64,000 nucleotides of DNA. It comes from a virus. Positions 1 to 64,000 of this stretch are shown here, piece after piece. Positions within the stretch are counted from its first letter, which is position 1, and each line of letters opens with the position of its first letter. The notes beneath the pieces were generated by a model. That model did no database searches and was not told the origin of the DNA. It saw only the letters and a program-made list of their open reading frames with translations. The stretch lies in IMG/VR virus record IMGVR_UViG_3300038436_000248, positions 21,677 to 85,676 of that record. One strand, written 5' to 3'. Both the position numbers and the translations under genes were made by a program.

Positions 1-328
1 CCTTTGTGATGCGTTTTCCATTGTGGTAGAGGTGCACCTCGTAGGTTGTTCCCTGGCAGGTTGCAGTCATGGGGTGTTCCATGTCGTGCGCCATATTGCT
101 TACAGCCAGGAGGTTATTTGATACTGGCTCGATGATCAGGAAGCCAAGGAATGGCCTGGCCGCATCAGGGAAACTCCCATACAAAAAGAAGTTGAGTCTC
201 TTCGCTGGGCTTTGCCGAAGAACTGAGACCATCTCTGATGGGCGATCCTTCGACGTGAACACGGACAATATCCCCGTGAGCTCTTGCTCATTCAAGTCGA
301 ACTTGATCACATGGTTTGTTTCAGGCAT
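1..328 (-). CDS. Small phage protein of the ITKEE-tail family (3' end outside window)
   Basis: Function not recognised. The first 109 residues are visible and the 3' end lies beyond the window. The start is the ATG at 328-326, 6 bases after an AGGAGG that lies inside the last codons of the upstream gene. The N-terminus MPETNHVIKFDL resembles the next gene's MPEETRVVLIDL. The last visible residues YHNGKRITK match the conserved ...ITKEE tail of the genes at 321-683 and 1165-1545. This is the first of three paralogs in a tightly overlapping minus-strand operon. Confidence 0.75.
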   Translation of the reverse strand, partial: MPETNHVIKFDLNEQELTGILSVFTSKDRPSEMVSVLRQSPAKRLNFFLYGSFPDAARPFLGFLIIEPVSNNLLAVSNMAHDMEHPMTATCQGTTYEVHLYHNGKRITK

Positions 329-683
329 TTGGTTCCTCCTTTGTGATTTGCTCACCCCCACAAGTGAGGATGATCTTGTAAAGAACGCCCTCATATGTCA
401 AAAACATAGGGTCTTCCAGGTTTGCGATCTTGTTCCCCTGAGCCAGGCAAGTTGGGCAGAGGACACCTTTGACTTCAACCAGGCCCCATGCGGACGCTTG
501 CAGGTATGCCTCATCACGAAGCTTATAGTTGTGGGACATTACAACTATATCGGTTTCTTCATTCAGAGGAACCCTTGCTATGGTGTTGATCAGTGCGTTT
601 CCCGGTTCATCCAGAAAGCGTTCGAGATTGTCCTTCTGGGCGGGGTGAAGATCTATTAGTACAACACGGGTTTCTTCAGGCAT
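321..683 (-). CDS. Small phage protein, ITKEE-tail paralog
   Basis: Unrecognised protein of 120 residues with one CxxC pair (CPTC) in the middle. Its C-terminus ends GGEQITKEEPNA. The codons for K-E-E are AAG-GAG-GAA, which form the Shine-Dalgarno site of the following gene, and the two genes overlap by 8 bases (start codon inside the last codons). The start ATG at 683 follows AAAGGAG. Tail and layout match the genes at 1-328 and 1165-1545. Confidence 0.8.
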   Translation of the reverse strand: MPEETRVVLIDLHPAQKDNLERFLDEPGNALINTIARVPLNEETDIVVMSHNYKLRDEAYLQASAWGLVEVKGVLCPTCLAQGNKIANLEDPMFLTYEGVLYKIILTCGGEQITKEEPNA

Positions 684-695
684 CTGATTTCTCCT

Positions 696-1172
696 TTAGA
701 TGTTCAGATAGGATACGTTGATGTACTCGGAGATTGTGCTTGTCACCACAACAAAGCAGTACTTGTTGGCAAGCACGAGCTCATGCTCATCTGAGAAGAT
801 GTTCACCTTCACCCGCCATTCGTGCTCGCTGGGGTTCAGGCCTGCGACGAACATCCACTGGCACCGAACAGATGCAGCGCCAGCAGCGTTGGCAAACAAG
901 GCCACATCAAACAGATAGGTTGTGCTCTCCAGGTCTGTGTACACCTTGAGGATGCGCCCCTGTTCTGCCGGGGAGATCTCCACTGACAAAGGCTCCAGGC
1001 GATCCTCATGTCTTTGGTGGTTTAGCTCTTCAATAAAGCATCCTCGACAGAGCAGCTCCATTTCCTCCAGTTCACCAGACAGAACCCAGGGGTACAGCCA
1101 AGTCACACGACCACATTTCAGACAGCGTGCAACAGTCCTTGCGTAGACGATCTCAACCTTTGTGTCAGTCAT
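696..1172 (-). CDS. Hypothetical protein with N-terminal CxxC pairs
   Basis: Unrecognised protein of 158 residues. The start is placed at the ATG at 1172-1170 (MTDTKVEIVYART) because AAGGAGGA lies 6-8 bases upstream, inside the C-terminal codons of the upstream gene; a longer in-frame extension has no ribosome binding site and overlaps that gene. The N-terminal third holds CLKCG and, about 25 residues on, CRGC, so a small zinc ribbon is plausible. The rest is predicted soluble with no motif I know. Confidence 0.75.
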   Translation of the reverse strand: MTDTKVEIVYARTVARCLKCGRVTWLYPWVLSGELEEMELLCRGCFIEELNHQRHEDRLEPLSVEISPAEQGRILKVYTDLESTTYLFDVALFANAAGAASVRCQWMFVAGLNPSEHEWRVKVNIFSDEHELVLANKYCFVVVTSTISEYINVSYLNI

Positions 1173-1545
1173 TTGATTCCTCCTTGGTGATTGGTTGTCC
1201 ATTACAGAACAGGATGTACTCATATTCTTCCTGCTCATCCGGTAATACCAGAACGTGCGGGCCAGCAAGAGACTCACTGGCAGCAGTTGATCCAAGCCAT
1301 TTCCATGCACGGGCTTCCCCGATGTAGGACGTGACTTCTATGCACATATAGGGCGTGTGCCCTCCCCCACGATTCCCTGCAAGATGGGCAGCCATGCCCC
1401 GGTAGGTGTGGATCCGAACACTCTGTTTCCTGTCCTCTTCACCAGGCTTTGATGGCCGTGACAGGAACTCTTCCCACTTGCGCTTCTCGTTTTCCGTGAG
1501 ATTGATGTGGATGGTGTACTTCATGGTAGCGGATGTGCAGTACAT
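1165..1545 (-). CDS. Small phage protein, ITKEE-tail paralog
   Basis: Unrecognised protein of 126 residues. The stop codon of the upstream gene directly abuts its ATG (TAA-ATG), with GAGGAGG just before, which favours MYCTSATMKYT over the internal Met8. The C-terminus is CNGQPITKEESND, again encoding AAGGAGGA as the ribosome binding site of the next gene, which starts inside this one (8-base overlap). Translational coupling down this operon is the natural reading. Confidence 0.78.
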   Translation of the reverse strand: MYCTSATMKYTIHINLTENEKRKWEEFLSRPSKPGEEDRKQSVRIHTYRGMAAHLAGNRGGGHTPYMCIEVTSYIGEARAWKWLGSTAASESLAGPHVLVLPDEQEEYEYILFCNGQPITKEESND

Positions 1546-1779
1546 TTACTCCTCCTCACATTCGGGGGCGTTGTCATCGGCAAGAAGATCAATTCCTGTC
1601 AGGGTGTACAGATCCTGCCACTCTGCACCACAGTCCCTGCAGGCAATGTCCTGCCATGCGCTCATGCCGTCCGCCTGCACGAAGTCGATTGAACTGATGT
1701 TTGTGGAGCCACATTTTGGGCAGGCATTTCCGTTATGCCCTTTGTAGGTATCCCATAATTCTTGATTTGTTTTTGGCAT
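1546..1779 (-). CDS. Small zinc-ribbon protein
   Basis: Protein of 77 residues with a clear four-cysteine ribbon, CPKCGS ... CRDCGAEW, spaced about 30 residues apart, and an acidic C-terminus (ECEEE). Such ribbons bind zinc in many small phage proteins; the partner is unknown. The start at the ATG at 1779 (MPKTNQ) is chosen because AAGGAATT precedes it; the longer reading would run into the intergenic double hairpin. Confidence 0.75.
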   Translation of the reverse strand: MPKTNQELWDTYKGHNGNACPKCGSTNISSIDFVQADGMSAWQDIACRDCGAEWQDLYTLTGIDLLADDNAPECEEE

Positions 1780-1800
1780 TTCCAATTCCTTTCGAGTCCA

Positions 1801-1834
1801 GCCACCGGATTGTGGCAAATGGGGCTTGCGCCCC
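1801..1834. repeat. Intergenic double hairpin, copy 1
   Basis: Hairpin GCCAC-CGGATT-GTGGC (1801-1816), then AAAT, then hairpin GGGGC-TTGC-GCCCC (1821-1834). It lies between a stop codon and the next ribosome binding site. First of a family of at least 12 in the left 9.1 kb. Confidence 0.8.
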
Positions 1835-1838
1835 TGCT

Positions 1839-2969
1839 CTATGCAACTTCCATCAACTCCTCTTCCTCATCTTCTTCACACTCCCAGGGTTCTTCTTCCA
1901 GCACGTCAGGCTGTTCCAGGAGCTCATCTGCATCGAAGGTGTTGAGGTGGGCCTTCGCCTTGCGGGTCTCTTCAAGATGATCCGTTCTCCACAGGTCTGC
2001 CTGAAAGCGACAGTCCCAGCAACCACTCCCATCCTCTCGCTGGCGGAAGAACTCCTTGGTGACCTCGGCCAGGAAGATCGGGGAGTCATCCACAGTGCCA
2101 AACTCACACCAGCTCCCACGCCCACACACATCCATGAGCCGTCCATCTGGCAGATAGGTCAGGAAAGTTACCCCACCAGAGCCCTTGCTCCCACTGTCGG
2201 ACATAGTGGAAACACCCACGCCACGTCCATTCGGTGCGATTCCTGATGTGTTGGTATAGAAAGGTTCCACATGTATCCAGGGGTCGCTTGAGTCTGGGGG
2301 AGGGGCATAGACCGTGTCCTCATCGGGGAACTCATACTCCCCATCTACACCGCAATCTTCACAGTAGCCATCAGGGAGCTTCTCTCCACATTCAGGGCAT
2401 ACACAGACCTCCTCATCAAACAGCGTTCCATCTTCCCATATCCCTTCAAGAGCTGTGTGGAGCTTGTCCCCTTGTCCGGTTGCGTAGTAGGGGATAGCCG
2501 CCCCTGTCAGGTAGTGCGGGCGGAACTCATTATGATAGGGGTCATTGGAGATACGCACAGAGATCCGATCACCAGTCTCCATGCACTCGCTTCTTCCGCT
2601 TTCCTCTACATAGGGCGCCATGATTTCCATAAAGCGCTTGGTGGCATCAGAGTCTGCCAGCCACCATCCATTGGTGGTCATCTCGAGGTCAACAGGCCAG
2701 TGACCCACAATGTTCAGGACATGTGCAAACTTTTCCATGTCCATTGTTGGCTCCCCACCAATCAGGTTTATTATCACCTTTATTTCCAGGTCTTGAAGCA
2801 GGTCTACCTGCTGCTTTACTTTGTATAGCATATCATCCCCCATATAAACAGGGTCGCTCTTTGGCGAGCATTCATACATGCAGTGCCGACAGGCAAACGT
2901 GCAGGCTTCTGTCAACAGCAGGCTGATGGTCACACCATCTTCTTTGTACTTCTCAAGATGCACAGTCAT
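1839..2969 (-). CDS. Radical SAM enzyme with extra C-terminal cysteine clusters
   Basis: Protein of 376 residues. Cys23, Cys27 and Cys30 form the CxxxCxxC motif (CTFACRHC) that binds the 4Fe-4S cluster cleaving S-adenosylmethionine; GGEPT at 71-75 is the usual SAM-contacting motif. The C-terminal half has further cysteine groups: CVCPEC plus CEDC (189-206), a pair near 283-290, and CWDC near 320. These recall the auxiliary-cluster regions of SPASM or twitch enzymes, though no SPASM signature is exact. The extreme C-terminus is highly acidic. The start is the ATG at 2969 after CGGAGG. The substrate is not evident; the neighbours are small, some cysteine-containing proteins, so peptide or RNA modification are both possible (inference). 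Confidence 0.85.
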   Translation of the reverse strand: MTVHLEKYKEDGVTISLLLTEACTFACRHCMYECSPKSDPVYMGDDMLYKVKQQVDLLQDLEIKVIINLIGGEPTMDMEKFAHVLNIVGHWPVDLEMTTNGWWLADSDATKRFMEIMAPYVEESGRSECMETGDRISVRISNDPYHNEFRPHYLTGAAIPYYATGQGDKLHTALEGIWEDGTLFDEEVCVCPECGEKLPDGYCEDCGVDGEYEFPDEDTVYAPPPDSSDPWIHVEPFYTNTSGIAPNGRGVGVSTMSDSGSKGSGGVTFLTYLPDGRLMDVCGRGSWCEFGTVDDSPIFLAEVTKEFFRQREDGSGCWDCRFQADLWRTDHLEETRKAKAHLNTFDADELLEQPDVLEEEPWECEEDEEEELMEVA

Positions 2970-2991
2970 GGGATACCTCCGTGTAATAAAC

Positions 2992-3026
2992 GCTCCCGGA
3001 TTGGAGCAAATCGGGGCCGAAGCCCC
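2992..3026. repeat. Intergenic double hairpin, copy 2
   Basis: GCTCC-CGGATT-GGAGC (2992-3007), AAATC, then GGGGC-CGAA-GCCCC (3013-3026). On the transcribed strand the second hairpin is a stable UUCG tetraloop. It precedes the radical SAM gene. Confidence 0.8.
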
Positions 3027-3030
3027 TGTG

Positions 3031-3597
3031 TTACACTGCTTGTGGTGCCCATTGCAGATCAGTGCGGATGACAGCATCCATCAGGTATCCCTTGTTGAGC
3101 TTCGCCAGGCTGCAGGACACTCTTACGCCACCATCCACTTCCTGGGCAAGGCGGACATGGAAGGGCTTCTTACTCTCCACGTAGAAGAGTTTCACGGTAC
3201 GCCCACTGTTGAAGGTGATCTCTTCAGGGAGTTCGATGAACGCTCCCTTCTTGACCTTCCCCCAATTCTCCGCCAGCCTGCGGTTGTCCTCCCGCCATTT
3301 GATAGCATGCGGGTACTCGGTAGGCGTGAGCTTGTCCAGGATGGATAGGGGACAGCCATACACATATGGACCAGACGATTCGTCCATGTCCTTGAACGTG
3401 AGGTTGAAACCATCCCGGTTATTTGGTGTCCATTTGAGCATCACCACCAGGGCGAACACCGTACCGTCTGGCTTGCGCAGAGCCGCAAAGTACTTGTTGC
3501 GCTCAAGGTGGTCCTCAACCACTTCATACGGGCGTGCAAGCCCTCGCATGATCCGACGGCACTCCCCTTTACCGCAGCGCATTCCAGTCCAACCCAT
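3031..3597 (-). CDS. Phage protein starting MGWT (DUF6927-like)
   Basis: Protein of 188 residues. The MGWT start and general layout recall a phage family of unknown function (DUF6927-type); this is recall only. Four cysteines are scattered with no obvious ribbon. The start at 3597 overlaps the upstream stop as TAATG and follows GGAGGTGA, indicating coupled translation. Confidence 0.75.
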   Translation of the reverse strand: MGWTGMRCGKGECRRIMRGLARPYEVVEDHLERNKYFAALRKPDGTVFALVVMLKWTPNNRDGFNLTFKDMDESSGPYVYGCPLSILDKLTPTEYPHAIKWREDNRRLAENWGKVKKGAFIELPEEITFNSGRTVKLFYVESKKPFHVRLAQEVDGGVRVSCSLAKLNKGYLMDAVIRTDLQWAPQAV

Positions 3598-3980
3598 TAG
3601 TTCACCTCCGTTGGGTATCCCATATCCAGGGCGTCTTGATAGTACGGTGCGTAATGCCCTTTCTTGCGTTCTGTCTCAACAGCCTCTGCAAAGCCCTTGT
3701 ACCCAAGCTCCAGGGCACGCTTTGCATTTGCGATGGCCTCTGCACGGACACGGCCTCTGTGCATCATATATCCCGTTTTGGCTTCAGTGATAATCCAATC
3801 CCCGGGAAGGCCAGACGGGGTAACATCCCTGCGAATGTGCGCATCCACAAACTCAAACCCAGGGATAACCACCTTGCTTGCGTTGCATGGGGTGAAGATT
3901 GCCCCGTTCACAACCTCAGACCCTTCCGGCGCAGGGCGCTCTGGATTATGCCGGGTGTAGTACCTTGCGTTTGCAGCCAT
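3597..3980 (-). CDS. Hypothetical phage protein
   Basis: Unrecognised basic protein of 127 residues. The start MAANARYYT at 3980 is chosen because AGGAGG precedes it and the ATG is just after the upstream stop; the longer in-frame reading overlaps the upstream gene. No membrane segment, signal peptide or known motif. Confidence 0.72.
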   Translation of the reverse strand: MAANARYYTRHNPERPAPEGSEVVNGAIFTPCNASKVVIPGFEFVDAHIRRDVTPSGLPGDWIITEAKTGYMMHRGRVRAEAIANAKRALELGYKGFAEAVETERKKGHYAPYYQDALDMGYPTEVN

Positions 3981-3981
3981 C

Positions 3982-4284
3982 TTATTTTGCCTCCTGAGCG
4001 ATTTCTTGTGCCCATTCCTCAGCTTCTGCACGAGCCCTGTTTAGGGTTGCGAATGAGCCACGACTATTGACGGTCACAATGCCGTCCGAGAAAACACGGC
4101 GTACCTTGTACAAGCGCTTGCCGTGCGGCGGTTTGATGCTGTGAATAAAGAGTGCCCCACCATCCGGCAGGTTCCAGAGATCCGGATAGGTGATGTCTTT
4201 GAAGGCCCTGACCGCACCCTTGGAGAAGAAGTGGTGCCCAATCTTCTCATTCGCTTCTTTGATCTGCTCAACACTGTAGAACAT
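3982..4284 (-). CDS. Small phage protein beginning MFYSVEQIKEAN
   Basis: Protein of 100 residues. The opening FYSVEQIKEANEKIGHHFFS followed by a β-rich region recalls a widespread small phage protein family of unknown function (DUF7447-like, from memory). The start at the ATG at 4284 follows GGAGGTTGCT; two further upstream codons in frame lack a good ribosome binding site. Confidence 0.75.
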   Translation of the reverse strand: MFYSVEQIKEANEKIGHHFFSKGAVRAFKDITYPDLWNLPDGGALFIHSIKPPHGKRLYKVRRVFSDGIVTVNSRGSFATLNRARAEAEEWAQEIAQEAK

Positions 4285-4305
4285 AGCAACCTCCATAAAC
4301 TAGAC

Positions 4306-4340
4306 GCTCCCGGATTGGAGCAAATAGGGGCCAGAGCCCC
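4306..4340. repeat. Intergenic double hairpin, copy 3
   Basis: GCTCC-CGGATT-GGAGC (4306-4321), AAATA, then GGGGC-CAGA-GCCCC (4327-4340). The first hairpin is identical to copies 2 and 4. Confidence 0.8.
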
Positions 4341-4343
4341 TGT

Positions 4344-4742
4344 TCATCCCAGAACTCTCCTCTTCTCAGGAGGGATGTAGTCTGGATGATCTTTGTACCT
4401 GGGGCAATATCCAGATGTTTCCAGCCATCCACGCAGTTCCTCCTGTACTTGTTTTGGGTGTGCAGTGATTTCATTGAGCACTCTTTGAACAGCCTGCTCT
4501 TTTGTTTCTCCATTCATTATGAGGTACCCTGTGCGCCCGTCGTATATTCGCCACAGGCACCCATAGGGGGAAGGAGTGGCCCACATATCATCAAACTGCT
4601 CGTATCCCTCAAGGACAACAGGCTCCCCGTTGGGTTCATGTACGAACATGGGCTCTCCATCTTTGTCCCTGATGTACTCAACGTCCCATAGTGGGCTCTT
4701 CCGCTCACTCCACAGTACCCTGCGGTAATAACCTTCTGGCAT
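4344..4742 (-). CDS. Hypothetical phage protein
   Basis: Unrecognised protein of 132 residues, rich in Tyr, Trp and Pro. The start is the ATG at 4742 (MPEGYYRRV) after AAAGGAG; an in-frame extension would read through the intergenic hairpins at 4765-4799. No membrane segment or metal motif. Confidence 0.72.
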   Translation of the reverse strand: MPEGYYRRVLWSERKSPLWDVEYIRDKDGEPMFVHEPNGEPVVLEGYEQFDDMWATPSPYGCLWRIYDGRTGYLIMNGETKEQAVQRVLNEITAHPKQVQEELRGWLETSGYCPRYKDHPDYIPPEKRRVLG

Positions 4743-4764
4743 AATTGCACTCCTTTTGTGTAGG

Positions 4765-4799
4765 GCTCCCGGATTGGAGCAAATCGGGGCCGAAGCCCC
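4765..4799. repeat. Intergenic double hairpin, copy 4
   Basis: GCTCC-CGGATT-GGAGC (4765-4780), AAATC, then GGGGC-CGAA-GCCCC (4786-4799). Both hairpins match copy 2 exactly. Confidence 0.8.
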
Positions 4800-4803
4800 T
4801 TGG

Positions 4804-5208
4804 TTAGATGTACCCAAGTTTCTCTGCAACATCCTTCATGCTGTCCCAGAACAGATCCATGTAGGCGTCCTCCATTTCCTGTGCCATGTCATAAAGCTGA
4901 TGGATGGTCGGCTTGAAGCCCAGGTGGCGTTCAACATCCTCAACGGACATGGCGGCGATATACATTGAACTTGCGGAGACCTGATTGGATTTCCAGGGGC
5001 CTACATAGTGTCCCTGGGCAATGTCGTTGAAGTTGTAACGAACTTCCTTGAAGTACGCACGGGACAGTGCTCCTGCAAGGCTCTCACATTGCTCCTCAAA
5101 CAGGCTATCCACGAAGCCCTGGTTCTCAAGAACACACACGACGGGGGCTTGCTCCCATTTCTCACCAAACTGACGTGCTTTGAAGGTTGCTTTCTCGAAG
5201 GTAGGCAT
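4804..5208 (-). CDS. Hypothetical phage protein
   Basis: Unrecognised acidic, mostly helical-looking protein of 134 residues. The start ATG at 5208 (MPTFEKATF) follows AAAGGACA. Double hairpins of the repeat family flank it on both sides. Confidence 0.72.
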   Translation of the reverse strand: MPTFEKATFKARQFGEKWEQAPVVCVLENQGFVDSLFEEQCESLAGALSRAYFKEVRYNFNDIAQGHYVGPWKSNQVSASSMYIAAMSVEDVERHLGFKPTIHQLYDMAQEMEDAYMDLFWDSMKDVAEKLGYI

Positions 5209-5229
5209 TTCATTGTCCTTTCATTTGCA

Positions 5230-5266
5230 GCCACCGAATTGTGGCAAATGGCGGGATATACCCGCC
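5230..5266. repeat. Intergenic double hairpin, copy 5
   Basis: GCCAC-CGAATT-GTGGC (5230-5245), AAAT, then GGCGGG-ATATA-CCCGCC (5250-5266). The second stem has a different sequence but the same placement as other copies. Confidence 0.75.
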
Positions 5267-5271
5267 AGGAT

Positions 5272-5634
5272 TTAGCTTTCACTTGGGAGGTGTAGCACCC
5301 AATATTCCCCCGATTGCCCTACCCAGATGTCAATGTCCCCGGGGATGTCCGTGAACTCGATCTTCTGGGATGTCAGGGGCCGGTAGTTCCCATCCTCACA
5401 GGTCAGCACAGCCCCACCTTCAGGAAGCTTTCGTAACTTCCAGACCTGGAAGGGCTCGTTGCGCAGCTTCTTGGCATAGGATGCGATGGCGTCCATCAGC
5501 CAAAAGGCCTTGTATGTCTCAGCTGCGTACTTTGCCCCGTCCGTGAGCAGGTGGGTGGGATACAGTTGAGGGCTCCAGCGGTGATACGCCTCAGTCCCAT
5601 AGAAGCCTTCCATTGAGTCGTTGAGTAAAGCCAT
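5272..5634 (-). CDS. DUF6876-family phage protein
   Basis: Protein of 120 residues. The order FYGTE, then LLTDGAKYAAET, then FWLMDAI, then FQVWKL, then FTDIP and a terminal LPSE matches my recall of the DUF6876 family of phage and mobile-element proteins, whose function is unknown. The start at 5634 follows AAGGAGGATCACC. Length is near that expected for the family. Confidence 0.8.
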   Translation of the reverse strand: MALLNDSMEGFYGTEAYHRWSPQLYPTHLLTDGAKYAAETYKAFWLMDAIASYAKKLRNEPFQVWKLRKLPEGGAVLTCEDGNYRPLTSQKIEFTDIPGDIDIWVGQSGEYWVLHLPSES

Positions 5635-5646
5635 GGTGATCCTCCT

Positions 5647-5865
5647 TTATTCCGCTTCAGTGATTTCGATGATCCGCCCCAGCGAGTCATCCTCAATAAG
5701 AACAGGCAAGTCACGTGCGCTGCCGTACACTTCCAGACCATCGTCGAGATACTCCTCGATCAGATCTTCCACAGTCTCCCGTGCTTCCCGAAGACTGTCA
5801 CACTCAATCACGGTGTCCGCCAGGTACCCACCCTGTATCCCGTCAGTGACAATAAAGAGTGCCAT
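5647..5865 (-). CDS. Small acidic phage protein
   Basis: Unrecognised acidic protein of 72 residues with a short β-helix-β look. The start at 5865 follows AAAGGAGC. Ends 12 bases before the next gene; part of the small-gene operon. Confidence 0.72.
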   Translation of the reverse strand: MALFIVTDGIQGGYLADTVIECDSLREARETVEDLIEEYLDDGLEVYGSARDLPVLIEDDSLGRIIEITEAE

Positions 5866-5892
5866 TTGAAGCTCCTTTCAGTAGTAAAACGG

Positions 5893-5927
5893 GCCCATCC
5901 ATGGGCAAATAGGGGGCCAGAGCCCCC
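5893..5927. repeat. Intergenic double hairpin, copy 6
   Basis: GCCCA-TCCA-TGGGC (5893-5906), AAATA, then GGGGGC-CAGA-GCCCCC (5912-5927). Confidence 0.78.
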
Positions 5928-5931
5928 TGCA

Positions 5932-6285
5932 TTACTGTGCTGCCCTCACCATGTCAGCAGCTTCGATTGGAACGTAGGCGTTGATCTCTGCTGCATCCGC
6001 CTTGCGCACCAGCTCCTGACAGAACTTGACCGCCCACTCATTGCGGGCGTCATAGTGATTGCCACTCTCGGCTGCGTACCAGAACAGCACGGACACCAGG
6101 AACTTGATGACCTCTTGCTGCAGGTAACGGTGCTGATACTTCAAGGCCTTGGCTGTTTCACGGGCCTTCAAGCGGTTGATGTTCGCCATGTCTCCAAGTA
6201 GCTCGCCCATAAACTCTGGCGTGACCTCTTTCCGTAGGTCATAAGCAGAGATGGCAGCATCATTGACGGTGATTGTTTTAGGCAT
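5932..6285 (-). CDS. Hypothetical phage protein
   Basis: Unrecognised, mostly helical-looking protein of 117 residues. The start at the ATG at 6285 (MPKTITVND) follows GAAAGGAGC; the longer reading translates through the hairpin repeat. No metal motif or membrane segment. Confidence 0.72.
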   Translation of the reverse strand: MPKTITVNDAAISAYDLRKEVTPEFMGELLGDMANINRLKARETAKALKYQHRYLQQEVIKFLVSVLFWYAAESGNHYDARNEWAVKFCQELVRKADAAEINAYVPIEAADMVRAAQ

Positions 6286-6315
6286 AGTGAAGCTCCTTTC
6301 AGGAGTAAAGAAGGT

Positions 6316-6350
6316 GCCCATCCGTGGGCAAATCAGGGGCATGTAGCCCC
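6316..6350. repeat. Intergenic double hairpin, copy 7
   Basis: GCCCA-TCCG-TGGGC (6316-6329), AAATCA, then GGGGC-ATGTA-GCCCC (6336-6350). The second stem overlaps the 3' end of the downstream gene. Confidence 0.78.
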
Positions 6351-6686
6351 TGTCCTGGATTCGATGACCCCCATGGTCAGGTCATATACACGGCGCAGGA
6401 AGTCCCTTTCCTGTATCGGCAGGAAGTAGTCTTCCTTGTAGGCCACGTCGAAGACACGAGCGTCCGGGCACTCATCAGGAGCAAAGACACCATGGCATGC
6501 CCAGCACTCTTCATTGTCCTGGCCGATCAGGACAGCGCCACAGTGTGGGCATTCTGTGAGGAGACCCGTCACCATCACGGTGTTCTCAAGGTCTGAAACG
6601 AAGCCAATGGTCTCGATCTTGGCGGGGTTTGAACCATCCAGGTTCTCCAGGAAGCTCTTGGTTGAAGGGCGGATGTCAGTTTTCAT
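6333..6686 (-). CDS. Small zinc-ribbon protein
   Basis: Protein of 117 residues with CPHCG and CWACHG separated by about 12 residues, a plausible zinc ribbon. The start MKTDIRPST at 6686 is chosen for GAAAGGAAC upstream. The C-terminus includes FLRRVYDLTMGVIES. Function unknown. Confidence 0.74.
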   Translation of the reverse strand: MKTDIRPSTKSFLENLDGSNPAKIETIGFVSDLENTVMVTGLLTECPHCGAVLIGQDNEECWACHGVFAPDECPDARVFDVAYKEDYFLPIQERDFLRRVYDLTMGVIESRTGATCP

Positions 6687-6721
6687 GTGAAAAGTTCCTT
6701 TCGGGAATGGTAGATAGGGAT

Positions 6722-6755
6722 GTCCACATTTGGACAAATCGGGGGCAATGCCCCC
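6722..6755. repeat. Intergenic double hairpin, copy 8
   Basis: GTCCA-CATT-TGGAC (6722-6735), AAATC, then GGGGGC-AAT-GCCCCC (6741-6755). The GTCCA/TGGAC stem links this family to similar hairpins before plus-strand late genes (32850, 34328, 60043). Confidence 0.78.
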
Positions 6756-6759
6756 TTGA

Positions 6760-7080
6760 TCAGTCAAACATCGTGCCAAAGCGCTGATTGTGAGCCTTCA
6801 GGCGGTCAGGGGTGATAGAGAACATGATCTCATTCACACGATCCACGAAGTCCTGGCTGCGCTTCTTTGAGCAGATCCCTGTAGGATCCACGTGCCGATC
6901 TTTTATTTCCCAATCCACCAGATGGGCAAGCCGTGCGTGGACCTGAGCGTACTCCATCAGGCTGTAGGAGTGGCCGTAATCATGCTCGGCGTACTCGACT
7001 TCAGGGAAGTGACCAGCCAGGAGGATCTCCCGCAGTTTTGCTTTTGTGGCGGTGTGAACGATCTTGTTTGTTTTAGGCAT
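6760..7080 (-). CDS. Hypothetical phage protein
   Basis: Unrecognised basic protein of 106 residues. The start ATG at 7080 (MPKTNKIVH) follows AAAGGAGATTGCT. It begins MPKTN like the small zinc-ribbon gene at 1546-1779, probably by chance or shared start context. Confidence 0.72.
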   Translation of the reverse strand: MPKTNKIVHTATKAKLREILLAGHFPEVEYAEHDYGHSYSLMEYAQVHARLAHLVDWEIKDRHVDPTGICSKKRSQDFVDRVNEIMFSITPDRLKAHNQRFGTMFD

Positions 7081-7113
7081 AGCAATCTCCTTTCAAGAGA
7101 CAAAGCGGTCTGT

Positions 7114-7147
7114 GCCCATCCGTGGGCAAATCGGGGGCATTGCCCCC
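7114..7147. repeat. Intergenic double hairpin, copy 9
   Basis: GCCCA-TCCG-TGGGC (7114-7127), AAATC, then GGGGGC-ATT-GCCCCC (7133-7147). Confidence 0.78.
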
Positions 7148-7151
7148 TTGT

Positions 7152-7667
7152 CTAATCCATGTGGGTCCAGACACTCATCTGGAAGCCCGCATCCCGAAAG
7201 ACCTTGGCGAACGCTTCCGCAAAGGCCTGGTTCAGATCGTAGGATTGTCTGGCCGTACCATCCAGGCCAGCTTCTTCCGGGTGCCACGTAACACCCCGTG
7301 CGACTCCCCCGTAGTAGTGCTTGGAGAACTCATGGAACTTCGCAGCCCATTTAGCCAGGCTCGAATTGCCGGGGGTGATGACCAGGGCGGCGTACCCGCA
7401 GGGGCCGTGCTTCACGACCTCTATCAGGCCCCTGTCAGGATCCACAACACCCATTGGGGTGCAGACGGTGTTCTTGATGGCCTCAATCCCTGCGTTGTGA
7501 GCTTCCGCCCATAGCTTTGCAAACTGACTGTACCGATCTTCTCTCTCGGCAGCCTGATCGGCAATCATCTGCTTCCAGGCCTCACGTGCGGCCTTGCGAT
7601 GCTCCTTGCAGTAGGAGCTACCCTTATGAGTCGGGTTTGAACATCCGTTATATTTGCAGGTAGTCAT
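7152..7667 (-). CDS. Hypothetical protein with N-terminal Cys/His zinc-binding motif
   Basis: Protein of 171 residues. The N-terminus CKYNGCSNPTHKG...CKEH has the cysteine/histidine spacing of a small zinc finger often placed at the start of phage HNH-type or DNA-binding proteins; no HNH core follows. The rest is unrecognised. The start at 7667 follows GGAGG. It is the first gene after a promoter-like element at 7697-7702. Confidence 0.74.
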   Translation of the reverse strand: MTTCKYNGCSNPTHKGSSYCKEHRKAAREAWKQMIADQAAEREDRYSQFAKLWAEAHNAGIEAIKNTVCTPMGVVDPDRGLIEVVKHGPCGYAALVITPGNSSLAKWAAKFHEFSKHYYGGVARGVTWHPEEAGLDGTARQSYDLNQAFAEAFAKVFRDAGFQMSVWTHMD

Positions 7668-7696
7668 GCGTTCCTCCGTATGGTTGATAGAGTTGG

Positions 7697-7724
7697 ATTA
7701 TACCACGCTGTATAAGTATAGCGT
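7697..7724 (-). promoter_or_regulatory. Extended -10 promoter with overlapping near-palindrome
   Basis: On the minus strand TGG-TATAAT (TATAAT at 7702-7697) is an extended -10 lying 30 bases before the gene start at 7667. No good -35 is seen. The 18-base near-palindrome at 7707-7724 (CGCTATACTTATACAGCG on the minus strand) covers the spacer and -35 region and could be an operator; it also contains GC-TATACT, a second possible -10. Confidence 0.5.
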
Positions 7725-7729
7725 AAAAA

Positions 7730-8320
7730 CTAGAACAGGGGAAGCTGTTCTATGGATGTTCTGGCGAACACCCGTGTCCTTGCGGCCATCCATGTAACCG
7801 CCTGGATTTGATGGGGCATAAGCCCTGTGACCTCGGATGCTTCCAGGTACCCATCTGCGATCTCGTTGTATCGCTTACCTGCCAGGGTGCCGGGGTTGAC
7901 ACTGAGGTCTCCCATGGCAATACGTGCTGCCCATACATCGACAGTCACCGCCTTGGAACTGTCAGGCCGCAGGATGTTATCCCAGAAGGACGTCACCTTG
8001 ACCCCGCTCAGCACATCCAGATGGCCTGCAGCGATCTGAAAGGCCTTGAGCTTGTTCGTGCCATAAGTGGCAACCTTGATGCTGTTCGGGTGGATCCCGA
8101 CCTTATGGGCACGCAGCACCGTCAAGGTGTCCGACAGATTGCGTTCCCACTTATTGCGTGGGCTCAATACTGCCAGGACACCTGCCACGTTCTCGAGCGG
8201 CAGCATCAACTCAGTCGCCCAGGTGCGGCACCAGTTGTGCGCTTGCTGGTACCACGTCATCCCCGCCTGGCGGTCCATGCCATCTGCACGGGTGAACAGG
8301 GCCATAATGTTCTCAAGCAT
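7730..8320 (-). CDS. Conserved phage protein of unknown function (LSPRNKWERN motif)
   Basis: Protein of 196 residues, mostly helical. The core GVLAVLSPRNKWERNL and a later VTVDVWAARIAMG look like a conserved phage family I recall only as of unknown function (possibly DUF7178-like); a helix-hairpin-helix, glycosylase-like fold is a guess. The start at 8320 follows GGAGGTACGT. It is upstream of the promoter-like element that serves the next small-gene group. Confidence 0.75.
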   Translation of the reverse strand: MLENIMALFTRADGMDRQAGMTWYQQAHNWCRTWATELMLPLENVAGVLAVLSPRNKWERNLSDTLTVLRAHKVGIHPNSIKVATYGTNKLKAFQIAAGHLDVLSGVKVTSFWDNILRPDSSKAVTVDVWAARIAMGDLSVNPGTLAGKRYNEIADGYLEASEVTGLMPHQIQAVTWMAARTRVFARTSIEQLPLF

Positions 8321-8343
8321 ACGTACCTCCGAAGAAAGTCACC

Positions 8344-8377
8344 GCCGAATTGCGGCAAATCAGGGGCATATGCCCCT
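8344..8377. repeat. Intergenic double hairpin, copy 10
   Basis: Degenerate first hairpin GCCG-AATTG-CGGC (8344-8356), AAATC, then AGGGGC-ATAT-GCCCCT (8362-8377). Confidence 0.72.
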
Positions 8378-8380
8378 GTC

Positions 8381-8743
8381 CTACTCAGTGAACGTTGTCC
8401 ACGCCTTGAACAGGTCTTTATAGTTCACGGTGGCGGAGGGGTATGCCTCCGACTTCAGGAGTGCCCCGTGGCTGTAGAACGTCACGGAACAACCATAGGT
8501 GGCACGCCCATCTCCGAACGGGCAATCTTGCGTGACCAGGCCACGATCCTCCGGGATGCCCAACCCTGGGACGTAATTCCTGACCACACACCCCTCAATT
8601 TGAGGGATGCACACAATATGTGGGGACCTCTTGACCAATCCCGCAAGCTCAATCATCTGGGCCAGGGTGCCCCTGTCAACTGCAAGGGTGTAAAGGAAGC
8701 TCACGCCATGCTGATTAGACTCAGATACGACAGTAATAAACAT
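8381..8743 (-). CDS. Hypothetical phage protein
   Basis: Unrecognised β-rich-looking protein of 120 residues. The start MFITVVSES at 8743 follows GGAGGTGCAT; the longer in-frame reading runs through a hairpin repeat. No metal motif. Confidence 0.72.
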   Translation of the reverse strand: MFITVVSESNQHGVSFLYTLAVDRGTLAQMIELAGLVKRSPHIVCIPQIEGCVVRNYVPGLGIPEDRGLVTQDCPFGDGRATYGCSVTFYSHGALLKSEAYPSATVNYKDLFKAWTTFTE

Positions 8744-8763
8744 ATGCACCTCCAAGGAAGAGT

Positions 8764-8797
8764 GCCACCGGATTGTGGCAAATAGGGGCATGCGCCC
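8764..8797. repeat. Intergenic double hairpin, copy 11
   Basis: GCCAC-CGGATT-GTGGC (8764-8779), AAATA, then GGGGC-ATGC-GCCCC (8784-8797). First hairpin identical to copy 1. Confidence 0.8.
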
Positions 8798-8802
8798 CTG
8801 TC

Positions 8803-9054
8803 TTATGCGTTCACCGTGAGGAAGTCTTCAAGGTGAAGGTTCTCGATTACCTGCCATGCAGGCACGTGGGCAATCATCCCACTCTGGGATCTCACCAGGC
8901 CATCAGAATTGATCCAGCGTTCCGGGTCATCCTCATTTACGGCCTCAATCGCCTTTTTAGCAACGCCCATCCACTCGGGCATCGGGGGGTAGACGTTATG
9001 CTGCAGGTGATTCGTAAGAGCCACATGAAACCGAATTGCAGTTGCTCCAGTCAT
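8803..9054 (-). CDS. Small hypothetical phage protein
   Basis: Unrecognised protein of 83 residues. The start MTGATAIRF at 9054 follows AAAGGAGTTGAAA. The C-terminus ends ENLHLEDFLTVNA. Flanked by double hairpins on both sides. Confidence 0.7.
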   Translation of the reverse strand: MTGATAIRFHVALTNHLQHNVYPPMPEWMGVAKKAIEAVNEDDPERWINSDGLVRSQSGMIAHVPAWQVIENLHLEDFLTVNA

Positions 9055-9073
9055 TTTCAACTCCTTTTGAAAC

Positions 9074-9110
9074 GCCACCGGATTGCGGCAAATGGGGGGC
9101 TTATCGCCCC
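9074..9110. repeat. Intergenic double hairpin, copy 12
   Basis: GCCAC-CGGATT-GCGGC (9074-9089), AAAT, then GGGG-GGCTTATCG-CCCC (9094-9110). The second stem overlaps the 3' end of the downstream gene. Confidence 0.72.
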
Positions 9111-9283
9111 TTGTGATACTCAACCATGGCGTCCCAGGCGTCACTCCATGAAGCATGGGGCCCAGAAACCATATCCCATGACCCACGGCCATGCAGTGCG
9201 TCATTCCCTGGGGTCTCTGATACAATCGCGTACTCATCATTCCGATGTAGCACATAGAACTCAACATGTGTTTCTTCAGGCAT
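9101..9283 (-). CDS. Small hypothetical phage protein
   Basis: Unrecognised protein of 60 residues. MPEETHVEFYVL resembles the N-termini of the ITKEE-tail genes at the left edge, but the ITKEE tail is absent. The start at 9283 follows TAGGAGGATAGT, a strong ribosome binding site. Confidence 0.7.
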   Translation of the reverse strand: MPEETHVEFYVLHRNDEYAIVSETPGNDALHGRGSWDMVSGPHASWSDAWDAMVEYHKGR

Positions 9284-9284
9284 A

Positions 9285-9605
9285 CTATCCTCCTATATAG
9301 ATCTTGCTGCGATTGCGGGGCTGATTTGAACCACGCAGGATGATATTGACAATATCGCCCCGCTTGGTACCGTCTGGGCGCTTGCAGACAATCCAGATCT
9401 CATCACCCCAGGCACCGGGTGCATTCACAGGCGCATCCAGGCGCTTCACGAACACCCAGGTCTCTTGCCCGACCTCAAGTTCAGGAATGCATTCCAGAAC
9501 TGCAGCTGCTTCCTGCACGGTCACAAGACCCGCCAGGCGCAGGTGCAGGCGCTCCTGAAAATGGGCCGTGACTTTCAGGCCCGATTTGAAGAATGTTTTG
9601 AACAT
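9285..9605 (-). CDS. Hypothetical phage protein
   Basis: Unrecognised protein of 106 residues. The start MFKTFFKSG at 9605 follows AAGGAGGTACGT. The N-terminal stretch HFQERLHLRLAG faintly recalls HFxxR small nuclease-like proteins, but the rest does not support it. Confidence 0.7.
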   Translation of the reverse strand: MFKTFFKSGLKVTAHFQERLHLRLAGLVTVQEAAAVLECIPELEVGQETWVFVKRLDAPVNAPGAWGDEIWIVCKRPDGTKRGDIVNIILRGSNQPRNRSKIYIGG

Positions 9606-9644
9606 ACGTACCTCCTTGAAAATGGGGGGCACAAGGCCCCCTGA

Positions 9645-9872
9645 TTATTTGGACAGAATGCCCTGGACCACGTCCAGGTTTTGGCCGCCATTCATGCGGC
9701 CTACGACTGCAGTGGCACCATCAACCACTGCACCATTGACGGCACTTGATGCACCGTCGGAAGCCCCATCAAGGAGCTGGTTAGCTTCGTTTTCCATGCG
9801 CTCACCAAAGACCCCCAAGGCCGCCAGAATAATAATGACGGCAATCAAGAACAGCAAACCCAAGACTTTCAT
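9645..9872 (-). CDS. Small membrane protein
   Basis: Protein of 75 residues with one strong N-terminal membrane segment (about residues 3-22, LGLLFLIAVIIILAALGVF) followed by a Gly/Ala/Asp/Asn-rich tail. The start at 9872 follows AAAGGATCTGTG. An exposed tail on a membrane anchor is likely; the role is unknown. Its stop lies at a single GGGGGGC/GCCCCC hairpin (9625-9643). Confidence 0.72.
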   Translation of the reverse strand: MKVLGLLFLIAVIIILAALGVFGERMENEANQLLDGASDGASSAVNGAVVDGATAVVGRMNGGQNLDVVQGILSK

Positions 9873-9892
9873 CACAGATCCTTTCTGAACAA

Positions 9893-10437
9893 GCTTGCCG
9901 GATTGCAAGCTTCAAAAATGCCCAAGCTACGCACTTGGGCACTTGTGAAGCCCCCGCAAGCGCAACCTTGCGGGTCTGATATGATTCCCCGGTCTCGTTC
10001 ACCCCTTGACCAGGGTCGGTTTGTGCAATCGCACTGCACACAAGGGCTCTCATTATCTCTGGCCCCCGAAGGGGCAGCCACTGGCTCCGGCTCTTTTGGA
10101 CAGCTCTCGGCTCCCCGGCGGTTTGCCCGCCAGGCCCGTGCCCTAAGATGACCGCTCCAGGCATCACCCGTTGTTTGATTTCCCAGTTTGTTCATCTGGG
10201 GGGGTATCGCAGACCAGTTCCACGCTTTCCGCTCCGATTCCGTTACCGCTGGCGCTGCTCCCGTGTATGGCACTACCGTTCTCACATTACCCTCAGACTT
10301 CGAACCACTCGCCCGCTTAGGGCACACCTAAGCCGCCCCCCACCTACCGGATTCTCTAGTCCTACTCTATTCCTGAGTAAGGCCTTGCCAATTTTTAAAG
10401 TTCAGGTACTACCCAATAGGCCGTCCTTGGCCGCCCG
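9893..10437 (-). ncRNA. Candidate large structured noncoding RNA, block 1
   Basis: No credible gene occupies these 545 bases; reading frames here are short and arginine/proline-rich. Strong hairpins follow one another: GCTTGC-CGGATT-GCAAGC (9893-9910), GCCCAAG...CTTGGGC (9920-9940), CCGCAAG...CTTGCGG near 9954-9973, GTGCAATCGCACTGCAC near 10022, CCCC-GAA-GGGG near 10066, GGCGG-TTTG-CCCGCC near 10118. The neighbours are transcribed leftwards, so the minus strand is assumed, just downstream of the gene at 10440-10823. Size and density recall the GOLLD, ROOL or HEARO classes of large RNAs found in phages, but I cannot assign one. Confidence 0.5.
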
Positions 10438-10439
10438 GA

Positions 10440-10823
10440 CTACTTGCGTCCGCCGGGATTCTTCAAATTCGAGACCTTGATCAGGCCTTGGTACGTGACC
10501 ACCCGCCCGCCCTTGCGATAGGTCACCCGCCCGGAAACCACGTTCACAAACAGGTGTCCAAAAGCTTCATTCGCACGGGCGTTGTAGCCCTCGCTGGCGT
10601 CCAGCTCCAGCTCTATCGGGTCAATCTGAAGCCACTTGGGCACCCGGCGCCCGTCCTTGTCAAGGGCTTTGCAATAGCCCTCAATTATCAGGACGTGAGT
10701 CCGCTCGGGCTTGGGCTTGGCGGGGGCGAGACTGCGAAACTCGCCCGTGTTGCCCAATTCCTTTGCTTCCCGGCGCCGGGCGGCGAGATCTGCCGCTTGA
10801 CGCAATTTGCCCTCTTTACTCAT
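10440..10823 (-). CDS. Hypothetical basic protein next to structured RNA
   Basis: Unrecognised protein of 127 residues with a basic N-terminus (LAARRREAKEL) and basic C-terminus (YRKGGRVVTYQG ... NPGGRK). The start MSKEGKLRQ at 10823 follows AAAGGTGAGG. Its 3' end is 3 bases from the structured noncoding block, so it could bind that RNA (inference only). A promoter-like element and an inverted repeat lie at 10873-10920. Confidence 0.7.
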   Translation of the reverse strand: MSKEGKLRQAADLAARRREAKELGNTGEFRSLAPAKPKPERTHVLIIEGYCKALDKDGRRVPKWLQIDPIELELDASEGYNARANEAFGHLFVNVVSGRVTYRKGGRVVTYQGLIKVSNLKNPGGRK

Positions 10824-10872
10824 TCCAGACCTCACCTTTCTGCCCCGCCGGGGCGCTGTGTTTTGTTCGATG

Positions 10873-10920
10873 ACCTAATAATAGCGATACCACACGGTAT
10901 TAGGTTAGTAGATATTTGCA
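10873..10920 (-). promoter_or_regulatory. Extended -10 promoter with inverted repeat
   Basis: Minus strand: GGCTATGC-AAATAT, -10 AAATAT at 10917-10912 with TGC just upstream, closely matching the element at 18710 (GGCTATGC-TAATAT). Just downstream is an inverted repeat, ACCTAATA (10873-10880) with TATTAGGT (10898-10905), suited to an operator or a 5' leader hairpin for the gene starting at 10823. Confidence 0.5.
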
Positions 10921-10935
10921 TAGCCTAAAAATAGG

Positions 10936-11544
10936 TGGTGGGATGCCAGGTGCCAAAAAAGGGCAAAAACAGGGACGCCGTCCCCCAAAAGTGGCAAAAA
11001 ATGGTGCCAAAGTGGGGGAGTGTTGGGGAAAAGTGCGCAGGAGCGCCCAAAGTGAATCCCCTCAGAAATCGGTGTTTTTGTTTTCAAATTTTTAAATTTT
11101 TCACGTGAAAATTTTCCGCCCCCCAAATTTCCCCCTCTCGCAACCCCCTCCCTTCGAGCGTCAAGAATTTCCTCCATCCCACAGTTCCATTCTCATATGT
11201 TCCAAAGTTCCCCCCACGTCTCAGTGCCCTTCTCTATGCAGCATGGAATCTCTCACGCCCCCTTGATTTTTATCCCCCGCCGTTTTTGCTTTTCCCCCCG
11301 CCGTGCACATGAACTTATTGCCCCCCGCCGCTGTTCCACTTATATCAATGTCTGCATATCAGAAGGAATGCAAGCGACTACCTCTATTGTTGTGAATCAG
11401 GTACAATGGTTAGTGGGATGGCCTTTGGACTACAAGCTTTGGATGGGTGGGAATATAATATCCTTGTATCAGGATGCTGAATAATCAGTAGTTGGTTGAC
11501 TGTGATTGGTATTTCTTTGGGAAATGTAAAGGAAGCGTCAAGCC
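10936..11544. other. C-rich intergenic spacer with repeated CCCCCGCCG
   Basis: About 600 bases without a supported gene, between leftward genes and the rightward restriction-modification-like cassette. It contains three copies of CCCCCGCCG at about 11274, 11297 and 11327, runs of C, and the palindrome TTTTCACGTGAAAA at 11098-11111. A 38-residue frame near 11374-11484 has a poor start. Base composition changes sharply to AT-rich at the cassette boundary. Confidence 0.6.
11098..11111. repeat. CACGTG-centred palindrome, copy 1
   Basis: Perfect 14-base palindrome TTTTCACGTGAAAA in an intergenic spacer. The same 14-mer occurs at 17911-17924 and 34272-34285. Confidence 0.7.
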
Positions 11545-12498
11545 ATGGCAAAAACAAAAGGAAACAGTAATTTACATTTATCCCGTGCTGGTAAGACTGA
11601 TGAGTTTTACACAGAAATATCCCTCATTGAGAAAGAGCTCCGCCATTACAAACACTTTTTCAAGGGGAAGACGGTTTTTTGTAACTGTGATGATCCCCAA
11701 GAAAGTAATTTTTGGAAATATTTCGAATTGAATTTTGAACGACTTGAATTGAAAAAACTTATCTCCACCCATTACGAAACAGATATTCCGTCTTATAAAC
11801 TGGAGCTCAAACAGGATGTCAACAATGACGGCAAGGTGACTGCGCTTGATATTATACATACCCCGCTCCGGCAGAACGGGGACTTCCGAAGCCCCGAGTG
11901 CAAAGAGATTATGCAAAACGCAGATGTGATTGTTACCAACCCCCCCTTCTCTTTGTTTAGGGAATATGTTGCCCAGCTAATAGAATATGAAAAACATTTT
12001 TTAATAATTGGCAACCAGAATGCGATTACATACAAGGAAATTTTCCCTCTCTTCAAGGATAATAAAACATGGCTTGGTTATACGAGTGGGCATTTCTGGT
12101 TCAGAGTCCCCGATGACTATGAAGTAAAGAAAACAGACTTCAAAATTGATGAGGTGGGCAAGAAGTGGCGGCGCATGGGAAATATTTGCTGGTTTACAAA
12201 TATTGATATAGAAAAACGTCACGAAAACCTCACGCTTTTTAGAAACTACACACCGGAAAAGTATCCCAAATATGATAATTATGATGCCATCAATGTTGAT
12301 AAAACAGTCGATATACCATGTGATTACTTTGGGGTCATGGGTGTGCCAATTACTTTTATTGACAAACACAATCCGGAACAGTTTGAACTTTTAGGATTGG
12401 ATGACCATAGATGCCCATGGCTTGGTCATGGTCCTTCTCTCAACGGCAAGACACTGTATAGGCGAATAATAATCCGCCGCCGACAGCAGGGTAATTAG
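11545..12498 (+). CDS. EcoRI-family adenine-specific DNA methyltransferase
   Basis: Protein of 317 residues. The N-terminus KTDEFYTEISLIEKEL, FCNCDDPQESNFWKYF (45-60) and NPPFSLFREY (132-141, motif IV of N6-adenine methyltransferases) match the EcoRI methylase family. It transfers methyl groups from S-adenosylmethionine to adenine in a short recognition site. The start at 11545 follows AAAGGAAG. It is AT-rich compared with its neighbours, on the opposite strand to them, and is followed after 8 bases by a DUF262/HNH nuclease gene, so the pair looks like an acquired restriction-modification unit. The recognition site cannot be read from sequence. Confidence 0.9.
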   Translation: MAKTKGNSNLHLSRAGKTDEFYTEISLIEKELRHYKHFFKGKTVFCNCDDPQESNFWKYFELNFERLELKKLISTHYETDIPSYKLELKQDVNNDGKVTALDIIHTPLRQNGDFRSPECKEIMQNADVIVTNPPFSLFREYVAQLIEYEKHFLIIGNQNAITYKEIFPLFKDNKTWLGYTSGHFWFRVPDDYEVKKTDFKIDEVGKKWRRMGNICWFTNIDIEKRHENLTLFRNYTPEKYPKYDNYDAINVDKTVDIPCDYFGVMGVPITFIDKHNPEQFELLGLDDHRCPWLGHGPSLNGKTLYRRIIIRRRQQGN

Positions 12499-12506
12499 GA
12501 GTACCA

Positions 12507-13598
12507 ATGAAAATTGAATTGAATGAGATAAAGATTGAGGAAGTTGTGGACGGATATGCGGACAGCGCAGAAAATGGCGTTGTAGGCTATGGGGGATTGC
12601 TGAACATTCGTCCGGCTTTCCAGCGTGAGTTTATCTATAAAGAAAAGCAAAGGAATGAAGTTCTAAACACCGTTCGTCACAATTTCCCTCTGAACGTTAT
12701 GTATTGGGTAAAAAGTGAGGGGGGTAAATTTGAGATGCTTGATGGACAACAGAGAACGATAAGTATTTGTCAATACATCAATGGGGACTACTCAATCGAC
12801 TATCAATATTTTCACAACCTCACTACAGACGAGCAGCGGCAGATATTAGAATACAAGCTGATGATTTATATTTGCGATGGAACAGACAAGGAAAAACTGG
12901 ACTGGTTCAAGATAATCAACATCGCTGGGGAGCAGCTGACAATGCAGGAATTGAGAAACGCCATTTATACAGGGGAGTGGCTGACAGATGCTAAAAAGTA
13001 TTTTAGTAAAAGTGGTTGCCCCGCCTATAATATTGCCAGCCATTACCTGAAAGGATCAGCTATCCGGCAGGACTATCTTGAAACTGTAATTTACTGGATT
13101 GCAGCAAAGGAGAATAAACAAATTGAAGACTATATGGCTGAGCATCAACATGAACCTTCGGCCAATGAATTATGGCTCTACTTCAGTTCTGTTATAAATT
13201 GGGTGAAAGTCACATTCCCAAATTACCGCAGTGAAATGAAAGGGCTTGATTGGGGTTTGTATTACAATAAATTCGGTTCTGAAAAATACGACCCGAGAGC
13301 CCTTGAAAGCAGGGTTGTTTCCCTCATGGAAGATGAAGATGTAACACGCACTGCTGGAATTTATGAATACCTTCTTGATGGTGAAGAGAAACATTTGAAC
13401 ATACGAGCATTTTCAAAAAAAATGAGGCGTGCGGGCTATGAGCGGCAAAAAGGGATTTGTCCCGTATGTAAAAAGCATTTTGAGTATGAGGAAATGGAAG
13501 CAGACCATATAAAACCATGGCATGAAGGAGGGACTACATCTGCGGACAATTGCCAGATGTTATGCAAAGATGATAACCGCAGAAAATCAGGGAAATGA
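12507..13598 (+). CDS. DUF262 and HNH endonuclease, putative restriction partner
   Basis: Protein of 363 residues. The N-terminal DUF262 (GmrS-like) domain carries RPAFQREF (35-42) and the nucleotide-binding signature DGQQRT (79-84). The C-terminal HNH domain has CPVC (318-321), the DH of the HNH core at 333-334, His339, Asn348 and CQMLC. DUF262-HNH proteins act as nucleases, as in GmrSD type IV systems or paired with methyltransferases. The start at 12507 follows TTAGGAG. Immediately downstream of the EcoRI-type methyltransferase, so it most likely cuts DNA lacking that methyl mark; a modification-dependent enzyme is the alternative. Confidence 0.88.
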   Translation: MKIELNEIKIEEVVDGYADSAENGVVGYGGLLNIRPAFQREFIYKEKQRNEVLNTVRHNFPLNVMYWVKSEGGKFEMLDGQQRTISICQYINGDYSIDYQYFHNLTTDEQRQILEYKLMIYICDGTDKEKLDWFKIINIAGEQLTMQELRNAIYTGEWLTDAKKYFSKSGCPAYNIASHYLKGSAIRQDYLETVIYWIAAKENKQIEDYMAEHQHEPSANELWLYFSSVINWVKVTFPNYRSEMKGLDWGLYYNKFGSEKYDPRALESRVVSLMEDEDVTRTAGIYEYLLDGEEKHLNIRAFSKKMRRAGYERQKGICPVCKKHFEYEEMEADHIKPWHEGGTTSADNCQMLCKDDNRRKSGK

Positions 13599-13604
13599 AA
13601 CACG

Positions 13605-13676
13605 TGCAGCGTAAAAGAAAAGACCAGCCTTATTGGGGCTGATCCTGTTTTGCTTATTTACTGCTGCGTTTTTACC
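13605..13676. terminator. Nested bidirectional terminator
   Basis: Inner stem GACCAGCC (13622-13629) with GGCTGATC (13637-13644), followed on the minus strand by TTTTCTTTT. An outer stem GCAGCGTAAA...TTTACTGCTGC is followed on the plus strand by GTTTTT. It separates the convergent restriction-like cassette and the leftward gene at 13672. Confidence 0.75.
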
Positions 13677-14073
13677 CGTCCTGGGACTGCTCCATGGGCC
13701 TGCCGCATTTCGGGCAGTAGTTGTACCCATGTTCTTTCGGGGTGGCTATTTCAAAGATAAATGCCTCCCCACAGTTTGTTTCCCAACGATCCCCATATTC
13801 ATCGTATACATATTTCCACAGACAAACGTCAGGGTTGTCCACTTTTGGATATGCCCTGGTGCTCCACTTTTTGATGGCCTCTTCCTTTGTGGGGAATAGA
13901 TCTGTCATTGGCCCCTCCAGTGGACATGGGGCTGCTGCGCCCAGCGCTTCCTTCATCGGGTTCCAGGAGCATCCAGCAGTCCAACCACCAGCTCGTTCAA
14001 TTGCTTCCCCAGGGTTTCCACAAAACGGGCATGATGGAATAGGGAGCTCTTTGGGTTCTTCAAGGGTATCCAT
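13672..14073 (-). CDS. Lar-like double zinc-ribbon protein
   Basis: Protein of 133 residues. The N-terminal half (CPFCGN ... CPLEGP ... EEAIKKWSTRA) has the layout of the Lar restriction-alleviation family; the C-terminal half carries a second ribbon ending YNYCPKCGRPME. Lar proteins modulate type I restriction in lambdoid phages, but most homologs so named are untested. The start at 14073 follows TAGGAGG. It sits next to the restriction-like cassette, transcribed towards it. Confidence 0.7.
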   Translation of the reverse strand: MDTLEEPKELPIPSCPFCGNPGEAIERAGGWTAGCSWNPMKEALGAAAPCPLEGPMTDLFPTKEEAIKKWSTRAYPKVDNPDVCLWKYVYDEYGDRWETNCGEAFIFEIATPKEHGYNYCPKCGRPMEQSQDG

Positions 14074-14080
14074 AAGCCTC

Positions 14081-14620
14081 CTAAAAAAGTTCTGTGAGAG
14101 AGCTGATGCCCTTCTTCATTTCACGGCTATCCTGCGCTGATGAGACATCTAATAGCATCTGCGTGGAAATCTGCTCCATTCCAATTGAGCGGGAGAGGAG
14201 ATCAAAATAATCCAGTGCCGCCTCTATGTCCTTCAAAATGATCGAAGTGGACTGCTTGACAAATGCGTGGTTGTGGGGGTTGGCGTCCTCCATGGTCACG
14301 ACAATATGCTTGCCTGCCTGGAACGCCCACGCCATTTCCATGATCGTACCAATGGATACCCGCCCCGCCCAGAGAAAGTTTGCCCACATAATGTCCGCCT
14401 GGGAAACGAACCACTTGTCCCTGGACACAATCACGGGGTCTTCCAGAAGGGTTTTCATGCTATGCGCAGGTAAGTTTTCGTTTCTAAGGAGATCCATATC
14501 CATGAAGGGAAGGATTACCTGGTAGCCCATAGCTTCTAAGGCATCTTTTCTCCCAAGGAAGTCCTCCCGTATGGCTTCCTTGCTTTTCCCTGTGATAGGT
14601 CCTGCCAAATAGACTTTCAT
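14081..14620 (-). CDS. Nucleoside 2-deoxyribosyltransferase-like protein
   Basis: Protein of 179 residues. YLAGPITG at 4-11, the acidic helix GTIMEMAWAFQAGK and a preceding stretch WANFLWAGRVS fit the nucleoside 2-deoxyribosyltransferase superfamily, which moves deoxyribose between bases or hydrolyses nucleotides (salvage or DNA-base modification). The C-terminal 45 residues after the core are an extra helical segment. The start ATG at 14620 lacks a strong Shine-Dalgarno site. Groups with dUTPase, Nmad1-like and NrdJ as nucleotide metabolism. Confidence 0.82.
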   Translation of the reverse strand: MKVYLAGPITGKSKEAIREDFLGRKDALEAMGYQVILPFMDMDLLRNENLPAHSMKTLLEDPVIVSRDKWFVSQADIMWANFLWAGRVSIGTIMEMAWAFQAGKHIVVTMEDANPHNHAFVKQSTSIILKDIEAALDYFDLLSRSIGMEQISTQMLLDVSSAQDSREMKKGISSLTELF

Positions 14621-14629
14621 ATGGCCTCT

Positions 14630-14782
14630 CTAGTAGTACTCTTGCTGTGTGCGTTTGGCACACGCTGTCAGAACAAGGATGGCGATGTAGACCAGGAAAA
14701 TGTGAATGTCCACGTGCTTTACTGATACCAGCATAAGCAGCGTGGACAACACTTGGATACTAAACAGGATTTTATTTCTCAT
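14630..14782 (-). CDS. Small membrane protein (50 residues)
   Basis: MRNKILFSIQVLSTLLMLVS is followed by a short basic link and a second hydrophobic stretch HIFLVYIAILVLTACA, so two membrane segments are likely. The start ATG at 14782-14780 follows AAAGGAGCATAGATAA, a good ribosome binding site, and the stop TAG is at 14632-14630. It lies 44 bases after the extended -10 promoter at 14826. Function unknown. Confidence 0.65.
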   Translation of the reverse strand: MRNKILFSIQVLSTLLMLVSVKHVDIHIFLVYIAILVLTACAKRTQQEYY

Positions 14783-14825
14783 TTATCTATGCTCCTTTAC
14801 AGACTGCTTGAAATACTGTAAAGTA

Positions 14826-14836
14826 ATTATAGCATA
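14826..14836 (-). promoter_or_regulatory. Extended -10 promoter
   Basis: Minus strand TATGC-TATAAT with TATAAT at 14831-14826, a perfect -10 with TGC extension. The -35 position is AT-rich without a clear hexamer. It would drive the small membrane gene at 14630-14782 and the genes after it. Confidence 0.6.
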
Positions 14837-14851
14837 GATAATATATATTTA

Positions 14852-15277
14852 CTAGCCCCAGATCCCCCCTGTGCTGCCTCGTGAGGAATTTGTTTCATAC
14901 AGTTCCTGGTAGGGCACGTCGATCAGTTTTGGCGTGAGGACAGGAAGAAGCACCAGCTGGGCTACAGCGTCCCCTCTCTGGAAAACAATGAAGCGGGGGT
15001 ACGGATTTACGACACGGATCAGTATTTCCCCTTGGTACCCTGCATCAATAACGCCAGCGCCAATCAGGAAATCGTGACGCCCCTTGGGCTTCGCCAGAAG
15101 CATTGTTCCTTCAGGGATGTCGAAGAAGGCGCCCGTTGGGACAATGCGGCTTGAGAACGGAGGGACAATCACTTTCTTGTTTGCGTGCACATCCACCCCT
15201 GCGTCGGATAAATGTTTGCGCTCAAGACGATCCCAATACATCGTTGTTGCATAGCGCAGTTCTTTTACATCGTGCAT
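14852..15277 (-). CDS. dut: dUTP diphosphatase (dUTPase)
   Basis: Protein of 141 residues with the five motifs of trimeric dUTPases: DAGVDVHA (25-32), a shortened second motif KPKGRHDF, GVIDAGYQGEI (75-85), GDAVAQLVLLPV, and the C-terminal RGSTGG loop (133-138) that closes over the nucleotide. It hydrolyses dUTP to dUMP, lowering uracil in DNA and feeding ThyX, encoded further right. The start at 15277 lies inside the end of the upstream gene after AGAGGAGAGCC, implying coupled translation. Confidence 0.93.
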   Translation of the reverse strand: MHDVKELRYATTMYWDRLERKHLSDAGVDVHANKKVIVPPFSSRIVPTGAFFDIPEGTMLLAKPKGRHDFLIGAGVIDAGYQGEILIRVVNPYPRFIVFQRGDAVAQLVLLPVLTPKLIDVPYQELYETNSSRGSTGGIWG

Positions 15278-15894
15278 GGCTCTCCTCTTTCTGAAAGTTC
15301 TTCAACTTTATCTTCACTAAAAGCATTCCTGGTTATTCCAATCTGAACCACGGTCACAACAGATTGCATATCAATATTGACCCCGTAGGTAGAGGATAAA
15401 AATTCTGTGGCATTCCCAGGGGTAATAATAAGCTTGTCATGCAGAAGAGACATACCTTTCAGTTCTTCCCTTGATAAATCCTTGAGTGCTACCAGGCGTG
15501 TACTCTGCACTTCCCCACTAATCCTTGATTCCGTCCGAGTGTCGTTGATGTTGAAAATCTCTACGGGATCTCCAATACGCATGCAGTACCCATATTCTTC
15601 AAATGGGCGAACAAGCGTTATTTCTGGAAAAGACTTTATCTCTTTCGGCAATTCCTCAAATACAGGCAATTGCCACGGTACAACAATAAACTGGTCAAAC
15701 ATCCTTGCGTCTCCCACACTAAAATAATTTGGTTTGTAGTAAACCACTTCAACGAATGCCTCCATGTGCCCCTGGCAGCCAAGGAGTTTCCAGCCATGTG
15801 CCCGGTGGTGAATCATGGAGGTCTCTACCCAAAAGGATATGTCCTTTGTTACAAGTAGCACAGCCCTTTGTTTGGATACAGCTTTAGTTTTCAT
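15265..15894 (-). CDS. Hypothetical phage protein
   Basis: Unrecognised protein of 209 residues, no membrane segment. The start ATG at 15894-15892 (MKTKAVSKQ) overlaps the end of the upstream gene by 11 bases; a longer in-frame reading overlaps far more. Its stop overlaps the dUTPase start by 13 bases. Position in the nucleotide-metabolism operon hints at a related role, nothing more. Confidence 0.72.
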   Translation of the reverse strand: MKTKAVSKQRAVLLVTKDISFWVETSMIHHRAHGWKLLGCQGHMEAFVEVVYYKPNYFSVGDARMFDQFIVVPWQLPVFEELPKEIKSFPEITLVRPFEEYGYCMRIGDPVEIFNINDTRTESRISGEVQSTRLVALKDLSREELKGMSLLHDKLIITPGNATEFLSSTYGVNIDMQSVVTVVQIGITRNAFSEDKVEELSERGEPCTM

Positions 15895-16273
15895 GGATAT
15901 TCTGCGCCAAAGCACCCCAGGCATCCTCTGGAGTGCTTTCAGGCCAGTTGTTGGAAAGAAGCAAACACCCAATTAGGGCATAGTTTGCCAAGTCCTCCAA
16001 CGTGTCGTAAAGGGATTCCCCACAAGCGGAGCCTCTGGCACCTTTCAAAAGATTATGAAGCCTCGATGTTTTGTCACCAATTCTTACAGCGACCCCTGCC
16101 AGGCCGCCTACGCCAATGTTATGTGGACCGTAGTCATGCTGTTTTTTTACGAAGGTTTCAAAAGACCTTGCGAGCAGCTGGAGGAACGCTTTCTCAAGTT
16201 CGACGCTCCCTGACAGGCCAGTTGGCTGAAAAGCGGGGTGATTGTACTCAGTATTTTGGATTTTGTCAACCAA
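15884..16273 (-). CDS. Nmad1 (DUF1599)-like protein
   Basis: Protein of 129 residues. HDYGPHNIG, then VRIGDKTSRLHNLL, then ESLYDTLEDLANYALIG, match the nucleotide-modification-associated domain 1 family (DUF1599), a MazG-like all-alpha fold often encoded with phage nucleotide enzymes. The start is a TTG at 16273-16271, 4 bases after GAGGTG; no ATG fits better. Role in this phage not shown. Confidence 0.8.
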   Translation of the reverse strand: MVDKIQNTEYNHPAFQPTGLSGSVELEKAFLQLLARSFETFVKKQHDYGPHNIGVGGLAGVAVRIGDKTSRLHNLLKGARGSACGESLYDTLEDLANYALIGCLLLSNNWPESTPEDAWGALAQNIHEN

Positions 16274-16352
16274 GATACACCTCTATTAGTTGATTGTGTG
16301 CTCCCATTTGAGAACATTCATGTATAATTACCCAATATAAAGGAGCCTGCAA

Positions 16353-16709
16353 ATGAAAATTATGCATTCCCCTGGTATGGGCGTTCACTACGTCAACGAT
16401 AATGTACAATTTTTCGAGGATGGTTCCTGGCAAACAGGAGATTCCTCTGATAATTGCATCCTTTGGCATGTACAGGTTATTTGTGAAGCATTTGGGTTGC
16501 CTCCTTTTTGGCAATTGTGGACAGAAGTGTATCCGGATGATCCACTAAACGAGTCGGACGGGGCGTTTATACTTTCTTCCGCTGAGCCTTACACGGCATT
16601 CTGTAACCCCTATAAAGACTTGGCACTTGTCCTAAAAGATCTTGCGGCAATTGGCAGGCAAGAGCTCGCAGTAGTCATTTGCCAGTGTGTCAAAGACAGG
16701 GTGCATTAG
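16353..16709 (+). CDS. Hypothetical protein, lone plus-strand gene
   Basis: Unrecognised protein of 118 residues, the only plus-strand gene in the 13.6-29.4 kb stretch. The start ATG at 16353 follows AAAGGAGCCTGCAA; a TATAAT lies at 16324-16329. It has its own terminator. Being divergent from the Nmad1-like gene and singly transcribed, it could be a regulator or defence-related gene, but no HTH or enzymatic motif is seen. Confidence 0.75.
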   Translation: MKIMHSPGMGVHYVNDNVQFFEDGSWQTGDSSDNCILWHVQVICEAFGLPPFWQLWTEVYPDDPLNESDGAFILSSAEPYTAFCNPYKDLALVLKDLAAIGRQELAVVICQCVKDRVH

Positions 16710-16728
16710 CACCCCGTCTGTTATTTTA
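16695..16728 (+). terminator. Rho-independent terminator
   Basis: GACAGGGTGC-ATTA-GCACCCCGTC, one internal mismatch, followed by TGTTATTTT. The stop codon of the plus-strand gene lies in the hairpin loop. Confidence 0.75.
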
Positions 16729-16762
16729 GCACATATGTTCTACGATTTCAATTGTGAAAAGC

Positions 16763-18652
16763 CTATGTATTACATAGGCCAGTTCCGCAGTCTTTGCACT
16801 CCTTACACCCACCATGATGAATAAGTTCTCCACCACAGTTTGGACATACCTCCCCTTCCCCTTCTCTGTATAAAACAGCCTCGTCCCTGCTGCCGTCTCT
16901 GTAAACCGTGATGCCCTTCAGCCAAAGCTCCCATGCAAGCATATAAAGATCCGCAATATCCTGGACGGAAGCGTCCTTTGGAAGGTTCACAGTTTTGCTG
17001 ATGGCTGAATCTACATGGCTCTGAATAGCTGCCTGCACCTTGATGTGGTCGCTCGGTGAAACCTCATAGGAGGTTTGCCAAACGGAATCAGGAATGCCCA
17101 TGGAGCGGGACAGGAGAGCTCCTGGGTGGACATAATCCACAAAGGTATCCTCCCCATGGATGCGAGTACGCCGTTTGTATTCCAGGGCAAACACGGGCTC
17201 AATTCCGGAGGATGCACCAAGCAGATTTGAGATCGACCCCGTTGGGGCGATGCTGAGCAGTGTAATGTTCCGGGTACCGTGCAGAATAATCTCTCTTTTC
17301 AGCTTGTCTGGAAGAGTTTTGTAGAACCCTTCTTCCACAATTTGGCTGCGAGTGTGGATGTCTGTGCCTTCCCATACACCACAGGCACCCCGCTCTTTCG
17401 CAAGGTGGATCGTTGTTTGGTAGGCGGTACGCTTGGCAGTTCCAAAAATCTCGTCCGCCAGATCTTCAGACTCTTCATATCGCTCCCCAAGGAACGCTAC
17501 CATATCAGCGTACCCCATAACGCCAAGACCAATCCTGCGCAGGGCAATATCCGATTCCATCTGTGTGTTTGTTACAGCCCTGTGATCCTGGATTTCTTTC
17601 TCAATCACATTGTCAAGAAAGGTTACTGCCATTTCTACGGTGTCCCGGAAGCCCTCAATGTCAAAATAAGCATCCTTCGTGAAGGGGTCTACTACGAAAG
17701 CTCCTAAATTGATAGAGCCCAGATTGCAAACGCCATCCTGGTCAAGCACAACTTCTGAGCAGGCATTCGTGCCAACGACCTTCCACCGATCCCCAAAGGC
17801 GTCGGAGTTTGATAAATCCCGCTGCGTGTCAATAAACAACACTCCAGGTTCCGCTGAGCGCCAGGCGCATGCAGCCAGCTCTGTGAACAAATCAATTGCT
17901 CGCACGGTTTTTTTCACGTGAAAACTTTTGCCCCCGCTCTCTCCATCAAACGTCAATTCCCATGGCTGATCATTTTTTACTGCATACATAAAGTCATCAG
18001 AAACCATCACGCTGATGTTTGCGTTTTCTACACGCCCAGGGAGTGTTTTGATCCGTAAAAAGTCGTAGGGTACTTTACCGGAAAACCTGCATTCCATGCA
18101 TCCCCCGCCACGACATTTTGGGCACTCAACATCACCAGCGCCTGGCCTGTAAATATCAGGATGCTTCACATCCATAGAAAACAAAAGAGCAGCTCTGCGG
18201 CCTTCCTGCCCAATAACACCCCCAACATGATTGAATAATTCCATAAATGATAAGGCGCCAGTAGATGTCTTGGCAGCGTTCGCAACAGGGGAATCCTTTG
18301 GGCGCAGCTTGCTGATATTGACACCGATTCCCTGCCCTCTGCTGGAGGCTTTCATAATTGTGCTCATCGTTTTTGAAATGCTTTCAATGGTGTCCCCTTC
18401 AACTGCGTGTGTTGTGCAATTCATCAAGGACAAACCCCCAACATCATCCCTGCCAGCAAAGGCCAGTATACGCCCACCTGGGCAAAACTTTTTGCTGGAG
18501 AGGGCTTCGTAAATACGTTCCTCCATCTTCGCATCGCCAGCACAAAACGTTGCTGCCAGGAACTTGTGCATCCCATCAATATTTTTTGAAAATCTTCCTG
18601 CATATTTGGTCTCGTAGACCTCTTCTGCAAATGGGTCGGTAAAAAATGACAT
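16763..18652 (-). CDS. nrdJ: Adenosylcobalamin-dependent (class II) ribonucleotide reductase
   Basis: Protein of 629 residues, a typical monomeric NrdJ length. Key residues are present: Cys79 in LMNCTTH, the active-site loop NACSE at 296-300 (Cys298, Glu300), GSINL, and the phosphate loop IAPTGSISNLLG. It reduces ribonucleotides to deoxyribonucleotides with a B12-generated thiyl radical, in air or without it. No NrdB is encoded nearby. Two zinc ribbons stand out: CPKC-x4-CMEC inserted at 177-188 between HPDI and the DFLRIK strand, and a C-terminal CPNC ... CKECKDC. The start at 18652 follows CAGGAG. Confidence 0.95.
   Translation of the reverse strand: MSFFTDPFAEEVYETKYAGRFSKNIDGMHKFLAATFCAGDAKMEERIYEALSSKKFCPGGRILAFAGRDDVGGLSLMNCTTHAVEGDTIESISKTMSTIMKASSRGQGIGVNISKLRPKDSPVANAAKTSTGALSFMELFNHVGGVIGQEGRRAALLFSMDVKHPDIYRPGAGDVECPKCRGGGCMECRFSGKVPYDFLRIKTLPGRVENANISVMVSDDFMYAVKNDQPWELTFDGESGGKSFHVKKTVRAIDLFTELAACAWRSAEPGVLFIDTQRDLSNSDAFGDRWKVVGTNACSEVVLDQDGVCNLGSINLGAFVVDPFTKDAYFDIEGFRDTVEMAVTFLDNVIEKEIQDHRAVTNTQMESDIALRRIGLGVMGYADMVAFLGERYEESEDLADEIFGTAKRTAYQTTIHLAKERGACGVWEGTDIHTRSQIVEEGFYKTLPDKLKREIILHGTRNITLLSIAPTGSISNLLGASSGIEPVFALEYKRRTRIHGEDTFVDYVHPGALLSRSMGIPDSVWQTSYEVSPSDHIKVQAAIQSHVDSAISKTVNLPKDASVQDIADLYMLAWELWLKGITVYRDGSRDEAVLYREGEGEVCPNCGGELIHHGGCKECKDCGTGLCNT
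17911..17924. repeat. CACGTG-centred palindrome, copy 2
   Basis: TTTTCACGTGAAAA inside the nrdJ coding sequence; same 14-mer as at 11098 and 34272. Confidence 0.65.
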
Positions 18653-18675
18653 AAGGCGTCTCCTGTATAGTTGAT

Positions 18676-18700
18676 AAAAACCCAGCGAAAGCAGGGTTTA
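18676..18700 (-). terminator. Terminator-like hairpin in nrdJ leader
   Basis: Minus strand AAACCC-TGCTTTCGCT-GGGTTT followed by TTATC. It lies between the promoter-like element at 18710 and the nrdJ start, so it may be an attenuator, or the terminator of the upstream operon. Confidence 0.5.
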
Positions 18701-18709
18701 TTTACGGAT

Positions 18710-18738
18710 ATATTAGCATAGCCTATAAAATCTGAAAA
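18710..18738 (-). promoter_or_regulatory. Extended -10 promoter for nrdJ
   Basis: Minus strand TTTTCA, 17 bases, then TAATAT (18715-18710) with TGC just upstream. The block GGCTATGC-TAATAT closely matches the element at 10912. The nrdJ start is about 58 bases downstream. Confidence 0.55.
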
Positions 18739-19163
18739 AGTTTTATGTGGGTTCTTGGGTTTTCTGTATCCACCTGGCCGAAAACAAAATGCGTCTTTAT
18801 CCAGCGGTCATCACTGACTACCTCAGACTTTTGAAGCAAGTCTTTGAGGAGCTCAATGGATACATCGGATCGGTTGGATTGGTAAAAGATATTCGCCCAC
18901 AGCATAAGAGGAAGTTTTTTGCTTCCAAATTTCTGCTTGAACTCCACCGGAGTGAGTGAAATGAATGCCTGGGCATATGCCAGTGCATCTTCGCTTTTGA
19001 TTACCAGGGGCTTCCCTGTTTTCTTGTTGGTTACAATCTGCCTTCCATTGTCTTTCCTGCGAAGGTTCCCAGGGACAACAAAATCCACAATAAGCTTGTA
19101 GCGATCTGCAAAAACTTCCATTGGGTCAAATGGTGGATCAAATATCTGAACCTCTCCTGCCAT
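18723..19163 (-). CDS. RusA-like Holliday junction resolvase
   Basis: Protein of 146 residues. The fold order fits RusA nucleases: a first β-strand IVDFVVPG, a mid segment YQSNRSDVSIELLKDLL that replaces the usual DxDN...KxxxD helix, then VSDDRWI and an NPRTHIKL strand. The conserved DD of the C-terminal half is kept (VSDDRWI). RusA enzymes cleave four-way junctions during recombination-dependent replication. The start at 19163 follows AAGGAG. The family fit is good but the catalytic helix is divergent. Confidence 0.72.
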   Translation of the reverse strand: MAGEVQIFDPPFDPMEVFADRYKLIVDFVVPGNLRRKDNGRQIVTNKKTGKPLVIKSEDALAYAQAFISLTPVEFKQKFGSKKLPLMLWANIFYQSNRSDVSIELLKDLLQKSEVVSDDRWIKTHFVFGQVDTENPRTHIKLFQIL

Positions 19164-19524
19164 GTAATTGCTCCTTGATAGGTTTATCGTTCATTGCTTT
19201 GCGCAAATCTTCTACCCAGGAAAGATTTGCACTTCCCCCAGGGAATTGAATAGGCAGCGGGTGGTGGCCTGGCAGGCTGCAAACACACATAAGGTTTTCG
19301 TGATGTTCCCGCCAGTCCCCCGCTGCCCTTCCTCTTGAGTATACGTGGTGTACCTGGGATGCCTGTCGAAGTTTGTTGTGCAGGAAGAAGCACACTACAC
19401 AATAGCCTGCGTCACGCTGCTTTGCAAGCACATATTGGGCGTCCCTGTAATCTCTAAGATCCCTCTTCTTCGTCTCTTTCGCCCTGATGCGATCTTCTTT
19501 CGTTGGCTTGGGCGCACAAATCAT
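19138..19524 (-). CDS. HNH endonuclease-like protein
   Basis: Protein of 128 residues. CVVC, then VHHVYSRGR, then HHENLMCVC gives the cysteine-plus-histidine pattern of an HNH/ββα-metal nuclease, used by phages for DNA repair, recombination or homing. The start ATG at 19524 overlaps the RNase H stop as ATGA, and its own end overlaps the next gene by 26 bases. No separate ribosome binding site, so translation is probably coupled. Confidence 0.78.
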   Translation of the reverse strand: MICAPKPTKEDRIRAKETKKRDLRDYRDAQYVLAKQRDAGYCVVCFFLHNKLRQASQVHHVYSRGRAAGDWREHHENLMCVCSLPGHHPLPIQFPGGSANLSWVEDLRKAMNDKPIKEQLHGRRGSDI

Positions 19525-20006
19525 GCAACCGCCGCCAGCATCTGCTTGGCTTCTTTCTTTGTTTTAGGGGCGTCATCTAAACAGAAGTCCTCCCCCGCCT
19601 TTTTCTCTCTTGCTTTTGACGCCAAAGAATCCGCCAACTCATTCAGGGAGTTCCCGTTATGGCCCTGCACATGAATAGCGTGCACCTGATGAGTTCTCAT
19701 AAGGGGGGCCAGCCGCTTCCAACGATCCTGATTCGTTTTCAGTAAACGTCCGCACTGGAGGGCTCTAATGCCCCGGATAACATACATGCTATCTGTGTAG
19801 AGATCAACCACGCAAGGGAGCTTCAGTAACTCAAGCGCCTTGATCACTGCCTCTGCTTCAGAAACATTATTTGTCGCAACGGGTAAGTACCCGGAAATGC
19901 ATCGGGTTTTCCCTTTGTATTGAAGGATTGCTGCCCATCCACCCTCACCAGGGTTTGGAAAGACTGAGCCATCCGTGTGAATGATTACTCTTCGGATCTC
20001 AGTCAT
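19521..20006 (-). CDS. rnhA: Ribonuclease HI
   Basis: Protein of 161 residues with the four acidic catalytic residues of RNase HI: Asp12 (HTDGS), Glu50 (NNVSE), Asp72 (LYTDSMYV) and Asp near 133 (NELADSLA). It removes RNA from RNA-DNA hybrids, such as primers during replication. A C-terminal basic and acidic extension of about 25 residues follows the domain. The start MTEIRR at 20006 is chosen for AGGAG 6 bases upstream; a TTG further up has no such site. Confidence 0.92.
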   Translation of the reverse strand: MTEIRRVIIHTDGSVFPNPGEGGWAAILQYKGKTRCISGYLPVATNNVSEAEAVIKALELLKLPCVVDLYTDSMYVIRGIRALQCGRLLKTNQDRWKRLAPLMRTHQVHAIHVQGHNGNSLNELADSLASKAREKKAGEDFCLDDAPKTKKEAKQMLAAVA

Positions 20007-20232
20007 CTGCGGCTCCTGTGTAGGATTCTCCAATTATGCCCGCAATATCAGCGGCGAGTTCCTGCGTTCTTTGATTTACTAAATTGCCGAGTTCTTCTGG
20101 CCCGTACCCGAAGGCTTCTGCCAGCAACTTCTGCTCTTGGCTTACCTTTATGGACACTTCCAGGCGTGCCAATATCGGATGCTCCGATCCCTCGCTTGTA
20201 AGCTGAAATGGTAAAGTTATCTTTAGACTCAT
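19999..20232 (-). CDS. Hypothetical small protein
   Basis: Unrecognised protein of 77 residues with an acidic C-terminus (ESYTGAADD). The start ATG at 20232 follows CTGGAGTGATCC. It overlaps the RNase H start by 8 bases on one side and lies largely inside the 3' third of the gene at 20048-20536, in another frame. Confidence 0.65.
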   Translation of the reverse strand: MSLKITLPFQLTSEGSEHPILARLEVSIKVSQEQKLLAEAFGYGPEELGNLVNQRTQELAADIAGIIGESYTGAADD

Positions 20233-20536
20233 GGATCACTCCAGTTTTTGAAATAGTGACTCTTCTTGAAATGTCATTCGCCATAATTTCTGGCGACACC
20301 CTATGTAAGCGCACATAGAGTAGTTCTCTCCAGGCTTGCTTTATTGCAGGGGCAACAATCTGGGTGACACCATTTTGAGCTTTTAGGATAACTCCTAATT
20401 TCTCCAATCGAGTCAGACAGTAAAACGCCCATGCCAAATGGTAAGCCGCTTCAACTGACCAATCCAACTCGATCTCTTCTGCCTCCCAGGAGATTTTCTT
20501 TGCAAGCTCCTCAATATCAGCTCCGTAGACTGGCAT
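20048..20536 (-). CDS. Hypothetical protein overlapping the next gene
   Basis: Unrecognised protein of 162 residues. The first about 100 residues look like an ordinary helical domain (WSVEAAYHLAWAFYCLTRL). The last about 60, read out of frame with the 77-residue gene at 19999-20232, are low-complexity and strongly basic (VRARRTRQ). Either a genuine 185-base overlap or a frameshift joins the two. The start at 20536 follows CCAGGGGTAG, 5 bases after the upstream stop. Confidence 0.6.
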   Translation of the reverse strand: MPVYGADIEELAKKISWEAEEIELDWSVEAAYHLAWAFYCLTRLEKLGVILKAQNGVTQIVAPAIKQAWRELLYVRLHRVSPEIMANDISRRVTISKTGVIHESKDNFTISAYKRGIGASDIGTPGSVHKGKPRAEVAGRSLRVRARRTRQFSKSKNAGTRR

Positions 20537-20540
20537 GGGA

Positions 20541-21542
20541 CTACCCCTGGCTTATCCCATTATTATTGAGCCAATCAAGTCGCACACGGGACACTGTGGA
20601 TTTTGGGAGTCCCGTAGCCCGAACAGTCTCAGCTACAGTTGGGACTCTCCCGGATACCTGGTACTCAGTGTCCAAATGTGTACAAATTTCTGCCTTGTTG
20701 CGGGTGGCTCTTTTAGGGCCTAGTGAGACGTCCCGCCCATGTTTTGCCTCTGCCTGATAAAAACGTCCCATGTCCCGTCCCACTGGCTGTCCCACGTCCC
20801 GTCCCACTGGCTGTCCCAATTGGGACAAACGGGACTGCTTATTAGGGCTCTCGTCTTGTGGGCCACGGATGATACGAAGCTCTCCACGAGAGATTTTTCT
20901 CTCGTCTGATTTGGCCCAAGCGGCGTTCATTGAGGAAATGTATTTTGCGTACTCCCCTTTGAATGCACGCAAGTTTTCTTGATAGGCGGATAGCACAACC
21001 GCAATCTGCCCACCAAGCACATCGCCGCTCACGTACACAACAACAGAGGATCCCAGGCCCAGGATTATCGCAAGGAGATACTGAAAGTACAGCAGGACAG
21101 AATGATCCATATTCTCCACAAGAGAGATAGATTGTCCCAGGCCCGCAATTGCTGAGATCATTGCCATAAAAACCAGGGCAACAACCAGGGTTCTTCCGGA
21201 CGTTTTCTTTTCGTTTATTGCTCTGGCTGCAGCATAAACAACAATGCCACCCTCAATTGCGAATACTGCAGCACCAGCCTCAAGTTGTGCAAGAAGAACG
21301 GATCCGCTTGCAGCAGCAGCAAGGTAAAACATAGAGGCTGTGCGTGAAGCACCCAAAATGATTGCTGCAACAGATTGCAGCAAGTATAGCCAGAACATAA
21401 ATCCAACACTGGTTATGTCAAGCGCCTTCGGTGTAACAGGAGGAGGCACACGAAGCTCATAGTTTGTTTTGAAGAGCTCGTATGCCTCCTGTTCTGCTTG
21501 TGCTACAACCGAGAGGCGGTCAGAAGTAACTGTTTCTCCCAT
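20541..21542 (-). CDS. Polytopic membrane protein with C-terminal HTH
   Basis: Protein of 333 residues. About five hydrophobic segments lie between residues 45 and 180. A hydrophilic linker follows with two exact copies of GQPVGRD, encoded by a 24-base tandem repeat. The C-terminus (TVAETVRATGLPKSTVSRV) reads as a helix-turn-helix with recognition helix KSTVSRV. A membrane-tethered DNA-binding protein is the simplest reading, perhaps anchoring or regulating phage DNA. It lies just downstream of ssb. The start at 21542 follows GAAAGGTGG. Confidence 0.78.
   Translation of the reverse strand: MGETVTSDRLSVVAQAEQEAYELFKTNYELRVPPPVTPKALDITSVGFMFWLYLLQSVAAIILGASRTASMFYLAAAASGSVLLAQLEAGAAVFAIEGGIVVYAAARAINEKKTSGRTLVVALVFMAMISAIAGLGQSISLVENMDHSVLLYFQYLLAIILGLGSSVVVYVSGDVLGGQIAVVLSAYQENLRAFKGEYAKYISSMNAAWAKSDERKISRGELRIIRGPQDESPNKQSRLSQLGQPVGRDVGQPVGRDMGRFYQAEAKHGRDVSLGPKRATRNKAEICTHLDTEYQVSGRVPTVAETVRATGLPKSTVSRVRLDWLNNNGISQG
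20766..20813. repeat. 24-base tandem repeat, two copies
   Basis: Units 20766-20789 and 20790-20813 differ at one base. They encode GQPVGRD(V/M) in the linker between the membrane domain and the HTH of the gene above. Confidence 0.85.
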
Positions 21543-21560
21543 ACCGCCACCTTTCTTTTG

Positions 21561-22112
21561 TTAGAACGGGGGTTCCCAGGCGTCAGCTTCCTCGTAATCC
21601 ATGGGGGCTTCCTGTGCAACTGGAGCCTGCCCACCACGGGGATACCCGCCGCCTTGCTGGTTCCCACCATTGCGATTCCAATTACCCCGCTGGTTTCCGC
21701 CACCATTGTTGCGGTTTCCTGAACCCTGCTGGTTCCAACCACCACCACGAGAAGAATTTTGGCGGGAACGACCACCACCATTTCCGTTTGCTTCAGAGCC
21801 CGCAAAAGCCCAATCGGACACCTTCAAGTTGAAGGCTGTGACTTTGCTGCCGTTTTCCAGTGTGCGCTCGTAGGTACTCAGAGTACCCTCCAGGGAAACT
21901 GCACGTCCGGCATGCACATACTCATTGAACGCCTCTGCCCGCTTGCCAAACATTGTGCAGTTGAACCAGTGCGTTTTCTTTTTGTCCCCGAAACCTTCTG
22001 TGACGGCGACTGAAAAGGACACCATTGCGGTTCCCTTTTCGTTTGGCAGGTACTGCATATTGGGATCTTTCCCAACGTTGCCCAGGATGTGAAAAGAATT
22101 ATTTGCTGCCAT
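21561..22112 (-). CDS. ssb: Single-stranded DNA-binding protein
   Basis: Protein of 183 residues. An N-terminal OB-fold (SFHILGNVGKDPNMQYLP ... HWFNCTMFGKRAEAF ... VSLEGTLSTYE) is followed by a Gly/Asn/Arg-rich linker and an acidic hydrophobic tip, DAWEPPF, the usual protein-interaction tail of bacterial SSBs. It coats single-stranded DNA in replication and recombination. The start at 22112 follows AAGGAGAAAATGGTAA. Next to the exonuclease, RNase H and RusA-like genes. Confidence 0.95.
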   Translation of the reverse strand: MAANNSFHILGNVGKDPNMQYLPNEKGTAMVSFSVAVTEGFGDKKKTHWFNCTMFGKRAEAFNEYVHAGRAVSLEGTLSTYERTLENGSKVTAFNLKVSDWAFAGSEANGNGGGRSRQNSSRGGGWNQQGSGNRNNGGGNQRGNWNRNGGNQQGGGYPRGGQAPVAQEAPMDYEEADAWEPPF

Positions 22113-22147
22113 TTACCATTTTCTCCTTGTTTTCGTAAAGTAAGATT

Positions 22148-22726
22148 TTACAAATGCTGCATTCTTCGCCAGATCTCGTAGTAGTTTCTCCGGCACGATT
22201 CCGCACCACCACGGGCAAGATGAAGTTCTCCCTCTTCTTCAATACCGAGACCACGAGAAATACCTGCGCCATGGAAACTTGGAAACTTCACGTTCGGATC
22301 CTTTGATGCAAGCTCCTTTGCCAGGTCAATTACATCTGTGCTCACTCGAGGAAAGCAGGCGAACTCCAGCTCCTGGGGCATAAGGTGCCACAGAAACTTC
22401 TGGTCAAACTTGGGGTTTTGTCCAATGAACTCCGTCGTTTCATGCGTGATATTGTGTTGAAGGATCCAGGACAGGATCTTTTGAATTGCTTGAGGTCGGG
22501 GGACGCCAGTTTCCTGCAAGAGTTCCCAGGTAAAACCATTTACCTCAAGAGCTTTTGGGGAGGCATTTGCAAACTCCTCTTCTGTTGGCTGAATAACAAA
22601 CTCCAGCATTTCGCTGTTCACGTCTGCATCAACCCTGTCCAGGATAAAACACCCGGAGAGTACGACGGAACCCTCGTCGGGCTTTAGACCTGTGGTTTCT
22701 AAATCTACGAACAACCTGTGCTTCAT
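22148..22726 (-). CDS. DnaQ-like exonuclease lacking a catalytic Asp
   Basis: Protein of 192 residues in the DEDDh 3'-5' exonuclease family: Asp8 and Glu10 in DLETTG, Asp108 in NPKFDQKF, and His169. The final acidic residue, normally five after the histidine (HxxxxD), is Gly174 in HLARGGAES; Glu176 is the nearest acid. The enzyme may be inactive, use another metal ligand, or act as a binding protein. The start at 22726 follows AGGAGGTGAG. A strong terminator lies just upstream, separating it from the tRNA-like locus. Confidence 0.88.
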   Translation of the reverse strand: MKHRLFVDLETTGLKPDEGSVVLSGCFILDRVDADVNSEMLEFVIQPTEEEFANASPKALEVNGFTWELLQETGVPRPQAIQKILSWILQHNITHETTEFIGQNPKFDQKFLWHLMPQELEFACFPRVSTDVIDLAKELASKDPNVKFPSFHGAGISRGLGIEEEGELHLARGGAESCRRNYYEIWRRMQHL

Positions 22727-22741
22727 TTTTTCTCACCTCCT

Positions 22742-22769
22742 GAAATAAAAAACCCCGCCTTGGCGGGGT
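22742..22769 (-). terminator. Rho-independent terminator
   Basis: Minus strand ACCCCGCC-AA-GGCGGGGT followed by TTTTTTATTT, a very strong terminator that ends transcripts from the tRNA-like locus on its right. Confidence 0.9.
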
Positions 22770-22813
22770 GGGATACATATCTTTATGCAGCACCACGGCC
22801 ATAAAGTAAATAA

Positions 22814-22906
22814 GTGTGACGGGCTAGGCGGACGAAAGGATCCATACGAGAAACTCATCTTCAAGGCACAGGACGGCAAATGGGAGAATGCCTGAGCCCG
22901 TCACAC
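22814..22906 (-). ncRNA. Stem-closed structured RNA
   Basis: A perfect 12-base-pair stem, GTGTGACGGGCT (22814-22825) with AGCCCGTCACAC (22895-22906), encloses 69 bases that can form further hairpins (such as AGGCA with TGCCT). It lies 4 bases from the tRNA-like element at 22910 and upstream of the terminator at 22742, probably in the same transcript. Not a tRNA: no T-arm. Confidence 0.55.
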
Positions 22907-22909
22907 GAC

Positions 22910-22981
22910 TCCTTTCGGCGGGGTTCAAACCCGCATCTCCCCCCGTTATGGCAGGCGGAATATCGGTTTTCCTACGAAAGG
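22910..22981 (-). tRNA. tRNA-like element with aberrant anticodon arm (isotype unclear)
   Basis: Minus strand. Acceptor CCTTTCG pairs perfectly with CGAAAGG; the T-arm GCGGG-TTTGAAC-CCCGC is canonical; discriminator A, no CCA encoded. The D-arm is GGAA-8-TTCC without the usual GG in the loop. The anticodon arm is not canonical: the best pairing is CCGCC/GGGGG with one G-G mismatch and a 9-base loop TGCCATAAC. No isotype can be assigned. It may be a decayed tRNA or a tRNA mimic. Confidence 0.55.
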
Positions 22982-23069
22982 ATGTTGCAATCGGCCTGGC
23001 TGCTTGGGATTTGTAGATTTTCTTTATATCGCCAGACCTGCGGGTATACATAAGGCGCCGTAGCGCTTG

Positions 23070-23141
23070 AGCCACCCCCAGGAGTCGAACCTGGCCCCCC
23101 AGCATTCACTTCTACTGGCGTGCTCTATACACCAGGGCGGC
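23070..23141 (-). tRNA. tRNA-like element with a 10-base anticodon loop (isotype unclear)
   Basis: Minus strand. Acceptor GCCGCCC pairs with GGGTGGC (one G-U), T-arm CCAGG-TTCGACT-CCTGG is canonical, variable region 4 bases, discriminator T, no CCA encoded. The D-arm is GTGT-ATAGA-GCAC with a 5-base loop. The anticodon stem CCAGT/GCTGG closes a 10-base loop AGAAGTGAAT in place of 7. No isotype can be given. The strong promoter at 23195-23224 reads into it. Confidence 0.6.
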
Positions 23142-23194
23142 TTGGTAATAAGGATATTCAGTTTGTAAAGAACCGTTTATCTTTATCTTTTATA

Positions 23195-23224
23195 AGTATA
23201 GCATGGTATGTTTGAATTTGTCAA
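23195..23224 (-). promoter_or_regulatory. Strong sigma-70-type promoter for the tRNA-like locus
   Basis: Minus strand TTGACA (23224-23219), 18 bases, TATACT (23200-23195) with TGC extension. It reads into the tRNA-like elements and ends at the terminator at 22742, giving a stand-alone noncoding operon. Confidence 0.75.
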
Positions 23225-23466
23225 GCATCATTTTTATTAGAAAAGGATTCTACTTTCACGCTCTTTACGGATTTAGAAGTGGCAATAATTACCGTGGGTA
23301 ATATGTTGCCTATGTTTTGCAGTTCAAGGAGACTTTGATGGAGTTTCTGGGCAGTCTGATCCTCGTCTACAATAATGATATGCAGTGATTCTCTGTCCAG
23401 GGTGAGAATGTGAAGCGCCAGGTCTTCTGTGGTTTTCTTGCTTTTTTTCTTGAATATGGAGAACAT
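23221..23466 (-). CDS. Hypothetical small protein
   Basis: Unrecognised protein of 81 residues with a lysine-rich N-terminus (FKKKSKK). The start at 23466 overlaps the thyX stop as TAATG and follows AAAGGAAAAAATA. Its stop overlaps the -35 of the promoter for the tRNA-like locus. Confidence 0.72.
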   Translation of the reverse strand: MFSIFKKKSKKTTEDLALHILTLDRESLHIIIVDEDQTAQKLHQSLLELQNIGNILPTVIIATSKSVKSVKVESFSNKNDA

Positions 23467-24167
23467 TATTTTTTCCTTTCAAGCCAGACTGTGTGCAGCT
23501 CGGGGAGGTTCTCGTGGAGAAAGTACTCCAAAACTTCTGCGTACAAACGGGTTTCCTCCATGGCGTGTGGGGATAACCGTTCTTCCAGCATATGAAACAA
23601 CGCCTGCAAGCTTATTGTCATCGTCCAGGTAATATAGAGGGTGTTGACAGGAAGGAATAGACGTGCCATTTCAGGGGCAACGTTTTTATTCAGGGCCTTT
23701 TCGTAAAGATCCAGAGAGAGATCAATAAAATCAGACAAGTCCCCGGACAGCTCCAGTCCCTCTTCAAAATGCAAGCACTCAGCGGACGATCCGTCTTTTG
23801 CTTTTCCTGCTGCCTGTCTCCACGACGCCGCCTTTGGAATGTAGAACCGTTCCTTGTCAACCTTTTTCATGTACCGCAAAGACATCTCAGACCATGCAGA
23901 CATTGTGTCTGGCTGGGCCGTACCAATAACATAGCGCTGAATTTGGCGCATCACAATAAAGGGGGCTTTCATTTCAAAGGTGAGGAGTACATGTCGAAAC
24001 GGGTGGTACTCTTTTCTGTCGATCAGCTTTTGAAGAAACTCACGGTGTTCTTTCTTGTAAAAACTCTCATGGGCATCAAATGACTGGCGTGCAGCATTGA
24101 CAACCGTAAGCTCATCCCCGAGCACGCCTTTTAGATCTACATAACCCGATAACACTTTCTTTCTCAT
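23466..24167 (-). CDS. thyX: Flavin-dependent thymidylate synthase with altered signature
   Basis: Protein of 233 residues, normal ThyX length. It makes dTMP from dUMP using FAD and methylene-tetrahydrofolate. Family features are HPFRHVLLTFEMKAPF, the ThyX-like RLFLPVNTLYITWTMT and a C-terminal HMLEERLSPHAMEETR. The RHRx7S signature is altered: RQIQRYVIGT (74-83) then a short insert before AWSEMSLRY (91-99), so the second His/Arg of RHR are Tyr/Val. The start ATG at 24167 overlaps the methyltransferase stop (ATGA). Works with dUTPase, which supplies dUMP. Confidence 0.88.
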   Translation of the reverse strand: MRKKVLSGYVDLKGVLGDELTVVNAARQSFDAHESFYKKEHREFLQKLIDRKEYHPFRHVLLTFEMKAPFIVMRQIQRYVIGTAQPDTMSAWSEMSLRYMKKVDKERFYIPKAASWRQAAGKAKDGSSAECLHFEEGLELSGDLSDFIDLSLDLYEKALNKNVAPEMARLFLPVNTLYITWTMTISLQALFHMLEERLSPHAMEETRLYAEVLEYFLHENLPELHTVWLERKK

Positions 24168-25231
24168 TGCTTCTGATCCTCCATTATTTTGCGAGCGGCA
24201 ATTCTTTTCTCATTGAGGGCGTGAAATTCCTTACCCTTCAAAAAATACCAGTTCTCCCACCCATTGCATGGGGCGCCATCTGAAAGGGCTTTTCCGACCT
24301 GGTGAATAGATCCCCGGGCATCCCCTGCCATTAGAGACCCGTCCGCCATGACCAGTGCCGCAACCTGTTTCTTTTCCCCGAAAAACAGATAATCCCCGGG
24401 GTTTATAAGTCCAAGCTCCAACAGTTTCGGGAAAGGGACTTTCCGCTCTTTCGGGCGCTCAACCATGACCTCTACCAGTCCAAGGTGCTGCACGGAGGCT
24501 ATCCTCTGCTTTGCAAGATCAATATACTCCGCAGAATTATCAATCCCAACAAAGCGTCTATGCAGCTTCTTTGCAACCGCACCCGTTGTGCCTGTGCCAA
24601 GGAAAGGATCCAACACAAGGTCATCCTTTTTTGATGAGGACAAAATCACACGGTATAAAAGAGCTTCTGGCTTCTGAGTTGAGTGGGCCTTTTTGCCATC
24701 CTTCTTCAAGCGTTCCTTCCCGGAGCAAATAGGAAGTTCCCAATCACTTCTCATTTGCTTGTCCCCGTTCAGGGATTTCATGGCATGGTAATCAAAATAG
24801 GGCTTTCCAGATTTATTTTTTGCTGCCCAAATCAGAGTCTCGTGTGCATTGCAAAACCTGGTGCCCTTGAAGTTTGGCGTTGGATTGCTCTTGACCCATA
24901 CAACATCATTGAGTAGCCAAAATCCAAGCTTCTGCATAAGATACCCAATCAGAAAAATGTTGTGATAAGAGCCAATAACCCAAATGGATCCTGTGGGCTT
25001 CAAGACTCGCTGGCATTCGGCAAGCCAACTTTCACAGAATTTCAGATAAGATTCCTGATCAGGGAAGGAATCCCAATCATCCCTTGTGCCATCAAATAAG
25101 GTTTGGTCTGGTCTATAAAGCTTTGTGTCTGATAACTGCAAGTTGTATGGGGGGTCTGCAAAGATCAAGTCTATTGAAGCTGTCTCAAGTGTTTTGAGAG
25201 TTTCGACAACATCTCCTTTTATAAGACTCAC
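24164..25231 (-). CDS. CcrM/HinfI-type adenine methyltransferase (GANTC)
   Basis: Protein of 355 residues. DPPY at 26-29 (motif IV) precedes the SAM-binding DPFLGTGTTG at 208-217, the order of β-class N6-adenine methyltransferases. The stretches WVIGSYHNIF, GFWLLNDVVW and NAHETLIWAAK closely follow Caulobacter CcrM, and a C-terminal extension (FPKLLELGLINPGD ... GSIHQVGKALSDGAPCNGW) matches the CcrM-specific domain, so methylation of GANTC is expected. The start is a GTG at 25231, after AAAAGGAG. No cognate nuclease is adjacent; roles could be protection or control of replication timing or expression. Confidence 0.9.
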   Translation of the reverse strand: MSLIKGDVVETLKTLETASIDLIFADPPYNLQLSDTKLYRPDQTLFDGTRDDWDSFPDQESYLKFCESWLAECQRVLKPTGSIWVIGSYHNIFLIGYLMQKLGFWLLNDVVWVKSNPTPNFKGTRFCNAHETLIWAAKNKSGKPYFDYHAMKSLNGDKQMRSDWELPICSGKERLKKDGKKAHSTQKPEALLYRVILSSSKKDDLVLDPFLGTGTTGAVAKKLHRRFVGIDNSAEYIDLAKQRIASVQHLGLVEVMVERPKERKVPFPKLLELGLINPGDYLFFGEKKQVAALVMADGSLMAGDARGSIHQVGKALSDGAPCNGWENWYFLKGKEFHALNEKRIAARKIMEDQKQ

Positions 25232-25289
25232 AACTAATATTCTCCTTTTCTATTATGGAATATCTCTATTTTTGAAAACTTTATATTCT

Positions 25290-25925
25290 TGGGGGCTTCT
25301 CTACCAGCTGGAGTTCTATCAATAATGGATAACCCCTCAGCCCCCTCAAGGGTATGGTTTCACGGAAGACAGCTCCCCCCACAGAAGGCAAACAGATACA
25401 TTTTTCCTGTATGCTTCTGTGGGGGAAGGAACTGTATATTCATAGTATCACTATGCGGTGTTGATGGGTTGGGTCACCCAAGGCTTGAAATGTGACAAGG
25501 AAGTCACACACCGATCCTCTCTCTCCTGCGCCTGCCGCACGTACAACTCCAAGCATTTCTGCTATCCTGCCCAGGTCCGTAATTTACCAGGAATCTGTCG
25601 CTACCTTCTCGGAGGCCCTTTGTAGGGGACATATTTGTTGTACGCCCTCGAATAACGGGACGGGGGGTTTCTTATGTTTAGACCTACTTCTTGCGTGATA
25701 ACTTTGTAGGCTCTGGGATGTTATCACACCAATGGAGCGGCCTCTGTCTTCTTTACAGGTTCCCGCTCAGACGTTTTACTTATGCCTCCGCCGTTGCCGC
25801 CGAGCGCATAAGAGCCAGCACAGTGATAAAAAACACATCGGGCAAACGTGTTTCGGCACACCAATCGACGTCCTATTTTGGCTCACTCCGACTGGCACGG
25901 GAGGGAGCGATGGAGAAGTAGGTTT
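25290..25925. ncRNA. Candidate large structured noncoding RNA, block 2
   Basis: About 640 bases without a credible gene, between the terminase and methyltransferase genes. Strong helices follow one another: GGGGGCT/AGCCCCC (25291/25340), CCCCCACAGAAG/CTTCTGTGGGGG (about 25376-25425) with an inner ATACA/TGTAT, TGTGAC/GTCACA near 25491, TGATAAC/GTTATCA near 25696-25727, TATGC/GCATA near 25782-25812, AAACAC/GTGTTT near 25829-25850. The strand is not settled: neighbours are leftward, but an AT-rich hairpin with a T-run after it on the plus strand lies at 26055. Size and density resemble GOLLD or ROOL RNAs, which are often phage-encoded near tRNAs. Confidence 0.5.
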
Positions 25926-26054
25926 GTAGATAATTGATGCTGTTCTTTTCGACCCATGCCCACGTGTTTGTTTACAGTGTGCACCCTACGAATTTGTTTT
26001 CTTTATGGCTATGGGCTCTTTGTTTTTATTGGGGGGTGCCCCGCATCATTCACA

Positions 26055-26086
26055 CATATAAAAATGCCCTTTTTATATGCGTTTTT
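26055..26086. terminator. AT-rich hairpin, possible terminator
   Basis: CATATAAAAA-TGCCC-TTTTTATATG (26055-26079), followed on the plus strand by CGTTTTTATC. It could terminate a plus-strand transcript of the structured block, or follow the terminase gene on the minus strand; weak because it lacks GC pairs. Confidence 0.4.
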
Positions 26087-26097
26087 ATCTATGGTTA

Positions 26098-28035
26098 TTA
26101 TATATCGTTATTACTGAAAGAGTCAAGCCCCTGTTTTATTTTTCCCTTTATCATCACATTTAGTATCACCCAGAAGACATGTTCTTTTTTATGCTTCTCT
26201 ACAGCCCTCTGCAGTTTTACTGATAACGGGAAGGGTATTGGGTTGTCCTCTTTATTCATTACACCTTTTACGAAATCAATAATTTGCTGTTCAGGAACCT
26301 CAGCAAGGATCGCAACAATATCAGCCGCCTCCTTGTCCCTCATATCAGACGGAGGAGCTTTTTGTTCCTCTTCTGCCATGTCTTTTTCTTCATCCTTCAC
26401 GGTCACTTTTGCAACTGCGGCCTTGAAATTTCTTTTACCCGTAGCCTCTGCGGCTGCCTGAAGGTACAACATAGAATGCGCAAGGTGGTCTGCACGAATA
26501 CTACGCCAGACGCCAACCTCAACCTCTGTTGATCCCCGTTTTCTTCGCTCTATATCTCTGCGAATTGCGCTTGCTTGATCCATGAGAATTTCCACTTCCT
26601 GTAAGGGGGCAGCAGCGGATCCAGGAAGAGCAAACAAGCCATCCTTTATAGATTCCACAAGACCATCAAAACCCATAGTCCTGTCAATCAGGATTCCCTC
26701 AGGGATTTTCTTATCCCCAAACCGTATACTGTATGTCTGTTTTTGCTCCACATAGTCCGCCATCAAGATACGAGAGGGGAAGTCTGTTTGCAGCGCCTTT
26801 ACAGAATGCCTGTTTGGGTCACCGTCAATAACAGCTCTCTTGATACGAAATGCTTTTATCAGCTTTGCTACTTTATCAAACCCCTCATCGAATGGCACAA
26901 TCTCAATGTGGACAATTTTCAGTCGTCGAGATCCTTTTTCTATTTTGCCAACAACAAGTTGAAGTTGATTGCCTTGATCCACACCCATATAGTATGTTGA
27001 TGACCCATCATGGTGAGTCTCTGGTGCGTAGGGCTCATCAAAACAGTTCTCCAGGAAATCTGTGCGTTCCAAGGATCCCCCAGCGTATGTATAGGGCCTT
27101 CCAAGACGCTTTCTGTAGAACTCCGCCATGGTTTGATTTGGATCACGGAAATGCTTGTACATTACATGTGCAGGGGATGTCATCATTTGTGAAATGTGAT
27201 ACCCAACAAGTTCCATTGATCTGTCCGGGCGCTGTGCAACCCACTGCCCTTGTTGAACATCCTCAAGAGTCAGCTCCCTGTTACACTTCACGCACCCATA
27301 GAAAACCTTATCAGGGTTGTCCGGGGGGCCAGATATACGGAGGGTCTTTTCCCAATCAAGGGGCTGCTTTTCTCCACACTGAGGACAGGGGACGAGCCAT
27401 TCCCTTTGATCCGAGTCATTATAGACAGCATCAATCCCATAGTTCGGAAGGGTTGGCGTGGATAAATACATGAGTATTTGCCAGGTACTCGCATCAAGGC
27501 GGTTGATTGCCGTACCAACATGCTCAGGAGCACAAAGATCCACTTCATCCAGGAGCAGAGCGTCTGCTGGCATTGAGCGGGGTTCTACACTACCCTCAAG
27601 CAGGAACAGATAGCTTTTACCTATCCGCTTTGTATACACGGAATTTGGCTTACCAAGCTTTGCTTTCAGGAAGGGGGAGTTGTCAATTACTGGATCAAGA
27701 CGTGTATTTGAGAAGTCCTGGCAGTCTTTTTGGCGAGGCTCCATCATCATCACACGCACTTCCCAATAGCTTAGAAAGTGTAAGGCCTTTACAAGCGCCA
27801 TAGTTGTAATGCCCGCTTGGGTTGATTTTGTGAAGCATACTTTTCTGGGCTCTCCGAAAGAATTTTTTTCAATCCTATACGGGTTGACCATATTGTATGG
27901 CTCAACAATCCATTTACGTGAGCTGATTTCCCATTTCTTTCCGTCAAGCAAGTCCACATGGGAGATGCCAAAAGCAAGCGGATCCCGCTTGTTCAGGGAA
28001 TCTAACTCAGCTGCGGGCAGCAAGTTACTCCCCAT
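26098..28035 (-). CDS. terL: Terminase large subunit
   Basis: Protein of 645 residues, the DNA-packaging motor. Walker A-like KSTQAGITT (70-78), Walker B DALLLDEVD (158-166) and a zinc-ribbon insert CPQC ... CVKC between motor and nuclease parts are as in lambda GpA-type large terminases. The nuclease region starts near YYMGVDQGN. The C-terminal about 100 residues are an acidic, lysine-rich extension. The start ATG at 28035 follows AGGGGGG; a GTG at 28044 is possible. Its 5' end overlaps the small subunit gene. Confidence 0.93.
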   Translation of the reverse strand: MGSNLLPAAELDSLNKRDPLAFGISHVDLLDGKKWEISSRKWIVEPYNMVNPYRIEKNSFGEPRKVCFTKSTQAGITTMALVKALHFLSYWEVRVMMMEPRQKDCQDFSNTRLDPVIDNSPFLKAKLGKPNSVYTKRIGKSYLFLLEGSVEPRSMPADALLLDEVDLCAPEHVGTAINRLDASTWQILMYLSTPTLPNYGIDAVYNDSDQREWLVPCPQCGEKQPLDWEKTLRISGPPDNPDKVFYGCVKCNRELTLEDVQQGQWVAQRPDRSMELVGYHISQMMTSPAHVMYKHFRDPNQTMAEFYRKRLGRPYTYAGGSLERTDFLENCFDEPYAPETHHDGSSTYYMGVDQGNQLQLVVGKIEKGSRRLKIVHIEIVPFDEGFDKVAKLIKAFRIKRAVIDGDPNRHSVKALQTDFPSRILMADYVEQKQTYSIRFGDKKIPEGILIDRTMGFDGLVESIKDGLFALPGSAAAPLQEVEILMDQASAIRRDIERRKRGSTEVEVGVWRSIRADHLAHSMLYLQAAAEATGKRNFKAAVAKVTVKDEEKDMAEEEQKAPPSDMRDKEAADIVAILAEVPEQQIIDFVKGVMNKEDNPIPFPLSVKLQRAVEKHKKEHVFWVILNVMIKGKIKQGLDSFSNNDI

Positions 28036-28864
28036 CTGTTGCACCCCCCTGCGCAGGACGGTTTTTGTTTATGGATTTCAGGGTGCCCATGGGCAGCATG
28101 AATACAGTTTCATATTCATGGGACTTCATCTTGTGCTTGCCGATCACGTGTATACCTGGAGCCCACGTTCTATCTCCACATATGTGACACAGGAGACCGT
28201 CTTCATTGACGTCAGCGGTACCTACTACACCAAAAGCAGAATTACCCTCATGGTCTAATAATGGGGCGTCCTCTTTGGAAATCTCTTCTACAACGAATAC
28301 GCCCTCAATAGGTTCTTCTTCTTCCCTCTTTGCCGCAATACTGGACGCCAAGTACTCCAGGGCATCCTCTTTAGCTTTCAGCGTTTGATCCTCTCCCCGC
28401 ATGTGAATATTCACATCAATTTCTTTTCCTGCAAACAAACCAAGAATGTATCTTGCATGCAGGCCCACTGCGGAAACAAGTTTAGGATCTACTGTATCAT
28501 CACGCAAACTAAGGCCGAGTATCTCTCCGGACTTTTCAACCGCCATAGCAAACTGCTGCTCCATGGTATTCATCCTCCATGCGGTGAGCAGCTTTCTTCC
28601 GTTTGATACGGCCATTGCCATTCTTGGGTATTTCGATAACCAGCCCTTTACTTCAGATGGTTTTGCTCCCAGCTCTTTTGCTATTTTGTATATGGGCCAC
28701 CCACAGACCATCAGTTCTGTTGCCCGAATAACCTTGTCCGGAATGTCATCATCCACCAGGTCATCAACAATTGAATCCACAATACTAGCCCATTCAACAT
28801 CTTGAATTGGGCCATCTATAACTGCTAGAGCTTTGTCTTTGGTTACGGGGTGTTTATTCGTCAT
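28025..28864 (-). CDS. Terminase small subunit-like protein with C-terminal MucR-like zinc finger
   Basis: Protein of 279 residues upstream of and overlapping terL. Residues about 50-80 form a helix-turn-helix (MVCGWPIYKIAKELGAKPSE), as in terminase small subunits that bind the packaging site. The C-terminus has CHIC ... HVIGKHKMKSHEYETVF, the pattern of MucR/Ros zinc-finger regulators. Such a fusion could add a second DNA-binding surface. The start at 28864 overlaps the upstream stop by 11 bases; a TTG just before is less likely. Confidence 0.82.
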   Translation of the reverse strand: MTNKHPVTKDKALAVIDGPIQDVEWASIVDSIVDDLVDDDIPDKVIRATELMVCGWPIYKIAKELGAKPSEVKGWLSKYPRMAMAVSNGRKLLTAWRMNTMEQQFAMAVEKSGEILGLSLRDDTVDPKLVSAVGLHARYILGLFAGKEIDVNIHMRGEDQTLKAKEDALEYLASSIAAKREEEEPIEGVFVVEEISKEDAPLLDHEGNSAFGVVGTADVNEDGLLCHICGDRTWAPGIHVIGKHKMKSHEYETVFMLPMGTLKSINKNRPAQGGATDGE

Positions 28865-29111
28865 CAATCACATCCTCAAGCTGCGCTTTTGTGATCTCGG
28901 AGCGTGTGAGGTCTGTGAATGTGACTTCATGTTTTTTTACACGGCTCTCCCTTCGGCGCTTTCTTTGTTCATCACGCCACAAAAAGGAAAGCCATTCAGG
29001 CCAGCTTGCAATTTTGTTCCCGTAAATCTTCTCGCATTCAGAACAAATTGCAAACCGCCAAGTAATCATCTTCCCACAACCACCGAGGCAAAAGTGCATT
29101 TTTCTACCCAT
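28854..29111 (-). CDS. Small zinc-finger-like protein
   Basis: Protein of 85 residues with an N-terminal Cys cluster (CLGGC ... CSEC) and a basic middle (RDEQRKRRRESRVKK). It lies between the sigma-region-4-like gene and terminase small subunit, overlapping both. The start at 29111 has no good ribosome binding site and is probably coupled; Met5 is an alternative. Possibly part of the packaging machinery. Confidence 0.7.
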   Translation of the reverse strand: MGRKMHFCLGGCGKMITWRFAICSECEKIYGNKIASWPEWLSFLWRDEQRKRRRESRVKKHEVTFTDLTRSEITKAQLEDVIDDE

Positions 29112-29337
29112 AAGAACTACAAATGGGTTTAGCCCGAAGTTGTCCAGCTAAAGCATTTATAGCGTTCTTTTTATGTGCCCCGACGGTTGCCCTAGAAACC
29201 CCCAGCAGGGTGACGATGTGCTTTTGCTGAAATCCTGCATAGACAAGAGAAATGACAGCTACTTGCCCCTCAGGGAGCTCATCCATTGCCAGGGCAATTT
29301 CAGCTTCCAAAAATGATTCATCTATATTTTCATGCAT
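29104..29337 (-). CDS. Sigma-70 region 4-like DNA-binding protein
   Basis: Protein of 77 residues with the layout of a sigma region 4 or related HTH: LPEGQVAVISLVYAGFQQ leads into HIVTLLGVSRATVGAHKKN, with recognition helix SRATVGAHKKN. Such small proteins act as late-gene activators or sigma-like factors in phages. It is the first gene of the leftward terminase operon and is divergent from the portal gene, next to one copy of the WTTGTAG motif. The start at 29337 (MHENIDE) has only a weak ribosome binding site. Confidence 0.78.
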   Translation of the reverse strand: MHENIDESFLEAEIALAMDELPEGQVAVISLVYAGFQQKHIVTLLGVSRATVGAHKKNAINALAGQLRAKPICSSYG

Positions 29338-29369
29338 ACCATTAGTCCGTTATTATATGTGTTTATATA

Positions 29370-29397
29370 AGCATAGCACAAAAATCAAATTTGTCAA
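29370..29397 (-). promoter_or_regulatory. Sigma-70-type promoter for the terminase operon
   Basis: Minus strand TTGACA (29397-29392), 16 bases, TATGCT (29375-29370) with TGC extension. It reads leftwards into the sigma-region-4-like gene. Confidence 0.65.
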
Positions 29398-29413
29398 TCG
29401 TATATAGAAAGCA

Positions 29414-29427
29414 ATTGTAGACTTTAG
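29414..29427 (+). promoter_or_regulatory. WTTGTAG motif, copy 1 (candidate late promoter)
   Basis: ATTGTAGACTTTAG, 14 bases before the portal start. Fits the shared pattern WTTGTAG-N3-[TG][TC]AG found in six plus-strand gaps. Confidence 0.5.
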
Positions 29428-29440
29428 ATGAGGCGTGTAA

Positions 29441-31027
29441 ATGACTGTATATCTACTTGGCGGAACAAAAGAAAAGACCTTTCAGTCTAAATCAATAAGT
29501 GCCTTCCGGGGAGAGAACATGCTTTCAAAAAGTAGCCCCGCAGGGATGCACAAGTTTTATTTGTTTTGGGACCTGATGGATACTGTTGAGGCTCATGGCT
29601 ATCTACGGGCCTCAATGAGCATCATTGGTCGTTCAACCATTGGCACCTGGTGGAAGCTTGTAGAAAATCAGGAGGCCCTATCTGCGGCGACAGCTCGCAA
29701 AAAGAATCGCCTCTATCGGTTCTATAACTTTGAGGGGCGCTCCTGGGATAATATCAAGGACTTCCAAACACTCGCTCACAAGTTCCTTCTTGCAGCGATG
29801 TACCTGCGCTACTTTGGGCAGGCAGCTTTTTACATTGTCAGAAACAAGGAAGGGGCAGCCATTGGCCTTGATACTCTTTATGGGTTTATCCAGCCCAACG
29901 TAGACTCTGAGGGATATTTCAAATCCCCTGCTTTTTACCAATACCCAACCCGCAATCCATCGGACAGAGTCGCCTTTGAAGATCCAAGGGATATTGTTTT
30001 TATTACAAATCCTGACTGGAATGGATACCCATCCGGCGGCACAGACATAGAATCCTTGTCTCAATTTGCCCTCCCAACGGACATTTATTTACAAACAATC
30101 GCAAGGGAGTACTTGAAGAACAGAGATCGCCCTGAGCATTTATACATCCTCCCAAGTGATATTAGTGACGAGGCGTTCAATGACTTTTCAAACATGATCG
30201 CCACACGATACGCTGGCCCAAAGAATGTCGGGAAAGCTCCCATAGTTGTTCAAGGGGATCTCGAGGTAAAAGAGCTTTCTAAAATGCCTGCTGATCTTCC
30301 ATACCAGGAGGCAAGAACTGCCGCACGGGAAGAGGTTTTGTCCGTTAGCGGTGTAAGCGGGGCTAAGCTTGGATTGACAAATTCTCTTTCCTCAGCAAAC
30401 TTTCGGGAAGCCCGTAGGGAATTTCACGAAACAGAGATGCTGCCTTTGTTTACGCTTATCGAACAAGGTTTCAATGAGCAGATCCATCTTCGAGAGTTCG
30501 GCATCAAGGGGTGGTTATTCAAATTCAATAACCCCGACTTCTTGACCGCTGTAGAAAAAGCCACTGTCCACATGCGCTACCACAATATGGGTGTTCTGAA
30601 CCCGAATGAGATTCGGCTTGAATTAGGTCGGCGTCCAAGGGAGGACGAACAAGGGAATGCGTATATTGACCCTGTCCCGAACGATTCATTACCTGACGGG
30701 GAACAAGGCAGTCCTCCGGAAGGGCGGGAGGATAATCCAGATTCTCCCTCTCACGTAGGCGAGCCAACCCTGGACGACCAGGATCCTCCACGAGGTGACC
30801 AGCATGACGAAGAGGGTCTTCTTTTGGCCTTACGAGATTGGGAGCAGTACTCCGTCAGCCGTATTCGTAGGGGGAAGGGCTTCCGCAAATTCTATGCAGA
30901 AGAAATACCAGCTTGTTTATCAGATGCCATCCAAGCCCAGCTTGAAAAGGCGGGCACAATACAAGAGGTTCGGAATATCTTTTCAGAGGTCCGAAACCTA
31001 ATTGAGGAAGAGGAAATCAATGCCTAA
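29441..31027 (+). CDS. Portal protein
   Basis: Protein of 528 residues, first of the late plus-strand genes. It is a portal of the SPP1/HK97 type by length, position and the long C-terminal tail; sequence stretches such as GDLEVKELSKMPADLPYQEAR and the loop GVSGAKLGLT are typical. It forms the dodecameric ring through which DNA enters and to which the tail attaches. The tail (about 410-528) is proline/acid-rich then helical. The start at 29441 follows GATGAGGCG. Confidence 0.88.
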   Translation: MTVYLLGGTKEKTFQSKSISAFRGENMLSKSSPAGMHKFYLFWDLMDTVEAHGYLRASMSIIGRSTIGTWWKLVENQEALSAATARKKNRLYRFYNFEGRSWDNIKDFQTLAHKFLLAAMYLRYFGQAAFYIVRNKEGAAIGLDTLYGFIQPNVDSEGYFKSPAFYQYPTRNPSDRVAFEDPRDIVFITNPDWNGYPSGGTDIESLSQFALPTDIYLQTIAREYLKNRDRPEHLYILPSDISDEAFNDFSNMIATRYAGPKNVGKAPIVVQGDLEVKELSKMPADLPYQEARTAAREEVLSVSGVSGAKLGLTNSLSSANFREARREFHETEMLPLFTLIEQGFNEQIHLREFGIKGWLFKFNNPDFLTAVEKATVHMRYHNMGVLNPNEIRLELGRRPREDEQGNAYIDPVPNDSLPDGEQGSPPEGREDNPDSPSHVGEPTLDDQDPPRGDQHDEEGLLLALRDWEQYSVSRIRRGKGFRKFYAEEIPACLSDAIQAQLEKAGTIQEVRNIFSEVRNLIEEEEINA

Positions 31028-31310
31028 TGATCATAGTAGTAATGTTTGGGTTTGCGTAAAATGCTCCGCTCCGCTCGGAACCGTTTTTGGGGGGGAATTT
31101 ATTCCTTCTGATGTTCCATCGAAAAACATTCGCACAAGTGGCCCTAATTTGCTTGTGACCTGTCCCAAATGCGGGGCACAGAAAACCTGGTACACCGCAG
31201 ATCAAACTGTTCGTGCGGTTTACCAATTGATAGAGGTCATTTCGTCCGCCATTGTAACCAGGGCTGTTCGCCAAGCGAGTGAAAAGACCCTGCCAACAAA
31301 GGGAGAGTAG
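31020..31310 (+). CDS. Small zinc-ribbon protein
   Basis: Protein of 96 residues with CVKCSAP and CPKCGAQ about 33 residues apart, a plausible zinc ribbon. The start MPNDHSS at 31020 overlaps the portal stop and follows GAGGAAATCA. Role unknown; it sits between portal and protease genes. Confidence 0.72.
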   Translation: MPNDHSSNVWVCVKCSAPLGTVFGGEFIPSDVPSKNIRTSGPNLLVTCPKCGAQKTWYTADQTVRAVYQLIEVISSAIVTRAVRQASEKTLPTKGE

Positions 31311-31324
31311 ACAAATTTTCCCTT

Positions 31325-31342
31325 ATTCCGATTGGAGTAAAT
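31325..31342. repeat. Hairpin-plus-AAAT element before a plus-strand gene
   Basis: ATTCC-GATT-GGAGT then AAAT, 10 bases before the start of the next gene. It reads in the same direction on the plus strand as the left-end double-hairpin family (compare GCTCCCGGATTGGAGC-AAAT). Confidence 0.45.
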
Positions 31343-31352
31343 AGGACTAATT

Positions 31353-31616
31353 ATGAAAGATACTATTGTTCAGGTAACCGGATTCACCGCCCCATTCCGA
31401 GGCTCTCCTGCAGAGATGTTTCTCAGCGAAGAGGATGCTGCTGTTCTGCACGAGCGATGGAATGACAGTGCTTGGAGTGAGCGTCTCGATTGCGGTGGTG
31501 GGGAATACTCAATTTCTTGTGAACAGATATTAGAGGTTCCTCTTCAGGACTTCGCCAGAGTTTATGGCAAGACCCTGTCGAGCAGAATCCTGTCCGCTGT
31601 CAGGGGGGGCATTTAG
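31353..31616 (+). CDS. Hypothetical small protein
   Basis: Unrecognised protein of 87 residues. The start at 31353 follows AATAGGACTAATT. It lies between the zinc-ribbon gene and the protease gene and could be a virion or assembly protein. Confidence 0.7.
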   Translation: MKDTIVQVTGFTAPFRGSPAEMFLSEEDAAVLHERWNDSAWSERLDCGGGEYSISCEQILEVPLQDFARVYGKTLSSRILSAVRGGI

Positions 31617-31617
31617 C

Positions 31618-32835
31618 ATGAAGCACATCGACAAGACTGCCCAGACTGTTGCAAGGAAAGTCATTGGTGTCCGTCTCTACAAGACCCTTGAAAAGCAGGA
31701 TGATGGTTCTATTCTCATCCGAGGGAAGTTTACCTCTGACAACAAAGATGAGATCGGGGACATTATCACTCGTAGTGCTACGGAGGCAGCCATCCCCTCC
31801 TATCGGGCATGGGGAAACATCCGTTATATGCATCTCCCCCGCCCCGTTGGAAAAGTTACCCGGATCGGCACTGAGGATGGCCTTGAATGGAACGAAGTAG
31901 AAATTCGAGTCATTGATCCACAGGCAGTATTTGAAGTTGAGAACGGACTGCTGACGGCTCTGTCCGTGGGTATCATTATCAATTTTGAAGACATTGAACT
32001 TTCCCCTGATGAAGACGGGGGCTGGATTATCCATAATTACAAATTGGCAGAAATTTCTCTTGTTGATCATCCGGCGAACTATGACGCAAAGCTTGATTTA
32101 GGCGCTATGCCAGACGCATTTCGCACATTGGCCCGAGAAAAAGGACTTCTGAAGGCCCTTGGTGAATATCAGAATTTAGGAGACCCCATGACACGTACAA
32201 AGAAAGACCTTACTCCCCAGGTTGAGGATACTGCTGAAGTTTCTGCAATGGCGCCTGAAGCCATCCTGGACGAAGAAGTGGTCGATAAGGCCATTGAGGC
32301 CCAGGAAGTTCCTGATGCCCCCGCAGAAGAAGTTGTCCCTGCAGAAGCTGAGAAAACCCTGGCTGACGCAGATATGCCGGAGGCCGCAGAGGTTATCTCG
32401 GAAGACAAAGATCTCCCTGAGGAAGAAGTCACCTTCGCAGAAATCCCTGCACCTGAAAAAGTTTCTTCTCCCATTCCCGATGCAAGTGAAGTTTTTCTTG
32501 CCGCAGCGAGCTCCTTGGAGAAGGTAGTGGCATCCCTTGAGGTTCACTTGAAAGCTTTGGCCCCGATTGCGCAGGAAGTCCCAGCGGAGGCTCCGAGTAC
32601 AGCGGAGCGGTCTGTGGAGACTGCGGATCCAGCCGACAGCATTCGTGCACTCCAGGAGAAAGTCGCTTCTCTGGAAGCCCAGCTTGCCGATTTGGAAAAA
32701 CCTTCCGCTCGAAAGGGTGTAATTCAAGCTGAGGGCGTGGAAGACGAGACTGTTGATGGTGATGAGAAGGAAACTCCTCAAGCCTCCACCTTGAGGGATG
32801 CGGTTCGCAATTACATGCTTTCCCGCAGCCAGTAA
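31618..32835 (+). CDS. Prohead protease with fused acidic scaffold-like domain
   Basis: Protein of 405 residues. The first about 190 match the HK97-type serine protease: YMHLPRPVGK with His72, ALSVG with Ser116, and EISLVDHPANYDA. The remainder is acidic (Glu/Pro/Ala-rich) with heptads (LQEKVASLEAQLADLEK), as expected for an internal scaffolding region released by the protease during maturation. The start MKHIDKTAQ at 31618 follows GGGGGGC and overlaps nothing. Next gene is the capsid. Confidence 0.88.
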   Translation: MKHIDKTAQTVARKVIGVRLYKTLEKQDDGSILIRGKFTSDNKDEIGDIITRSATEAAIPSYRAWGNIRYMHLPRPVGKVTRIGTEDGLEWNEVEIRVIDPQAVFEVENGLLTALSVGIIINFEDIELSPDEDGGWIIHNYKLAEISLVDHPANYDAKLDLGAMPDAFRTLAREKGLLKALGEYQNLGDPMTRTKKDLTPQVEDTAEVSAMAPEAILDEEVVDKAIEAQEVPDAPAEEVVPAEAEKTLADADMPEAAEVISEDKDLPEEEVTFAEIPAPEKVSSPIPDASEVFLAAASSLEKVVASLEVHLKALAPIAQEVPAEAPSTAERSVETADPADSIRALQEKVASLEAQLADLEKPSARKGVIQAEGVEDETVDGDEKETPQASTLRDAVRNYMLSRSQ

Positions 32836-32849
32836 TCTGATTTTACGCT

Positions 32850-32867
32850 GTCCATATTTAGACAAAT
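32850..32867. repeat. GTCCA hairpin plus AAAT before the capsid gene
   Basis: GTCCA-TATT-TAGAC then AAAT, 16 bases before the capsid start. Same type as the first hairpin of double-hairpin copy 8 and of 34328 and 60043. Confidence 0.5.
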
Positions 32868-32882
32868 ACAAGGAATTTGAAA

Positions 32883-34202
32883 ATGCCCAAACCTTTTGAA
32901 CTTCGCAAAGCTTTGACCACCTCTTCGGAAAGCGGAGCAGCCTTGCTGCCCTGCGATCTGGAGAACTTCTTGAACGAAGAGCTCCTGGAGCTGCAGCCCC
33001 TGGCCGTTCTCCTGGATGTTGTCCCCGCCAAGAGTCTCATGCACGAATACACCGTGCGCACCTCCCATCCGCAGGGTTGGTTTGAGGGTGAGACGACCCC
33101 TGCAAATCCTTTGAACTCCACCTACAAGCGGAAGTTCACCCAGCTCAAGATCCAGCGTATTTGGGGCTCCGTGCCAGGCTTCCAGCAGGCCTTGTCCGAG
33201 GAGTTCATTGACGCTTTGGAAGCAGAGCTCCGTGGCTCACTTGAGGGCATGTCAAATGTCCTGGAATACGGTTGTATGTGGGGCGCAGCGGATGACCTGG
33301 GATTCACTGGCGATGCCTATCAGTACTCCGGCCTGTTCGCTCATTTGGCGGCCTACGCTGAGGAAAACATCATCAGCGCAGGTGGTGCCAAGATCAGCCT
33401 GGACGCCTTGGATGAGGTTGTGGCAACTGTCACTCGCTTCCGTGGCGTGGACAGCGACCTCAAGCTGTGGCTGATGGGCCTGCGCATGAAGCAGGTGCTG
33501 GATGGCTTGCAGACCAAGGTCTCCATCCCCCTGACCAACTCGGTGCTTGCAGACGGCAAGATCACCATGCGCAACTATGCCGACATCCCGATCAATCCCA
33601 CCGCCTACACTGTGCCCGCATCCGTGAGCACCTCCCCGGCTGATCTGGCTGGCACTGCTGCCGCAGGCGGTACTCTGGGCGCTGGCTCCTACACCTACCG
33701 GATCTCCTCGGTGACCGTGATGGGTGAACAGGAAGCCTCTGCCGCCACCAGCGCAGTAGTACTCGCTGACGCAAACAAGAAGGTCAACCTGGCCTGGAGC
33801 AAAGATCCGAACGCCAAGTTGTACTACATCTGGCGCCAGAAAGCCACTGCTGGCTGGCAGCTGATCGACATCGTCCCTGCCCTGACCTACTCCGCAGACG
33901 GCACGGTCAATGGCGCCATCGAGACCTATGTCGATGACGGCACCAAGACCCCCCGCAACATCAAGCCTCTGGAAGCAGGCGAGCAGAACATCTTCCTGGC
34001 GAACCGCCACAAGGATCGTGGCGTGCAGTTCCTGGGCAAGATGGACGACATGGGCGTCCCCATGGACAACCTGTTCTCCTACGTCGAGTTGGCCCGTGTC
34101 AAGGACACCTATGACTACATGCTCAAGGGATACCTGGGCTTCCGGGCGAAGTACCCGAATACTGCGGGTGCAATTCTCCGCAACGTGAAGCTGAAGGCGT
34201 AA
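32883..34202 (+). CDS. Major capsid protein (HK97 fold) with Ig-like insert
   Basis: Protein of 439 residues, by position and features the HK97-fold shell protein: an E-loop-type stretch near YTVRTSHPQGWFEGE, a helix rich in LEGMSNVLEY and the late DRGVQFLGKMDDMGVP. Between about residues 250 and 330 an insert reads like a fibronectin/Ig-type β-domain (TYRISSVTVMGEQEASAATSA), probably displayed on the capsid surface. Codons end strongly in C/G, unlike flanking genes, fitting high expression. The start at 32883 follows AAGGAATTTGAAA. A terminator follows. Confidence 0.87.
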   Translation: MPKPFELRKALTTSSESGAALLPCDLENFLNEELLELQPLAVLLDVVPAKSLMHEYTVRTSHPQGWFEGETTPANPLNSTYKRKFTQLKIQRIWGSVPGFQQALSEEFIDALEAELRGSLEGMSNVLEYGCMWGAADDLGFTGDAYQYSGLFAHLAAYAEENIISAGGAKISLDALDEVVATVTRFRGVDSDLKLWLMGLRMKQVLDGLQTKVSIPLTNSVLADGKITMRNYADIPINPTAYTVPASVSTSPADLAGTAAAGGTLGAGSYTYRISSVTVMGEQEASAATSAVVLADANKKVNLAWSKDPNAKLYYIWRQKATAGWQLIDIVPALTYSADGTVNGAIETYVDDGTKTPRNIKPLEAGEQNIFLANRHKDRGVQFLGKMDDMGVPMDNLFSYVELARVKDTYDYMLKGYLGFRAKYPNTAGAILRNVKLKA

Positions 34203-34221
34203 GCCAAAAGCAGGTAAATCT

Positions 34222-34250
34222 GGGGAGGCGAGAGCCTCCCCATTTTTATT
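34222..34250 (+). terminator. Rho-independent terminator after the capsid gene
   Basis: GGGGAGGC-GAGA-GCCTCCCC followed by ATTTTTATT. It limits read-through from the capsid gene into the connector genes. Confidence 0.9.
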
Positions 34251-34269
34251 CACAACACACCCCACAAAT

Positions 34270-34287
34270 AGTTTTCACGTGAAAACT
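34270..34287. repeat. CACGTG-centred palindrome, copy 3
   Basis: Perfect 18-base palindrome AGTTTTCACGTGAAAACT in the gap after the capsid gene. It contains the same 14-base core as 11098 and 17911. Confidence 0.7.
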
Positions 34288-34311
34288 CCTATACAAAAAA
34301 TTCCTCCACAG

Positions 34312-34325
34312 ATTGTAGATATTAG
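34312..34325 (+). promoter_or_regulatory. WTTGTAG motif, copy 2
   Basis: ATTGTAGATATTAG, 30 bases before the connector gene; a GTCTA/TAGAC hairpin follows at 34328-34341. Confidence 0.5.
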
Positions 34326-34327
34326 AA

Positions 34328-34341
34328 GTCTACATTTAGAC
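34328..34341. repeat. GTCTA-type hairpin
   Basis: GTCTA-CATT-TAGAC just upstream of the connector gene start, similar in sequence to the hairpins at 6722, 32850 and 60043. Confidence 0.5.
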
Positions 34342-34354
34342 ATTTGGAGATGTT

Positions 34355-34948
34355 ATGGCCTGGACATTATGTAAGAAAGAAGACGTCATTGCCCTCTCAC
34401 CTTCCTCTGCTGCGAGCATCCCAGATTTTTTTAGTGACATCGTAGAGGGGTTGATCCGTGAGAGGCTTGGCGCACCTGGTATCGGGACGCACAGCCTTGT
34501 GGAACGAGAGCAGCATAGAGGGACTGGCACGAATATGCTTTTTGTGAACAGGCCTCCCATTATTGGTGTATCTGAATTACGCATCCACAACAACCTAATT
34601 CCTCCTGATAGCTTCCTTGTAGGAAAACGAGCCCTGGAGTTGAAATATGGCATGTTCCCAGATGACTGCTATGACATTTTTGTTTCCTATGAGTCCGGAA
34701 CATTTATGCCTGAAGGTGAAGAAGACACTACGCTTTATGTTGAATCGTCCGTGCGCCTGGCAGCAGCCTCTATGATCGTTGCCTTACTGAACTATCGTGG
34801 CAAGGCAGGAGCAGACCAAAGCATCAAGTGGTCTAATGTGGATCAGAAAGAAGGGGAGGCGTCCCCGAATGTAAACATCGGCCTAACGTCACACCTCACA
34901 AAGATCATGGATCGCATGCTGAAGAGAGAGACCATCAAGGTGCGGTAA
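34355..34948 (+). CDS. Head-tail connector (adaptor) protein
   Basis: Protein of 197 residues. By position (after the capsid gene) and its mixed helical/β look it fits the gp6-like head-tail adaptor that builds on the portal. The start at 34355 follows TTGGAG. The next start overlaps its stop as TAATG. Confidence 0.7.
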   Translation: MAWTLCKKEDVIALSPSSAASIPDFFSDIVEGLIRERLGAPGIGTHSLVEREQHRGTGTNMLFVNRPPIIGVSELRIHNNLIPPDSFLVGKRALELKYGMFPDDCYDIFVSYESGTFMPEGEEDTTLYVESSVRLAAASMIVALLNYRGKAGADQSIKWSNVDQKEGEASPNVNIGLTSHLTKIMDRMLKRETIKVR

Positions 34949-35760
34949 TGCCAGAACCAATAGCCAATATTTACATCTCTTACAGCAGCAGGGAGATAAA
35001 AAGGTATCCTCGGGGTCAGGCAGTGCAGGTCAGGCTTGACAGGGTCGCAGAGGATTTCTCAAAAGAGGCCTCTTACTATACCTTGAGGCTTTTTCAAACG
35101 TGGCTGGCCCCTAAAGGCAAATACAACGTGGGCTATAAAGGGCGGGCCGCCAAGGCTTTATATGTTTCCCAGATACCCATGGGTTCAAAAAAATCCTGGG
35201 CTGTCCTGGAAAAGCCTACCCCATCTGGTACCGCAATAAAAGAAGGTCGCATGGGCAACCCCAACAAGTGGTGGAAAAAGCCCAAGGAGCTGAACCCAAA
35301 TCGTGGCAGGTATAAGGGGGGCAAGGTAAAGCGCACAAACACGTTCAATTACGGTCCAAACACATTTCTCGGGCGTATCCAGGGATGGATTAGGGCACGG
35401 GGGCTCTCTCATTTCATCGCAGATGACGGAAAGAAGAAGAACTCCAAACGCATGCTGCGGGACGCAACCTTTCGTGTTGCTCGGGAGCTCGTAACCTACG
35501 GTGCATCAGGCGACTATTCCAAGAGAGGTTTGCCATTTACGAGCCGCAGAGGGCGGGGTGTGTTTGACTATCCCTCCTATTTTTCAAGCCATCTCAGCGC
35601 ATATCATATGGACAAAATTTACAAAAATGGCCCCTACACTGAGCAGGTTGTGGACATTATGAACGATGCAGCGATAGACCATCTGGACAGCTGGTTCAAA
35701 AATATACATCGAACAGGCTATTACAAGAAAGCTATCATGTCCTCATGGAGTACGAATTAG
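34948..35760 (+). CDS. Neck/tail-completion-like protein
   Basis: Unrecognised basic protein of 270 residues placed between the adaptor and tail terminator genes, where phages encode a HK97 gp10-like neck component. It is longer than gp10 and rich in Lys, Arg and Tyr. The start at 34948 shares bases with the upstream stop (TAATG). Function inferred from position only. Confidence 0.65.
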   Translation: MPEPIANIYISYSSREIKRYPRGQAVQVRLDRVAEDFSKEASYYTLRLFQTWLAPKGKYNVGYKGRAAKALYVSQIPMGSKKSWAVLEKPTPSGTAIKEGRMGNPNKWWKKPKELNPNRGRYKGGKVKRTNTFNYGPNTFLGRIQGWIRARGLSHFIADDGKKKNSKRMLRDATFRVARELVTYGASGDYSKRGLPFTSRRGRGVFDYPSYFSSHLSAYHMDKIYKNGPYTEQVVDIMNDAAIDHLDSWFKNIHRTGYYKKAIMSSWSTN

Positions 35761-35769
35761 GAGTATACG

Positions 35770-36204
35770 GTGAGTTACAGCGCTATCGAAGAAGAACTAC
35801 GGAAGTGTTTTATAAATCATTTTCCAGAGCTATCAGAAGCCACCTGCAAGATCTCTGACCTGGATGGTGTATTTCTTAGCATGATGGAAAAGGATTTGCC
35901 GCTTGGTTGCATCCTTGATTTTGCCGGGGGCGGTAAGCAGCCAGTTCACCCTTTCAAAGATCCTATCTGGTCATGGGAAATAGGTGGGGTCTTTTACATC
36001 CGCTTTATGGGAGACCCTAAAAAAACAGACGACTTGTTGCGGGAGACTGTGGATGGCCTCCAGACTGTTTTGGATAAGGATCCCAGGCTCAACGGGACTT
36101 CTGCCCTGGCAACAATGATCGTCATAGAGCCCCCTGAGCCAGGGAAAATAAATGACATGCCTTTTTATTTTCTCCCGTTTCTTGTCAGGGCTTTAGATAA
36201 ATAG
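35770..36204 (+). CDS. Tail terminator-like protein
   Basis: Protein of 144 residues. Position before the tail tube gene and an α/β sequence fit the tail terminator (gpU-like) that caps the tube. The start is a GTG at 35770, 6 bases after TAGGAG. Assignment rests on position. Confidence 0.65.
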   Translation: MSYSAIEEELRKCFINHFPELSEATCKISDLDGVFLSMMEKDLPLGCILDFAGGGKQPVHPFKDPIWSWEIGGVFYIRFMGDPKKTDDLLRETVDGLQTVLDKDPRLNGTSALATMIVIEPPEPGKINDMPFYFLPFLVRALDK

Positions 36205-36212
36205 GAGACAAC

Positions 36213-36608
36213 ATGGGTAAAAAAACTTATTTCCAAACGAAAGAAGATCCTCAAGAAGTCCTTCCTGATGCAGATGAAGTTCAGGGCGCTGCTATCGCAG
36301 AAAGCGATGGGGGATCCCAGGAAGAATTTGTTGAAGCCGAGTTTGTGATGACAAACCCTGTCGCAGAACAGTGGCTAAAAAACGCAGGCTTTCGGAAAGT
36401 CGAATCATTTTCATCCATCCGGTTTGCTGTTGAATCAGATGTGGCAGATTTTGAACGCATGGCCGCATTCCTGGCTGAAAAGGCCCTGCGAAAAGACGGC
36501 AGCCTTTTTGTTCCAGAAAGCAAAAGATCCTTGGGCGCATTCAACCGCATGGTGCGGGACAGGGATGCTGCTGGCTCCCTGGTGGTCTTGAAGAAGCCGA
36601 ACAAATAA
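36213..36608 (+). CDS. Hypothetical tail-module protein
   Basis: Unrecognised protein of 131 residues: an acidic N-terminal third (DADEVQGAAIAESDGGSQEE) and a mixed C-terminal domain. The start at 36213 follows TAGGAGACAAC. Placed between the tail terminator-like and tail tube genes. Confidence 0.7.
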   Translation: MGKKTYFQTKEDPQEVLPDADEVQGAAIAESDGGSQEEFVEAEFVMTNPVAEQWLKNAGFRKVESFSSIRFAVESDVADFERMAAFLAEKALRKDGSLFVPESKRSLGAFNRMVRDRDAAGSLVVLKKPNK

Positions 36609-36628
36609 GCAAAATGTATTCGTTTTGG

Positions 36629-36643
36629 TTTGTAGGTAGTGAG
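36629..36643 (+). promoter_or_regulatory. WTTGTAG motif, copy 3
   Basis: TTTGTAGGTAGTGAG, 113 bases before the tail tube gene. The AG is one base later than in the other copies. Two direct repeats GTGAGAGAGTT (36639-36649, 36655-36665) overlap and follow it. Confidence 0.4.
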
Positions 36644-36741
36644 AGAGTTTGTATGTGAGAGAGTTCCACGTAAATTATTGAGAATTTTTCGTCCGAGTGT
36701 GAAGGAGGGCGCTTTCTATGAAATAAAAGGAAGGTATATAA

Positions 36742-37161
36742 ATGGCTGCTATTGTAGGGATTGACGCCAAGATTGAGGTTTCCACTGACAATGGTGTGAC
36801 TTGGGTAGAGATGCCCCAGCGCAATAATTTCCAAATCAACATTCAGGTGGACACCGCTGAGCACAAAACTTTCAAAGCATCACTTGCTGAGGCATGGAAG
36901 AACAGTGCTCGCACATGGATGAGCTGGTCAGGCTCAATGAGCGGTTATTACGACGATGCAGATACCACAATTTTTGACAGCGTCGTTGAAGGTGCCGCAG
37001 TGAAATTACGGTTTTATACCAGTCGCAACTCCCCTGGGAAGCGCTGGGTGGGCACTGGAATTTTGACCAGCATCAACCACACAACCAATACAGATGACTT
37101 CGCAAGTTTGGACGTGGACTTTTCAGGAAATGGTCCCCTGCTCCAAGAAGCCGTCGCCTAA
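36742..37161 (+). CDS. Major tail (tube) protein
   Basis: Protein of 139 residues. Small, β-rich, ending in a Gly/Asn/Thr-rich region (TSINHTTNTDDFASLDVDF), it fits the TP901-type tail tube subunit by size and by its place before the chaperone and tape-measure genes. It stacks as hexamers to form the tube. The start at 36742 follows AAAGGAAGG. Confidence 0.75.
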   Translation: MAAIVGIDAKIEVSTDNGVTWVEMPQRNNFQINIQVDTAEHKTFKASLAEAWKNSARTWMSWSGSMSGYYDDADTTIFDSVVEGAAVKLRFYTSRNSPGKRWVGTGILTSINHTTNTDDFASLDVDFSGNGPLLQEAVA

Positions 37162-37231
37162 TTATTGGTACCGCATTATTGGTAATCCGTCCCCTGCCTT
37201 GTCTGGGGACGGTTTATTTTAGGAGAGAAGA

Positions 37232-37639
37232 ATGGAAGAAAATAAAACTGTATTTACGGTTGGAGAAAAAGAGTACGACGTTGTGAAGACGGGCATCGGC
37301 CAGGCGCAGCAGGTAGCAAATCTGAGCAACTGGTTATCCAAGCACGGATCCAGCGTAGCAAAGACCTTGTCTCTCGAGGGAGATAGCTTCTCCGCAGAAA
37401 ATGTACTGGAAATCGCCACCGCATTACTTGGATCCCTGGACACGGAGAGCATGCTCAGCCTGTTCATCATCGTGTTTGGTTGTTCAAGAAAAGAAACAGA
37501 GGCATATTTCGACATTTCCCTGCTTTTGGAAGGTGCTGTTGCCCTGTTTGAGAATCAGCCCTCCTTCAAAAGGATCATTGATCGTTTTTTCTCAGGGCAC
37601 ACCTCACAGCCTGCTATGGAAGAATCCTCCACGCAATAA
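37232..37639 (+). CDS. Tail assembly chaperone, short (G-like) product
   Basis: Protein of 135 residues made when ribosomes do not shift. It binds the tape measure during tail assembly. The start at 37232 follows TAGGAGAGAAG. Codons 118-120 (CGT TTT TTC) provide the slippery site for the extended product. Confidence 0.8.
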   Translation: MEENKTVFTVGEKEYDVVKTGIGQAQQVANLSNWLSKHGSSVAKTLSLEGDSFSAENVLEIATALLGSLDTESMLSLFIIVFGCSRKETEAYFDISLLLEGAVALFENQPSFKRIIDRFFSGHTSQPAMEESSTQ

Positions 37640-37986
37640 GATCTGCCTATGGCTGGTCTGATGAGCAAATCCTGGATGCTTACGAGTTGTTTGGTGAGCC
37701 CTGGCTTCAGCAGACATACAACTACATTCAGGAAGATAAGACCTACTTCTTTACATCTTTGCTGAATTTGATGCCTCTTGCAAGAACACCCTTATCAAGA
37801 GAATCTGGGAATGCATTAGGGAAGTGGAGAGATACATTAGAAAAATCATTTGCTGAGTTGACGCCCAACCACCGCAAGAGAAACGCTTTGCAAGGCAGAG
37901 TGAAGAGCGGAGAGGTTGTTGTGATTGCCGATGCGTTTGAACGTAAGCACCCCATGTTCACAGGAGTGGACATAACTGAGGGATGA
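37232..37986 (+). CDS. Tail assembly chaperone, -1 frameshift (GT-like) product
   Basis: A -1 shift at TTTTTTC (37585-37591) continues translation in the next frame (LRAHLTACYGRILHAIRSAY ...) to a stop at 37986, giving about 251 residues. The second frame is open across the whole junction, with no ATG start of its own near 37640, so it is expressed by frameshifting. This is the universal arrangement before tape-measure genes. Confidence 0.88.
37585..37591 (+). promoter_or_regulatory. -1 frameshift slippery site
   Basis: Heptamer T-TTT-TTC in the X-XXY-YYZ arrangement relative to the G-like frame. After the slip the next codon is CTC. Confidence 0.88.
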
Positions 37987-37990
37987 TAAT

Positions 37991-40900
37991 ATGGCAAGAA
38001 ACAACGTAGTAAACTTTCTACTCAATGTCCAGGCCAATGCAAGTGGTGTTGCAGGGGTACTCAATGGCGTAACAAAGCAACTTACCAGTGTGCAAAAAGC
38101 AGCTTCTACCGCCCTGACAGGGCCAGGGCGGCAGTCTGCTACCCCTCAAACCTCCTCACCCACCAATAATTCAGTCTCCCGAGAGCTGGGGCCGATTCAG
38201 CCGTACACGCAGAGAGCGGCTGAGGTTCTGAATACTGTTGTCCCACAGATGATTGCTGATGCGGACAAGGTTGCCAGCTACATAAGCAAACGGTTACCCG
38301 CTGGCATTTCTGAAGCAGCTACCAAAATGAAGGCAGTGGAAATTACCTATGCCTCAGAAAGTGTACAGCGAGCTGTTGATGCAGCAGAAAAGAAAGTTGC
38401 TGCTGAGAAGGAGGCATTGGATAAGGTTGCCCGGCTCACTGAAAAGAAAGCCGTACTGCAGGGGAAATACAACCGAGCCAGAGTCAACAAGCCAAAGTAC
38501 GCTGCTGAACTTACGGTCACTGAGGGTGAACTCAAAAAGGCCACCGGAGATTATGAGAAGGCCGCAAAAGAACGCCTGAACGCAACAAAAAAAGTTGAAG
38601 CAGAAATCTCTAAGGTTGTAAAAAATGCAGCCTCAGCGAACTCTGCAGCTCGCAGGGAAGAAACAAAAGACGCTATCGCTGAAGCTAAAAAGCTCAACGC
38701 AGAAAAGAAGAACTCCGAAGGGAAAGCTTTCCAGATGGGGGCGCAGTACAAACAGGTAGCGAACGCCATAAAGACCTCCTTCTCTGCTGCAGGGAGTGCA
38801 ATCAAGAGCATGGCTGGCGTTGTTGAGGCGTCTGCGAACTCTGTAAGGTACATTACCCAGGGTATATCAGAGGCTGGCAGGGCCCTCTTGTACTCTGTTG
38901 CTATTCCTGCAGGGGCTGCTCTAACAAAGTCCACCATGTTTGCAGTCGAGTTTGAATCTGCAATGACCCGTGTTCGCAAAACAACGGGACTTACAAAGCG
39001 GGAGATTGCAGAGCTCGGCGCATTCGCCCAGGAATTTTCACAATACACCCCGACAAACCAGGTGGGTATTGCTGAGTATATGGAGCAAATTGGTCAGCTC
39101 GGTGTGCGTAGCGTCAATGGCTTGAAGCGCCTGGCTGTCGTTTCGGAAAAGCTGTCAGCATCCACTGACATTGACTCTAAAGAGGTTGCGCTTTCTATCG
39201 GGCGTATTGCCAATGCTTTTGGGTACAACCTGAACACGGAGCAGGGTGTAAAGAATGTAGAGCGCCTGGCGAGTGTAGTCAACTTATTGGAAAACACTAC
39301 AGCTTCTTCCGCTGGAGAGATCATTACAGCCATGGAAGATGTTGCCGCCGTTGGCAACATGCTGAAGATCCCCGAGCAGAAACTTGCTGCCATTGTTGCC
39401 ACGATGATTTCATCTGGCACGGAAGCAAGCACGGCTGGCACGCAGCTCACCAGATGGTATACAACGATCATTCGGAAAACTGAAGAGTTTGCGAAGATCA
39501 TGGATGGGTATACCAATGAAGTAGGAGAATCCTACGATGACATGGAGAGCGTCATCAACAAGATCAATGTTGATCCGGTAGGCGCTCTCACAGACGCAAT
39601 TGACGCTTTGTACCGCACAGGGGATGATGAACGGGCGCAAAAACTTGCGAACTTCTTTGAGGTTTCCGGCCATGTAGGCGGTAAAGTTGCTGTTCTTGCA
39701 GGCTCCTATAATAACCTGAAAGACGCCATCAAGGCTGCGTCTGCAGAGTGGGAAAATGGCACGTCCCTCAATGAGGAATATAACATTGCGGTGATGACGA
39801 CAGATTCCCATTTGAAAGCCTTGAAGAATAACTTGAGCATGCTCGCAAATACTGTAGGTTCCGTCCTGCTGCCTGTCATTACGAAAGGAACAGAGTACGC
39901 TATTCCTCTCATTCAAATGCTGGCAAAATCTTTTTCAAGCCTGGATCGGAAAACACAGCTCCTCATTATTGGCGTGCCCTTATTGGTTGCTGTGCTGACA
40001 CCTGTGCTGTTGCTATTCGGCCAACTAGGGCATGCAGCCTCCCTGATGATGATGGGCGTCCTGACATCTTTTGGTACCGTAGGAAAAGTAGTAACCTCTG
40101 TAAGCAGGCTCCTATTTAGCGCTCTTCCTGCACTGATCTCCTCCCTAACAACTGCAGGGGGTGCTGCTGCCGGATTGACCGGAATCGGATCCTCTCTATT
40201 GGGATTGGTTGGCCCCATTGCTGCTGTTATTGCTGTCATAGGTGGGGCGATTTTTGCGATCAAATCCTTGCAGGCCGCTGGCGTTGACATTTCCAAGTTC
40301 TTTCTCGACCTTGCCATGAAAGCTCAGAAGTGGGGCGAGAACTTCTCCAAGATGATTGGGAATGGCATTCTTGGTGGAGGCGTCCGCTTTGTTGCCACTG
40401 CTGCCTCAAAGGTAGCAAAAATGATCGCAAGGTTCTTCGAATCACATTCTCCCCCGGAGACAGGCCCCTTATCAACAATTGATCAATGGGGCAGATCCCT
40501 CATGGCTACATACCTTGAGGGCTTCGCCCTTGCAGATTTCGGTATCCTATCTGATGTGGCTGGCACAATCCGCCGGATGCTGGATATTTCCCATGTATTG
40601 GGTGAGATCGGGGAAGAGGCAATTGTTCCTGCGCTGCGGCAGGCAAAGACAGATATTGCCAATTTGATTGTCACCTTCAATAAAACCGGAGAGGTTGCGG
40701 CTGATGTTCTTGGCAAGATCGCCTCTAATTTTGGTGCGCTCGGAAAAGATGTACAGCACCTGATTGAGCTGTGGCTTGATTATGAGAAAATTCAGCGACG
40801 TATTGCTGAACTTGAGAAAGCCAAGAAAAAGACCCTATGGATATATGATGACGAGATTGCCAAAATCTCTCAGATGAATATATCTGCGGAACAAAAAGCA

Positions 40901-42472
40901 GAGCTCATGCGCCAGGCCATGTACAACAGGGACCAAGAGCTCCGCACAATTGAAAAGCAGCTAAAGATCGAAGAGGAAAACGCTGCAGCGGCCAAAGAAA
41001 AGCTGGATTGGCAGAAGGCCTTTATTGACGCCCAGCTGGATGACCTGGAGTTGCTGAAGGACATCAAAAAAGCAACTCAAGATGTGGCTGACATTATGTC
41101 CGGTCTCAGTTTCCCAATGCCTGATCCCCAGGAGGGAGGGGAAGCAGTGGAGGAGATCACGGGCTATTTCAATGACCTACAAGAGGCTATTGATGGTGCT
41201 CGTGGCAAGCTCGCCTATTTCTTCATGGGTTTCCGAGGGGAAGAGTTTAGCCCACAGGACAGGAAATTGATTCGGGATGATGACCCGGAGGCATACAAAG
41301 AGATTTCTAACCTGTATGATATGGGCAAAGATGCAGCGAAGGCCTGGGAGAACTTCTCTGGCATTCTGGATGGCTTCAACAATGGCCCCCTGGCGGGTTT
41401 GATTTCTGGATCCTCCGGTCTAAAAGACAGTCCCTTGTTCAAATTATTTGGCGGGGGCAAAGAAGAGGGAAGCAAAGAGCAGGGCGGTGGCCCGCTGAGC
41501 GAAGACAGCCAATTTATGCGATCTCTTGCCAATGCGAGAGTACAAATTGAGCTCTTCAAGGTGTCTTTCGGAGGGCTGCTAGTAACTCTTGGCCCTCTCG
41601 CCAGCGTGCTATTTGGCCTTCTCGGTGCTGTTATTGGCACGGCCATCAACTTTATTGTTGGTGCCTTCAGTGTTTTCATGGACGTTCAGCTCCTCCTGCA
41701 GGGCACAGTAGTGAACTTTATCGCCATCCTTGATGGCCTGGGCCAGATAATCAAAGGCATCTTTACGGGTAACGTCGGAGAAATAATTGATGGTATTTCA
41801 AAAATGATAACAAGTTTCCTCACGCTCCTCTTGGGTTTCGCCAGGCAGACTCTTCTTATTCTGGTAAGAGGGGGAGGCGTCTTAGTTGATGCTGCCCTTG
41901 GCATACTTGGGGGTCTTATCACCGCTGTCGTTTCCTTATTCTTGGGGGATGAAGCAGGAAAGGCCGTAGGAGAATGGTTTGCCAAAGCTCGAACGGAAGT
42001 AGAGAGGATCTTTGGCGGAATTGTCACCTGGGTGGAGGAACGGGCTGGTTATCTCCTGGGTGTTATCAACGGGGTCAAGGAAGCCTTTGCAGGAATAAAA
42101 GATCGTGTGCCAGGAGGAACGCAGCAGACATCGAACTCCGGCACAGTAAAGCTCCCGGGCACCGCAGGCATGTCTATAAACTTAGCCAGGGAACGAGGGA
42201 TGGCTACTGGTGGCATCGCCATGGGGCCGACGCATGCCCTGATTGCGGAAGGAGGGGAGCCAGAAGTTGTTTCCCCCTTATCCAAGCTGCCACAGCTGTT
42301 CTCAGAGCTTTATGGAGACATGCATTTCAAAGAAGAGCCTGCGCAGACTATTCAAATCAACATCAATAACCCATCTGTGCGCAACGATCAGGACATTGAA
42401 AAGATCGCACGGCAGGTAGAGCGTGCCCTTAGCCGAAGAGCATCTAATAGCATGCGAATGGGCACAACGTAG
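37991..42472 (+). CDS. Tail tape measure protein (TP901 type)
   Basis: Protein of 1493 residues, setting the tail length at about 220 nm by the usual 0.15 nm per residue. An N-terminal Ala/Lys-rich coiled-coil region precedes a TP901 core at about 320-560 (MTRVRKTTGLTKREIAELGAF; SASTDIDSKEVALSIGRIANA). Several hydrophobic segments in the middle (about 655-675, 735-760) and near 1190-1320 suit the pore-forming role in DNA entry. Glu/Lys coiled coils lie around 925-1020. The start at 37991 follows GAGGGATGATAAT. Confidence 0.95.
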   Translation: MARNNVVNFLLNVQANASGVAGVLNGVTKQLTSVQKAASTALTGPGRQSATPQTSSPTNNSVSRELGPIQPYTQRAAEVLNTVVPQMIADADKVASYISKRLPAGISEAATKMKAVEITYASESVQRAVDAAEKKVAAEKEALDKVARLTEKKAVLQGKYNRARVNKPKYAAELTVTEGELKKATGDYEKAAKERLNATKKVEAEISKVVKNAASANSAARREETKDAIAEAKKLNAEKKNSEGKAFQMGAQYKQVANAIKTSFSAAGSAIKSMAGVVEASANSVRYITQGISEAGRALLYSVAIPAGAALTKSTMFAVEFESAMTRVRKTTGLTKREIAELGAFAQEFSQYTPTNQVGIAEYMEQIGQLGVRSVNGLKRLAVVSEKLSASTDIDSKEVALSIGRIANAFGYNLNTEQGVKNVERLASVVNLLENTTASSAGEIITAMEDVAAVGNMLKIPEQKLAAIVATMISSGTEASTAGTQLTRWYTTIIRKTEEFAKIMDGYTNEVGESYDDMESVINKINVDPVGALTDAIDALYRTGDDERAQKLANFFEVSGHVGGKVAVLAGSYNNLKDAIKAASAEWENGTSLNEEYNIAVMTTDSHLKALKNNLSMLANTVGSVLLPVITKGTEYAIPLIQMLAKSFSSLDRKTQLLIIGVPLLVAVLTPVLLLFGQLGHAASLMMMGVLTSFGTVGKVVTSVSRLLFSALPALISSLTTAGGAAAGLTGIGSSLLGLVGPIAAVIAVIGGAIFAIKSLQAAGVDISKFFLDLAMKAQKWGENFSKMIGNGILGGGVRFVATAASKVAKMIARFFESHSPPETGPLSTIDQWGRSLMATYLEGFALADFGILSDVAGTIRRMLDISHVLGEIGEEAIVPALRQAKTDIANLIVTFNKTGEVAADVLGKIASNFGALGKDVQHLIELWLDYEKIQRRIAELEKAKKKTLWIYDDEIAKISQMNISAEQKAELMRQAMYNRDQELRTIEKQLKIEEENAAAAKEKLDWQKAFIDAQLDDLELLKDIKKATQDVADIMSGLSFPMPDPQEGGEAVEEITGYFNDLQEAIDGARGKLAYFFMGFRGEEFSPQDRKLIRDDDPEAYKEISNLYDMGKDAAKAWENFSGILDGFNNGPLAGLISGSSGLKDSPLFKLFGGGKEEGSKEQGGGPLSEDSQFMRSLANARVQIELFKVSFGGLLVTLGPLASVLFGLLGAVIGTAINFIVGAFSVFMDVQLLLQGTVVNFIAILDGLGQIIKGIFTGNVGEIIDGISKMITSFLTLLLGFARQTLLILVRGGGVLVDAALGILGGLITAVVSLFLGDEAGKAVGEWFAKARTEVERIFGGIVTWVEERAGYLLGVINGVKEAFAGIKDRVPGGTQQTSNSGTVKLPGTAGMSINLARERGMATGGIAMGPTHALIAEGGEPEVVSPLSKLPQLFSELYGDMHFKEEPAQTIQININNPSVRNDQDIEKIARQVERALSRRASNSMRMGTT

Positions 42473-42480
42473 GAGTGACG

Positions 42481-43923
42481 ATGGCATTCTATTTACGATT
42501 ACAAAACGACACAGAAACAGCCGACTTTTTAGGAGACGAGTTTCTTCTAACAGACGGAGGCCTGCAAGTAGACGCACCGGAGAGCCGTGATATTTGGGGT
42601 GGTGATTCTGTTTACGCCCATGGTGCACAGCTGATCAGCTCAAAGTTTGGCACCCGGACGTTCAAGATTACCTTCTCGGTCTTTGGGGACACCAGAGATT
42701 CTCTCCTTGGAAATATTGCCCTACTTGACCGCCTGATTGATGCAGCACGAAGGCGCTCCATTGAGGAATCTGGCAGCAGGGTGGAGCTTGTGTACGCCTG
42801 GGAAAGCACCTCCAGGAAGAGCTACTTCGAGGTACTCAGCGGCACACTGATTTGGCCGGAGAACGTAATGTCAGTTGAACAGGTTCACCAGCAAACTGAC
42901 CAGGGCTGGGTGATTTATGATATGGAGTTGTCCCTTATAGTCAACCCATTCTCCACCCCTGTCTCTCCTGTGAGCGGAGTCCCCTATCCCGTCACCATTT
43001 CTAATGACACTGGTGCCGGAGAGTCTATATTTGTACAAAATGACGGCGTAGGAAACTGGATTGACATCCCGGGTGAGGTATTACAAAGCTCTTTCCCCCT
43101 ATTTACTTCTATCTCCATGCAGAGCGATTCTGGTGAGGCGGAGAAAACCTCAAAGGTGTACATTGGCGTCCGAAAAGGGAACAAAGATTTTGTCAGCTTC
43201 CTTGATGATAAATCCGCTGCTCATGTAATTACGGGAGCCACACAAACAGCAGACGCAGATTACTCCGCAGGTGGGACATACACCCAACTGCCATTCTCTG
43301 GGGTTGCGGAACAGGTACTCATCAGGTGGGATCTCTCCGATGAACAAATAGAGGCCACCCAGGGTGCGTTCAGATTATTTGGGCGCTGCAAGGATAACAC
43401 TTACTGGAGCCCTGATGCAAACTACGCCATTGGCGTATATTACCAGGATACCTTGCTGCACAAAACGGAATGGCGGGCACCAATCGAGAGTGACGTGACC
43501 CTCTTCGACTTTGGTACAGTGTTCTTGCCTCCGTGGCTTGGATCTATGGAAGGACTTGCGGGTCTCTCTATTGCTATTCTTGGCATGCGAAAGCTTGCGG
43601 GCTCCACGACGATCAACCTTGACTATCTTTCCCTGCTTCCCCAGGACGGGGGTTACAGAGTTTTGAATTTCCGTGGGGGAGGCATGGGGCAGTTCGAGTA
43701 CCTTGTCGATGATTCCTGGAGTGGCGTAACCTATCATGTGAACCTGGCCGGAAAAAAGTCAGGCCTTCCTTATGGGCTTATGGAGCCTATCACACTGCAA
43801 CCAAAAACCGGGCAGCGTTTGTACTTTCTAATGGAAGGCACGGCAGGTTCCACGGAGATCTCCAGAAAACTCAAAGTTTCCCTTGGGGTTGTTCCTACTT
43901 ACATGGTGCTTGCATGTTACTAA
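42481..43923 (+). CDS. Distal tail protein-like
   Basis: Protein of 480 residues following the tape measure. The N-terminal about 160 residues (YLRLQNDTETADFLGDEF ... LVYAWESTSRKSYFEVLSG) fit a siphovirus distal tail (Dit) type β-fold; the rest is β-rich and probably a carbohydrate-binding extension. The start ATG at 42481 follows TAGGAGTGACG. Confidence 0.72.
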   Translation: MAFYLRLQNDTETADFLGDEFLLTDGGLQVDAPESRDIWGGDSVYAHGAQLISSKFGTRTFKITFSVFGDTRDSLLGNIALLDRLIDAARRRSIEESGSRVELVYAWESTSRKSYFEVLSGTLIWPENVMSVEQVHQQTDQGWVIYDMELSLIVNPFSTPVSPVSGVPYPVTISNDTGAGESIFVQNDGVGNWIDIPGEVLQSSFPLFTSISMQSDSGEAEKTSKVYIGVRKGNKDFVSFLDDKSAAHVITGATQTADADYSAGGTYTQLPFSGVAEQVLIRWDLSDEQIEATQGAFRLFGRCKDNTYWSPDANYAIGVYYQDTLLHKTEWRAPIESDVTLFDFGTVFLPPWLGSMEGLAGLSIAILGMRKLAGSTTINLDYLSLLPQDGGYRVLNFRGGGMGQFEYLVDDSWSGVTYHVNLAGKKSGLPYGLMEPITLQPKTGQRLYFLMEGTAGSTEISRKLKVSLGVVPTYMVLACY

Positions 43924-45062
43924 CGGTTGCTTTATGGTCGGATCCCGCTGAGCGGGTGCAAGATTTTGTGGAAGCCACATCCAGGCATAAGGATCTCTCG
44001 TTTGGCACCTCTGCAATGGGAGGCTTTGGTGACGCATCTTTCACAATTTCCGCTGGCGGGTGGGCGGCAGTTCGATGGTACAGATCCTACCTGGGGCATC
44101 ACATGGTCATCTTTGACCACTTCGGGAGACGCTTATATGAAGGCCGCATTGAAGACACTGACACATTCTCTGGCGGGGTGAAAATAAATGCCCTTGGCTA
44201 TTACTCACACGGCCAGGAGCTCACCCATGGGATGATCTATCCTGCGGGATCTCCAAAGACGGCCTCTGATGTGGTCAAGGACACGATCAATATTGCCTGG
44301 GAAACCTCCAGAATATGGAACCCAGATACTTCTATGGTGCATCAGCTCCATTCAGATATTGCTCCACAGGATTTCACCATGGGAAAGAAACTCTCCCACG
44401 CCATGGAGGTCTGCATCCAATTTGGTAACGATGCAATCATCCCAAAGCCTATGTATGTAGCAGTGTGGGAGAACCGGAGGGTCTATTTTTACGAGGAGCC
44501 AGACGTCACCAACGCCCCTCACTGGAGAGTGTATCGGAGGGACTTCTCTAATCAAGAGGGTCTTTCCCTCAGCAGAACACGGGGCAAGGTATGGAACAAG
44601 CTCCAGGTTGTCTACGATGATCCTCTAATCGGGACAACGTTTACACAGTGGGCAGAAAACAAAGACAGTCAGCGACTCTTTGGTATCCGTGAAGGAACGC
44701 TGAACATTGGACAGGCTCTCCCGGGGATTGCAGAGACCGTAAGGGATCTTGCTTTGAACTCCTATTCTTTCCCTGAGCAATCTTCTTCCTTCGGCGTGAG
44801 CGGCAGAGTATACAACGGGGCTGGCGCCCCAGATTATCCCTACATGGTACGGGCGGGGCAGATCCTCCAGATAGCAGATTACGATCCATCCGCAGCACAG
44901 TTGGTCAGTGGATCCTCCGGCCTGGATAGCTCCACGGTTTTCATCTCCAGGACAGACTACAGGGCGGATGAAAATTCGTTGGTGTTGGAGTTGGGCAAGA
45001 GAAATGTCCAGCTCGACTTATTGATGGCCCGCCTTGGATTAGGGGCAGGGAGTGTGTCGTAG
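43914..45062 (+). CDS. Baseplate hub/tail tip protein
   Basis: Protein of 382 residues whose start overlaps the Dit-like gene by 10 bases. Order and style fit the tail-associated hub (Tal-like N-terminal part), which seals the tube and contacts the cell. No peptidase motif is seen. The start at 43914 has little Shine-Dalgarno sequence, so coupling is likely. Confidence 0.68.
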   Translation: MLLTVALWSDPAERVQDFVEATSRHKDLSFGTSAMGGFGDASFTISAGGWAAVRWYRSYLGHHMVIFDHFGRRLYEGRIEDTDTFSGGVKINALGYYSHGQELTHGMIYPAGSPKTASDVVKDTINIAWETSRIWNPDTSMVHQLHSDIAPQDFTMGKKLSHAMEVCIQFGNDAIIPKPMYVAVWENRRVYFYEEPDVTNAPHWRVYRRDFSNQEGLSLSRTRGKVWNKLQVVYDDPLIGTTFTQWAENKDSQRLFGIREGTLNIGQALPGIAETVRDLALNSYSFPEQSSSFGVSGRVYNGAGAPDYPYMVRAGQILQIADYDPSAAQLVSGSSGLDSSTVFISRTDYRADENSLVLELGKRNVQLDLLMARLGLGAGSVS

Positions 45063-47218
45063 TGTTACCACAGGAAATTGAACAACTAAAAGTACATTTT
45101 CTTTCCAAGCTGGGTGGTGTTATTAGTGGGAGCATCACACCGAATCAGACCAATCAGCACAACCTTGGTTCTGATGCCTATAGATGGAAGACCCTATACG
45201 TCCAGACACTCATTGCGGACAATGTGCAAGGTGGTAGTGGCGCAGACGCCTCAACACTAAATGGCTTTACTGCATCCCAGACACCCCAGCCCAACACAAT
45301 CCTCCCTCTGGATGGTATTGGCGTTTTCCCTGTTGGCGTATACAACCGTGCCCTGCTCGTAGATGGGACACGTGGCCTCATGGGGAACCTTGTTGTAGGG
45401 TCAGGGTATATGATTGACAACCTTGACCTGGACATTCATAACCATAGCGGGATTTTCGGCCTTGGGAACAAGATAAGTCACACCAATCTATTGAACCTGG
45501 ATGCAGACGGCCATCCTCAGTATACCCAAAGGGCACAGGACGAGATCGTTACTGGTGACTGGATGTTTACCCACCTGCTTGATAGATCTGCAGGGTGGAA
45601 GTTCCTGCCTGACGAGTACACCTTCAAAGCTGTGCCCCATAATATGGCCTTCACCGCTACACCAAGTGAAGCAAAGATGGTTATTGGGCATAACAACGCC
45701 ATCACCATTTTGTCCAATAGCACAAACGCAAAAATACAGGTGGGATCCGGAAATTCCTCTATAACTCTTAGCGGCACAGACCCGAACTACCGCCTGTGGG
45801 CTGGTGCTGTTCTCCCTGAAAACGCCACATTCTCAGTGGACAAAAATGGAGGCATGAAAGCTTCTGGGGGCACAATTGCTGGGTGGCAAATACTTTCTGG
45901 CGAGCTTCTTGGGGAGCACATGACCCTGTACTCTGGGGGTGAGATCATTCTTGGAGATGGGGCGATCAATGCGGAGCGTGAGGACGTAACCGTTCTGTCT
46001 GCTATTGACGGGAACGGGTGGCGCTTATGGTCTGGGCATTCCGATCCATCTCTGGCATCCTTCAAGATCAACCGCTGGGGGCAGGCGTTCTTCAAAGATG
46101 CCTATGTAGAAGGTGTTCTAAGAAGTTCAAACTTTGTTTCAGGAACCTCTGGTTTTCATGTTGATGGGACAGGCAGAGCGGAGTTCAATAATATTACTGC
46201 CCGTGGGCGTATTGATGCTGTAATTTGTGCGGAGCGGACGATCTCTGCTATGTCTGGCATGCTGATCATTTCTGAAGCTGCAGCATTGGCGGCTGACGTC
46301 TCTCTTGAAGATACCTACATCTATGTGGATGCAGACGCATTTGGCAAGGATGATATTCTGCGGATCCAGCCAAACAGGAACGCTTCCGAGTGGATGCGGG
46401 TAACATCCCCTGCAGCGGAAATGGGAGATTCCTATCGGTATGCTGTGATCCGTGACCTGAGCGGGGATGGCAAGTGTGCTTTCCAGGCAGGGGACACCAT
46501 AGTGCGTGTTGGAACTGCAGTACAGGCCAACCCTATGTATCCCTATGGGTCTGGTGAAGAGGGTGCCGAGTATGGCTCTTACCAACCAGCAGGCTCGGGC
46601 ACCAAAACAGATGGAGGCTGGCTTGTTCTTGAGGGATCTGGCGGGTTTGGTCCTTACTTTGGCGTAGAACGTCGTCGTGGCCCACTGTATGATCAGTACG
46701 AATCAGTTGTACGCATTGGAAACCTCCAGGGCACCCTTGATTACACAGAGCAAGTTTACGGGGCTGTGATCGGAAACGCAGGCCAGTATCTTGCCTACGA
46801 CCAAACAAACGGCTTGCGGATCAAAACCCGTTCCGGCGCAGTCTCCATTGATGAAGACGGAATCGAGGCTGATGTATTTTCTATGACGACTGGCTCAGGA
46901 GAGCCCAGCTTCGTAGAAGATCGAGCACGCTTCTACGTTTACCGAAACACAGGATCACAACCCCAGGTTGGCATCAAAATAAAAGTTGACGGCTTTGAGA
47001 AGCACATTCAAAAAGTCGGGGACATGAGCATGGAAGACTATGACACCGATAGAAACGGTGTCGTCGATCTGGCAGAAGCAGCTCTAAGTGCTCCATGGAG
47101 TGGTTTGACTGGTACTCCGAGTGCCTTCACTCCCGCAGCACACACGCACGCCCCGAATGACATTGTAGGTATTGAGAATGCCATGGACATGATTCAGAGA
47201 TCCTGGTTTGGATTATAG
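45062..47218 (+). CDS. Tail tip/fibre protein with EF-hand-like C-terminal motif
   Basis: Protein of 718 residues. The N-terminus (PNQTNQHNLGSDAYRWKTLYV) is common in phage fibres. The middle is β-rich. The C-terminus has DTDRNGVVDLAEAALSAPWS then AAHTHAP, the Ca-binding-like DxDxDG plus PWSG unit repeated in the fibre at 53079. The start is a GTG at 45062 overlapping the upstream stop (TAGTG), after AGGGAG. Confidence 0.8.
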   Translation: MLPQEIEQLKVHFLSKLGGVISGSITPNQTNQHNLGSDAYRWKTLYVQTLIADNVQGGSGADASTLNGFTASQTPQPNTILPLDGIGVFPVGVYNRALLVDGTRGLMGNLVVGSGYMIDNLDLDIHNHSGIFGLGNKISHTNLLNLDADGHPQYTQRAQDEIVTGDWMFTHLLDRSAGWKFLPDEYTFKAVPHNMAFTATPSEAKMVIGHNNAITILSNSTNAKIQVGSGNSSITLSGTDPNYRLWAGAVLPENATFSVDKNGGMKASGGTIAGWQILSGELLGEHMTLYSGGEIILGDGAINAEREDVTVLSAIDGNGWRLWSGHSDPSLASFKINRWGQAFFKDAYVEGVLRSSNFVSGTSGFHVDGTGRAEFNNITARGRIDAVICAERTISAMSGMLIISEAAALAADVSLEDTYIYVDADAFGKDDILRIQPNRNASEWMRVTSPAAEMGDSYRYAVIRDLSGDGKCAFQAGDTIVRVGTAVQANPMYPYGSGEEGAEYGSYQPAGSGTKTDGGWLVLEGSGGFGPYFGVERRRGPLYDQYESVVRIGNLQGTLDYTEQVYGAVIGNAGQYLAYDQTNGLRIKTRSGAVSIDEDGIEADVFSMTTGSGEPSFVEDRARFYVYRNTGSQPQVGIKIKVDGFEKHIQKVGDMSMEDYDTDRNGVVDLAEAALSAPWSGLTGTPSAFTPAAHTHAPNDIVGIENAMDMIQRSWFGL

Positions 47219-47226
47219 GAGGCTGT

Positions 47227-47550
47227 ATGTTTGTTGAGAAAACCATCGTTGGGAATTTTTCAAACGCCGTTCCAATTTCCCTGCTTGAAGGACAGGCAGC
47301 GAAAAGAATCGCAGTGCGTTTTGCTTCATTCCATAACAGGGACACCGCTCCTGTCACAGTCACTTTCAGTTTTGAGAGGCAATCCGTATCATTTCCGATC
47401 ACCAAAGTCACTCTCCAACCGGGTGAGACTTTTGTTTTCGATTCATTGCTGGTTTTGGAAGGGACTTCCGACAAGTTGATTGGGGTTCTTGCCGCAACTG
47501 TCACTTCCTTTCAGCCCGCCTTTGTTATCACTTACGCTGAGGTGACGTAA
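47227..47550 (+). CDS. Small baseplate/tail protein
   Basis: Unrecognised β-rich protein of 107 residues. The start at 47227 follows AGGAGGCTGT. Placed among fibre genes and ends one base from the next start. Confidence 0.7.
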   Translation: MFVEKTIVGNFSNAVPISLLEGQAAKRIAVRFASFHNRDTAPVTVTFSFERQSVSFPITKVTLQPGETFVFDSLLVLEGTSDKLIGVLAATVTSFQPAFVITYAEVT

Positions 47551-48059
47551 TGCACGTCATTTCTGCAAATGGGGGCATCAAGGGTGGTGTTTCCGGACTA
47601 TCCATATTTACAATAGGAGCCGATGGGGTCCCTAAAATAACGGGGATCGGCGCCTGCGTTGGGAGGAACGCCCCACAAAATATCCTTGGGGGTGCCCAGA
47701 GGCAAATCCTATATGACACACTTGTATATGATACGGGTGGGTTTATCCAGGGAGGGGATTTGACTCAACTGCGTGCCCCAGAGGATGGGTTATACACTGT
47801 CAGCACTACATTGGGCCTTGATGCTTATGCCTCTGGCAGTTATTTTGGAGCACTTTATCTAACGACAAGTGGATCCTCTTCAAAGGACACCAAATCTATC
47901 CCGGCGAACAAGTGGCCTGGTTTTACTGTAAGCTACACAACACGCCTTCTAAAAGGCGGCGCAGCGCATGTTTGGTTCTTACATGATCTGAACTCCGTGA
48001 ACCTTTCCATCAACTACGGGGCATCTGTTGCCTGGCTAAGCATGCTAAGGGTTGGCTAA
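47550..48059 (+). CDS. β-rich tail protein
   Basis: Protein of 169 residues, Gly/Thr/Ser-rich, resembling C1q/TNF-like jelly-roll domains that phages use for host binding (LYTVSTTLGLDAYASGSYFG). Start at 47550 overlaps the upstream stop by one base (TAATG). Family assignment is tentative. Confidence 0.65.
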   Translation: MHVISANGGIKGGVSGLSIFTIGADGVPKITGIGACVGRNAPQNILGGAQRQILYDTLVYDTGGFIQGGDLTQLRAPEDGLYTVSTTLGLDAYASGSYFGALYLTTSGSSSKDTKSIPANKWPGFTVSYTTRLLKGGAAHVWFLHDLNSVNLSINYGASVAWLSMLRVG

Positions 48060-48061
48060 AG

Positions 48062-49258
48062 ATGAATTATCCAGCAAGTTATGATACAGCAGCAACTACA
48101 TTTGGCACTTTGCGGGATCTGGTTGTCCTTCATCTATCCACAGAAGTATCTGAGACGGATGACGTTTTCACTTTTGATGAAAGTCTACATGTGGACAATC
48201 TCTCTGCCAATACGTTCCTCTCTTTGCCAGGGGAGACTGTTCGCATTACATCCAAGGGTGTAAATGGATCCGGGGCGGTGAATGTCGAGCGGGCTATTAG
48301 TGGATCTGCAAAGACCCACGAAGCAGGTACGGTTGCTACACAGGAAATTACTTCGGGTACTGTGGAGATATTGAAGGGCCTGATCATAGCGGCACAAAAG
48401 TATAGAGGGCTAGTTGGCTCAGCGCTACCAGCCTCCTGCGTGCCCGGAGAAGCCTTCATTCATTCAGACGGAAACCTCTATGTTTGTTTCACCGACAACA
48501 CATGGACAAAGATCACCCGGCCCAATCATGCAGAGTACACAGGCCTGGAAGCAGAAGACGCCCACACAATTTACTACAAACCCTCCGACTTTCCTGCCTG
48601 GCATGCATCCATCCCTGGGGAGCATCTGACAAACTCTGCGTCCCACAACCATTCAAGTGAGTTACTCAATGGGCTGCCTGTCCGAAAGTTTTCATGTGGA
48701 AACTTTGCAGACATCCCAGCCGCCAAGAATATTGGGGACGTATTTTTTGCTTTAGACCAGAACTCCTTGTATTTTTCCTACGACGGATCCTCCTGGAGCA
48801 GATACGAGAGCTCACCCAAGGGAACGACGCTCCTATTTGACACCGAATGCCCTGAAGGTTGGGTGCGTGTGGAAGAACTGGATGGTCGATTCCCCCGTGG
48901 GGCAACTGCGGGACGCTGGGCGAACCTTGTTTCCGGCGGCTCATTAGAGCATTCCCATGTCATGCCCACCCCAATCAGCCATACGCATACTGTAGCAGCT
49001 GTAGCCATGTACTCCCAACCATCCGGGGCTCACACGCATTCCCTCTCGTTGACCGCTGGCTCTGGGGCACAGACTGCTCCGTATCAGATCACAAACTACA
49101 ATATCACAAATTTGACCTCCAGCGAAGCTGGCAGCCATTCTCATTCTGTGACCATTCCTGCGACGAACACTCACAGCGCAGGGAAGGCAACAGCAAACAC
49201 GAAATCTGTTGAGCACTTACCCTCATACAAGAAACTTTTATTCTGTAGAAAGACTTAG
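48062..49258 (+). CDS. Tail fibre, collar-type (paralog 1)
   Basis: Protein of 398 residues, first of three related fibres. The N-terminal about 120 residues are conserved among them; a middle DGSSWSRYESSPKGTTLLFD leads to the tail-collar motif ECPEGWVRVEELDGRFPRG. The C-terminus has repeated HxH motifs (EHSHVM, SHTHTV, AHTHSL, SHSHSV), as in T4 gp12-type fibres that bind metal ions at the trimer axis, and ends LLFCRKT. The start at 48062 is one base after the upstream stop. Confidence 0.82.
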   Translation: MNYPASYDTAATTFGTLRDLVVLHLSTEVSETDDVFTFDESLHVDNLSANTFLSLPGETVRITSKGVNGSGAVNVERAISGSAKTHEAGTVATQEITSGTVEILKGLIIAAQKYRGLVGSALPASCVPGEAFIHSDGNLYVCFTDNTWTKITRPNHAEYTGLEAEDAHTIYYKPSDFPAWHASIPGEHLTNSASHNHSSELLNGLPVRKFSCGNFADIPAAKNIGDVFFALDQNSLYFSYDGSSWSRYESSPKGTTLLFDTECPEGWVRVEELDGRFPRGATAGRWANLVSGGSLEHSHVMPTPISHTHTVAAVAMYSQPSGAHTHSLSLTAGSGAQTAPYQITNYNITNLTSSEAGSHSHSVTIPATNTHSAGKATANTKSVEHLPSYKKLLFCRKT

Positions 49259-49265
49259 GAGAACT

Positions 49266-49595
49266 ATGTTAGATAGCAGAGTGTGTATCACCGTTGACGG
49301 CGGAACAATCAGTATCAATTATCAAGACGTGAGCGTCCTGGATGTTGTGGAAATCCTGGAAAGGCTGCTATTTGTCAGCAGGGCATATCTGACAATAAGC
49401 AAGCCCTTGTCCTCCGAAAAAGTCAAGCTCATTCTGGAGCCACACTTTCCTGGGGACAAAAAGATATGCATTGCTTTTGATGGCAAAGAAAGAATCGATG
49501 CTCACTCAAATGGATTGAGCGAATGGGAGACTACCTGCGCACTGCAGTGGGCGTCCACTTATATGCAGGCAGTTCTTTTGGGGCTAAAGGAGTAG
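49266..49595 (+). CDS. Hypothetical small protein among fibres
   Basis: Unrecognised protein of 109 residues. The start at 49266 follows TTAGGAGAACT. It is between fibre paralogs 1 and 2 and could be a fibre-assembly helper. Confidence 0.7.
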   Translation: MLDSRVCITVDGGTISINYQDVSVLDVVEILERLLFVSRAYLTISKPLSSEKVKLILEPHFPGDKKICIAFDGKERIDAHSNGLSEWETTCALQWASTYMQAVLLGLKE

Positions 49596-49597
49596 GC

Positions 49598-50821
49598 ATG
49601 CAAGGCAACGTTTTGTACCCCTCAAGTTATGATGGGCCATCTTCATTGTTCGGGGCCGCTGGAGATAACCAGGTCTTTACGGTGAAATACCCAATCAATG
49701 TTGATGCCATGCAAATTACCGTCAATGAGGATCTCTCTTCATTGGCCCTACCTACGATCTTGGTTTTCTTTGGTGGGGAAATTTGGTATGTCAAAGAGGG
49801 AGACGTTGCACAAAATGGACTTGGGGATTGGGTTATTCAGTTATCCAACCCCTATCAAAGAGCAATAAATGGAAGCCAGCTGCAGCCTCATTCAATTGGT
49901 GAAGAGATCTACACGGGGTTCACTGCGGATATTCATATCACCCTAAAGCGTGCCCTGATTGCCGCACAAAAATATGGCTTCCTTATTGGTACTGAGAGCG
50001 CAAGATCACTTACCAGTCCACTTGCAGGGATGGCTTATTTCTGCGCAGATTCCGGCAAGGTTTATTACTGCTTCACAGAGGGCAATTGGAAATGGATCAA
50101 TAGGGCAACCCACGCCACTATTGCGGGCACAGATCAAAATGACCACCCTCAATATGCACAAGTGGCCGATTTTGCTGGGCAGCATGATTTCTCCGGGCAC
50201 ATTGCAGGCGGGGACAACCATGATCATACCTCGCCAAACCAGGGAGCCCCGATCAGGAGAGTAAGAAGTGGCCTGGCCGAGGATCAAGGGAACCCTGTTT
50301 GTGTAGGGGATACCTATTTCTCCGTGGATGTTGGTGGTGATGGCAGGCTTAGCGTTTCTGTTGACGGAGAGAACTGGACGGATGTTTCTGGTGTCCCGAG
50401 CGGGGCGATTGCTGCGTTTCCCTCCGCATGCCCCGATGGTTGGGTAAGGTACACAGAGCTGGACAATCGCATTCCGTTTGCGGCAAACACGCCAGGCGAA
50501 TCGGGGGGAACTGTGCAGCACAAGCACGTGTACGACGAGATTGTACAGCACTACCATTCCGTTTCCTCCAGCACTGTCTCTTTGTCCACGATAGGCACCC
50601 ACTCTCACGTTCTCAATCGCCGGGGAAGTGCAGGGAGCCAGACCGCCCCTGCGATTTATGGTGGGACAGGCACGGAAGAAACCACCACTGGCGGATCCCA
50701 TACACATAGTGTCGTGGTACTTGGACGGGCAACCGATTATGCGGGTGCAGCAAGTGCGGAAACAGGGCTTGGATCCACCTTGCCCCCATATCAAGAAGTC
50801 GTTTTTTGCAAGAAGGTGTAA
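49598..50821 (+). CDS. Tail fibre, collar-type (paralog 2)
   Basis: Protein of 407 residues related to paralogs 1 and 3: the same N-terminal layout (YPSSYDGPSSLFG ... RALIAAQKYGFLIG), then CPDGWVRYTELDNRIPF and HxH repeats (QHKHVY, THSHVL, SHTHSV), ending VVFCKKV. The start at 49598 follows AAAGGAGTAGGC. Confidence 0.82.
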   Translation: MQGNVLYPSSYDGPSSLFGAAGDNQVFTVKYPINVDAMQITVNEDLSSLALPTILVFFGGEIWYVKEGDVAQNGLGDWVIQLSNPYQRAINGSQLQPHSIGEEIYTGFTADIHITLKRALIAAQKYGFLIGTESARSLTSPLAGMAYFCADSGKVYYCFTEGNWKWINRATHATIAGTDQNDHPQYAQVADFAGQHDFSGHIAGGDNHDHTSPNQGAPIRRVRSGLAEDQGNPVCVGDTYFSVDVGGDGRLSVSVDGENWTDVSGVPSGAIAAFPSACPDGWVRYTELDNRIPFAANTPGESGGTVQHKHVYDEIVQHYHSVSSSTVSLSTIGTHSHVLNRRGSAGSQTAPAIYGGTGTEETTTGGSHTHSVVVLGRATDYAGAASAETGLGSTLPPYQEVVFCKKV

Positions 50822-50822
50822 C

Positions 50823-52076
50823 ATGGCCGAGCCGACAACCTCTTTTTATCCTGACGCCTTTGACAATGATCTATCTCTCTATGGGGATCTCCAAGATCAG
50901 AGAAACCTTTCGTTGATTGTGGACGCCACCGATACAGCTACCACGCTTTACTTTGATGGAATCGAAGGCGTAGATTTGCCTACATATATTCGGTTCATGG
51001 ACGGTGAGATCGTTTATGTGGAGGAAACAAACTTCGACAAGACCGCTTTCGTGAACGTCCTGCGGGGTGCTTGTGGATCAACACCAGTGTCTCACAGCAT
51101 TGGAAGTGGGGCTTACCTGGTACTGACCGCAAAGCATATCAATGTACTCAAGAATGCAGCTTTGATTGCGCAGAAATTCCATGGGCTATTTGGCCTGGAC
51201 GATGATAAGCCAGAGACACCAGAAGTAGGCATGATCTATAACGCACATGACACAAAACTTATGTACTGCTGCACGCAAGCAGGGGTATGGAGTGTCTTTG
51301 GGGGAAGGCTTTCTCATTCGGAACTGATTGAAGAAGGGGAAACGGATGATCACCCTCAGTATCTGAATGAACAACGTGCGCTTGATTGGCATAGCGTTGG
51401 GGGTCATGTCATTGATGGGGATGCCCATGATCACCGTCATGGAACCGGGGCGGGGAGAATCAATTCAGGGCTAAAAGATGGCAAGCCCTCCACATTTGAT
51501 GTAGGGGAGGCTTTTCTTGCCATAGATACGGGAGAGCTGCTGATTGCAAAGGATAGTGCTTCCTGGGGGGCCGTGACAGGGGCGCCGCAAGGGATGATTG
51601 CTATTTTCCTTGAGGAAGACATTGCAGAATATGGAAACCAGTGCCCTCCAGGCTGGGTACGATACACGGCCATGGACGGAATGTTCCCAAAGGGTGCACC
51701 TTCTGGAATAACTTCTCCTCTGGAGCAGGGGGGAATGAACGTACACACGCATTCCTATAACCAGGTACCAAGTCACAATCATGGTATTCCACAGATCTCA
51801 GCAACAACGACCTCTTCCGGAAGCCATTCACATAATTTTCCAAGCTCCACGACAGCCAGCGGAGAAGGACTTGCATACATCACGAACGGAAACAGGAGTG
51901 GATCCGTGAGTACGAGCTCAGATGGAGAGCACACGCATTCCATGACAGTGCCTGCAAGCACAACGGGAGATGCAATAAAAACAGTTGGGGGCTCCTACGG
52001 GGAGAACTCCGCCATCACGTCAGCAAGTGAGGCGATACCCCCCTTCCAGGAAGTTGTGTTTTGCCAAAAAGCGTAG
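50823..52076 (+). CDS. Tail fibre, collar-type (paralog 3)
   Basis: Protein of 417 residues. Shares the N-terminal module (ALIAQKFHGLFG), collar motif (CPPGWVRYTAMDGMFPKG) and HxH repeats (VHTHSY, SHSHNF, EHTHSM), ending VVFCQKA. The start at 50823 follows AAGGTGTAAC. Confidence 0.82.
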   Translation: MAEPTTSFYPDAFDNDLSLYGDLQDQRNLSLIVDATDTATTLYFDGIEGVDLPTYIRFMDGEIVYVEETNFDKTAFVNVLRGACGSTPVSHSIGSGAYLVLTAKHINVLKNAALIAQKFHGLFGLDDDKPETPEVGMIYNAHDTKLMYCCTQAGVWSVFGGRLSHSELIEEGETDDHPQYLNEQRALDWHSVGGHVIDGDAHDHRHGTGAGRINSGLKDGKPSTFDVGEAFLAIDTGELLIAKDSASWGAVTGAPQGMIAIFLEEDIAEYGNQCPPGWVRYTAMDGMFPKGAPSGITSPLEQGGMNVHTHSYNQVPSHNHGIPQISATTTSSGSHSHNFPSSTTASGEGLAYITNGNRSGSVSTSSDGEHTHSMTVPASTTGDAIKTVGGSYGENSAITSASEAIPPFQEVVFCQKA

Positions 52077-52083
52077 AGAGTTT

Positions 52084-52097
52084 ATTGTAGTAATCAG
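52084..52097 (+). promoter_or_regulatory. WTTGTAG motif, copy 4
   Basis: ATTGTAGTAATCAG, 10 bases before the start at 52107, overlapping its ribosome binding site. Confidence 0.4.
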
Positions 52098-52106
52098 GAG
52101 ACCATC

Positions 52107-52442
52107 ATGGAAATTGAGAAGAGACTATTAGAAGTAACTGGAACACAAAATGTTGACGACGCTTTCAAGGCGATTGAGCGCCTTGGTGGCACACTCATGG
52201 AGCAGAATAATTTTATTGCGAACATGAGTTTACTGTCCTTTATTATTGGACCGCAAGGCCTGGCGTTCTTCATGCCAAGCCCTGGGTTGATCACATCCAT
52301 TGAAGGCCTGGCAATGGTAGACAAAGCACTGTCTGACTTTGCAGGCATTCTGGCGCAGCAGAGGCAGCTTGTTTACCAGCAGGCGACACAGAATAAGCAG
52401 CCAGACAAAGCTGTGAAATCTAAAAACAAAGAGGTGAAGTAG
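52107..52442 (+). CDS. Hypothetical small protein
   Basis: Unrecognised helical protein of 111 residues with one moderately hydrophobic stretch (FIANMSLLSFIIGPQGLAFF) and a polar C-terminus (NKQPDKAVKSKNKEVK). The start at 52107 follows CAGGAGACC. Could be a baseplate or chaperone component. Confidence 0.68.
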   Translation: MEIEKRLLEVTGTQNVDDAFKAIERLGGTLMEQNNFIANMSLLSFIIGPQGLAFFMPSPGLITSIEGLAMVDKALSDFAGILAQQRQLVYQQATQNKQPDKAVKSKNKEVK

Positions 52443-52443
52443 G

Positions 52444-52779
52444 ATGAGCACGGCGCCCATGTGGTACAGAGGTGATACAAAGCGGCTTATTGTAAATACT
52501 ATTGATCCAGCTGGGCAGCCCATCCCTCTTGCTGGGGCGCTGTTATCGTTTGCATTTGTAAACAAACGCACCGAGACAATTATCTTTACCAAGAACCTTG
52601 GGGATGGGGTTGAGATCACAGGCACATCCCAATTCACTGTTCATATTGCCCCGGAGGATACTGCCTCTTTGCCCCCAGGGGATTATATTTGTCAGGCACG
52701 GGGCTTTTGGGCATCCTCAGAGGACAAGGCCACGCTGCTTGACCTGACAATCAGGCTGGTCAATGTCTGGGCGGACTAG
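52444..52779 (+). CDS. Baseplate upper protein-like (BppU-type N-domain)
   Basis: Protein of 111 residues, β-rich, with the look of BppU N-terminal domains (MWYRGDTKRLIVNT then LSFAFVNKRTETIIFTK). Such domains dock receptor-binding proteins onto the baseplate. The start at 52444 is one base after the upstream stop. Confidence 0.65.
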   Translation: MSTAPMWYRGDTKRLIVNTIDPAGQPIPLAGALLSFAFVNKRTETIIFTKNLGDGVEITGTSQFTVHIAPEDTASLPPGDYICQARGFWASSEDKATLLDLTIRLVNVWAD

Positions 52780-53071
52780 TGCCACTCCTGTCAAGGAAGT
52801 GCACCACAGCGTAGCAGAGCTTTCCCTTGAGACATCCTTCAAGGTATTTTCTGACTGCGTTGTGACAGCACCCATTCCTGCAGCAGGAATGATCCCTATA
52901 GAGACCTCTTTTTCACCGTCCTTTGATTGCGTTGTGTCTGCATCCTTCTACAGGATAGATGCAGTGTACACCGCCTGCGTGGATATTATTACAGGGAAAC
53001 TATCCTTCCTTTTGCGGGAAGAACTTGACGGTTACATTCTCGCAGAGGATGGGACCAGAATTGTAATTTAG
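52763..53071 (+). CDS. Hypothetical small protein
   Basis: Unrecognised β-rich protein of 102 residues whose start overlaps the upstream gene by 17 bases. Sits between the BppU-like and large fibre genes. Confidence 0.65.
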   Translation: MSGRTSATPVKEVHHSVAELSLETSFKVFSDCVVTAPIPAAGMIPIETSFSPSFDCVVSASFYRIDAVYTACVDIITGKLSFLLREELDGYILAEDGTRIVI

Positions 53072-53078
53072 AGGTACT

Positions 53079-55157
53079 ATGGGCGAATACGATCTTCCAA
53101 TTTCAGGGCATCCCCCGATCACTGTTCCTCTTGCCACAGATCTTTTCATCTTCGCTCGAAGTGGAAAGTCCTACAGGATTGCTCATAGTGATCTCACAGC
53201 CAAAGCCCTTGGCAGCCTGGTGGATGTGGATCTTACGGGGTTGTCTAATGGATCCTTTTTGGTATATAGCACCACGAGCAATAAATGGGTTGTCGCCTCT
53301 GGTGTTATGCGTACATCTGTTTATGACCAAAACGGAAACGGGATCGTTGATCAAGCAGAGGCTGTTCCGTGGTCAGGTGTCACCGGAAAACCCACTACAT
53401 TTACTCCCTCTGCACACACGCACGATGAGCGATACTTCACAGAAACCGAGCTCTCTTTAGCTGGTGGCGGGGGTATCGTGCATTGGGACAACCTCATTGG
53501 TGTTCCTACCCTGGCCGTTGGAGACATGCGTAAGTCCGTGTATGACACGGATGGAGATGGTATTGTCAACCAGGCGGCCATGGTTCTCTGGTCCGGCGTT
53601 TCTGGCAAACCAGCTGCGTTCCCCCCTGCAGCCCATAACCATGATGACCTTTACTTCACGGAATCTGAGCTTTCAACCTCCGGAGGCGGCGGTCAAGTAC
53701 ACTGGAATAACATTACCAATAAGCCCACTTTCACTACTGGTAACATGGAGAAGGACACCTATGATGCCAACAATAATGGCATTGTAGACGCTGCAGAATC
53801 TGTGCCCTGGTCTGGGGTTACCGGAAAGCCAGCCACTTTCACTCCATCAGAGCACCATCACGATGATCGGTATTACACAGAAACAGAATTGTCCACATCT
53901 GGACAAGCCGTCGTACATTGGGGCAATCTGTCCAACGTGCCAGGCACTTTTACCCCTTCAGCACACAACCATGACGAGAGATACTACACTGAAACGGAAC
54001 TGCAGAGTGGTGCAGTCTCTGTGCACTACAACTGTATTACAAACCTCCCAGCTTCTTTCACACCTTCAGCCCACGCTCTTTCACATCAAGATGGTGGCAG
54101 TGATGAATTGAATGTAGCAGGGCTCTCTGGCGTTCTTGCCGACGCCCAAAATGCAAATAAACTCAATGGTAGGTTGGTAGCCAATATCGCCCCCTCTGAC
54201 GGCCAGGTACTGGCCTGGAATGATTCCACGAACCAATTTGAGCCTGCGGATGGTGGGTCAGGATCCGGTGGTGGCGGGCACGTCATCTTTGACGAAACTA
54301 CTGAGCTCACCCAAAGAGAGAACCTAAAATTCCTTGGGCAAAACGTCACCGTTGTGGACGATGGAGACAATGAAGATACTTTAGTAAAGGTTTCTGATTG
54401 GCCCCTGGTCAAGGACACTCTTAGTGAACCCTTTACCATTCCTGCGGGACACACGCTGCTTGTTGGGCCTGAATTTACCGTGGACGAAGACCTGACCATT
54501 GACGGCACCCTTGTAGTTGTTGCTTCCAATGGATCAAACAGTGGATGGGTTTCCTCTCCTGATACATGGACACGTGTATCTGACACCTCTTTCTCCGTAA
54601 ACCGTGACGTTACCTTTGTCTTTACAAAAGGCACCCGCTTACGATGGAAACAGGGGAGTGCCTGGAAGTACGGCGTTGTGTATTCCAGTAGTCACTCAAG
54701 TGGCGTAACAACTGTAACGCTTATCGGAAACAATGATTACGTCATCTCCAATTCAGAGATCACTGACTGCGGTTGGTCTTACACTTCCTCTCCCGCTGGC
54801 TGGCCTGGGTGGTTCAACTACACCCCGGTAATTACAGCAAGTGGCTCAATGACTTACACAAGCGTTACGATTAGTGTAGCAAAGTTCTCTGTGCATGAAC
54901 AGACTATGGAGATTATGCTGTCCGTGACTGGTATGGTTGGAGGCACCTTGTCGAATACGCTGGAGGCTACAGCTCCAGTAAACGCAGCAGGATCTTCTGC
55001 TCTATCTGCAATGTTATCAATTTCGAGCATTGCAACATCAGGGTTCTGTTTTATTTCATCCTCTAATTTTGGAAAAATGCTTGTCAGAAAGCATGATGCA
55101 ACCAATTTATCGGCGGGGGCTACAGTTTTCGTCATTGGCGGATTGTTTGCTTTCTAA
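53079..55157 (+). CDS. Large tail fibre with repeated DxNxDG-PWSG units
   Basis: Protein of 692 residues. Four or more repeats of about 55 residues each contain an EF-hand-like loop and a PWSG/FTPSAH unit (YDQNGNGIVDQAEAVPWSG; YDTDGDGIVNQAAMVLWSG; YDANNNGIVDAAESVPWSG; then HHHDDR, HNHDER). These suggest a Ca-stabilised shaft. The C-terminal half is β-rich with a long acid/aromatic domain. The start at 53079 follows AGAGGTACT. Confidence 0.82.
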   Translation: MGEYDLPISGHPPITVPLATDLFIFARSGKSYRIAHSDLTAKALGSLVDVDLTGLSNGSFLVYSTTSNKWVVASGVMRTSVYDQNGNGIVDQAEAVPWSGVTGKPTTFTPSAHTHDERYFTETELSLAGGGGIVHWDNLIGVPTLAVGDMRKSVYDTDGDGIVNQAAMVLWSGVSGKPAAFPPAAHNHDDLYFTESELSTSGGGGQVHWNNITNKPTFTTGNMEKDTYDANNNGIVDAAESVPWSGVTGKPATFTPSEHHHDDRYYTETELSTSGQAVVHWGNLSNVPGTFTPSAHNHDERYYTETELQSGAVSVHYNCITNLPASFTPSAHALSHQDGGSDELNVAGLSGVLADAQNANKLNGRLVANIAPSDGQVLAWNDSTNQFEPADGGSGSGGGGHVIFDETTELTQRENLKFLGQNVTVVDDGDNEDTLVKVSDWPLVKDTLSEPFTIPAGHTLLVGPEFTVDEDLTIDGTLVVVASNGSNSGWVSSPDTWTRVSDTSFSVNRDVTFVFTKGTRLRWKQGSAWKYGVVYSSSHSSGVTTVTLIGNNDYVISNSEITDCGWSYTSSPAGWPGWFNYTPVITASGSMTYTSVTISVAKFSVHEQTMEIMLSVTGMVGGTLSNTLEATAPVNAAGSSALSAMLSISSIATSGFCFISSSNFGKMLVRKHDATNLSAGATVFVIGGLFAF

Positions 55158-55181
55158 AAACCGCAGCAAAAAGGAAATATT

Positions 55182-56342
55182 ATGGCAGCAAAAATAAACA
55201 TGCCCATTCAAGAAAGCGCCCCGATCACATCTCCCACGGGATTAGATCTGTTTCCGATGGCGGATGGCTGGTATTGGCAAAAGTTTGGAATGACCCCGGA
55301 GAAACTTGGCGGTGGCTTGAGCCTGGGCAAAAACTATATCCTCAACAGCAATATGGTTGTATGGCAAAGAGGCGCACTTCTTCCGGCGCATGGGTCGTTT
55401 TCTTCAATCATGGACGCTTGGAAGTACGCAAAGACAGGCTCGATGGTTCATACCATCTCGAGGGATAATGATTTGCCAGAAGGCGTACTGTCAGGGCATA
55501 GTGCAAAAGTTCAGTGCACCACAGCCCAAAGCTCTCTGGCGAGTGGGGATAGATGCTTTTTGTACTATATGATGGAGGGGTACGATTACGCAAATCTGCG
55601 CAACAAAACAGTAACACTCTCGTTTTGGGTGCGGGCATCTAAGGCGGGAAAATACTATGTATCATTTGCAAATAGTGGATCAAACAGAGTGTGGGTGTCT
55701 GGGTATACCATAAACGCACCTGATACATGGGAAAGAAAAGCCCTGACTGCAACTTTCAACTACTCTGCGGGTGGAACAGAAGATTATGGTACCGGGATAG
55801 GCCTCTATATTAAATTTGCACTGGCCGCTGGATCAGATTTCCATGCTGCGGAAAACCAATGGGTAACAACCAACTTGCTTTCAGGTTCTGATCAAGTCAA
55901 CTTATGTGACACAGTAGGAAGTACATTTTATCTGACAGGCGTACAGATGGAACTTGGACCTTCCGCAACGGACTTTGAATATCCAAGCAGGGGCGTTGAT
56001 TTACTGAGGCTCCAGAGGTACTGCCAAAACTACTGGTCGGCAGAGGTTCAAAATCCTATTGGGCACGGCCATGCAGTCTCCACGACAATCGCATTGATCC
56101 ATGTGGCGCTTACGCAAAATATGAGAGTAGTACCCAGCCTGATTGCTTCTCCTGTTGATTGGTTTTTGAGCGACGGTGTTACCAACACCGCAGTTACAGT
56201 ATTATCTATACAGCCAGGACAGTCAAGCACAAGGACTGTAACCCTCAGGGCCCAAGTGGCGTCCGGCCTGACTGCGTTTCGCCCGATGTCACTCATAGGC
56301 GCAAATGTACAGGGGGTACTCCTCTTTGACGCAGCCCTATAA
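55182..56342 (+). CDS. Tail fibre with carbohydrate-binding-like domain
   Basis: Protein of 386 residues. The sequence LGKNYILNSNMVVWQRG, FWVRASKAGKYYVSF and FYLTGVQMELGPSATDFEY followed by LLRLQRYCQNYW is typical of phage and prophage fibres with a carbohydrate-binding (CBM-like) β-sandwich. The start at 55182 follows AAAAGGAAAT. Confidence 0.82.
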   Translation: MAAKINMPIQESAPITSPTGLDLFPMADGWYWQKFGMTPEKLGGGLSLGKNYILNSNMVVWQRGALLPAHGSFSSIMDAWKYAKTGSMVHTISRDNDLPEGVLSGHSAKVQCTTAQSSLASGDRCFLYYMMEGYDYANLRNKTVTLSFWVRASKAGKYYVSFANSGSNRVWVSGYTINAPDTWERKALTATFNYSAGGTEDYGTGIGLYIKFALAAGSDFHAAENQWVTTNLLSGSDQVNLCDTVGSTFYLTGVQMELGPSATDFEYPSRGVDLLRLQRYCQNYWSAEVQNPIGHGHAVSTTIALIHVALTQNMRVVPSLIASPVDWFLSDGVTNTAVTVLSIQPGQSSTRTVTLRAQVASGLTAFRPMSLIGANVQGVLLFDAAL

Positions 56343-56357
56343 AGGAAAGGCATAATT

Positions 56358-57269
56358 ATGTCTATTCGATTACCTGTACGGGGATCAAACCCCGTTGAAT
56401 ATAAAAGGCTCGTTCTTGGAAGCGATGGCCTTGTCTTGATTGATGAGGAGCAAAACGAAACCCCCGTCGGGAGTGGCGTTGGTGGAGGTGGCAGGGAAAT
56501 CCTGACCGCTCCGAGAACGTACTATGTTCGCACGGACGGGAACGATAGCAACAGCGGCTTAGAGAATACCGCTGGAGGTGCATTCCTTACACCCCAGAAA
56601 GCAATTGACGTTGCTGCCGCCCTGGACACATCTATTTATGATGTGACCATCAAATTCGCCGATGGTACATACACCATTGTCAATGGGCTTATCCTGAAAG
56701 CTGCGGCAGGCGCAGGGTTAATTATCCTCGAAGGCAATATGACCACTCCTACCAACGTGGTTATTCGAACAAACAATTCGGTTGCCGTTGACAATGTTCT
56801 TGTCTACAAGGCACAGGCTCAGACAAACTACATCCTGAAGGGTATCCATTTTGACCAGGTTGGCTCTGTTGTGGGGCAGTATGGTATTCGGCAAGAGCTT
56901 GGGTATATGGAAATCTCTGATTGCAGGCTTAGTGGAGCAAGTTTTGCTCTTTTAGCCGTAGCCAATAGCAAGGTGTTCATCTCTGGGAATATGTCTTTTA
57001 GTGGCACTATGGCTTATGCGTTCGCTTGTCAACCATTCGGAGCCATTGAAACAATAGCAAGCGCCCAAACATTTACCTTAGTAAACTTTAGCTCATCATC
57101 TGGGTTTGTCTATGTTTATGCGGGAAACTGCCAATTTTATAGCGTAACGTTTTCTGGGACGAACGGCGGCAAGCAGTGGAACGTTGTTTGGAATGGTGTT
57201 TTTTACAAGCCTTCCGTGACGATTCCAGGATCTGCCGGAACAACGGCTTCTGGTGGCCTGGTGCTGTAA
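56358..57269 (+). CDS. Tail spike-like β-helix protein
   Basis: Protein of 303 residues. After a short head-binding-like N-terminus (VRGSNPVEYKRLVLGSDGLV), YYVRTDGNDSNSG opens a right-handed β-helix typical of pectate-lyase-like and depolymerase spikes. Asp-rich catalytic motifs cannot be picked with confidence. The start at 56358 follows AAAGGAAAGGC. Confidence 0.72.
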   Translation: MSIRLPVRGSNPVEYKRLVLGSDGLVLIDEEQNETPVGSGVGGGGREILTAPRTYYVRTDGNDSNSGLENTAGGAFLTPQKAIDVAAALDTSIYDVTIKFADGTYTIVNGLILKAAAGAGLIILEGNMTTPTNVVIRTNNSVAVDNVLVYKAQAQTNYILKGIHFDQVGSVVGQYGIRQELGYMEISDCRLSGASFALLAVANSKVFISGNMSFSGTMAYAFACQPFGAIETIASAQTFTLVNFSSSSGFVYVYAGNCQFYSVTFSGTNGGKQWNVVWNGVFYKPSVTIPGSAGTTASGGLVL

Positions 57270-57294
57270 ATACAACTGCACTCATCCAAAAAAC

Positions 57295-57326
57295 AAGAGC
57301 ACCCGCAAAGGTGCTCTTTTCTTTTA
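57295..57326 (+). terminator. Rho-independent terminator
   Basis: AAGAGCACC-CGCAAA-GGTGCTCTT followed by TTCTTTT. It ends the fibre operon. Confidence 0.9.
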
Positions 57327-57345
57327 CTTCCAGACCTGCTTGTCC

Positions 57346-57359
57346 ATTGTAGGTAGTAG
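57346..57359 (+). promoter_or_regulatory. WTTGTAG motif, copy 5
   Basis: ATTGTAGGTAGTAG, between the fibre terminator and the next gene, where a new promoter is expected. Confidence 0.5.
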
Positions 57360-57393
57360 GTAGAGCATTTTATCAATTGAAGAGGAGCCCTTG

Positions 57394-57645
57394 GTGAGAA
57401 GGTCTATGGAAAACACAGTTCAAAATAAGTTCATTGTGCGCAAACACCACGGCAGAGACGTTTGGGTAAGGCGGGATCTGGCCGGGAAACACAGAGAGCA
57501 TTGTCTTTGTTACCAGTGTGTGAGGTTCACATCTGAAACCGAGTGTCCTATTGCGAAGGACGTTTTCTCAATTTGTTTGAAGCATGGCATCACCACCCCT
57601 GTATGGGAATGCCCTGAGTTTGTGGAAGATCCAAATACTTTATAA
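57394..57645 (+). CDS. Small cysteine-rich phage protein
   Basis: Protein of about 83 residues with HCLCYQC, CPIAK, CLKH and WECPEF in an order I recall from a common small phage/host family of unknown function. The start is uncertain: GTG at 57394 has AGGAG at a good distance; the ATG at 57406 (MENTVQ) is the alternative. Follows the WTTGTAG copy at 57346. Confidence 0.65.
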   Translation: MRRSMENTVQNKFIVRKHHGRDVWVRRDLAGKHREHCLCYQCVRFTSETECPIAKDVFSICLKHGITTPVWECPEFVEDPNTL

Positions 57646-57696
57646 GCTGCCAGGGATCCCGGCAGGAATTTTATTTTACTAAAAGAGGAGTGCCTA

Positions 57697-58650
57697 ATGT
57701 ACGATAACTTCCCCCTCGGCGTATACATCCGAGATTGTTCAAAAAGCATTGACTTCACAGAGCTAAAAGCGAAGGGTGTCAAGTTCGTCGTTGCCCGCCT
57801 GGGCGATGGCAAAGGCATCAACCTTGCCTATTCTGTTGCAAATAACAAGCGTTACCTGGACCTGGGCTTTGACAAAGTGGTTACCGAATGTCATAAGCAT
57901 GGGATGTTCTGTATCCCGGAATGGCATTTTATGACTGGCGGCAACGATTATCCTCGGGATTTCCCGAACCCCGCCAACGACAAGCAAATTGTTCCTCTGG
58001 TTTATGGCCTGCAGAGCAAAACTTTCCAGGCTGTGTCTGTTCGCATCACGGATGTCCTGGACAGCTCGACCCGCATCGCAGACGCCGTGTCGATGTTCTA
58101 CGGATACATCAAGAAATTCTACGGCAAAAAGGCTACCTTCCTGACCATCAATCGCAACATGTTCGAGAAGGGCTCTCCTGCTCTTGGCGACACGATCTCT
58201 CAGGCAGGAAAAGAGTGGCCGTTGTTCATTGTGGACAACCTTGCGCCAGGCCATGCATTTACCTCATGGTCCTCATTCAAGTTGCCTCCAACAACCCCAA
58301 TTATCACCCCTGGAAATTTCAACGCTGGCAGAGGCGGTTTGATCTGGCAGTTCGGATCTATGCCGAATTATGGCCTATGCCTATGGATTGGCAGCGAAGC
58401 GCACATGCTTGACAAGTTTGGCGAGCGCCCTGCAAATTACTCAACCGCACCAAGCACAGGTGACGGGTCAACCAATCCTGGTGGAGACAACACGAACCCT
58501 GGCGGCGGTACCACGAACCCAGGAGACACAGTAATTGGTGGGGCGGATCTTGTTGCTGCCCTGAATGGCAACGCAGAGAAAATTGACAAGTTGGCAGACA
58601 GCGTCATTTCCCTGAAAGATGCTTTACTGACCATCTTCAACAGAAAGTAG
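57697..58650 (+). CDS. GH25-like protein with altered active site
   Basis: Protein of 317 residues. The N-terminal region has the GH25 muramidase pattern (DCSKSIDFTELKAKGVKFVV), but the DxE catalytic motif expected in the centre of the barrel reads VSVRITDV. The C-terminal half holds a Gly/Asn/Pro linker (NTNPGGGTTNPGD) and a helical segment. It may bind, without cutting, peptidoglycan. The start at 57697 follows AGAGGAG. Next gene is an intact GH25. Confidence 0.72.
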   Translation: MYDNFPLGVYIRDCSKSIDFTELKAKGVKFVVARLGDGKGINLAYSVANNKRYLDLGFDKVVTECHKHGMFCIPEWHFMTGGNDYPRDFPNPANDKQIVPLVYGLQSKTFQAVSVRITDVLDSSTRIADAVSMFYGYIKKFYGKKATFLTINRNMFEKGSPALGDTISQAGKEWPLFIVDNLAPGHAFTSWSSFKLPPTTPIITPGNFNAGRGGLIWQFGSMPNYGLCLWIGSEAHMLDKFGERPANYSTAPSTGDGSTNPGGDNTNPGGGTTNPGDTVIGGADLVAALNGNAEKIDKLADSVISLKDALLTIFNRK

Positions 58651-58655
58651 GAAGT

Positions 58656-59534
58656 ATGACCTCATACAACGCTGGCAGACCCTTCGGGATCGACATCAGC
58701 AGCCATCAAGGGGCAATTGACTTTGACAAACTCGCCGCACAGACAGGTGATTTGTATGTGCATTTCATTGGTATCAGGGCCACTATGTCCTGGGGATTTC
58801 AAGACGCCCGTTACAAGGCCAATTGGGCAGGTGCAAAGCGGATTGGTCGCCTACGCACTGCGTATCATGTCATTTATCCTGGGCAGCCCACTAAAAACCA
58901 GTGTGACAACTTCTTCAAATTCATCGGGGATGATCGTGGAGAACTCCCTGAAACCCTGGATCTTGAGCTGGACCACGGGTGCTCAGCAGCTCAGATTCAA
59001 GACAGCACCTTGTCACATGCTATCCGGTTCTTCCAGGAAACGGGGCGCCGCCCATGGATATACTCCAGAAAATCCTGGCTGGATTACTTCCTTACGGGGA
59101 CGAAGTGGAATGCCAACGCCAGGCCTCCCGCCTGGCTGAGTGACTACGATTGGTGGCTTGCACAGTACCTGAACGCTCCCGTTGAGCACCCAGGCCCCGT
59201 GATGGTGCCCTTGGGTGTGTCCAGAGACGACATCATTATTCATCAAACTGCCTCTCATACTCCGGGTGCCCCTTTTGGGGTGGAATCGCTTCAACTGGAC
59301 TACAACCGCTGGCAATTTGATCTGCAGCGCTTGTATGCAATCGCCGGAAAACAGCTCCCCGGGGAACAGCCTCCGGATATACAGGAGCCTCCGTCAAATG
59401 ATGACCCCCCAGGGAACGTCACCCTTCCTCAGGACGTTGCGCAGGCAGTGCAAAAGCTACGCACCTCCATTGAGACCCTAAGAGGCGTCCTGGATGAATG
59501 CGAAGCCGAGTTGGCTGGCATCGGGGAGAACTAA
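58656..59534 (+). CDS. GH25 muramidase (endolysin)
   Basis: Protein of 292 residues. GIDISSHQG (11-19) with Asp13, then LDLELD near 101-106, IYSRKSWLDY and WLAQYL are the hallmarks of GH25 lysozymes, which cut the N-acetylmuramic acid-GlcNAc bond. A C-terminal proline/acid-rich link and helical tail follow. The start at 58656 follows TAGGAAGT. Next to holin-like genes. Confidence 0.88.
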   Translation: MTSYNAGRPFGIDISSHQGAIDFDKLAAQTGDLYVHFIGIRATMSWGFQDARYKANWAGAKRIGRLRTAYHVIYPGQPTKNQCDNFFKFIGDDRGELPETLDLELDHGCSAAQIQDSTLSHAIRFFQETGRRPWIYSRKSWLDYFLTGTKWNANARPPAWLSDYDWWLAQYLNAPVEHPGPVMVPLGVSRDDIIIHQTASHTPGAPFGVESLQLDYNRWQFDLQRLYAIAGKQLPGEQPPDIQEPPSNDDPPGNVTLPQDVAQAVQKLRTSIETLRGVLDECEAELAGIGEN

Positions 59535-59535
59535 A

Positions 59536-60042
59536 ATGGGAGGGAACAGCTCTCCAACATCAAGCCATCAGGAGGCATTCTTGTCACCTCAAGCAGAAGA
59601 GCGCATCGCAACAATCGTTGTGGATGGTGTTCGAAAAGCGCTTGCTTCAAGCGATGACCATAAAGCCCTGCACGAACTACAGGGCTTAGTGGCGACTCTT
59701 TGTGAAGAGCAGAGAGCCGCCAATAACCGTCTTGCGGATGTTGAGAGGCAGCTTGAAGGTGTGGCTGCGGATGTTCAGGGTCTCTCTGATGACCTGAGTG
59801 GGGACAAGGGCATTATTGCAACTGTGCGGGGTATGCAACCTTGCGTTTCCACCCTGGAGAGAGCTGTTCTTGGAGACAGAGAACACCCGGAAGAAAACAA
59901 AGGCCTTGTAGTCCGTGTGTCCTCACTTGAAAAGGTTGTGCGGGACATTTCAAAACCCGCATGGATTGTGTTGACGGCGGTGCTTACCACGACCACCACG
60001 TTCATCTTAGCAAACTATATTTTTTTCCGAGCGTCGCCATAA
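59536..60042 (+). CDS. Coiled-coil protein with C-terminal membrane anchor
   Basis: Protein of 168 residues: polar N-terminus, then an alpha-helical coiled coil (LVATLCEEQRAANNRLADVE ... VQGLSDDLSG), then one membrane segment near 145-165 (AWIVLTAVLTTTTTFILANY). Resembles hemolysin XhlA-like or holin-associated lysis proteins. The start at 59536 follows GGGGAGAACTAAA. Confidence 0.7.
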   Translation: MGGNSSPTSSHQEAFLSPQAEERIATIVVDGVRKALASSDDHKALHELQGLVATLCEEQRAANNRLADVERQLEGVAADVQGLSDDLSGDKGIIATVRGMQPCVSTLERAVLGDREHPEENKGLVVRVSSLEKVVRDISKPAWIVLTAVLTTTTTFILANYIFFRASP

Positions 60043-60056
60043 GTCCAGATGTGGAC
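60043..60056. repeat. GTCCA-type hairpin before a plus-strand gene
   Basis: GTCCA-GATG-TGGAC followed by AAAG, immediately after the upstream stop and 41 bases before the next start; compare 6722, 32850 and 34328. Confidence 0.5.
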
Positions 60057-60074
60057 AAAGTTTACCAAAAAACA

Positions 60075-60088
60075 ATTGTAGAACTTAG
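60075..60088 (+). promoter_or_regulatory. WTTGTAG motif, copy 6
   Basis: ATTGTAGAACTTAG, 9 bases before the gene start at 60097, with the ribosome binding site at its end. Confidence 0.45.
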
Positions 60089-60096
60089 GAGATGAT

Positions 60097-60444
60097 ATGG
60101 CAAGACAAACAATTACCCCCAGCCAAACCAATCGAAGACCCGGGCTCAAGCTTGCTTTCTTCCCTGTGACAGCAGACGGGATCGCAGTTACAAACGGGGC
60201 ATCTAATGCTCTGGTTGTTGTAAAAAACGGCGGTGAAAACTCGATTGATGTCACGTTCGTAACCTCCTACACTGCAGATGGTAACCAGTTGGCCGACATG
60301 GTCACCTCCGTGGCAGCAGGAGAAGAGCGCATTTTTGGCCCGTTCGACAAGCGATTTTACAACCAGCCCAACAACATGATTGACGTCAACTTCTCCGGCG
60401 TGACCGATGTAGAAGCCGCTGCATTCATCATTGGGCAAAACTAA
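60097..60444 (+). CDS. Small β-rich protein of unknown function
   Basis: Unrecognised protein of 115 residues, β-rich, Asn/Gly-rich, resembling small phage head-decoration or surface proteins (FPVTADGIAVTNGASNALVV). The start at 60097 follows TAGGAGATGAT. Confidence 0.68.
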   Translation: MARQTITPSQTNRRPGLKLAFFPVTADGIAVTNGASNALVVVKNGGENSIDVTFVTSYTADGNQLADMVTSVAAGEERIFGPFDKRFYNQPNNMIDVNFSGVTDVEAAAFIIGQN

Positions 60445-60461
60445 AAAGGAGTAATCTCTTT

Positions 60462-60863
60462 ATGGAAAAGGAACTATTGTGGCAGGTGGTTGCGCAGGTC
60501 ATGGAGGTGCTCATCCGGGTACTACTTCCAATCCTGTTGACCTACCTGGTTGTTTTCATCAACAAGAAACTTGCAGAAGCAGGTACGCTTGTGCGACAGA
60601 ATGAGCTTGATTACGCTGTCAACGTGATCTGGCAGCTTGTTCATGCCGCTGAGCAGAACGGGTTGAAGAAGAACCTGGTGGATATTGGTAAAGATAAAAA
60701 GGCGTGGGTCTTGGCTGAAACTGACAGAATCCTAAAAAGCCGAGGCATGATTATTCCTTTAGCAGAACTCGACGCCCTTGTCGAGGCTCAGGTCAATATG
60801 GCTTTTGAAAAGGTCAAGGTGCCCAAAGAGCTCCAAGATGAGGCAAGTCGGCTTATTGAATAA
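60462..60863 (+). CDS. Holin (LLH-like)
   Basis: Protein of 133 residues. One N-terminal membrane segment (VLIRVLLPILLTYLVVFI), followed by a hydrophilic domain ELDYAVNVIWQLVHAAEQNG ... LAELDALVEAQVNMAFEKV, fits my recall of LLH-type phage holins. The start at 60462 follows AAAGGAG. Ends the lysis module. Confidence 0.78.
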   Translation: MEKELLWQVVAQVMEVLIRVLLPILLTYLVVFINKKLAEAGTLVRQNELDYAVNVIWQLVHAAEQNGLKKNLVDIGKDKKAWVLAETDRILKSRGMIIPLAELDALVEAQVNMAFEKVKVPKELQDEASRLIE

Positions 60864-60885
60864 TATTTTCCATCTCCTTCTCCTA

Positions 60886-60923
60886 AATAAGGGCGGCCCA
60901 TTATGTGGCTGCTCTTATTTTTT
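60886..60923 (+). terminator. Rho-independent terminator
   Basis: AATAAGGGCGGCC...GGCTGCTCTTATT (two mismatches) followed by TTTTTT. Ends the late operon. Confidence 0.8.
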
Positions 60924-60941
60924 CTGCTATGCATATATACC

Positions 60942-60970
60942 TTGACGTAAAACAGGGCTTATGATAGTAT
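60942..60970 (+). promoter_or_regulatory. Sigma-70-type promoter
   Basis: TTGACG, 17 bases, TAGTAT with TG extension (TGA-TAGTAT), 25 bases before the start of the phosphoesterase gene. Confidence 0.7.
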
Positions 60971-60994
60971 ATACCATATTAGAGGTGATAACTA

Positions 60995-62398
60995 ATGGCG
61001 AGCATACTCGATTTATCCGGTGAAGAGCTGCGCAGGTCTTGGAAAGAAAGTGGCCTGGAAATGCGGCAGTTTGCCAAACAACACGGGGTTTCATTCTCAG
61101 CTGTGCGTTCAAAAATTTACCGAGAGGGCCTACGAAGAAAGCGGCTTGGGCTGGATGTTGTACAAGAGGAGCAAGTTCACACCTTGAAAAGGAATGTACA
61201 AGGGGACACCATTGAAATTTATGAGGATGGGGCCAATGAACTTGTAGTTCACTCTAATGGGCAGAGTATTCGCACATTAGACCAGCTCATAGAGTCAGCG
61301 GAGGTAGACCTGGACATATGGGAGCCTCTCTCCCCTGATTATAATGCATGGGAATCCTTTGCGAAAGTTCGCAGAGGAGGCGGTGAAGAACTCATCAAGG
61401 TCACACTCTTCCAGGTCAAGTGCCGCTTCATTCGCAAGAAACCTATCAAAGTATTACCAACGATCCAACCCGTGCACCTGGAAATCCAACAACGACTTTC
61501 CGGCGCACAAATCCAAAAAAGGGAAGACTCCCTTGCTCTATTCCTCCCAGACCCTCAGTTTGGTTTCAAAAGAGATCTTCGAACAAACAAGCTTGATCCA
61601 TTCCATGACCGCAGAGCATTGAGCGTGGCCCTGCAGATTGCAACACACCTACAACCTGATGCGGTTATTTGGGGAGGAGACATCCTCGACCTTGCAGAGT
61701 TCTCCGATCATTTCACCAGAAGCCCAGAGTTTCTGTTTTGCACTCAGCCTGCTCTTGCTGAAGCAGCGTACTGGATCAAATCTTTTGTAGATGCAGTTCC
61801 CTCTGCGGATCACTACGCTCAGGGTGGGAACCATGAAAAGCGGCTTGACAACAGTATCGTCAACCACCTTATGGCCGCCTACGATTTACGATCAGCAGAC
61901 AACCTGGACGCATCCCCTGTTCTTGGAATTGACAATCTCCTTGGGCTGAGCCGAATGGGCGTCATATACATCGGAAACTACCCCAACAGTGACCTTTGGC
62001 TGAATGATGATTTACGGTTTACCCATGGCGACATTGCCCGTAATGGCCCTGGGGCAACTGCAAAAGCATTTCTTGATCGAGCCGATGAAAGCACCATGTT
62101 TGCCCACATTCACCGGATAGAGATGCTGTCCCGGACTATTCACAAGAACGGGCGAAGAAGGACTATCAATGTTGTTTGCCCCGGATGCCTCTGCAGAACT
62201 GACGGGATCGTACCAGCGGCAAGCGCAAGAGTAAGCTGGCAACAAGGGATAGGGTACGCCTATTACAATGACACTCACTGCAAGCAGATGGGTGCTATCT
62301 CAATTGAAGATGGATCCTCCTATTTTGATGGGAATCACTTCGTTGGGCAGAGTCATGAATCGGAGATTTCAGATGTTCTGTCAGCTGTCTTTGCATAA
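60995..62398 (+). CDS. Metallophosphoesterase with N-terminal HTH-like region
   Basis: Protein of 467 residues. The C-terminal two-thirds carry calcineurin-type metal motifs in order: DPQFG (near 187), GGDILDLAEF, GNHEKRL, THGD and HIHR. The N-terminus (RQFAKQHGVSFSAVRSKIYR) resembles a helix-turn-helix. Such phage phosphoesterases process nucleic acids or nucleotides; the HTH suggests DNA targeting. The start at 60995 follows AGAGGTGATAACTA, and it has its own sigma-70-type promoter, outside the late operon. Confidence 0.85.
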   Translation: MASILDLSGEELRRSWKESGLEMRQFAKQHGVSFSAVRSKIYREGLRRKRLGLDVVQEEQVHTLKRNVQGDTIEIYEDGANELVVHSNGQSIRTLDQLIESAEVDLDIWEPLSPDYNAWESFAKVRRGGGEELIKVTLFQVKCRFIRKKPIKVLPTIQPVHLEIQQRLSGAQIQKREDSLALFLPDPQFGFKRDLRTNKLDPFHDRRALSVALQIATHLQPDAVIWGGDILDLAEFSDHFTRSPEFLFCTQPALAEAAYWIKSFVDAVPSADHYAQGGNHEKRLDNSIVNHLMAAYDLRSADNLDASPVLGIDNLLGLSRMGVIYIGNYPNSDLWLNDDLRFTHGDIARNGPGATAKAFLDRADESTMFAHIHRIEMLSRTIHKNGRRRTINVVCPGCLCRTDGIVPAASARVSWQQGIGYAYYNDTHCKQMGAISIEDGSSYFDGNHFVGQSHESEISDVLSAVFA

Positions 62399-62849
62399 TT
62401 CCATGGATCCTACTACACGAGCATCATTCCTTTACACCGCTATCAGAATGGGTGTAATAGAGATTGCTGAAGCCTCTGTAGGAACCAGGGCACATTGCCA
62501 TTGGGATTATGCCATGGATATTGGCACAGGCCTTGTAAGGATATGCACCAGGCCTCTTGAAGCTCCTGAATACCCTGACGTTCCTGTAAAAATGCAGTCC
62601 CTGTGCGTGGAGCTGCATGGGGAACGGCCAGCAGATCCAGGGTGGTTGTTCGGAGGAAAAGCAGATTTAGTCGTCTTCCAGACGCACGACAAATACTTAT
62701 TGGTAGATCGCAAAGTGTTGTGCTCCTACGTAAGCAATCTGGGCCCTATTATTGGTAGGCAATCCGGTCCAGAAATGTTGGCCTGGATCCCCCTGGTTCC
62801 AGAATTTTATTTGTATCCGGATCTTGTTTACGTTCCCTGGAAGAAGTAA
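62373..62849 (+). CDS. Hypothetical protein, PD-(D/E)xK-like candidate
   Basis: Protein of 158 residues that overlaps the phosphoesterase stop by 26 bases. The start ATG at 62373 is chosen because GGAG lies 7 bases upstream; the ATG at 62403 lacks one. DYAMDIGTGLVRICTRPLEA ... GKADLVVFQTHDKYLLVDRK has acidic and lysine residues that could form a PD-(D/E)xK nuclease core, but the match is weak. Confidence 0.6.
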   Translation: MFCQLSLHNSMDPTTRASFLYTAIRMGVIEIAEASVGTRAHCHWDYAMDIGTGLVRICTRPLEAPEYPDVPVKMQSLCVELHGERPADPGWLFGGKADLVVFQTHDKYLLVDRKVLCSYVSNLGPIIGRQSGPEMLAWIPLVPEFYLYPDLVYVPWKK

Positions 62850-62880
62850 GAGAGGCCCCATACAGGGGCCTCTCCCCTTT
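62850..62880 (+). terminator. Rho-independent terminator
   Basis: GAGAGGCCCC-ATACA-GGGGCCTCTC then CCCTTT. It directly follows the stop of the upstream gene; read-through could serve the small gene after it. Confidence 0.75.
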
Positions 62881-62891
62881 AGGAGAATCTG

Positions 62892-63053
62892 ATGAAACCT
62901 GTTTCAAAGTCAGAAGCAAAATGGTGTGCTGGTTGGGTCATAGAAAACCCCCGCATTATTCGCAGGGGCTTTACTAAATGGGGAAAGCGCTGGATGCGCA
63001 GGGCACGCAGAAGAGCTGCAAAGAAAGAACTACGCTCCTACATCAACAAATGA
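62892..63053 (+). CDS. Small basic protein (53 residues)
   Basis: A reading frame of 53 codons with TAGGAG 6 bases before its ATG at 62892. The product is strikingly basic (WGKRWMRRARRRAAKKEL), as in small nucleic-acid-binding proteins. Its stop overlaps the integrase stop by 16 bases (convergent). Function unknown. Confidence 0.6.
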   Translation: MKPVSKSEAKWCAGWVIENPRIIRRGFTKWGKRWMRRARRRAAKKELRSYINK

Positions 63054-64000
63054 TCCACAACCCCAAAAGACCTATGCCCTTCCAGTATGTCCTCATCATC
63101 CAATTGCTGGATGTATTTGCGGGTGGTTTCAACGTGGTTGTGCCCCATGAGCTGCTGAATAATCAGGATGTTCATCCCAGACTTTGCTGACATTTTTGCA
63201 AAAGTTCTCCTGAGGGCATGAGGGGAAAATGCGACCCCAGACCGGGCTTTTATCCGCAGGAAAGCTGACTGAATAGATCTTGGGCCCAGCGGAGCGTACT
63301 CGTCTGTTTGAAAGACATGCTGATCCGGATCGGTATTACGAGGGTGCTCAATATTCAGCTCCCTATTGTATTTCAGCATCATCCTCAATGTCTGCTTTCC
63401 TATTGCAGAAACCCTGTACTTACCTCCTTTGCCACAGAGCACTTCAATCCTGCCCGTGCGCATGTCCACATCCTTCCATTTCAGGGATGCCATTTCCGTG
63501 AGGCGTAACCCACTGTCAACAGCCAGAAGGATAAGAAGCTTGTCCCTTGTGTTGAGGCAAGCATTCAATATTTGCTGCACCTCTTCCACGCTTAGCGTAG
63601 GCAGCTTCTTTTGTACAAGCTTGGGCTTCATAACCTTTGGAACGGTCTCAATGTAACCTACGTCATTGGCGTACCTGAACATCGTGAGGATGGTGCGTGC
63701 GTACCCATGTATATATAAGGCAGACAGGGGCTTCGCATCCCTCTTGGAAGGGGTCTCCCTGAGCCTCTGCAGGAATAGGTTGATCACCCTTGAATCAACC
63801 TGGGTAATTGTGTAGCACCCCTGGCCTTTACAGAAGTCAATGAAGCGCTCAATATTTGCAGTGTACCAACTGACCGTGCGCTTGGATGCGCCAGCAGCCT
63901 CCCTGCTCAGTAGAAATTCCTGAAAGAGATCCTCCAACGTCATCTCGAATGCAACAGATATAGTGTTTGTGGTTCTCACCTTGGTCATTTTCTTTTCCAT
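63038..64000 (-). CDS. int: Tyrosine recombinase (integrase)
   Basis: Protein of 320 residues (or slightly more if an upstream start lies outside the window). Catalytic residues: Arg166 (GLRLTEM), His261 and Arg264 (HALRR), His287 (MGHNHVETT) and the nucleophile Tyr296. An N-terminal SAM-like core-binding domain precedes it. It catalyses site-specific recombination, such as phage integration or dimer resolution. The start ATG lies on the last base of the window (64000); Met5 at 63988 follows GGAAAAG and is an alternative. No att core could be defined. Confidence 0.9.
   Translation of the reverse strand: MEKKMTKVRTTNTISVAFEMTLEDLFQEFLLSREAAGASKRTVSWYTANIERFIDFCKGQGCYTITQVDSRVINLFLQRLRETPSKRDAKPLSALYIHGYARTILTMFRYANDVGYIETVPKVMKPKLVQKKLPTLSVEEVQQILNACLNTRDKLLILLAVDSGLRLTEMASLKWKDVDMRTGRIEVLCGKGGKYRVSAIGKQTLRMMLKYNRELNIEHPRNTDPDQHVFQTDEYAPLGPRSIQSAFLRIKARSGVAFSPHALRRTFAKMSAKSGMNILIIQQLMGHNHVETTRKYIQQLDDEDILEGHRSFGVVDHLLM

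What the first reader, a model, noticed from the sequence alone, without database searches (positions are those of the whole stretch)
1801..9110. Intergenic double-hairpin family whose polarity follows the genome, not the transcript
Seen: at least 12 gaps between leftward genes hold two adjacent hairpins: a short stem (GCTCC/GGAGC, GCCAC/GTGGC, GCCCA/TGGGC or GTCCA/TGGAC), then (C)AAAT on the plus strand, then a GC-rich stem such as GGGGC/GCCCC. Stems vary with compensating changes, so structure is kept. Plus-strand genes have relatives reading in the same plus-strand direction (31325, 32850, and less exactly 34328 and 60043), that is in opposite orientation to transcription compared with the left-end copies. 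Inference: a DNA-level signal (replication, packaging or protein binding) or a mobile palindromic repeat could explain a fixed polarity; mRNA processing or stabilisation could explain the left-end copies alone.
Basis: partly seen in the sequence, partly recalled or inferred. Interest (0 to 1): 0.65.

Follow-up and report, generated by a model that had tools for sequence, protein, structure and literature searches.

The report
Intercistronic RNA double hairpins plus operators
A phage carries at least 13 near-standard two-hairpin RNA spacers between the genes of one leftward operon, and the supposed mirror-image copies elsewhere turn out to be an unrelated DNA operator scattered through this whole phage group, so the claimed fixed polarity is not real.

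Summary
The leftward double hairpins are real and far beyond chance. A mechanical scan finds 12 on the minus strand of the 85.7-kb genome, none on the plus strand and none in shuffles. Read as mRNA they are always: stop codon, usually 2-5 nt, GC-rich hairpin H1, (N)AUUUG, hairpin H2, then Shine-Dalgarno and ATG. Nine copies share an AAUYCG loop on stems that change by compensation, and H2 ends 19-22 nt before the ATG in all nine.

The rightward "relatives" are not this element. They have one hairpin only, and a covariance model of the family does not find them. Three of them (32850, 34328, 60043), and H2 at 6722, match a 16-bp dyad, AGTCYAnnnnTRGACT. It occurs 13 times in this genome (0.8 expected) and is dispersed in several related phages. 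The position upstream of the post-capsid gene is conserved in most relatives. Its half-sites vary independently, with C.A "mismatches" tolerated, so it is a DNA operator and not an RNA stem. 31325 is neither.

So "polarity follows the genome" fails: two families were merged. Best reading: a sense-oriented intercistronic RNA spacer that insulates and stabilises neighbouring genes, plus a dispersed operator.

The parts
1801..1834 (-). double hairpin copy: H1 GGGGC-gcaa-GCCCC, AUUUG, H2 GCCAC-AAUCCG-GUGGC
2992..3026 (-). double hairpin copy: H1 GGGGC-uucg-GCCCC, GAUUUG, H2 GCUCC-AAUCCG-GGAGC
4306..4341 (-). double hairpin copy: H1 AGGGGC-ucug-GCCCCU, AUUUG, H2 GCUCC-AAUCCG-GGAGC
4765..4799 (-). 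double hairpin copy, 35 nt identical to 2992
5230..5266 (-). double hairpin copy: H1 GGCGGG-uauau-CCCGCC, H2 GCCAC-AAUUCG-GUGGC
5893..5928 (-). double hairpin copy, 4-nt-loop class: H2 GCCCA-UGGA-UGGGC
6316..6352 (-). double hairpin copy, 4-nt-loop class; the upstream gene's TGA overlaps the end of H1
6722..6755 (-). double hairpin copy whose H2 is the operator dyad GTCCAAATGTGGAC
7114..7147 (-). double hairpin copy, 4-nt-loop class
8341..8378 (-). double hairpin copy: H2 GCCGC-AAUUCG-GCGGU
8764..8799 (-). double hairpin copy: H2 GCCAC-AAUCCG-GUGGC
9074..9109 (-). double hairpin copy: H2 GCCGC-AAUCCG-GUGGC; the stop of the small ORF 9101-9283 lies in the H1 loop
9623..9643 (-). H1 followed by ATTTTC without H2, between leftward genes
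32849..32864 (.). operator dyad TGTCCATATTTAGACA upstream of the major capsid gene; a reader 'copy'
34327..34342 (.). operator dyad AGTCTACATTTAGACA upstream of the gene after the capsid gene; position conserved in most of 25 relatives checked
60042..60057 (.). operator dyad AGTCCAGATGTGGACA; a reader 'copy'
48182..48197 (.). operator dyad AGTCTACATGTGGACA inside a rightward gene
53890..53905 (.). operator dyad TGTCCACATCTGGACA inside a rightward gene
20669..20684 (.). weaker operator dyad TGTCCAAATGTGTACA inside a leftward gene
43022..43037 (.). weaker operator dyad AGTCTATATTTGTACA inside a rightward gene
34310..34318 (+). AGATTGTAG box, promoter-like, just upstream of the operator at 34327
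60073..60081 (+). CAATTGTAG box downstream of the operator at 60042
29412..29420 (+). CAATTGTAG box upstream of the portal gene

Best explanation
Two independent elements are present. (A) A standard two-hairpin RNA spacer is repeated between the genes of one leftward operon (window about 1.8-9.9 kb, with outliers just to the left). In the mRNA, H1 forms right behind the stop codon and H2 forms just outside the initiation footprint of the next gene, joined by an unpaired AUUUG. Shown: orientation, position, structure, covariation, conserved linker and loop. Inferred: it insulates neighbouring genes (keeps stop and start regions from misfolding together) and stabilises the message. If the AUUUG linker is cut, each product would carry a hairpin at its new 3' or 5' end. 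The conserved AAUYCG loop may be read by a protein or stabilise the fold. (B) A 16-bp dyad, AGTCYAnnnnTRGACT, dispersed through the genome and shared by related phages, acts as a DNA operator. Shown: number, positions, independent half-sites. Inferred: a phage dimeric regulator binds it, next to the promoter-like CGATTGTAG box and elsewhere.
For: A: 12 minus-sense hits, 0 plus-sense, 0 in shuffles. A covariance model finds copies only on the minus strand of this genome, with no convincing match in 12 related records plus 23 shorter contigs. H2 stems: 100% paired, 4 of 5 pairs change on both sides, slid controls 26.7-63.3%. H2 ends 19-22 nt before ATG in nine of nine AAUYCG copies, and 27-35 nt in the four others; every copy is followed by a Shine-Dalgarno and ATG. 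Stop to H1 is 2-5 nt wherever the gene call is sound. RNA folds give the two hairpins as the minimum in 10 of the 11 spacer copies folded; the weak L006 copy has H1 but not H2. Gap folding energy per nt in this operon is -0.335, against -0.201 elsewhere and -0.13 to -0.19 in relatives. B: 13 sites against 0.8 expected here; 19 vs 2.4 and 16 vs 1.8 in two related records. Six exact matches in the window against 0.10. Conserved upstream of the post-capsid gene in most of 25 relatives. Positions 5 and 12 vary independently, Fisher p=0.77, 15 of 68 sites C.A. Sites lie before genes on both strands and inside genes.
Against: No transcript, cleavage or expression data exist. For A, no related phage carries it, so its covariation is among copies within one genome, some of which are probably duplicates of each other. 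No enzyme or binding protein for AUUUG or AAUYCG is identified. Two stops fall inside or at the end of H1 (6316, 9074), so H1 is not always free of ribosomes. For B, no binding protein is identified. Some of the excess over shuffles could reflect codon bias. The half-site set was chosen with a symmetric matrix. The covariation at positions 4/13 follows phage-specific consensus and so does not by itself separate DNA from RNA.
Confidence: 0.6

Rival explanations
1. One DNA-level family with polarity fixed by the genome (replication, packaging or protein binding).
For: All double hairpins read the same way on the plus strand, and the asymmetric centre of the operator dyads leans one way here, 8:1 by my count.
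Against: All double hairpins lie between leftward genes, so genome and transcript polarity cannot be separated by them; they are placed by stop and start codons. The rightward sites are a different motif not found by the family's model. No clear polarity in relatives (11).
Confidence: 0.04
2. H1 is a series of weak or conditional intrinsic terminators (attenuators) that grade expression along the operon; H2 is incidental.
For: H1 is GC-rich and followed by AUUU; the 9891 copy has AUUUUU and H1 at 9623 is followed by ATTTTC.
Against: Only three U in almost all copies, and the consensus terminator scan does not report H1 of the twelve copies. Terminators a few bp behind a stop codon were almost completely repressed by the ribosome in E. 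coli (PMC4824070). It does not explain H2, its conserved loop or its spacing to ATG.
Confidence: 0.15
3. A processing site: an endonuclease cuts the unpaired AUUUG, leaving H1 as a 3' cap and H2 as a 5' cap on monocistronic messages. A specific form of the best explanation.
For: The linker is invariant between two stable hairpins; the layout is what a stabilising cut site would need.
Against: No cleavage data, no candidate enzyme, host unknown; an invariant linker could also reflect common descent of the copies.
Confidence: 0.25
4. A mobile or recombinogenic palindromic repeat (REP/MITE-like, or a boundary sequence for swapping small gene cassettes).
For: 2992 and 4765 share 35 identical nt in different flanks, so units have been copied; the flanking genes are mostly small.
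Against: Only one orientation, only in gaps of one operon, always between stop and start codon; no copy in related phages or in bacterial genomes by pattern; stems diverge with compensation, which needs selection.
Confidence: 0.1
5. The rightward dyads are 5'-UTR RNA hairpins (mRNA stabilisers or translational operators) and not DNA operators.
For: Many sites end about 10-14 nt before a start codon on either strand, and the outer bases pair.
Against: Positions 5/12 vary independently with 15 C.A and 15 T.G of 68; positions 7/10, which could not pair in a 4-nt RNA loop, are complementary in 13 of 16 conserved-position sites; many sites lie inside genes.
Confidence: 0.12

Closest known systems
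Start-associated and extended start-associated sequences (SAS/ESAS) of cluster K mycobacteriophages (PMC3203893)
   Same: Short repeated elements placed just upstream of the starts of a subset of non-structural genes, nearly all in one orientation, with inverted repeats in about half; function unknown.
   Different: SAS is a fixed 13-bp sequence GGGATAGGAGCCC conserved among the cluster's phages; here structure and the AUUUG/AAUYCG parts are kept while stems change, it sits between stop and start, and it is found in one phage only.
Stoperators/operators of cluster A mycobacteriophages (L5, Bxb1; PMC6550527)
   Same: Many copies of a regulator-binding site dispersed over the genome, with a consensus that shifts between related phages.
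   Different: Stoperators are asymmetric 13-bp sites oriented with transcription and a repressor is known; the site here is a 16-bp dyad on both sides of genes and inside them, and its protein is unknown.
P1 C1 operators (from memory)
   Same: Repressor sites scattered over a phage-plasmid; this phage also has ParB and parS-like sites.
   Different: P1 sites are asymmetric and sequence-unrelated as I recall; not tested here.
RiboJ-type leader insulators with a hairpin upstream of the RBS (PMC6206723)
   Different: Synthetic, ribozyme-based, at promoters; here natural, between genes of an operon, no ribozyme match (Rfam).
Intrinsic terminators
   Same: GC-rich hairpin behind a stop codon.
   Different: U-tract is only AUUU in nearly all copies, and a second conserved hairpin follows.

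Membership tests
Intrinsic (Rho-independent) terminator | GC-rich hairpin immediately followed by a U-tract | tested here: not met
The terminator scan did not list H1 of the twelve.
SAS/ESAS (cluster K) | 13-bp GGGATAGGAGCCC near the start codon | tested here: not met
   The leaders between H2 and ATG hold varied Shine-Dalgarno sequences and no such repeat.
Stoperator | Dispersed copies of one regulator site over the genome | tested here: met
   13 sites vs 0.8 expected; several relatives also in excess.
Stoperator | Asymmetric site oriented with transcription | tested here: not met
   16-bp dyad with independent half-sites; no clear polarity.
Stoperator | Bound by the phage repressor | not testable with these tools
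   No repressor identified; Pfam scans of 30 proteins gave only ParB and a weak sigma-4/KorA-like 77-aa protein as DNA-binding regulator candidates.
REP/BIME or MITE-like mobile palindrome | Intergenic copies independent of gene orientation, or copies in other genomes | tested here: not met
   12 minus-sense, 0 plus-sense; no copy in viral contigs, one chance-like match without the H2 stem in bacterial genomes.
Known Rfam RNA family | Covariance-model match at gathering score | tested here: not met
   0 matches over the whole window.
mRNA processing/stabilising hairpin pair | Cleavage at the linker and stabilised products | not testable with these tools
   Needs 5'/3'-end mapping; anatomy fits.

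The most novel reading that the evidence does not exclude
A natural, standardised intercistronic part: one phage has fitted at least 13 junctions of an operon with a uniform RNA cassette (H1-AUUUG-H2 at a fixed distance from the next start codon) that is cut at AUUUG or read through its AAUYCG loop by a dedicated factor, so that each gene is expressed as an insulated unit.
Probability: 0.2. Interest if true: 0.7.

Novelty: new variant of a known kind. Interest (0 to 1): 0.5.

Why it matters
The double hairpin would be a natural counterpart of the insulator and stability parts used in synthetic biology, repeated with many stem variants in one operon, so rules for spacing and loop can be read off and tested directly. 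The dispersed dyad gives a testable handle on gene control in an uncultured phage group with no close cultured member. Separating the two also removes a misleading claim of genome-fixed polarity.

Tried and rejected
Genome-fixed polarity: rejected after the covariance model and the dyad analysis.

Direct DNA search for the element: no match in phage records. A first 18-nt pattern in viral contigs gave 13 matches, all chance by context. A 22-nt mRNA-sense pattern gave 0 in viral contigs and 1 in a Nitrospirales MAG without the H2 stem.

Relatives by the ribonucleotide reductase and radical-SAM proteins: none found in viral contigs. Capsid relatives in bacterial genomes: none, so no host was identified.

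Double hairpins in related phages: single chance-level hits only. G010 73850 has an ATTTG between two stems but its gap is otherwise unlike.

31325 as a copy: rejected. The orthologous gap in several relatives keeps an ATTGRAG-like box without the hairpin.

HK022 put-like antitermination (two adjacent hairpins, from memory) was considered: put sites are two per genome near promoters, unlike at least 13 between genes; not tested further.

Rfam: nothing. tRNA scan gave two unnamed tRNA-like hits only.
Full report
WHAT WAS CHECKED. The window is bases 21677-85676 of an 85,676-bp virus record. I fetched whole or nearly whole records of twelve of them.

THE LEFTWARD ELEMENT IS REAL. On the plus strand every copy reads stem1-loop-stem1', AAAT, (N), GC-rich stem2. 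All lie between leftward genes, so the biologically relevant reading is the minus strand: stop codon, H1 (GGGGC/GCCCC type, with UUCG loops in two copies and a GCAA loop in another), (N)AUUUG, H2, Shine-Dalgarno, ATG. A mechanical scan for any H1-ATTT-H2 gives 12 hits on the minus strand of the genome, 0 on the plus strand and 0 in 10 Markov shuffles; related records give 0 or 1 chance-like hit. RNA folding returns the two hairpins in 10 of the 11 spacer copies folded; the eleventh, the weak copy at L006 13754, forms H1 but not H2. A twelfth stretch sent in that call (L007 405-480) was the wrong place and is not counted.

COVARIATION AND ANATOMY. For the nine copies with an AAUYCG loop, all H2 pairs form in all distinct sequences, four of five pairs change on both sides, and no shuffle reaches the observed covariation score; slid controls pair 26.7-63.3% of cells. 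The most telling copy is 9891-9940, where both stems are replaced (GCCCAAG/CUUGGGC and AAGCUUGC/GCAAGCUU) while order and loop AAUCCG remain. H2 ends 19, 20, 20, 20, 21, 21, 21, 22 and 22 nt before the ATG in these nine. In the second class (loops UGGA, CGGA, AAUG) it is 27, 30, 33 and 35 nt. Where the gene call is sound, H1 starts 2-5 nt after the stop; at 6316 and 9074 the stop lies at the end of or within H1. Placement by stop and start codons of the leftward genes is what an mRNA element shows; a replication or packaging signal has no reason to keep it.

THE RIGHTWARD 'COPIES' ARE SOMETHING ELSE. None has the GC-rich second stem. A covariance model of the leftward family recovers eight copies at E of 1e-9 or below (the eight it was built from), the 4-nt-loop copies at E 0.0005-0.1 and the weak left-arm copy at 0.01. 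All matches in this genome are on the minus strand; none is at 31325, 32850, 34328 or 60043; relatives give only hits with E above 1. Upstream of the gene that follows the capsid gene (window 34355), most of 25 relatives show: terminator, CGATTGTAG, a short stretch, AGTCYAAnnTTRGACT, Shine-Dalgarno, ATG. A symmetric matrix trained on those sites finds 13 sites in this genome against 0.8 expected, 19 against 2.4 in G010 and 16 against 1.8 in G011. The excess is smaller in G009 (9 against 3.2) and in the shorter records. Exact GTCYAnnnnTRGAC occurs 6 times in the window against 0.10 expected and 3 times in the left arm against 0.07.

DNA, NOT RNA. Over 68 sites, position 5 (C or T) and position 12 (G or A) vary independently: 33 C-G, 15 C-A, 15 T-G, 5 T-A, Fisher p = 0.77. 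An RNA stem would not tolerate 22% C.A. In the conserved-position set, positions 7 and 10, which would lie inside a 4-nt RNA loop, are complementary in 13 of 16. Sites lie upstream of genes on both strands and inside genes. A dimeric DNA-binding protein reading two half-sites explains all of this. Positions 4/13 change together (p = 2e-9), but mostly between phages, as expected when a regulator's specificity shifts (inference). The matrix was symmetric and hits were thresholded, which favours symmetric sites but cannot create independence.

POLARITY. Double hairpins occur only in leftward gaps, so they cannot tell genome polarity from transcript polarity. The dyads lean one way in this genome when the centre is asymmetric (8 to 1, a post-hoc count of mine), but over all related sites the GT:AC centres are 20:11. 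AAAT follows the dyad at 6722 and 32850 but not at the other sites. The polarity claim is therefore not supported.

MECHANISM. For the leftward element the best reading is an intercistronic RNA spacer. H1 follows the stop codon and H2 stands just outside the region the initiating ribosome covers (footprint from general knowledge), so the gap is fully folded while stop and start regions stay free. This should insulate neighbouring genes from each other's context and protect the message. If AUUUG is cut, each product gains a terminal hairpin; that step is inferred. Termination at H1 is less likely: three U are a poor tract, and terminators a few bp behind a stop codon were almost completely repressed in E. 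coli (PMC4824070). RiboJ, whose residual hairpin upstream of the RBS has been suggested to raise mRNA stability and expose the RBS (PMC6206723), is a working analogue, not a relative. For the dyad, an operator for a phage regulator is the best reading; no protein is identified.

KNOWN KINDS. SAS/ESAS (PMC3203893) share placement upstream of starts but not sequence. Stoperators (PMC6550527) share dispersal but are asymmetric and oriented with transcription. The double hairpin is thus a variant of a known kind (intercistronic or leader hairpin), and the dyad a further example of dispersed operators. Within the phage records, IMG/VR contigs and GTDB genomes searched, no copy of the double hairpin was found outside this genome; those searches may leave out near-identical records, so 'private' is only as good as the collections.

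LIMITS. Gene starts outside the copies listed come from a simple caller of my own, which miscalled several genes. The shuffles are order-1 Markov and do not keep codon structure. No host is known: capsid relatives were not found in bacterial genomes, and the nearest cultured phages are Leptospira LE3/LE4 at 26% identity in the capsid.

Noticed in passing
L006 7824-8606 (genome 7824-8606, minus); window 11099-11110, 17912-17923, 34273-34284; genome 8626, 16472: A ParB protein (ParB_N and HTH_ParB domains) and five exact TTTCACGTGAAA parS-core sites plus two with one mismatch in this genome; suggests a phage-plasmid partition system.
   Followed up: partly
window 29412, 34310, 60073; G009 64707, 69582, 71598, 78191: A CGATTGTAG-like box recurs in intergenic positions, often right behind terminators and upstream of late genes, in this phage and relatives; looks like a phage-specific late promoter.
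   Followed up: partly
window 11545-12498 and 12507-13598: Adjacent rightward genes for an EcoRI-type adenine methylase and a GmrSD_N-HNH protein inside the leftward region; looks like a restriction-modification or defence cassette.
   Followed up: no
window 28854-29111: Small Zn-ribbon-like protein, conserved near the terminase in most related records (47-68% identity over 40-69 aa); possible regulator, unidentified.
   Followed up: no
window 29104-29337: 77-aa protein with weak sigma-70 region 4 / KorA-like matches just upstream of the late module; a candidate for binding the dyad.
   Followed up: no
window 22909-22982 and 23069-23141: Two tRNA-like hits with anticodons ARAGORN cannot assign.
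   Followed up: no
L039-L042 (G005) 10241, 44828, 54168, 58574, 63019: In this relative the dyad consensus is AGTACACATGTGTACT, a full palindrome; the specificity seems to shift between phages.
   Followed up: partly
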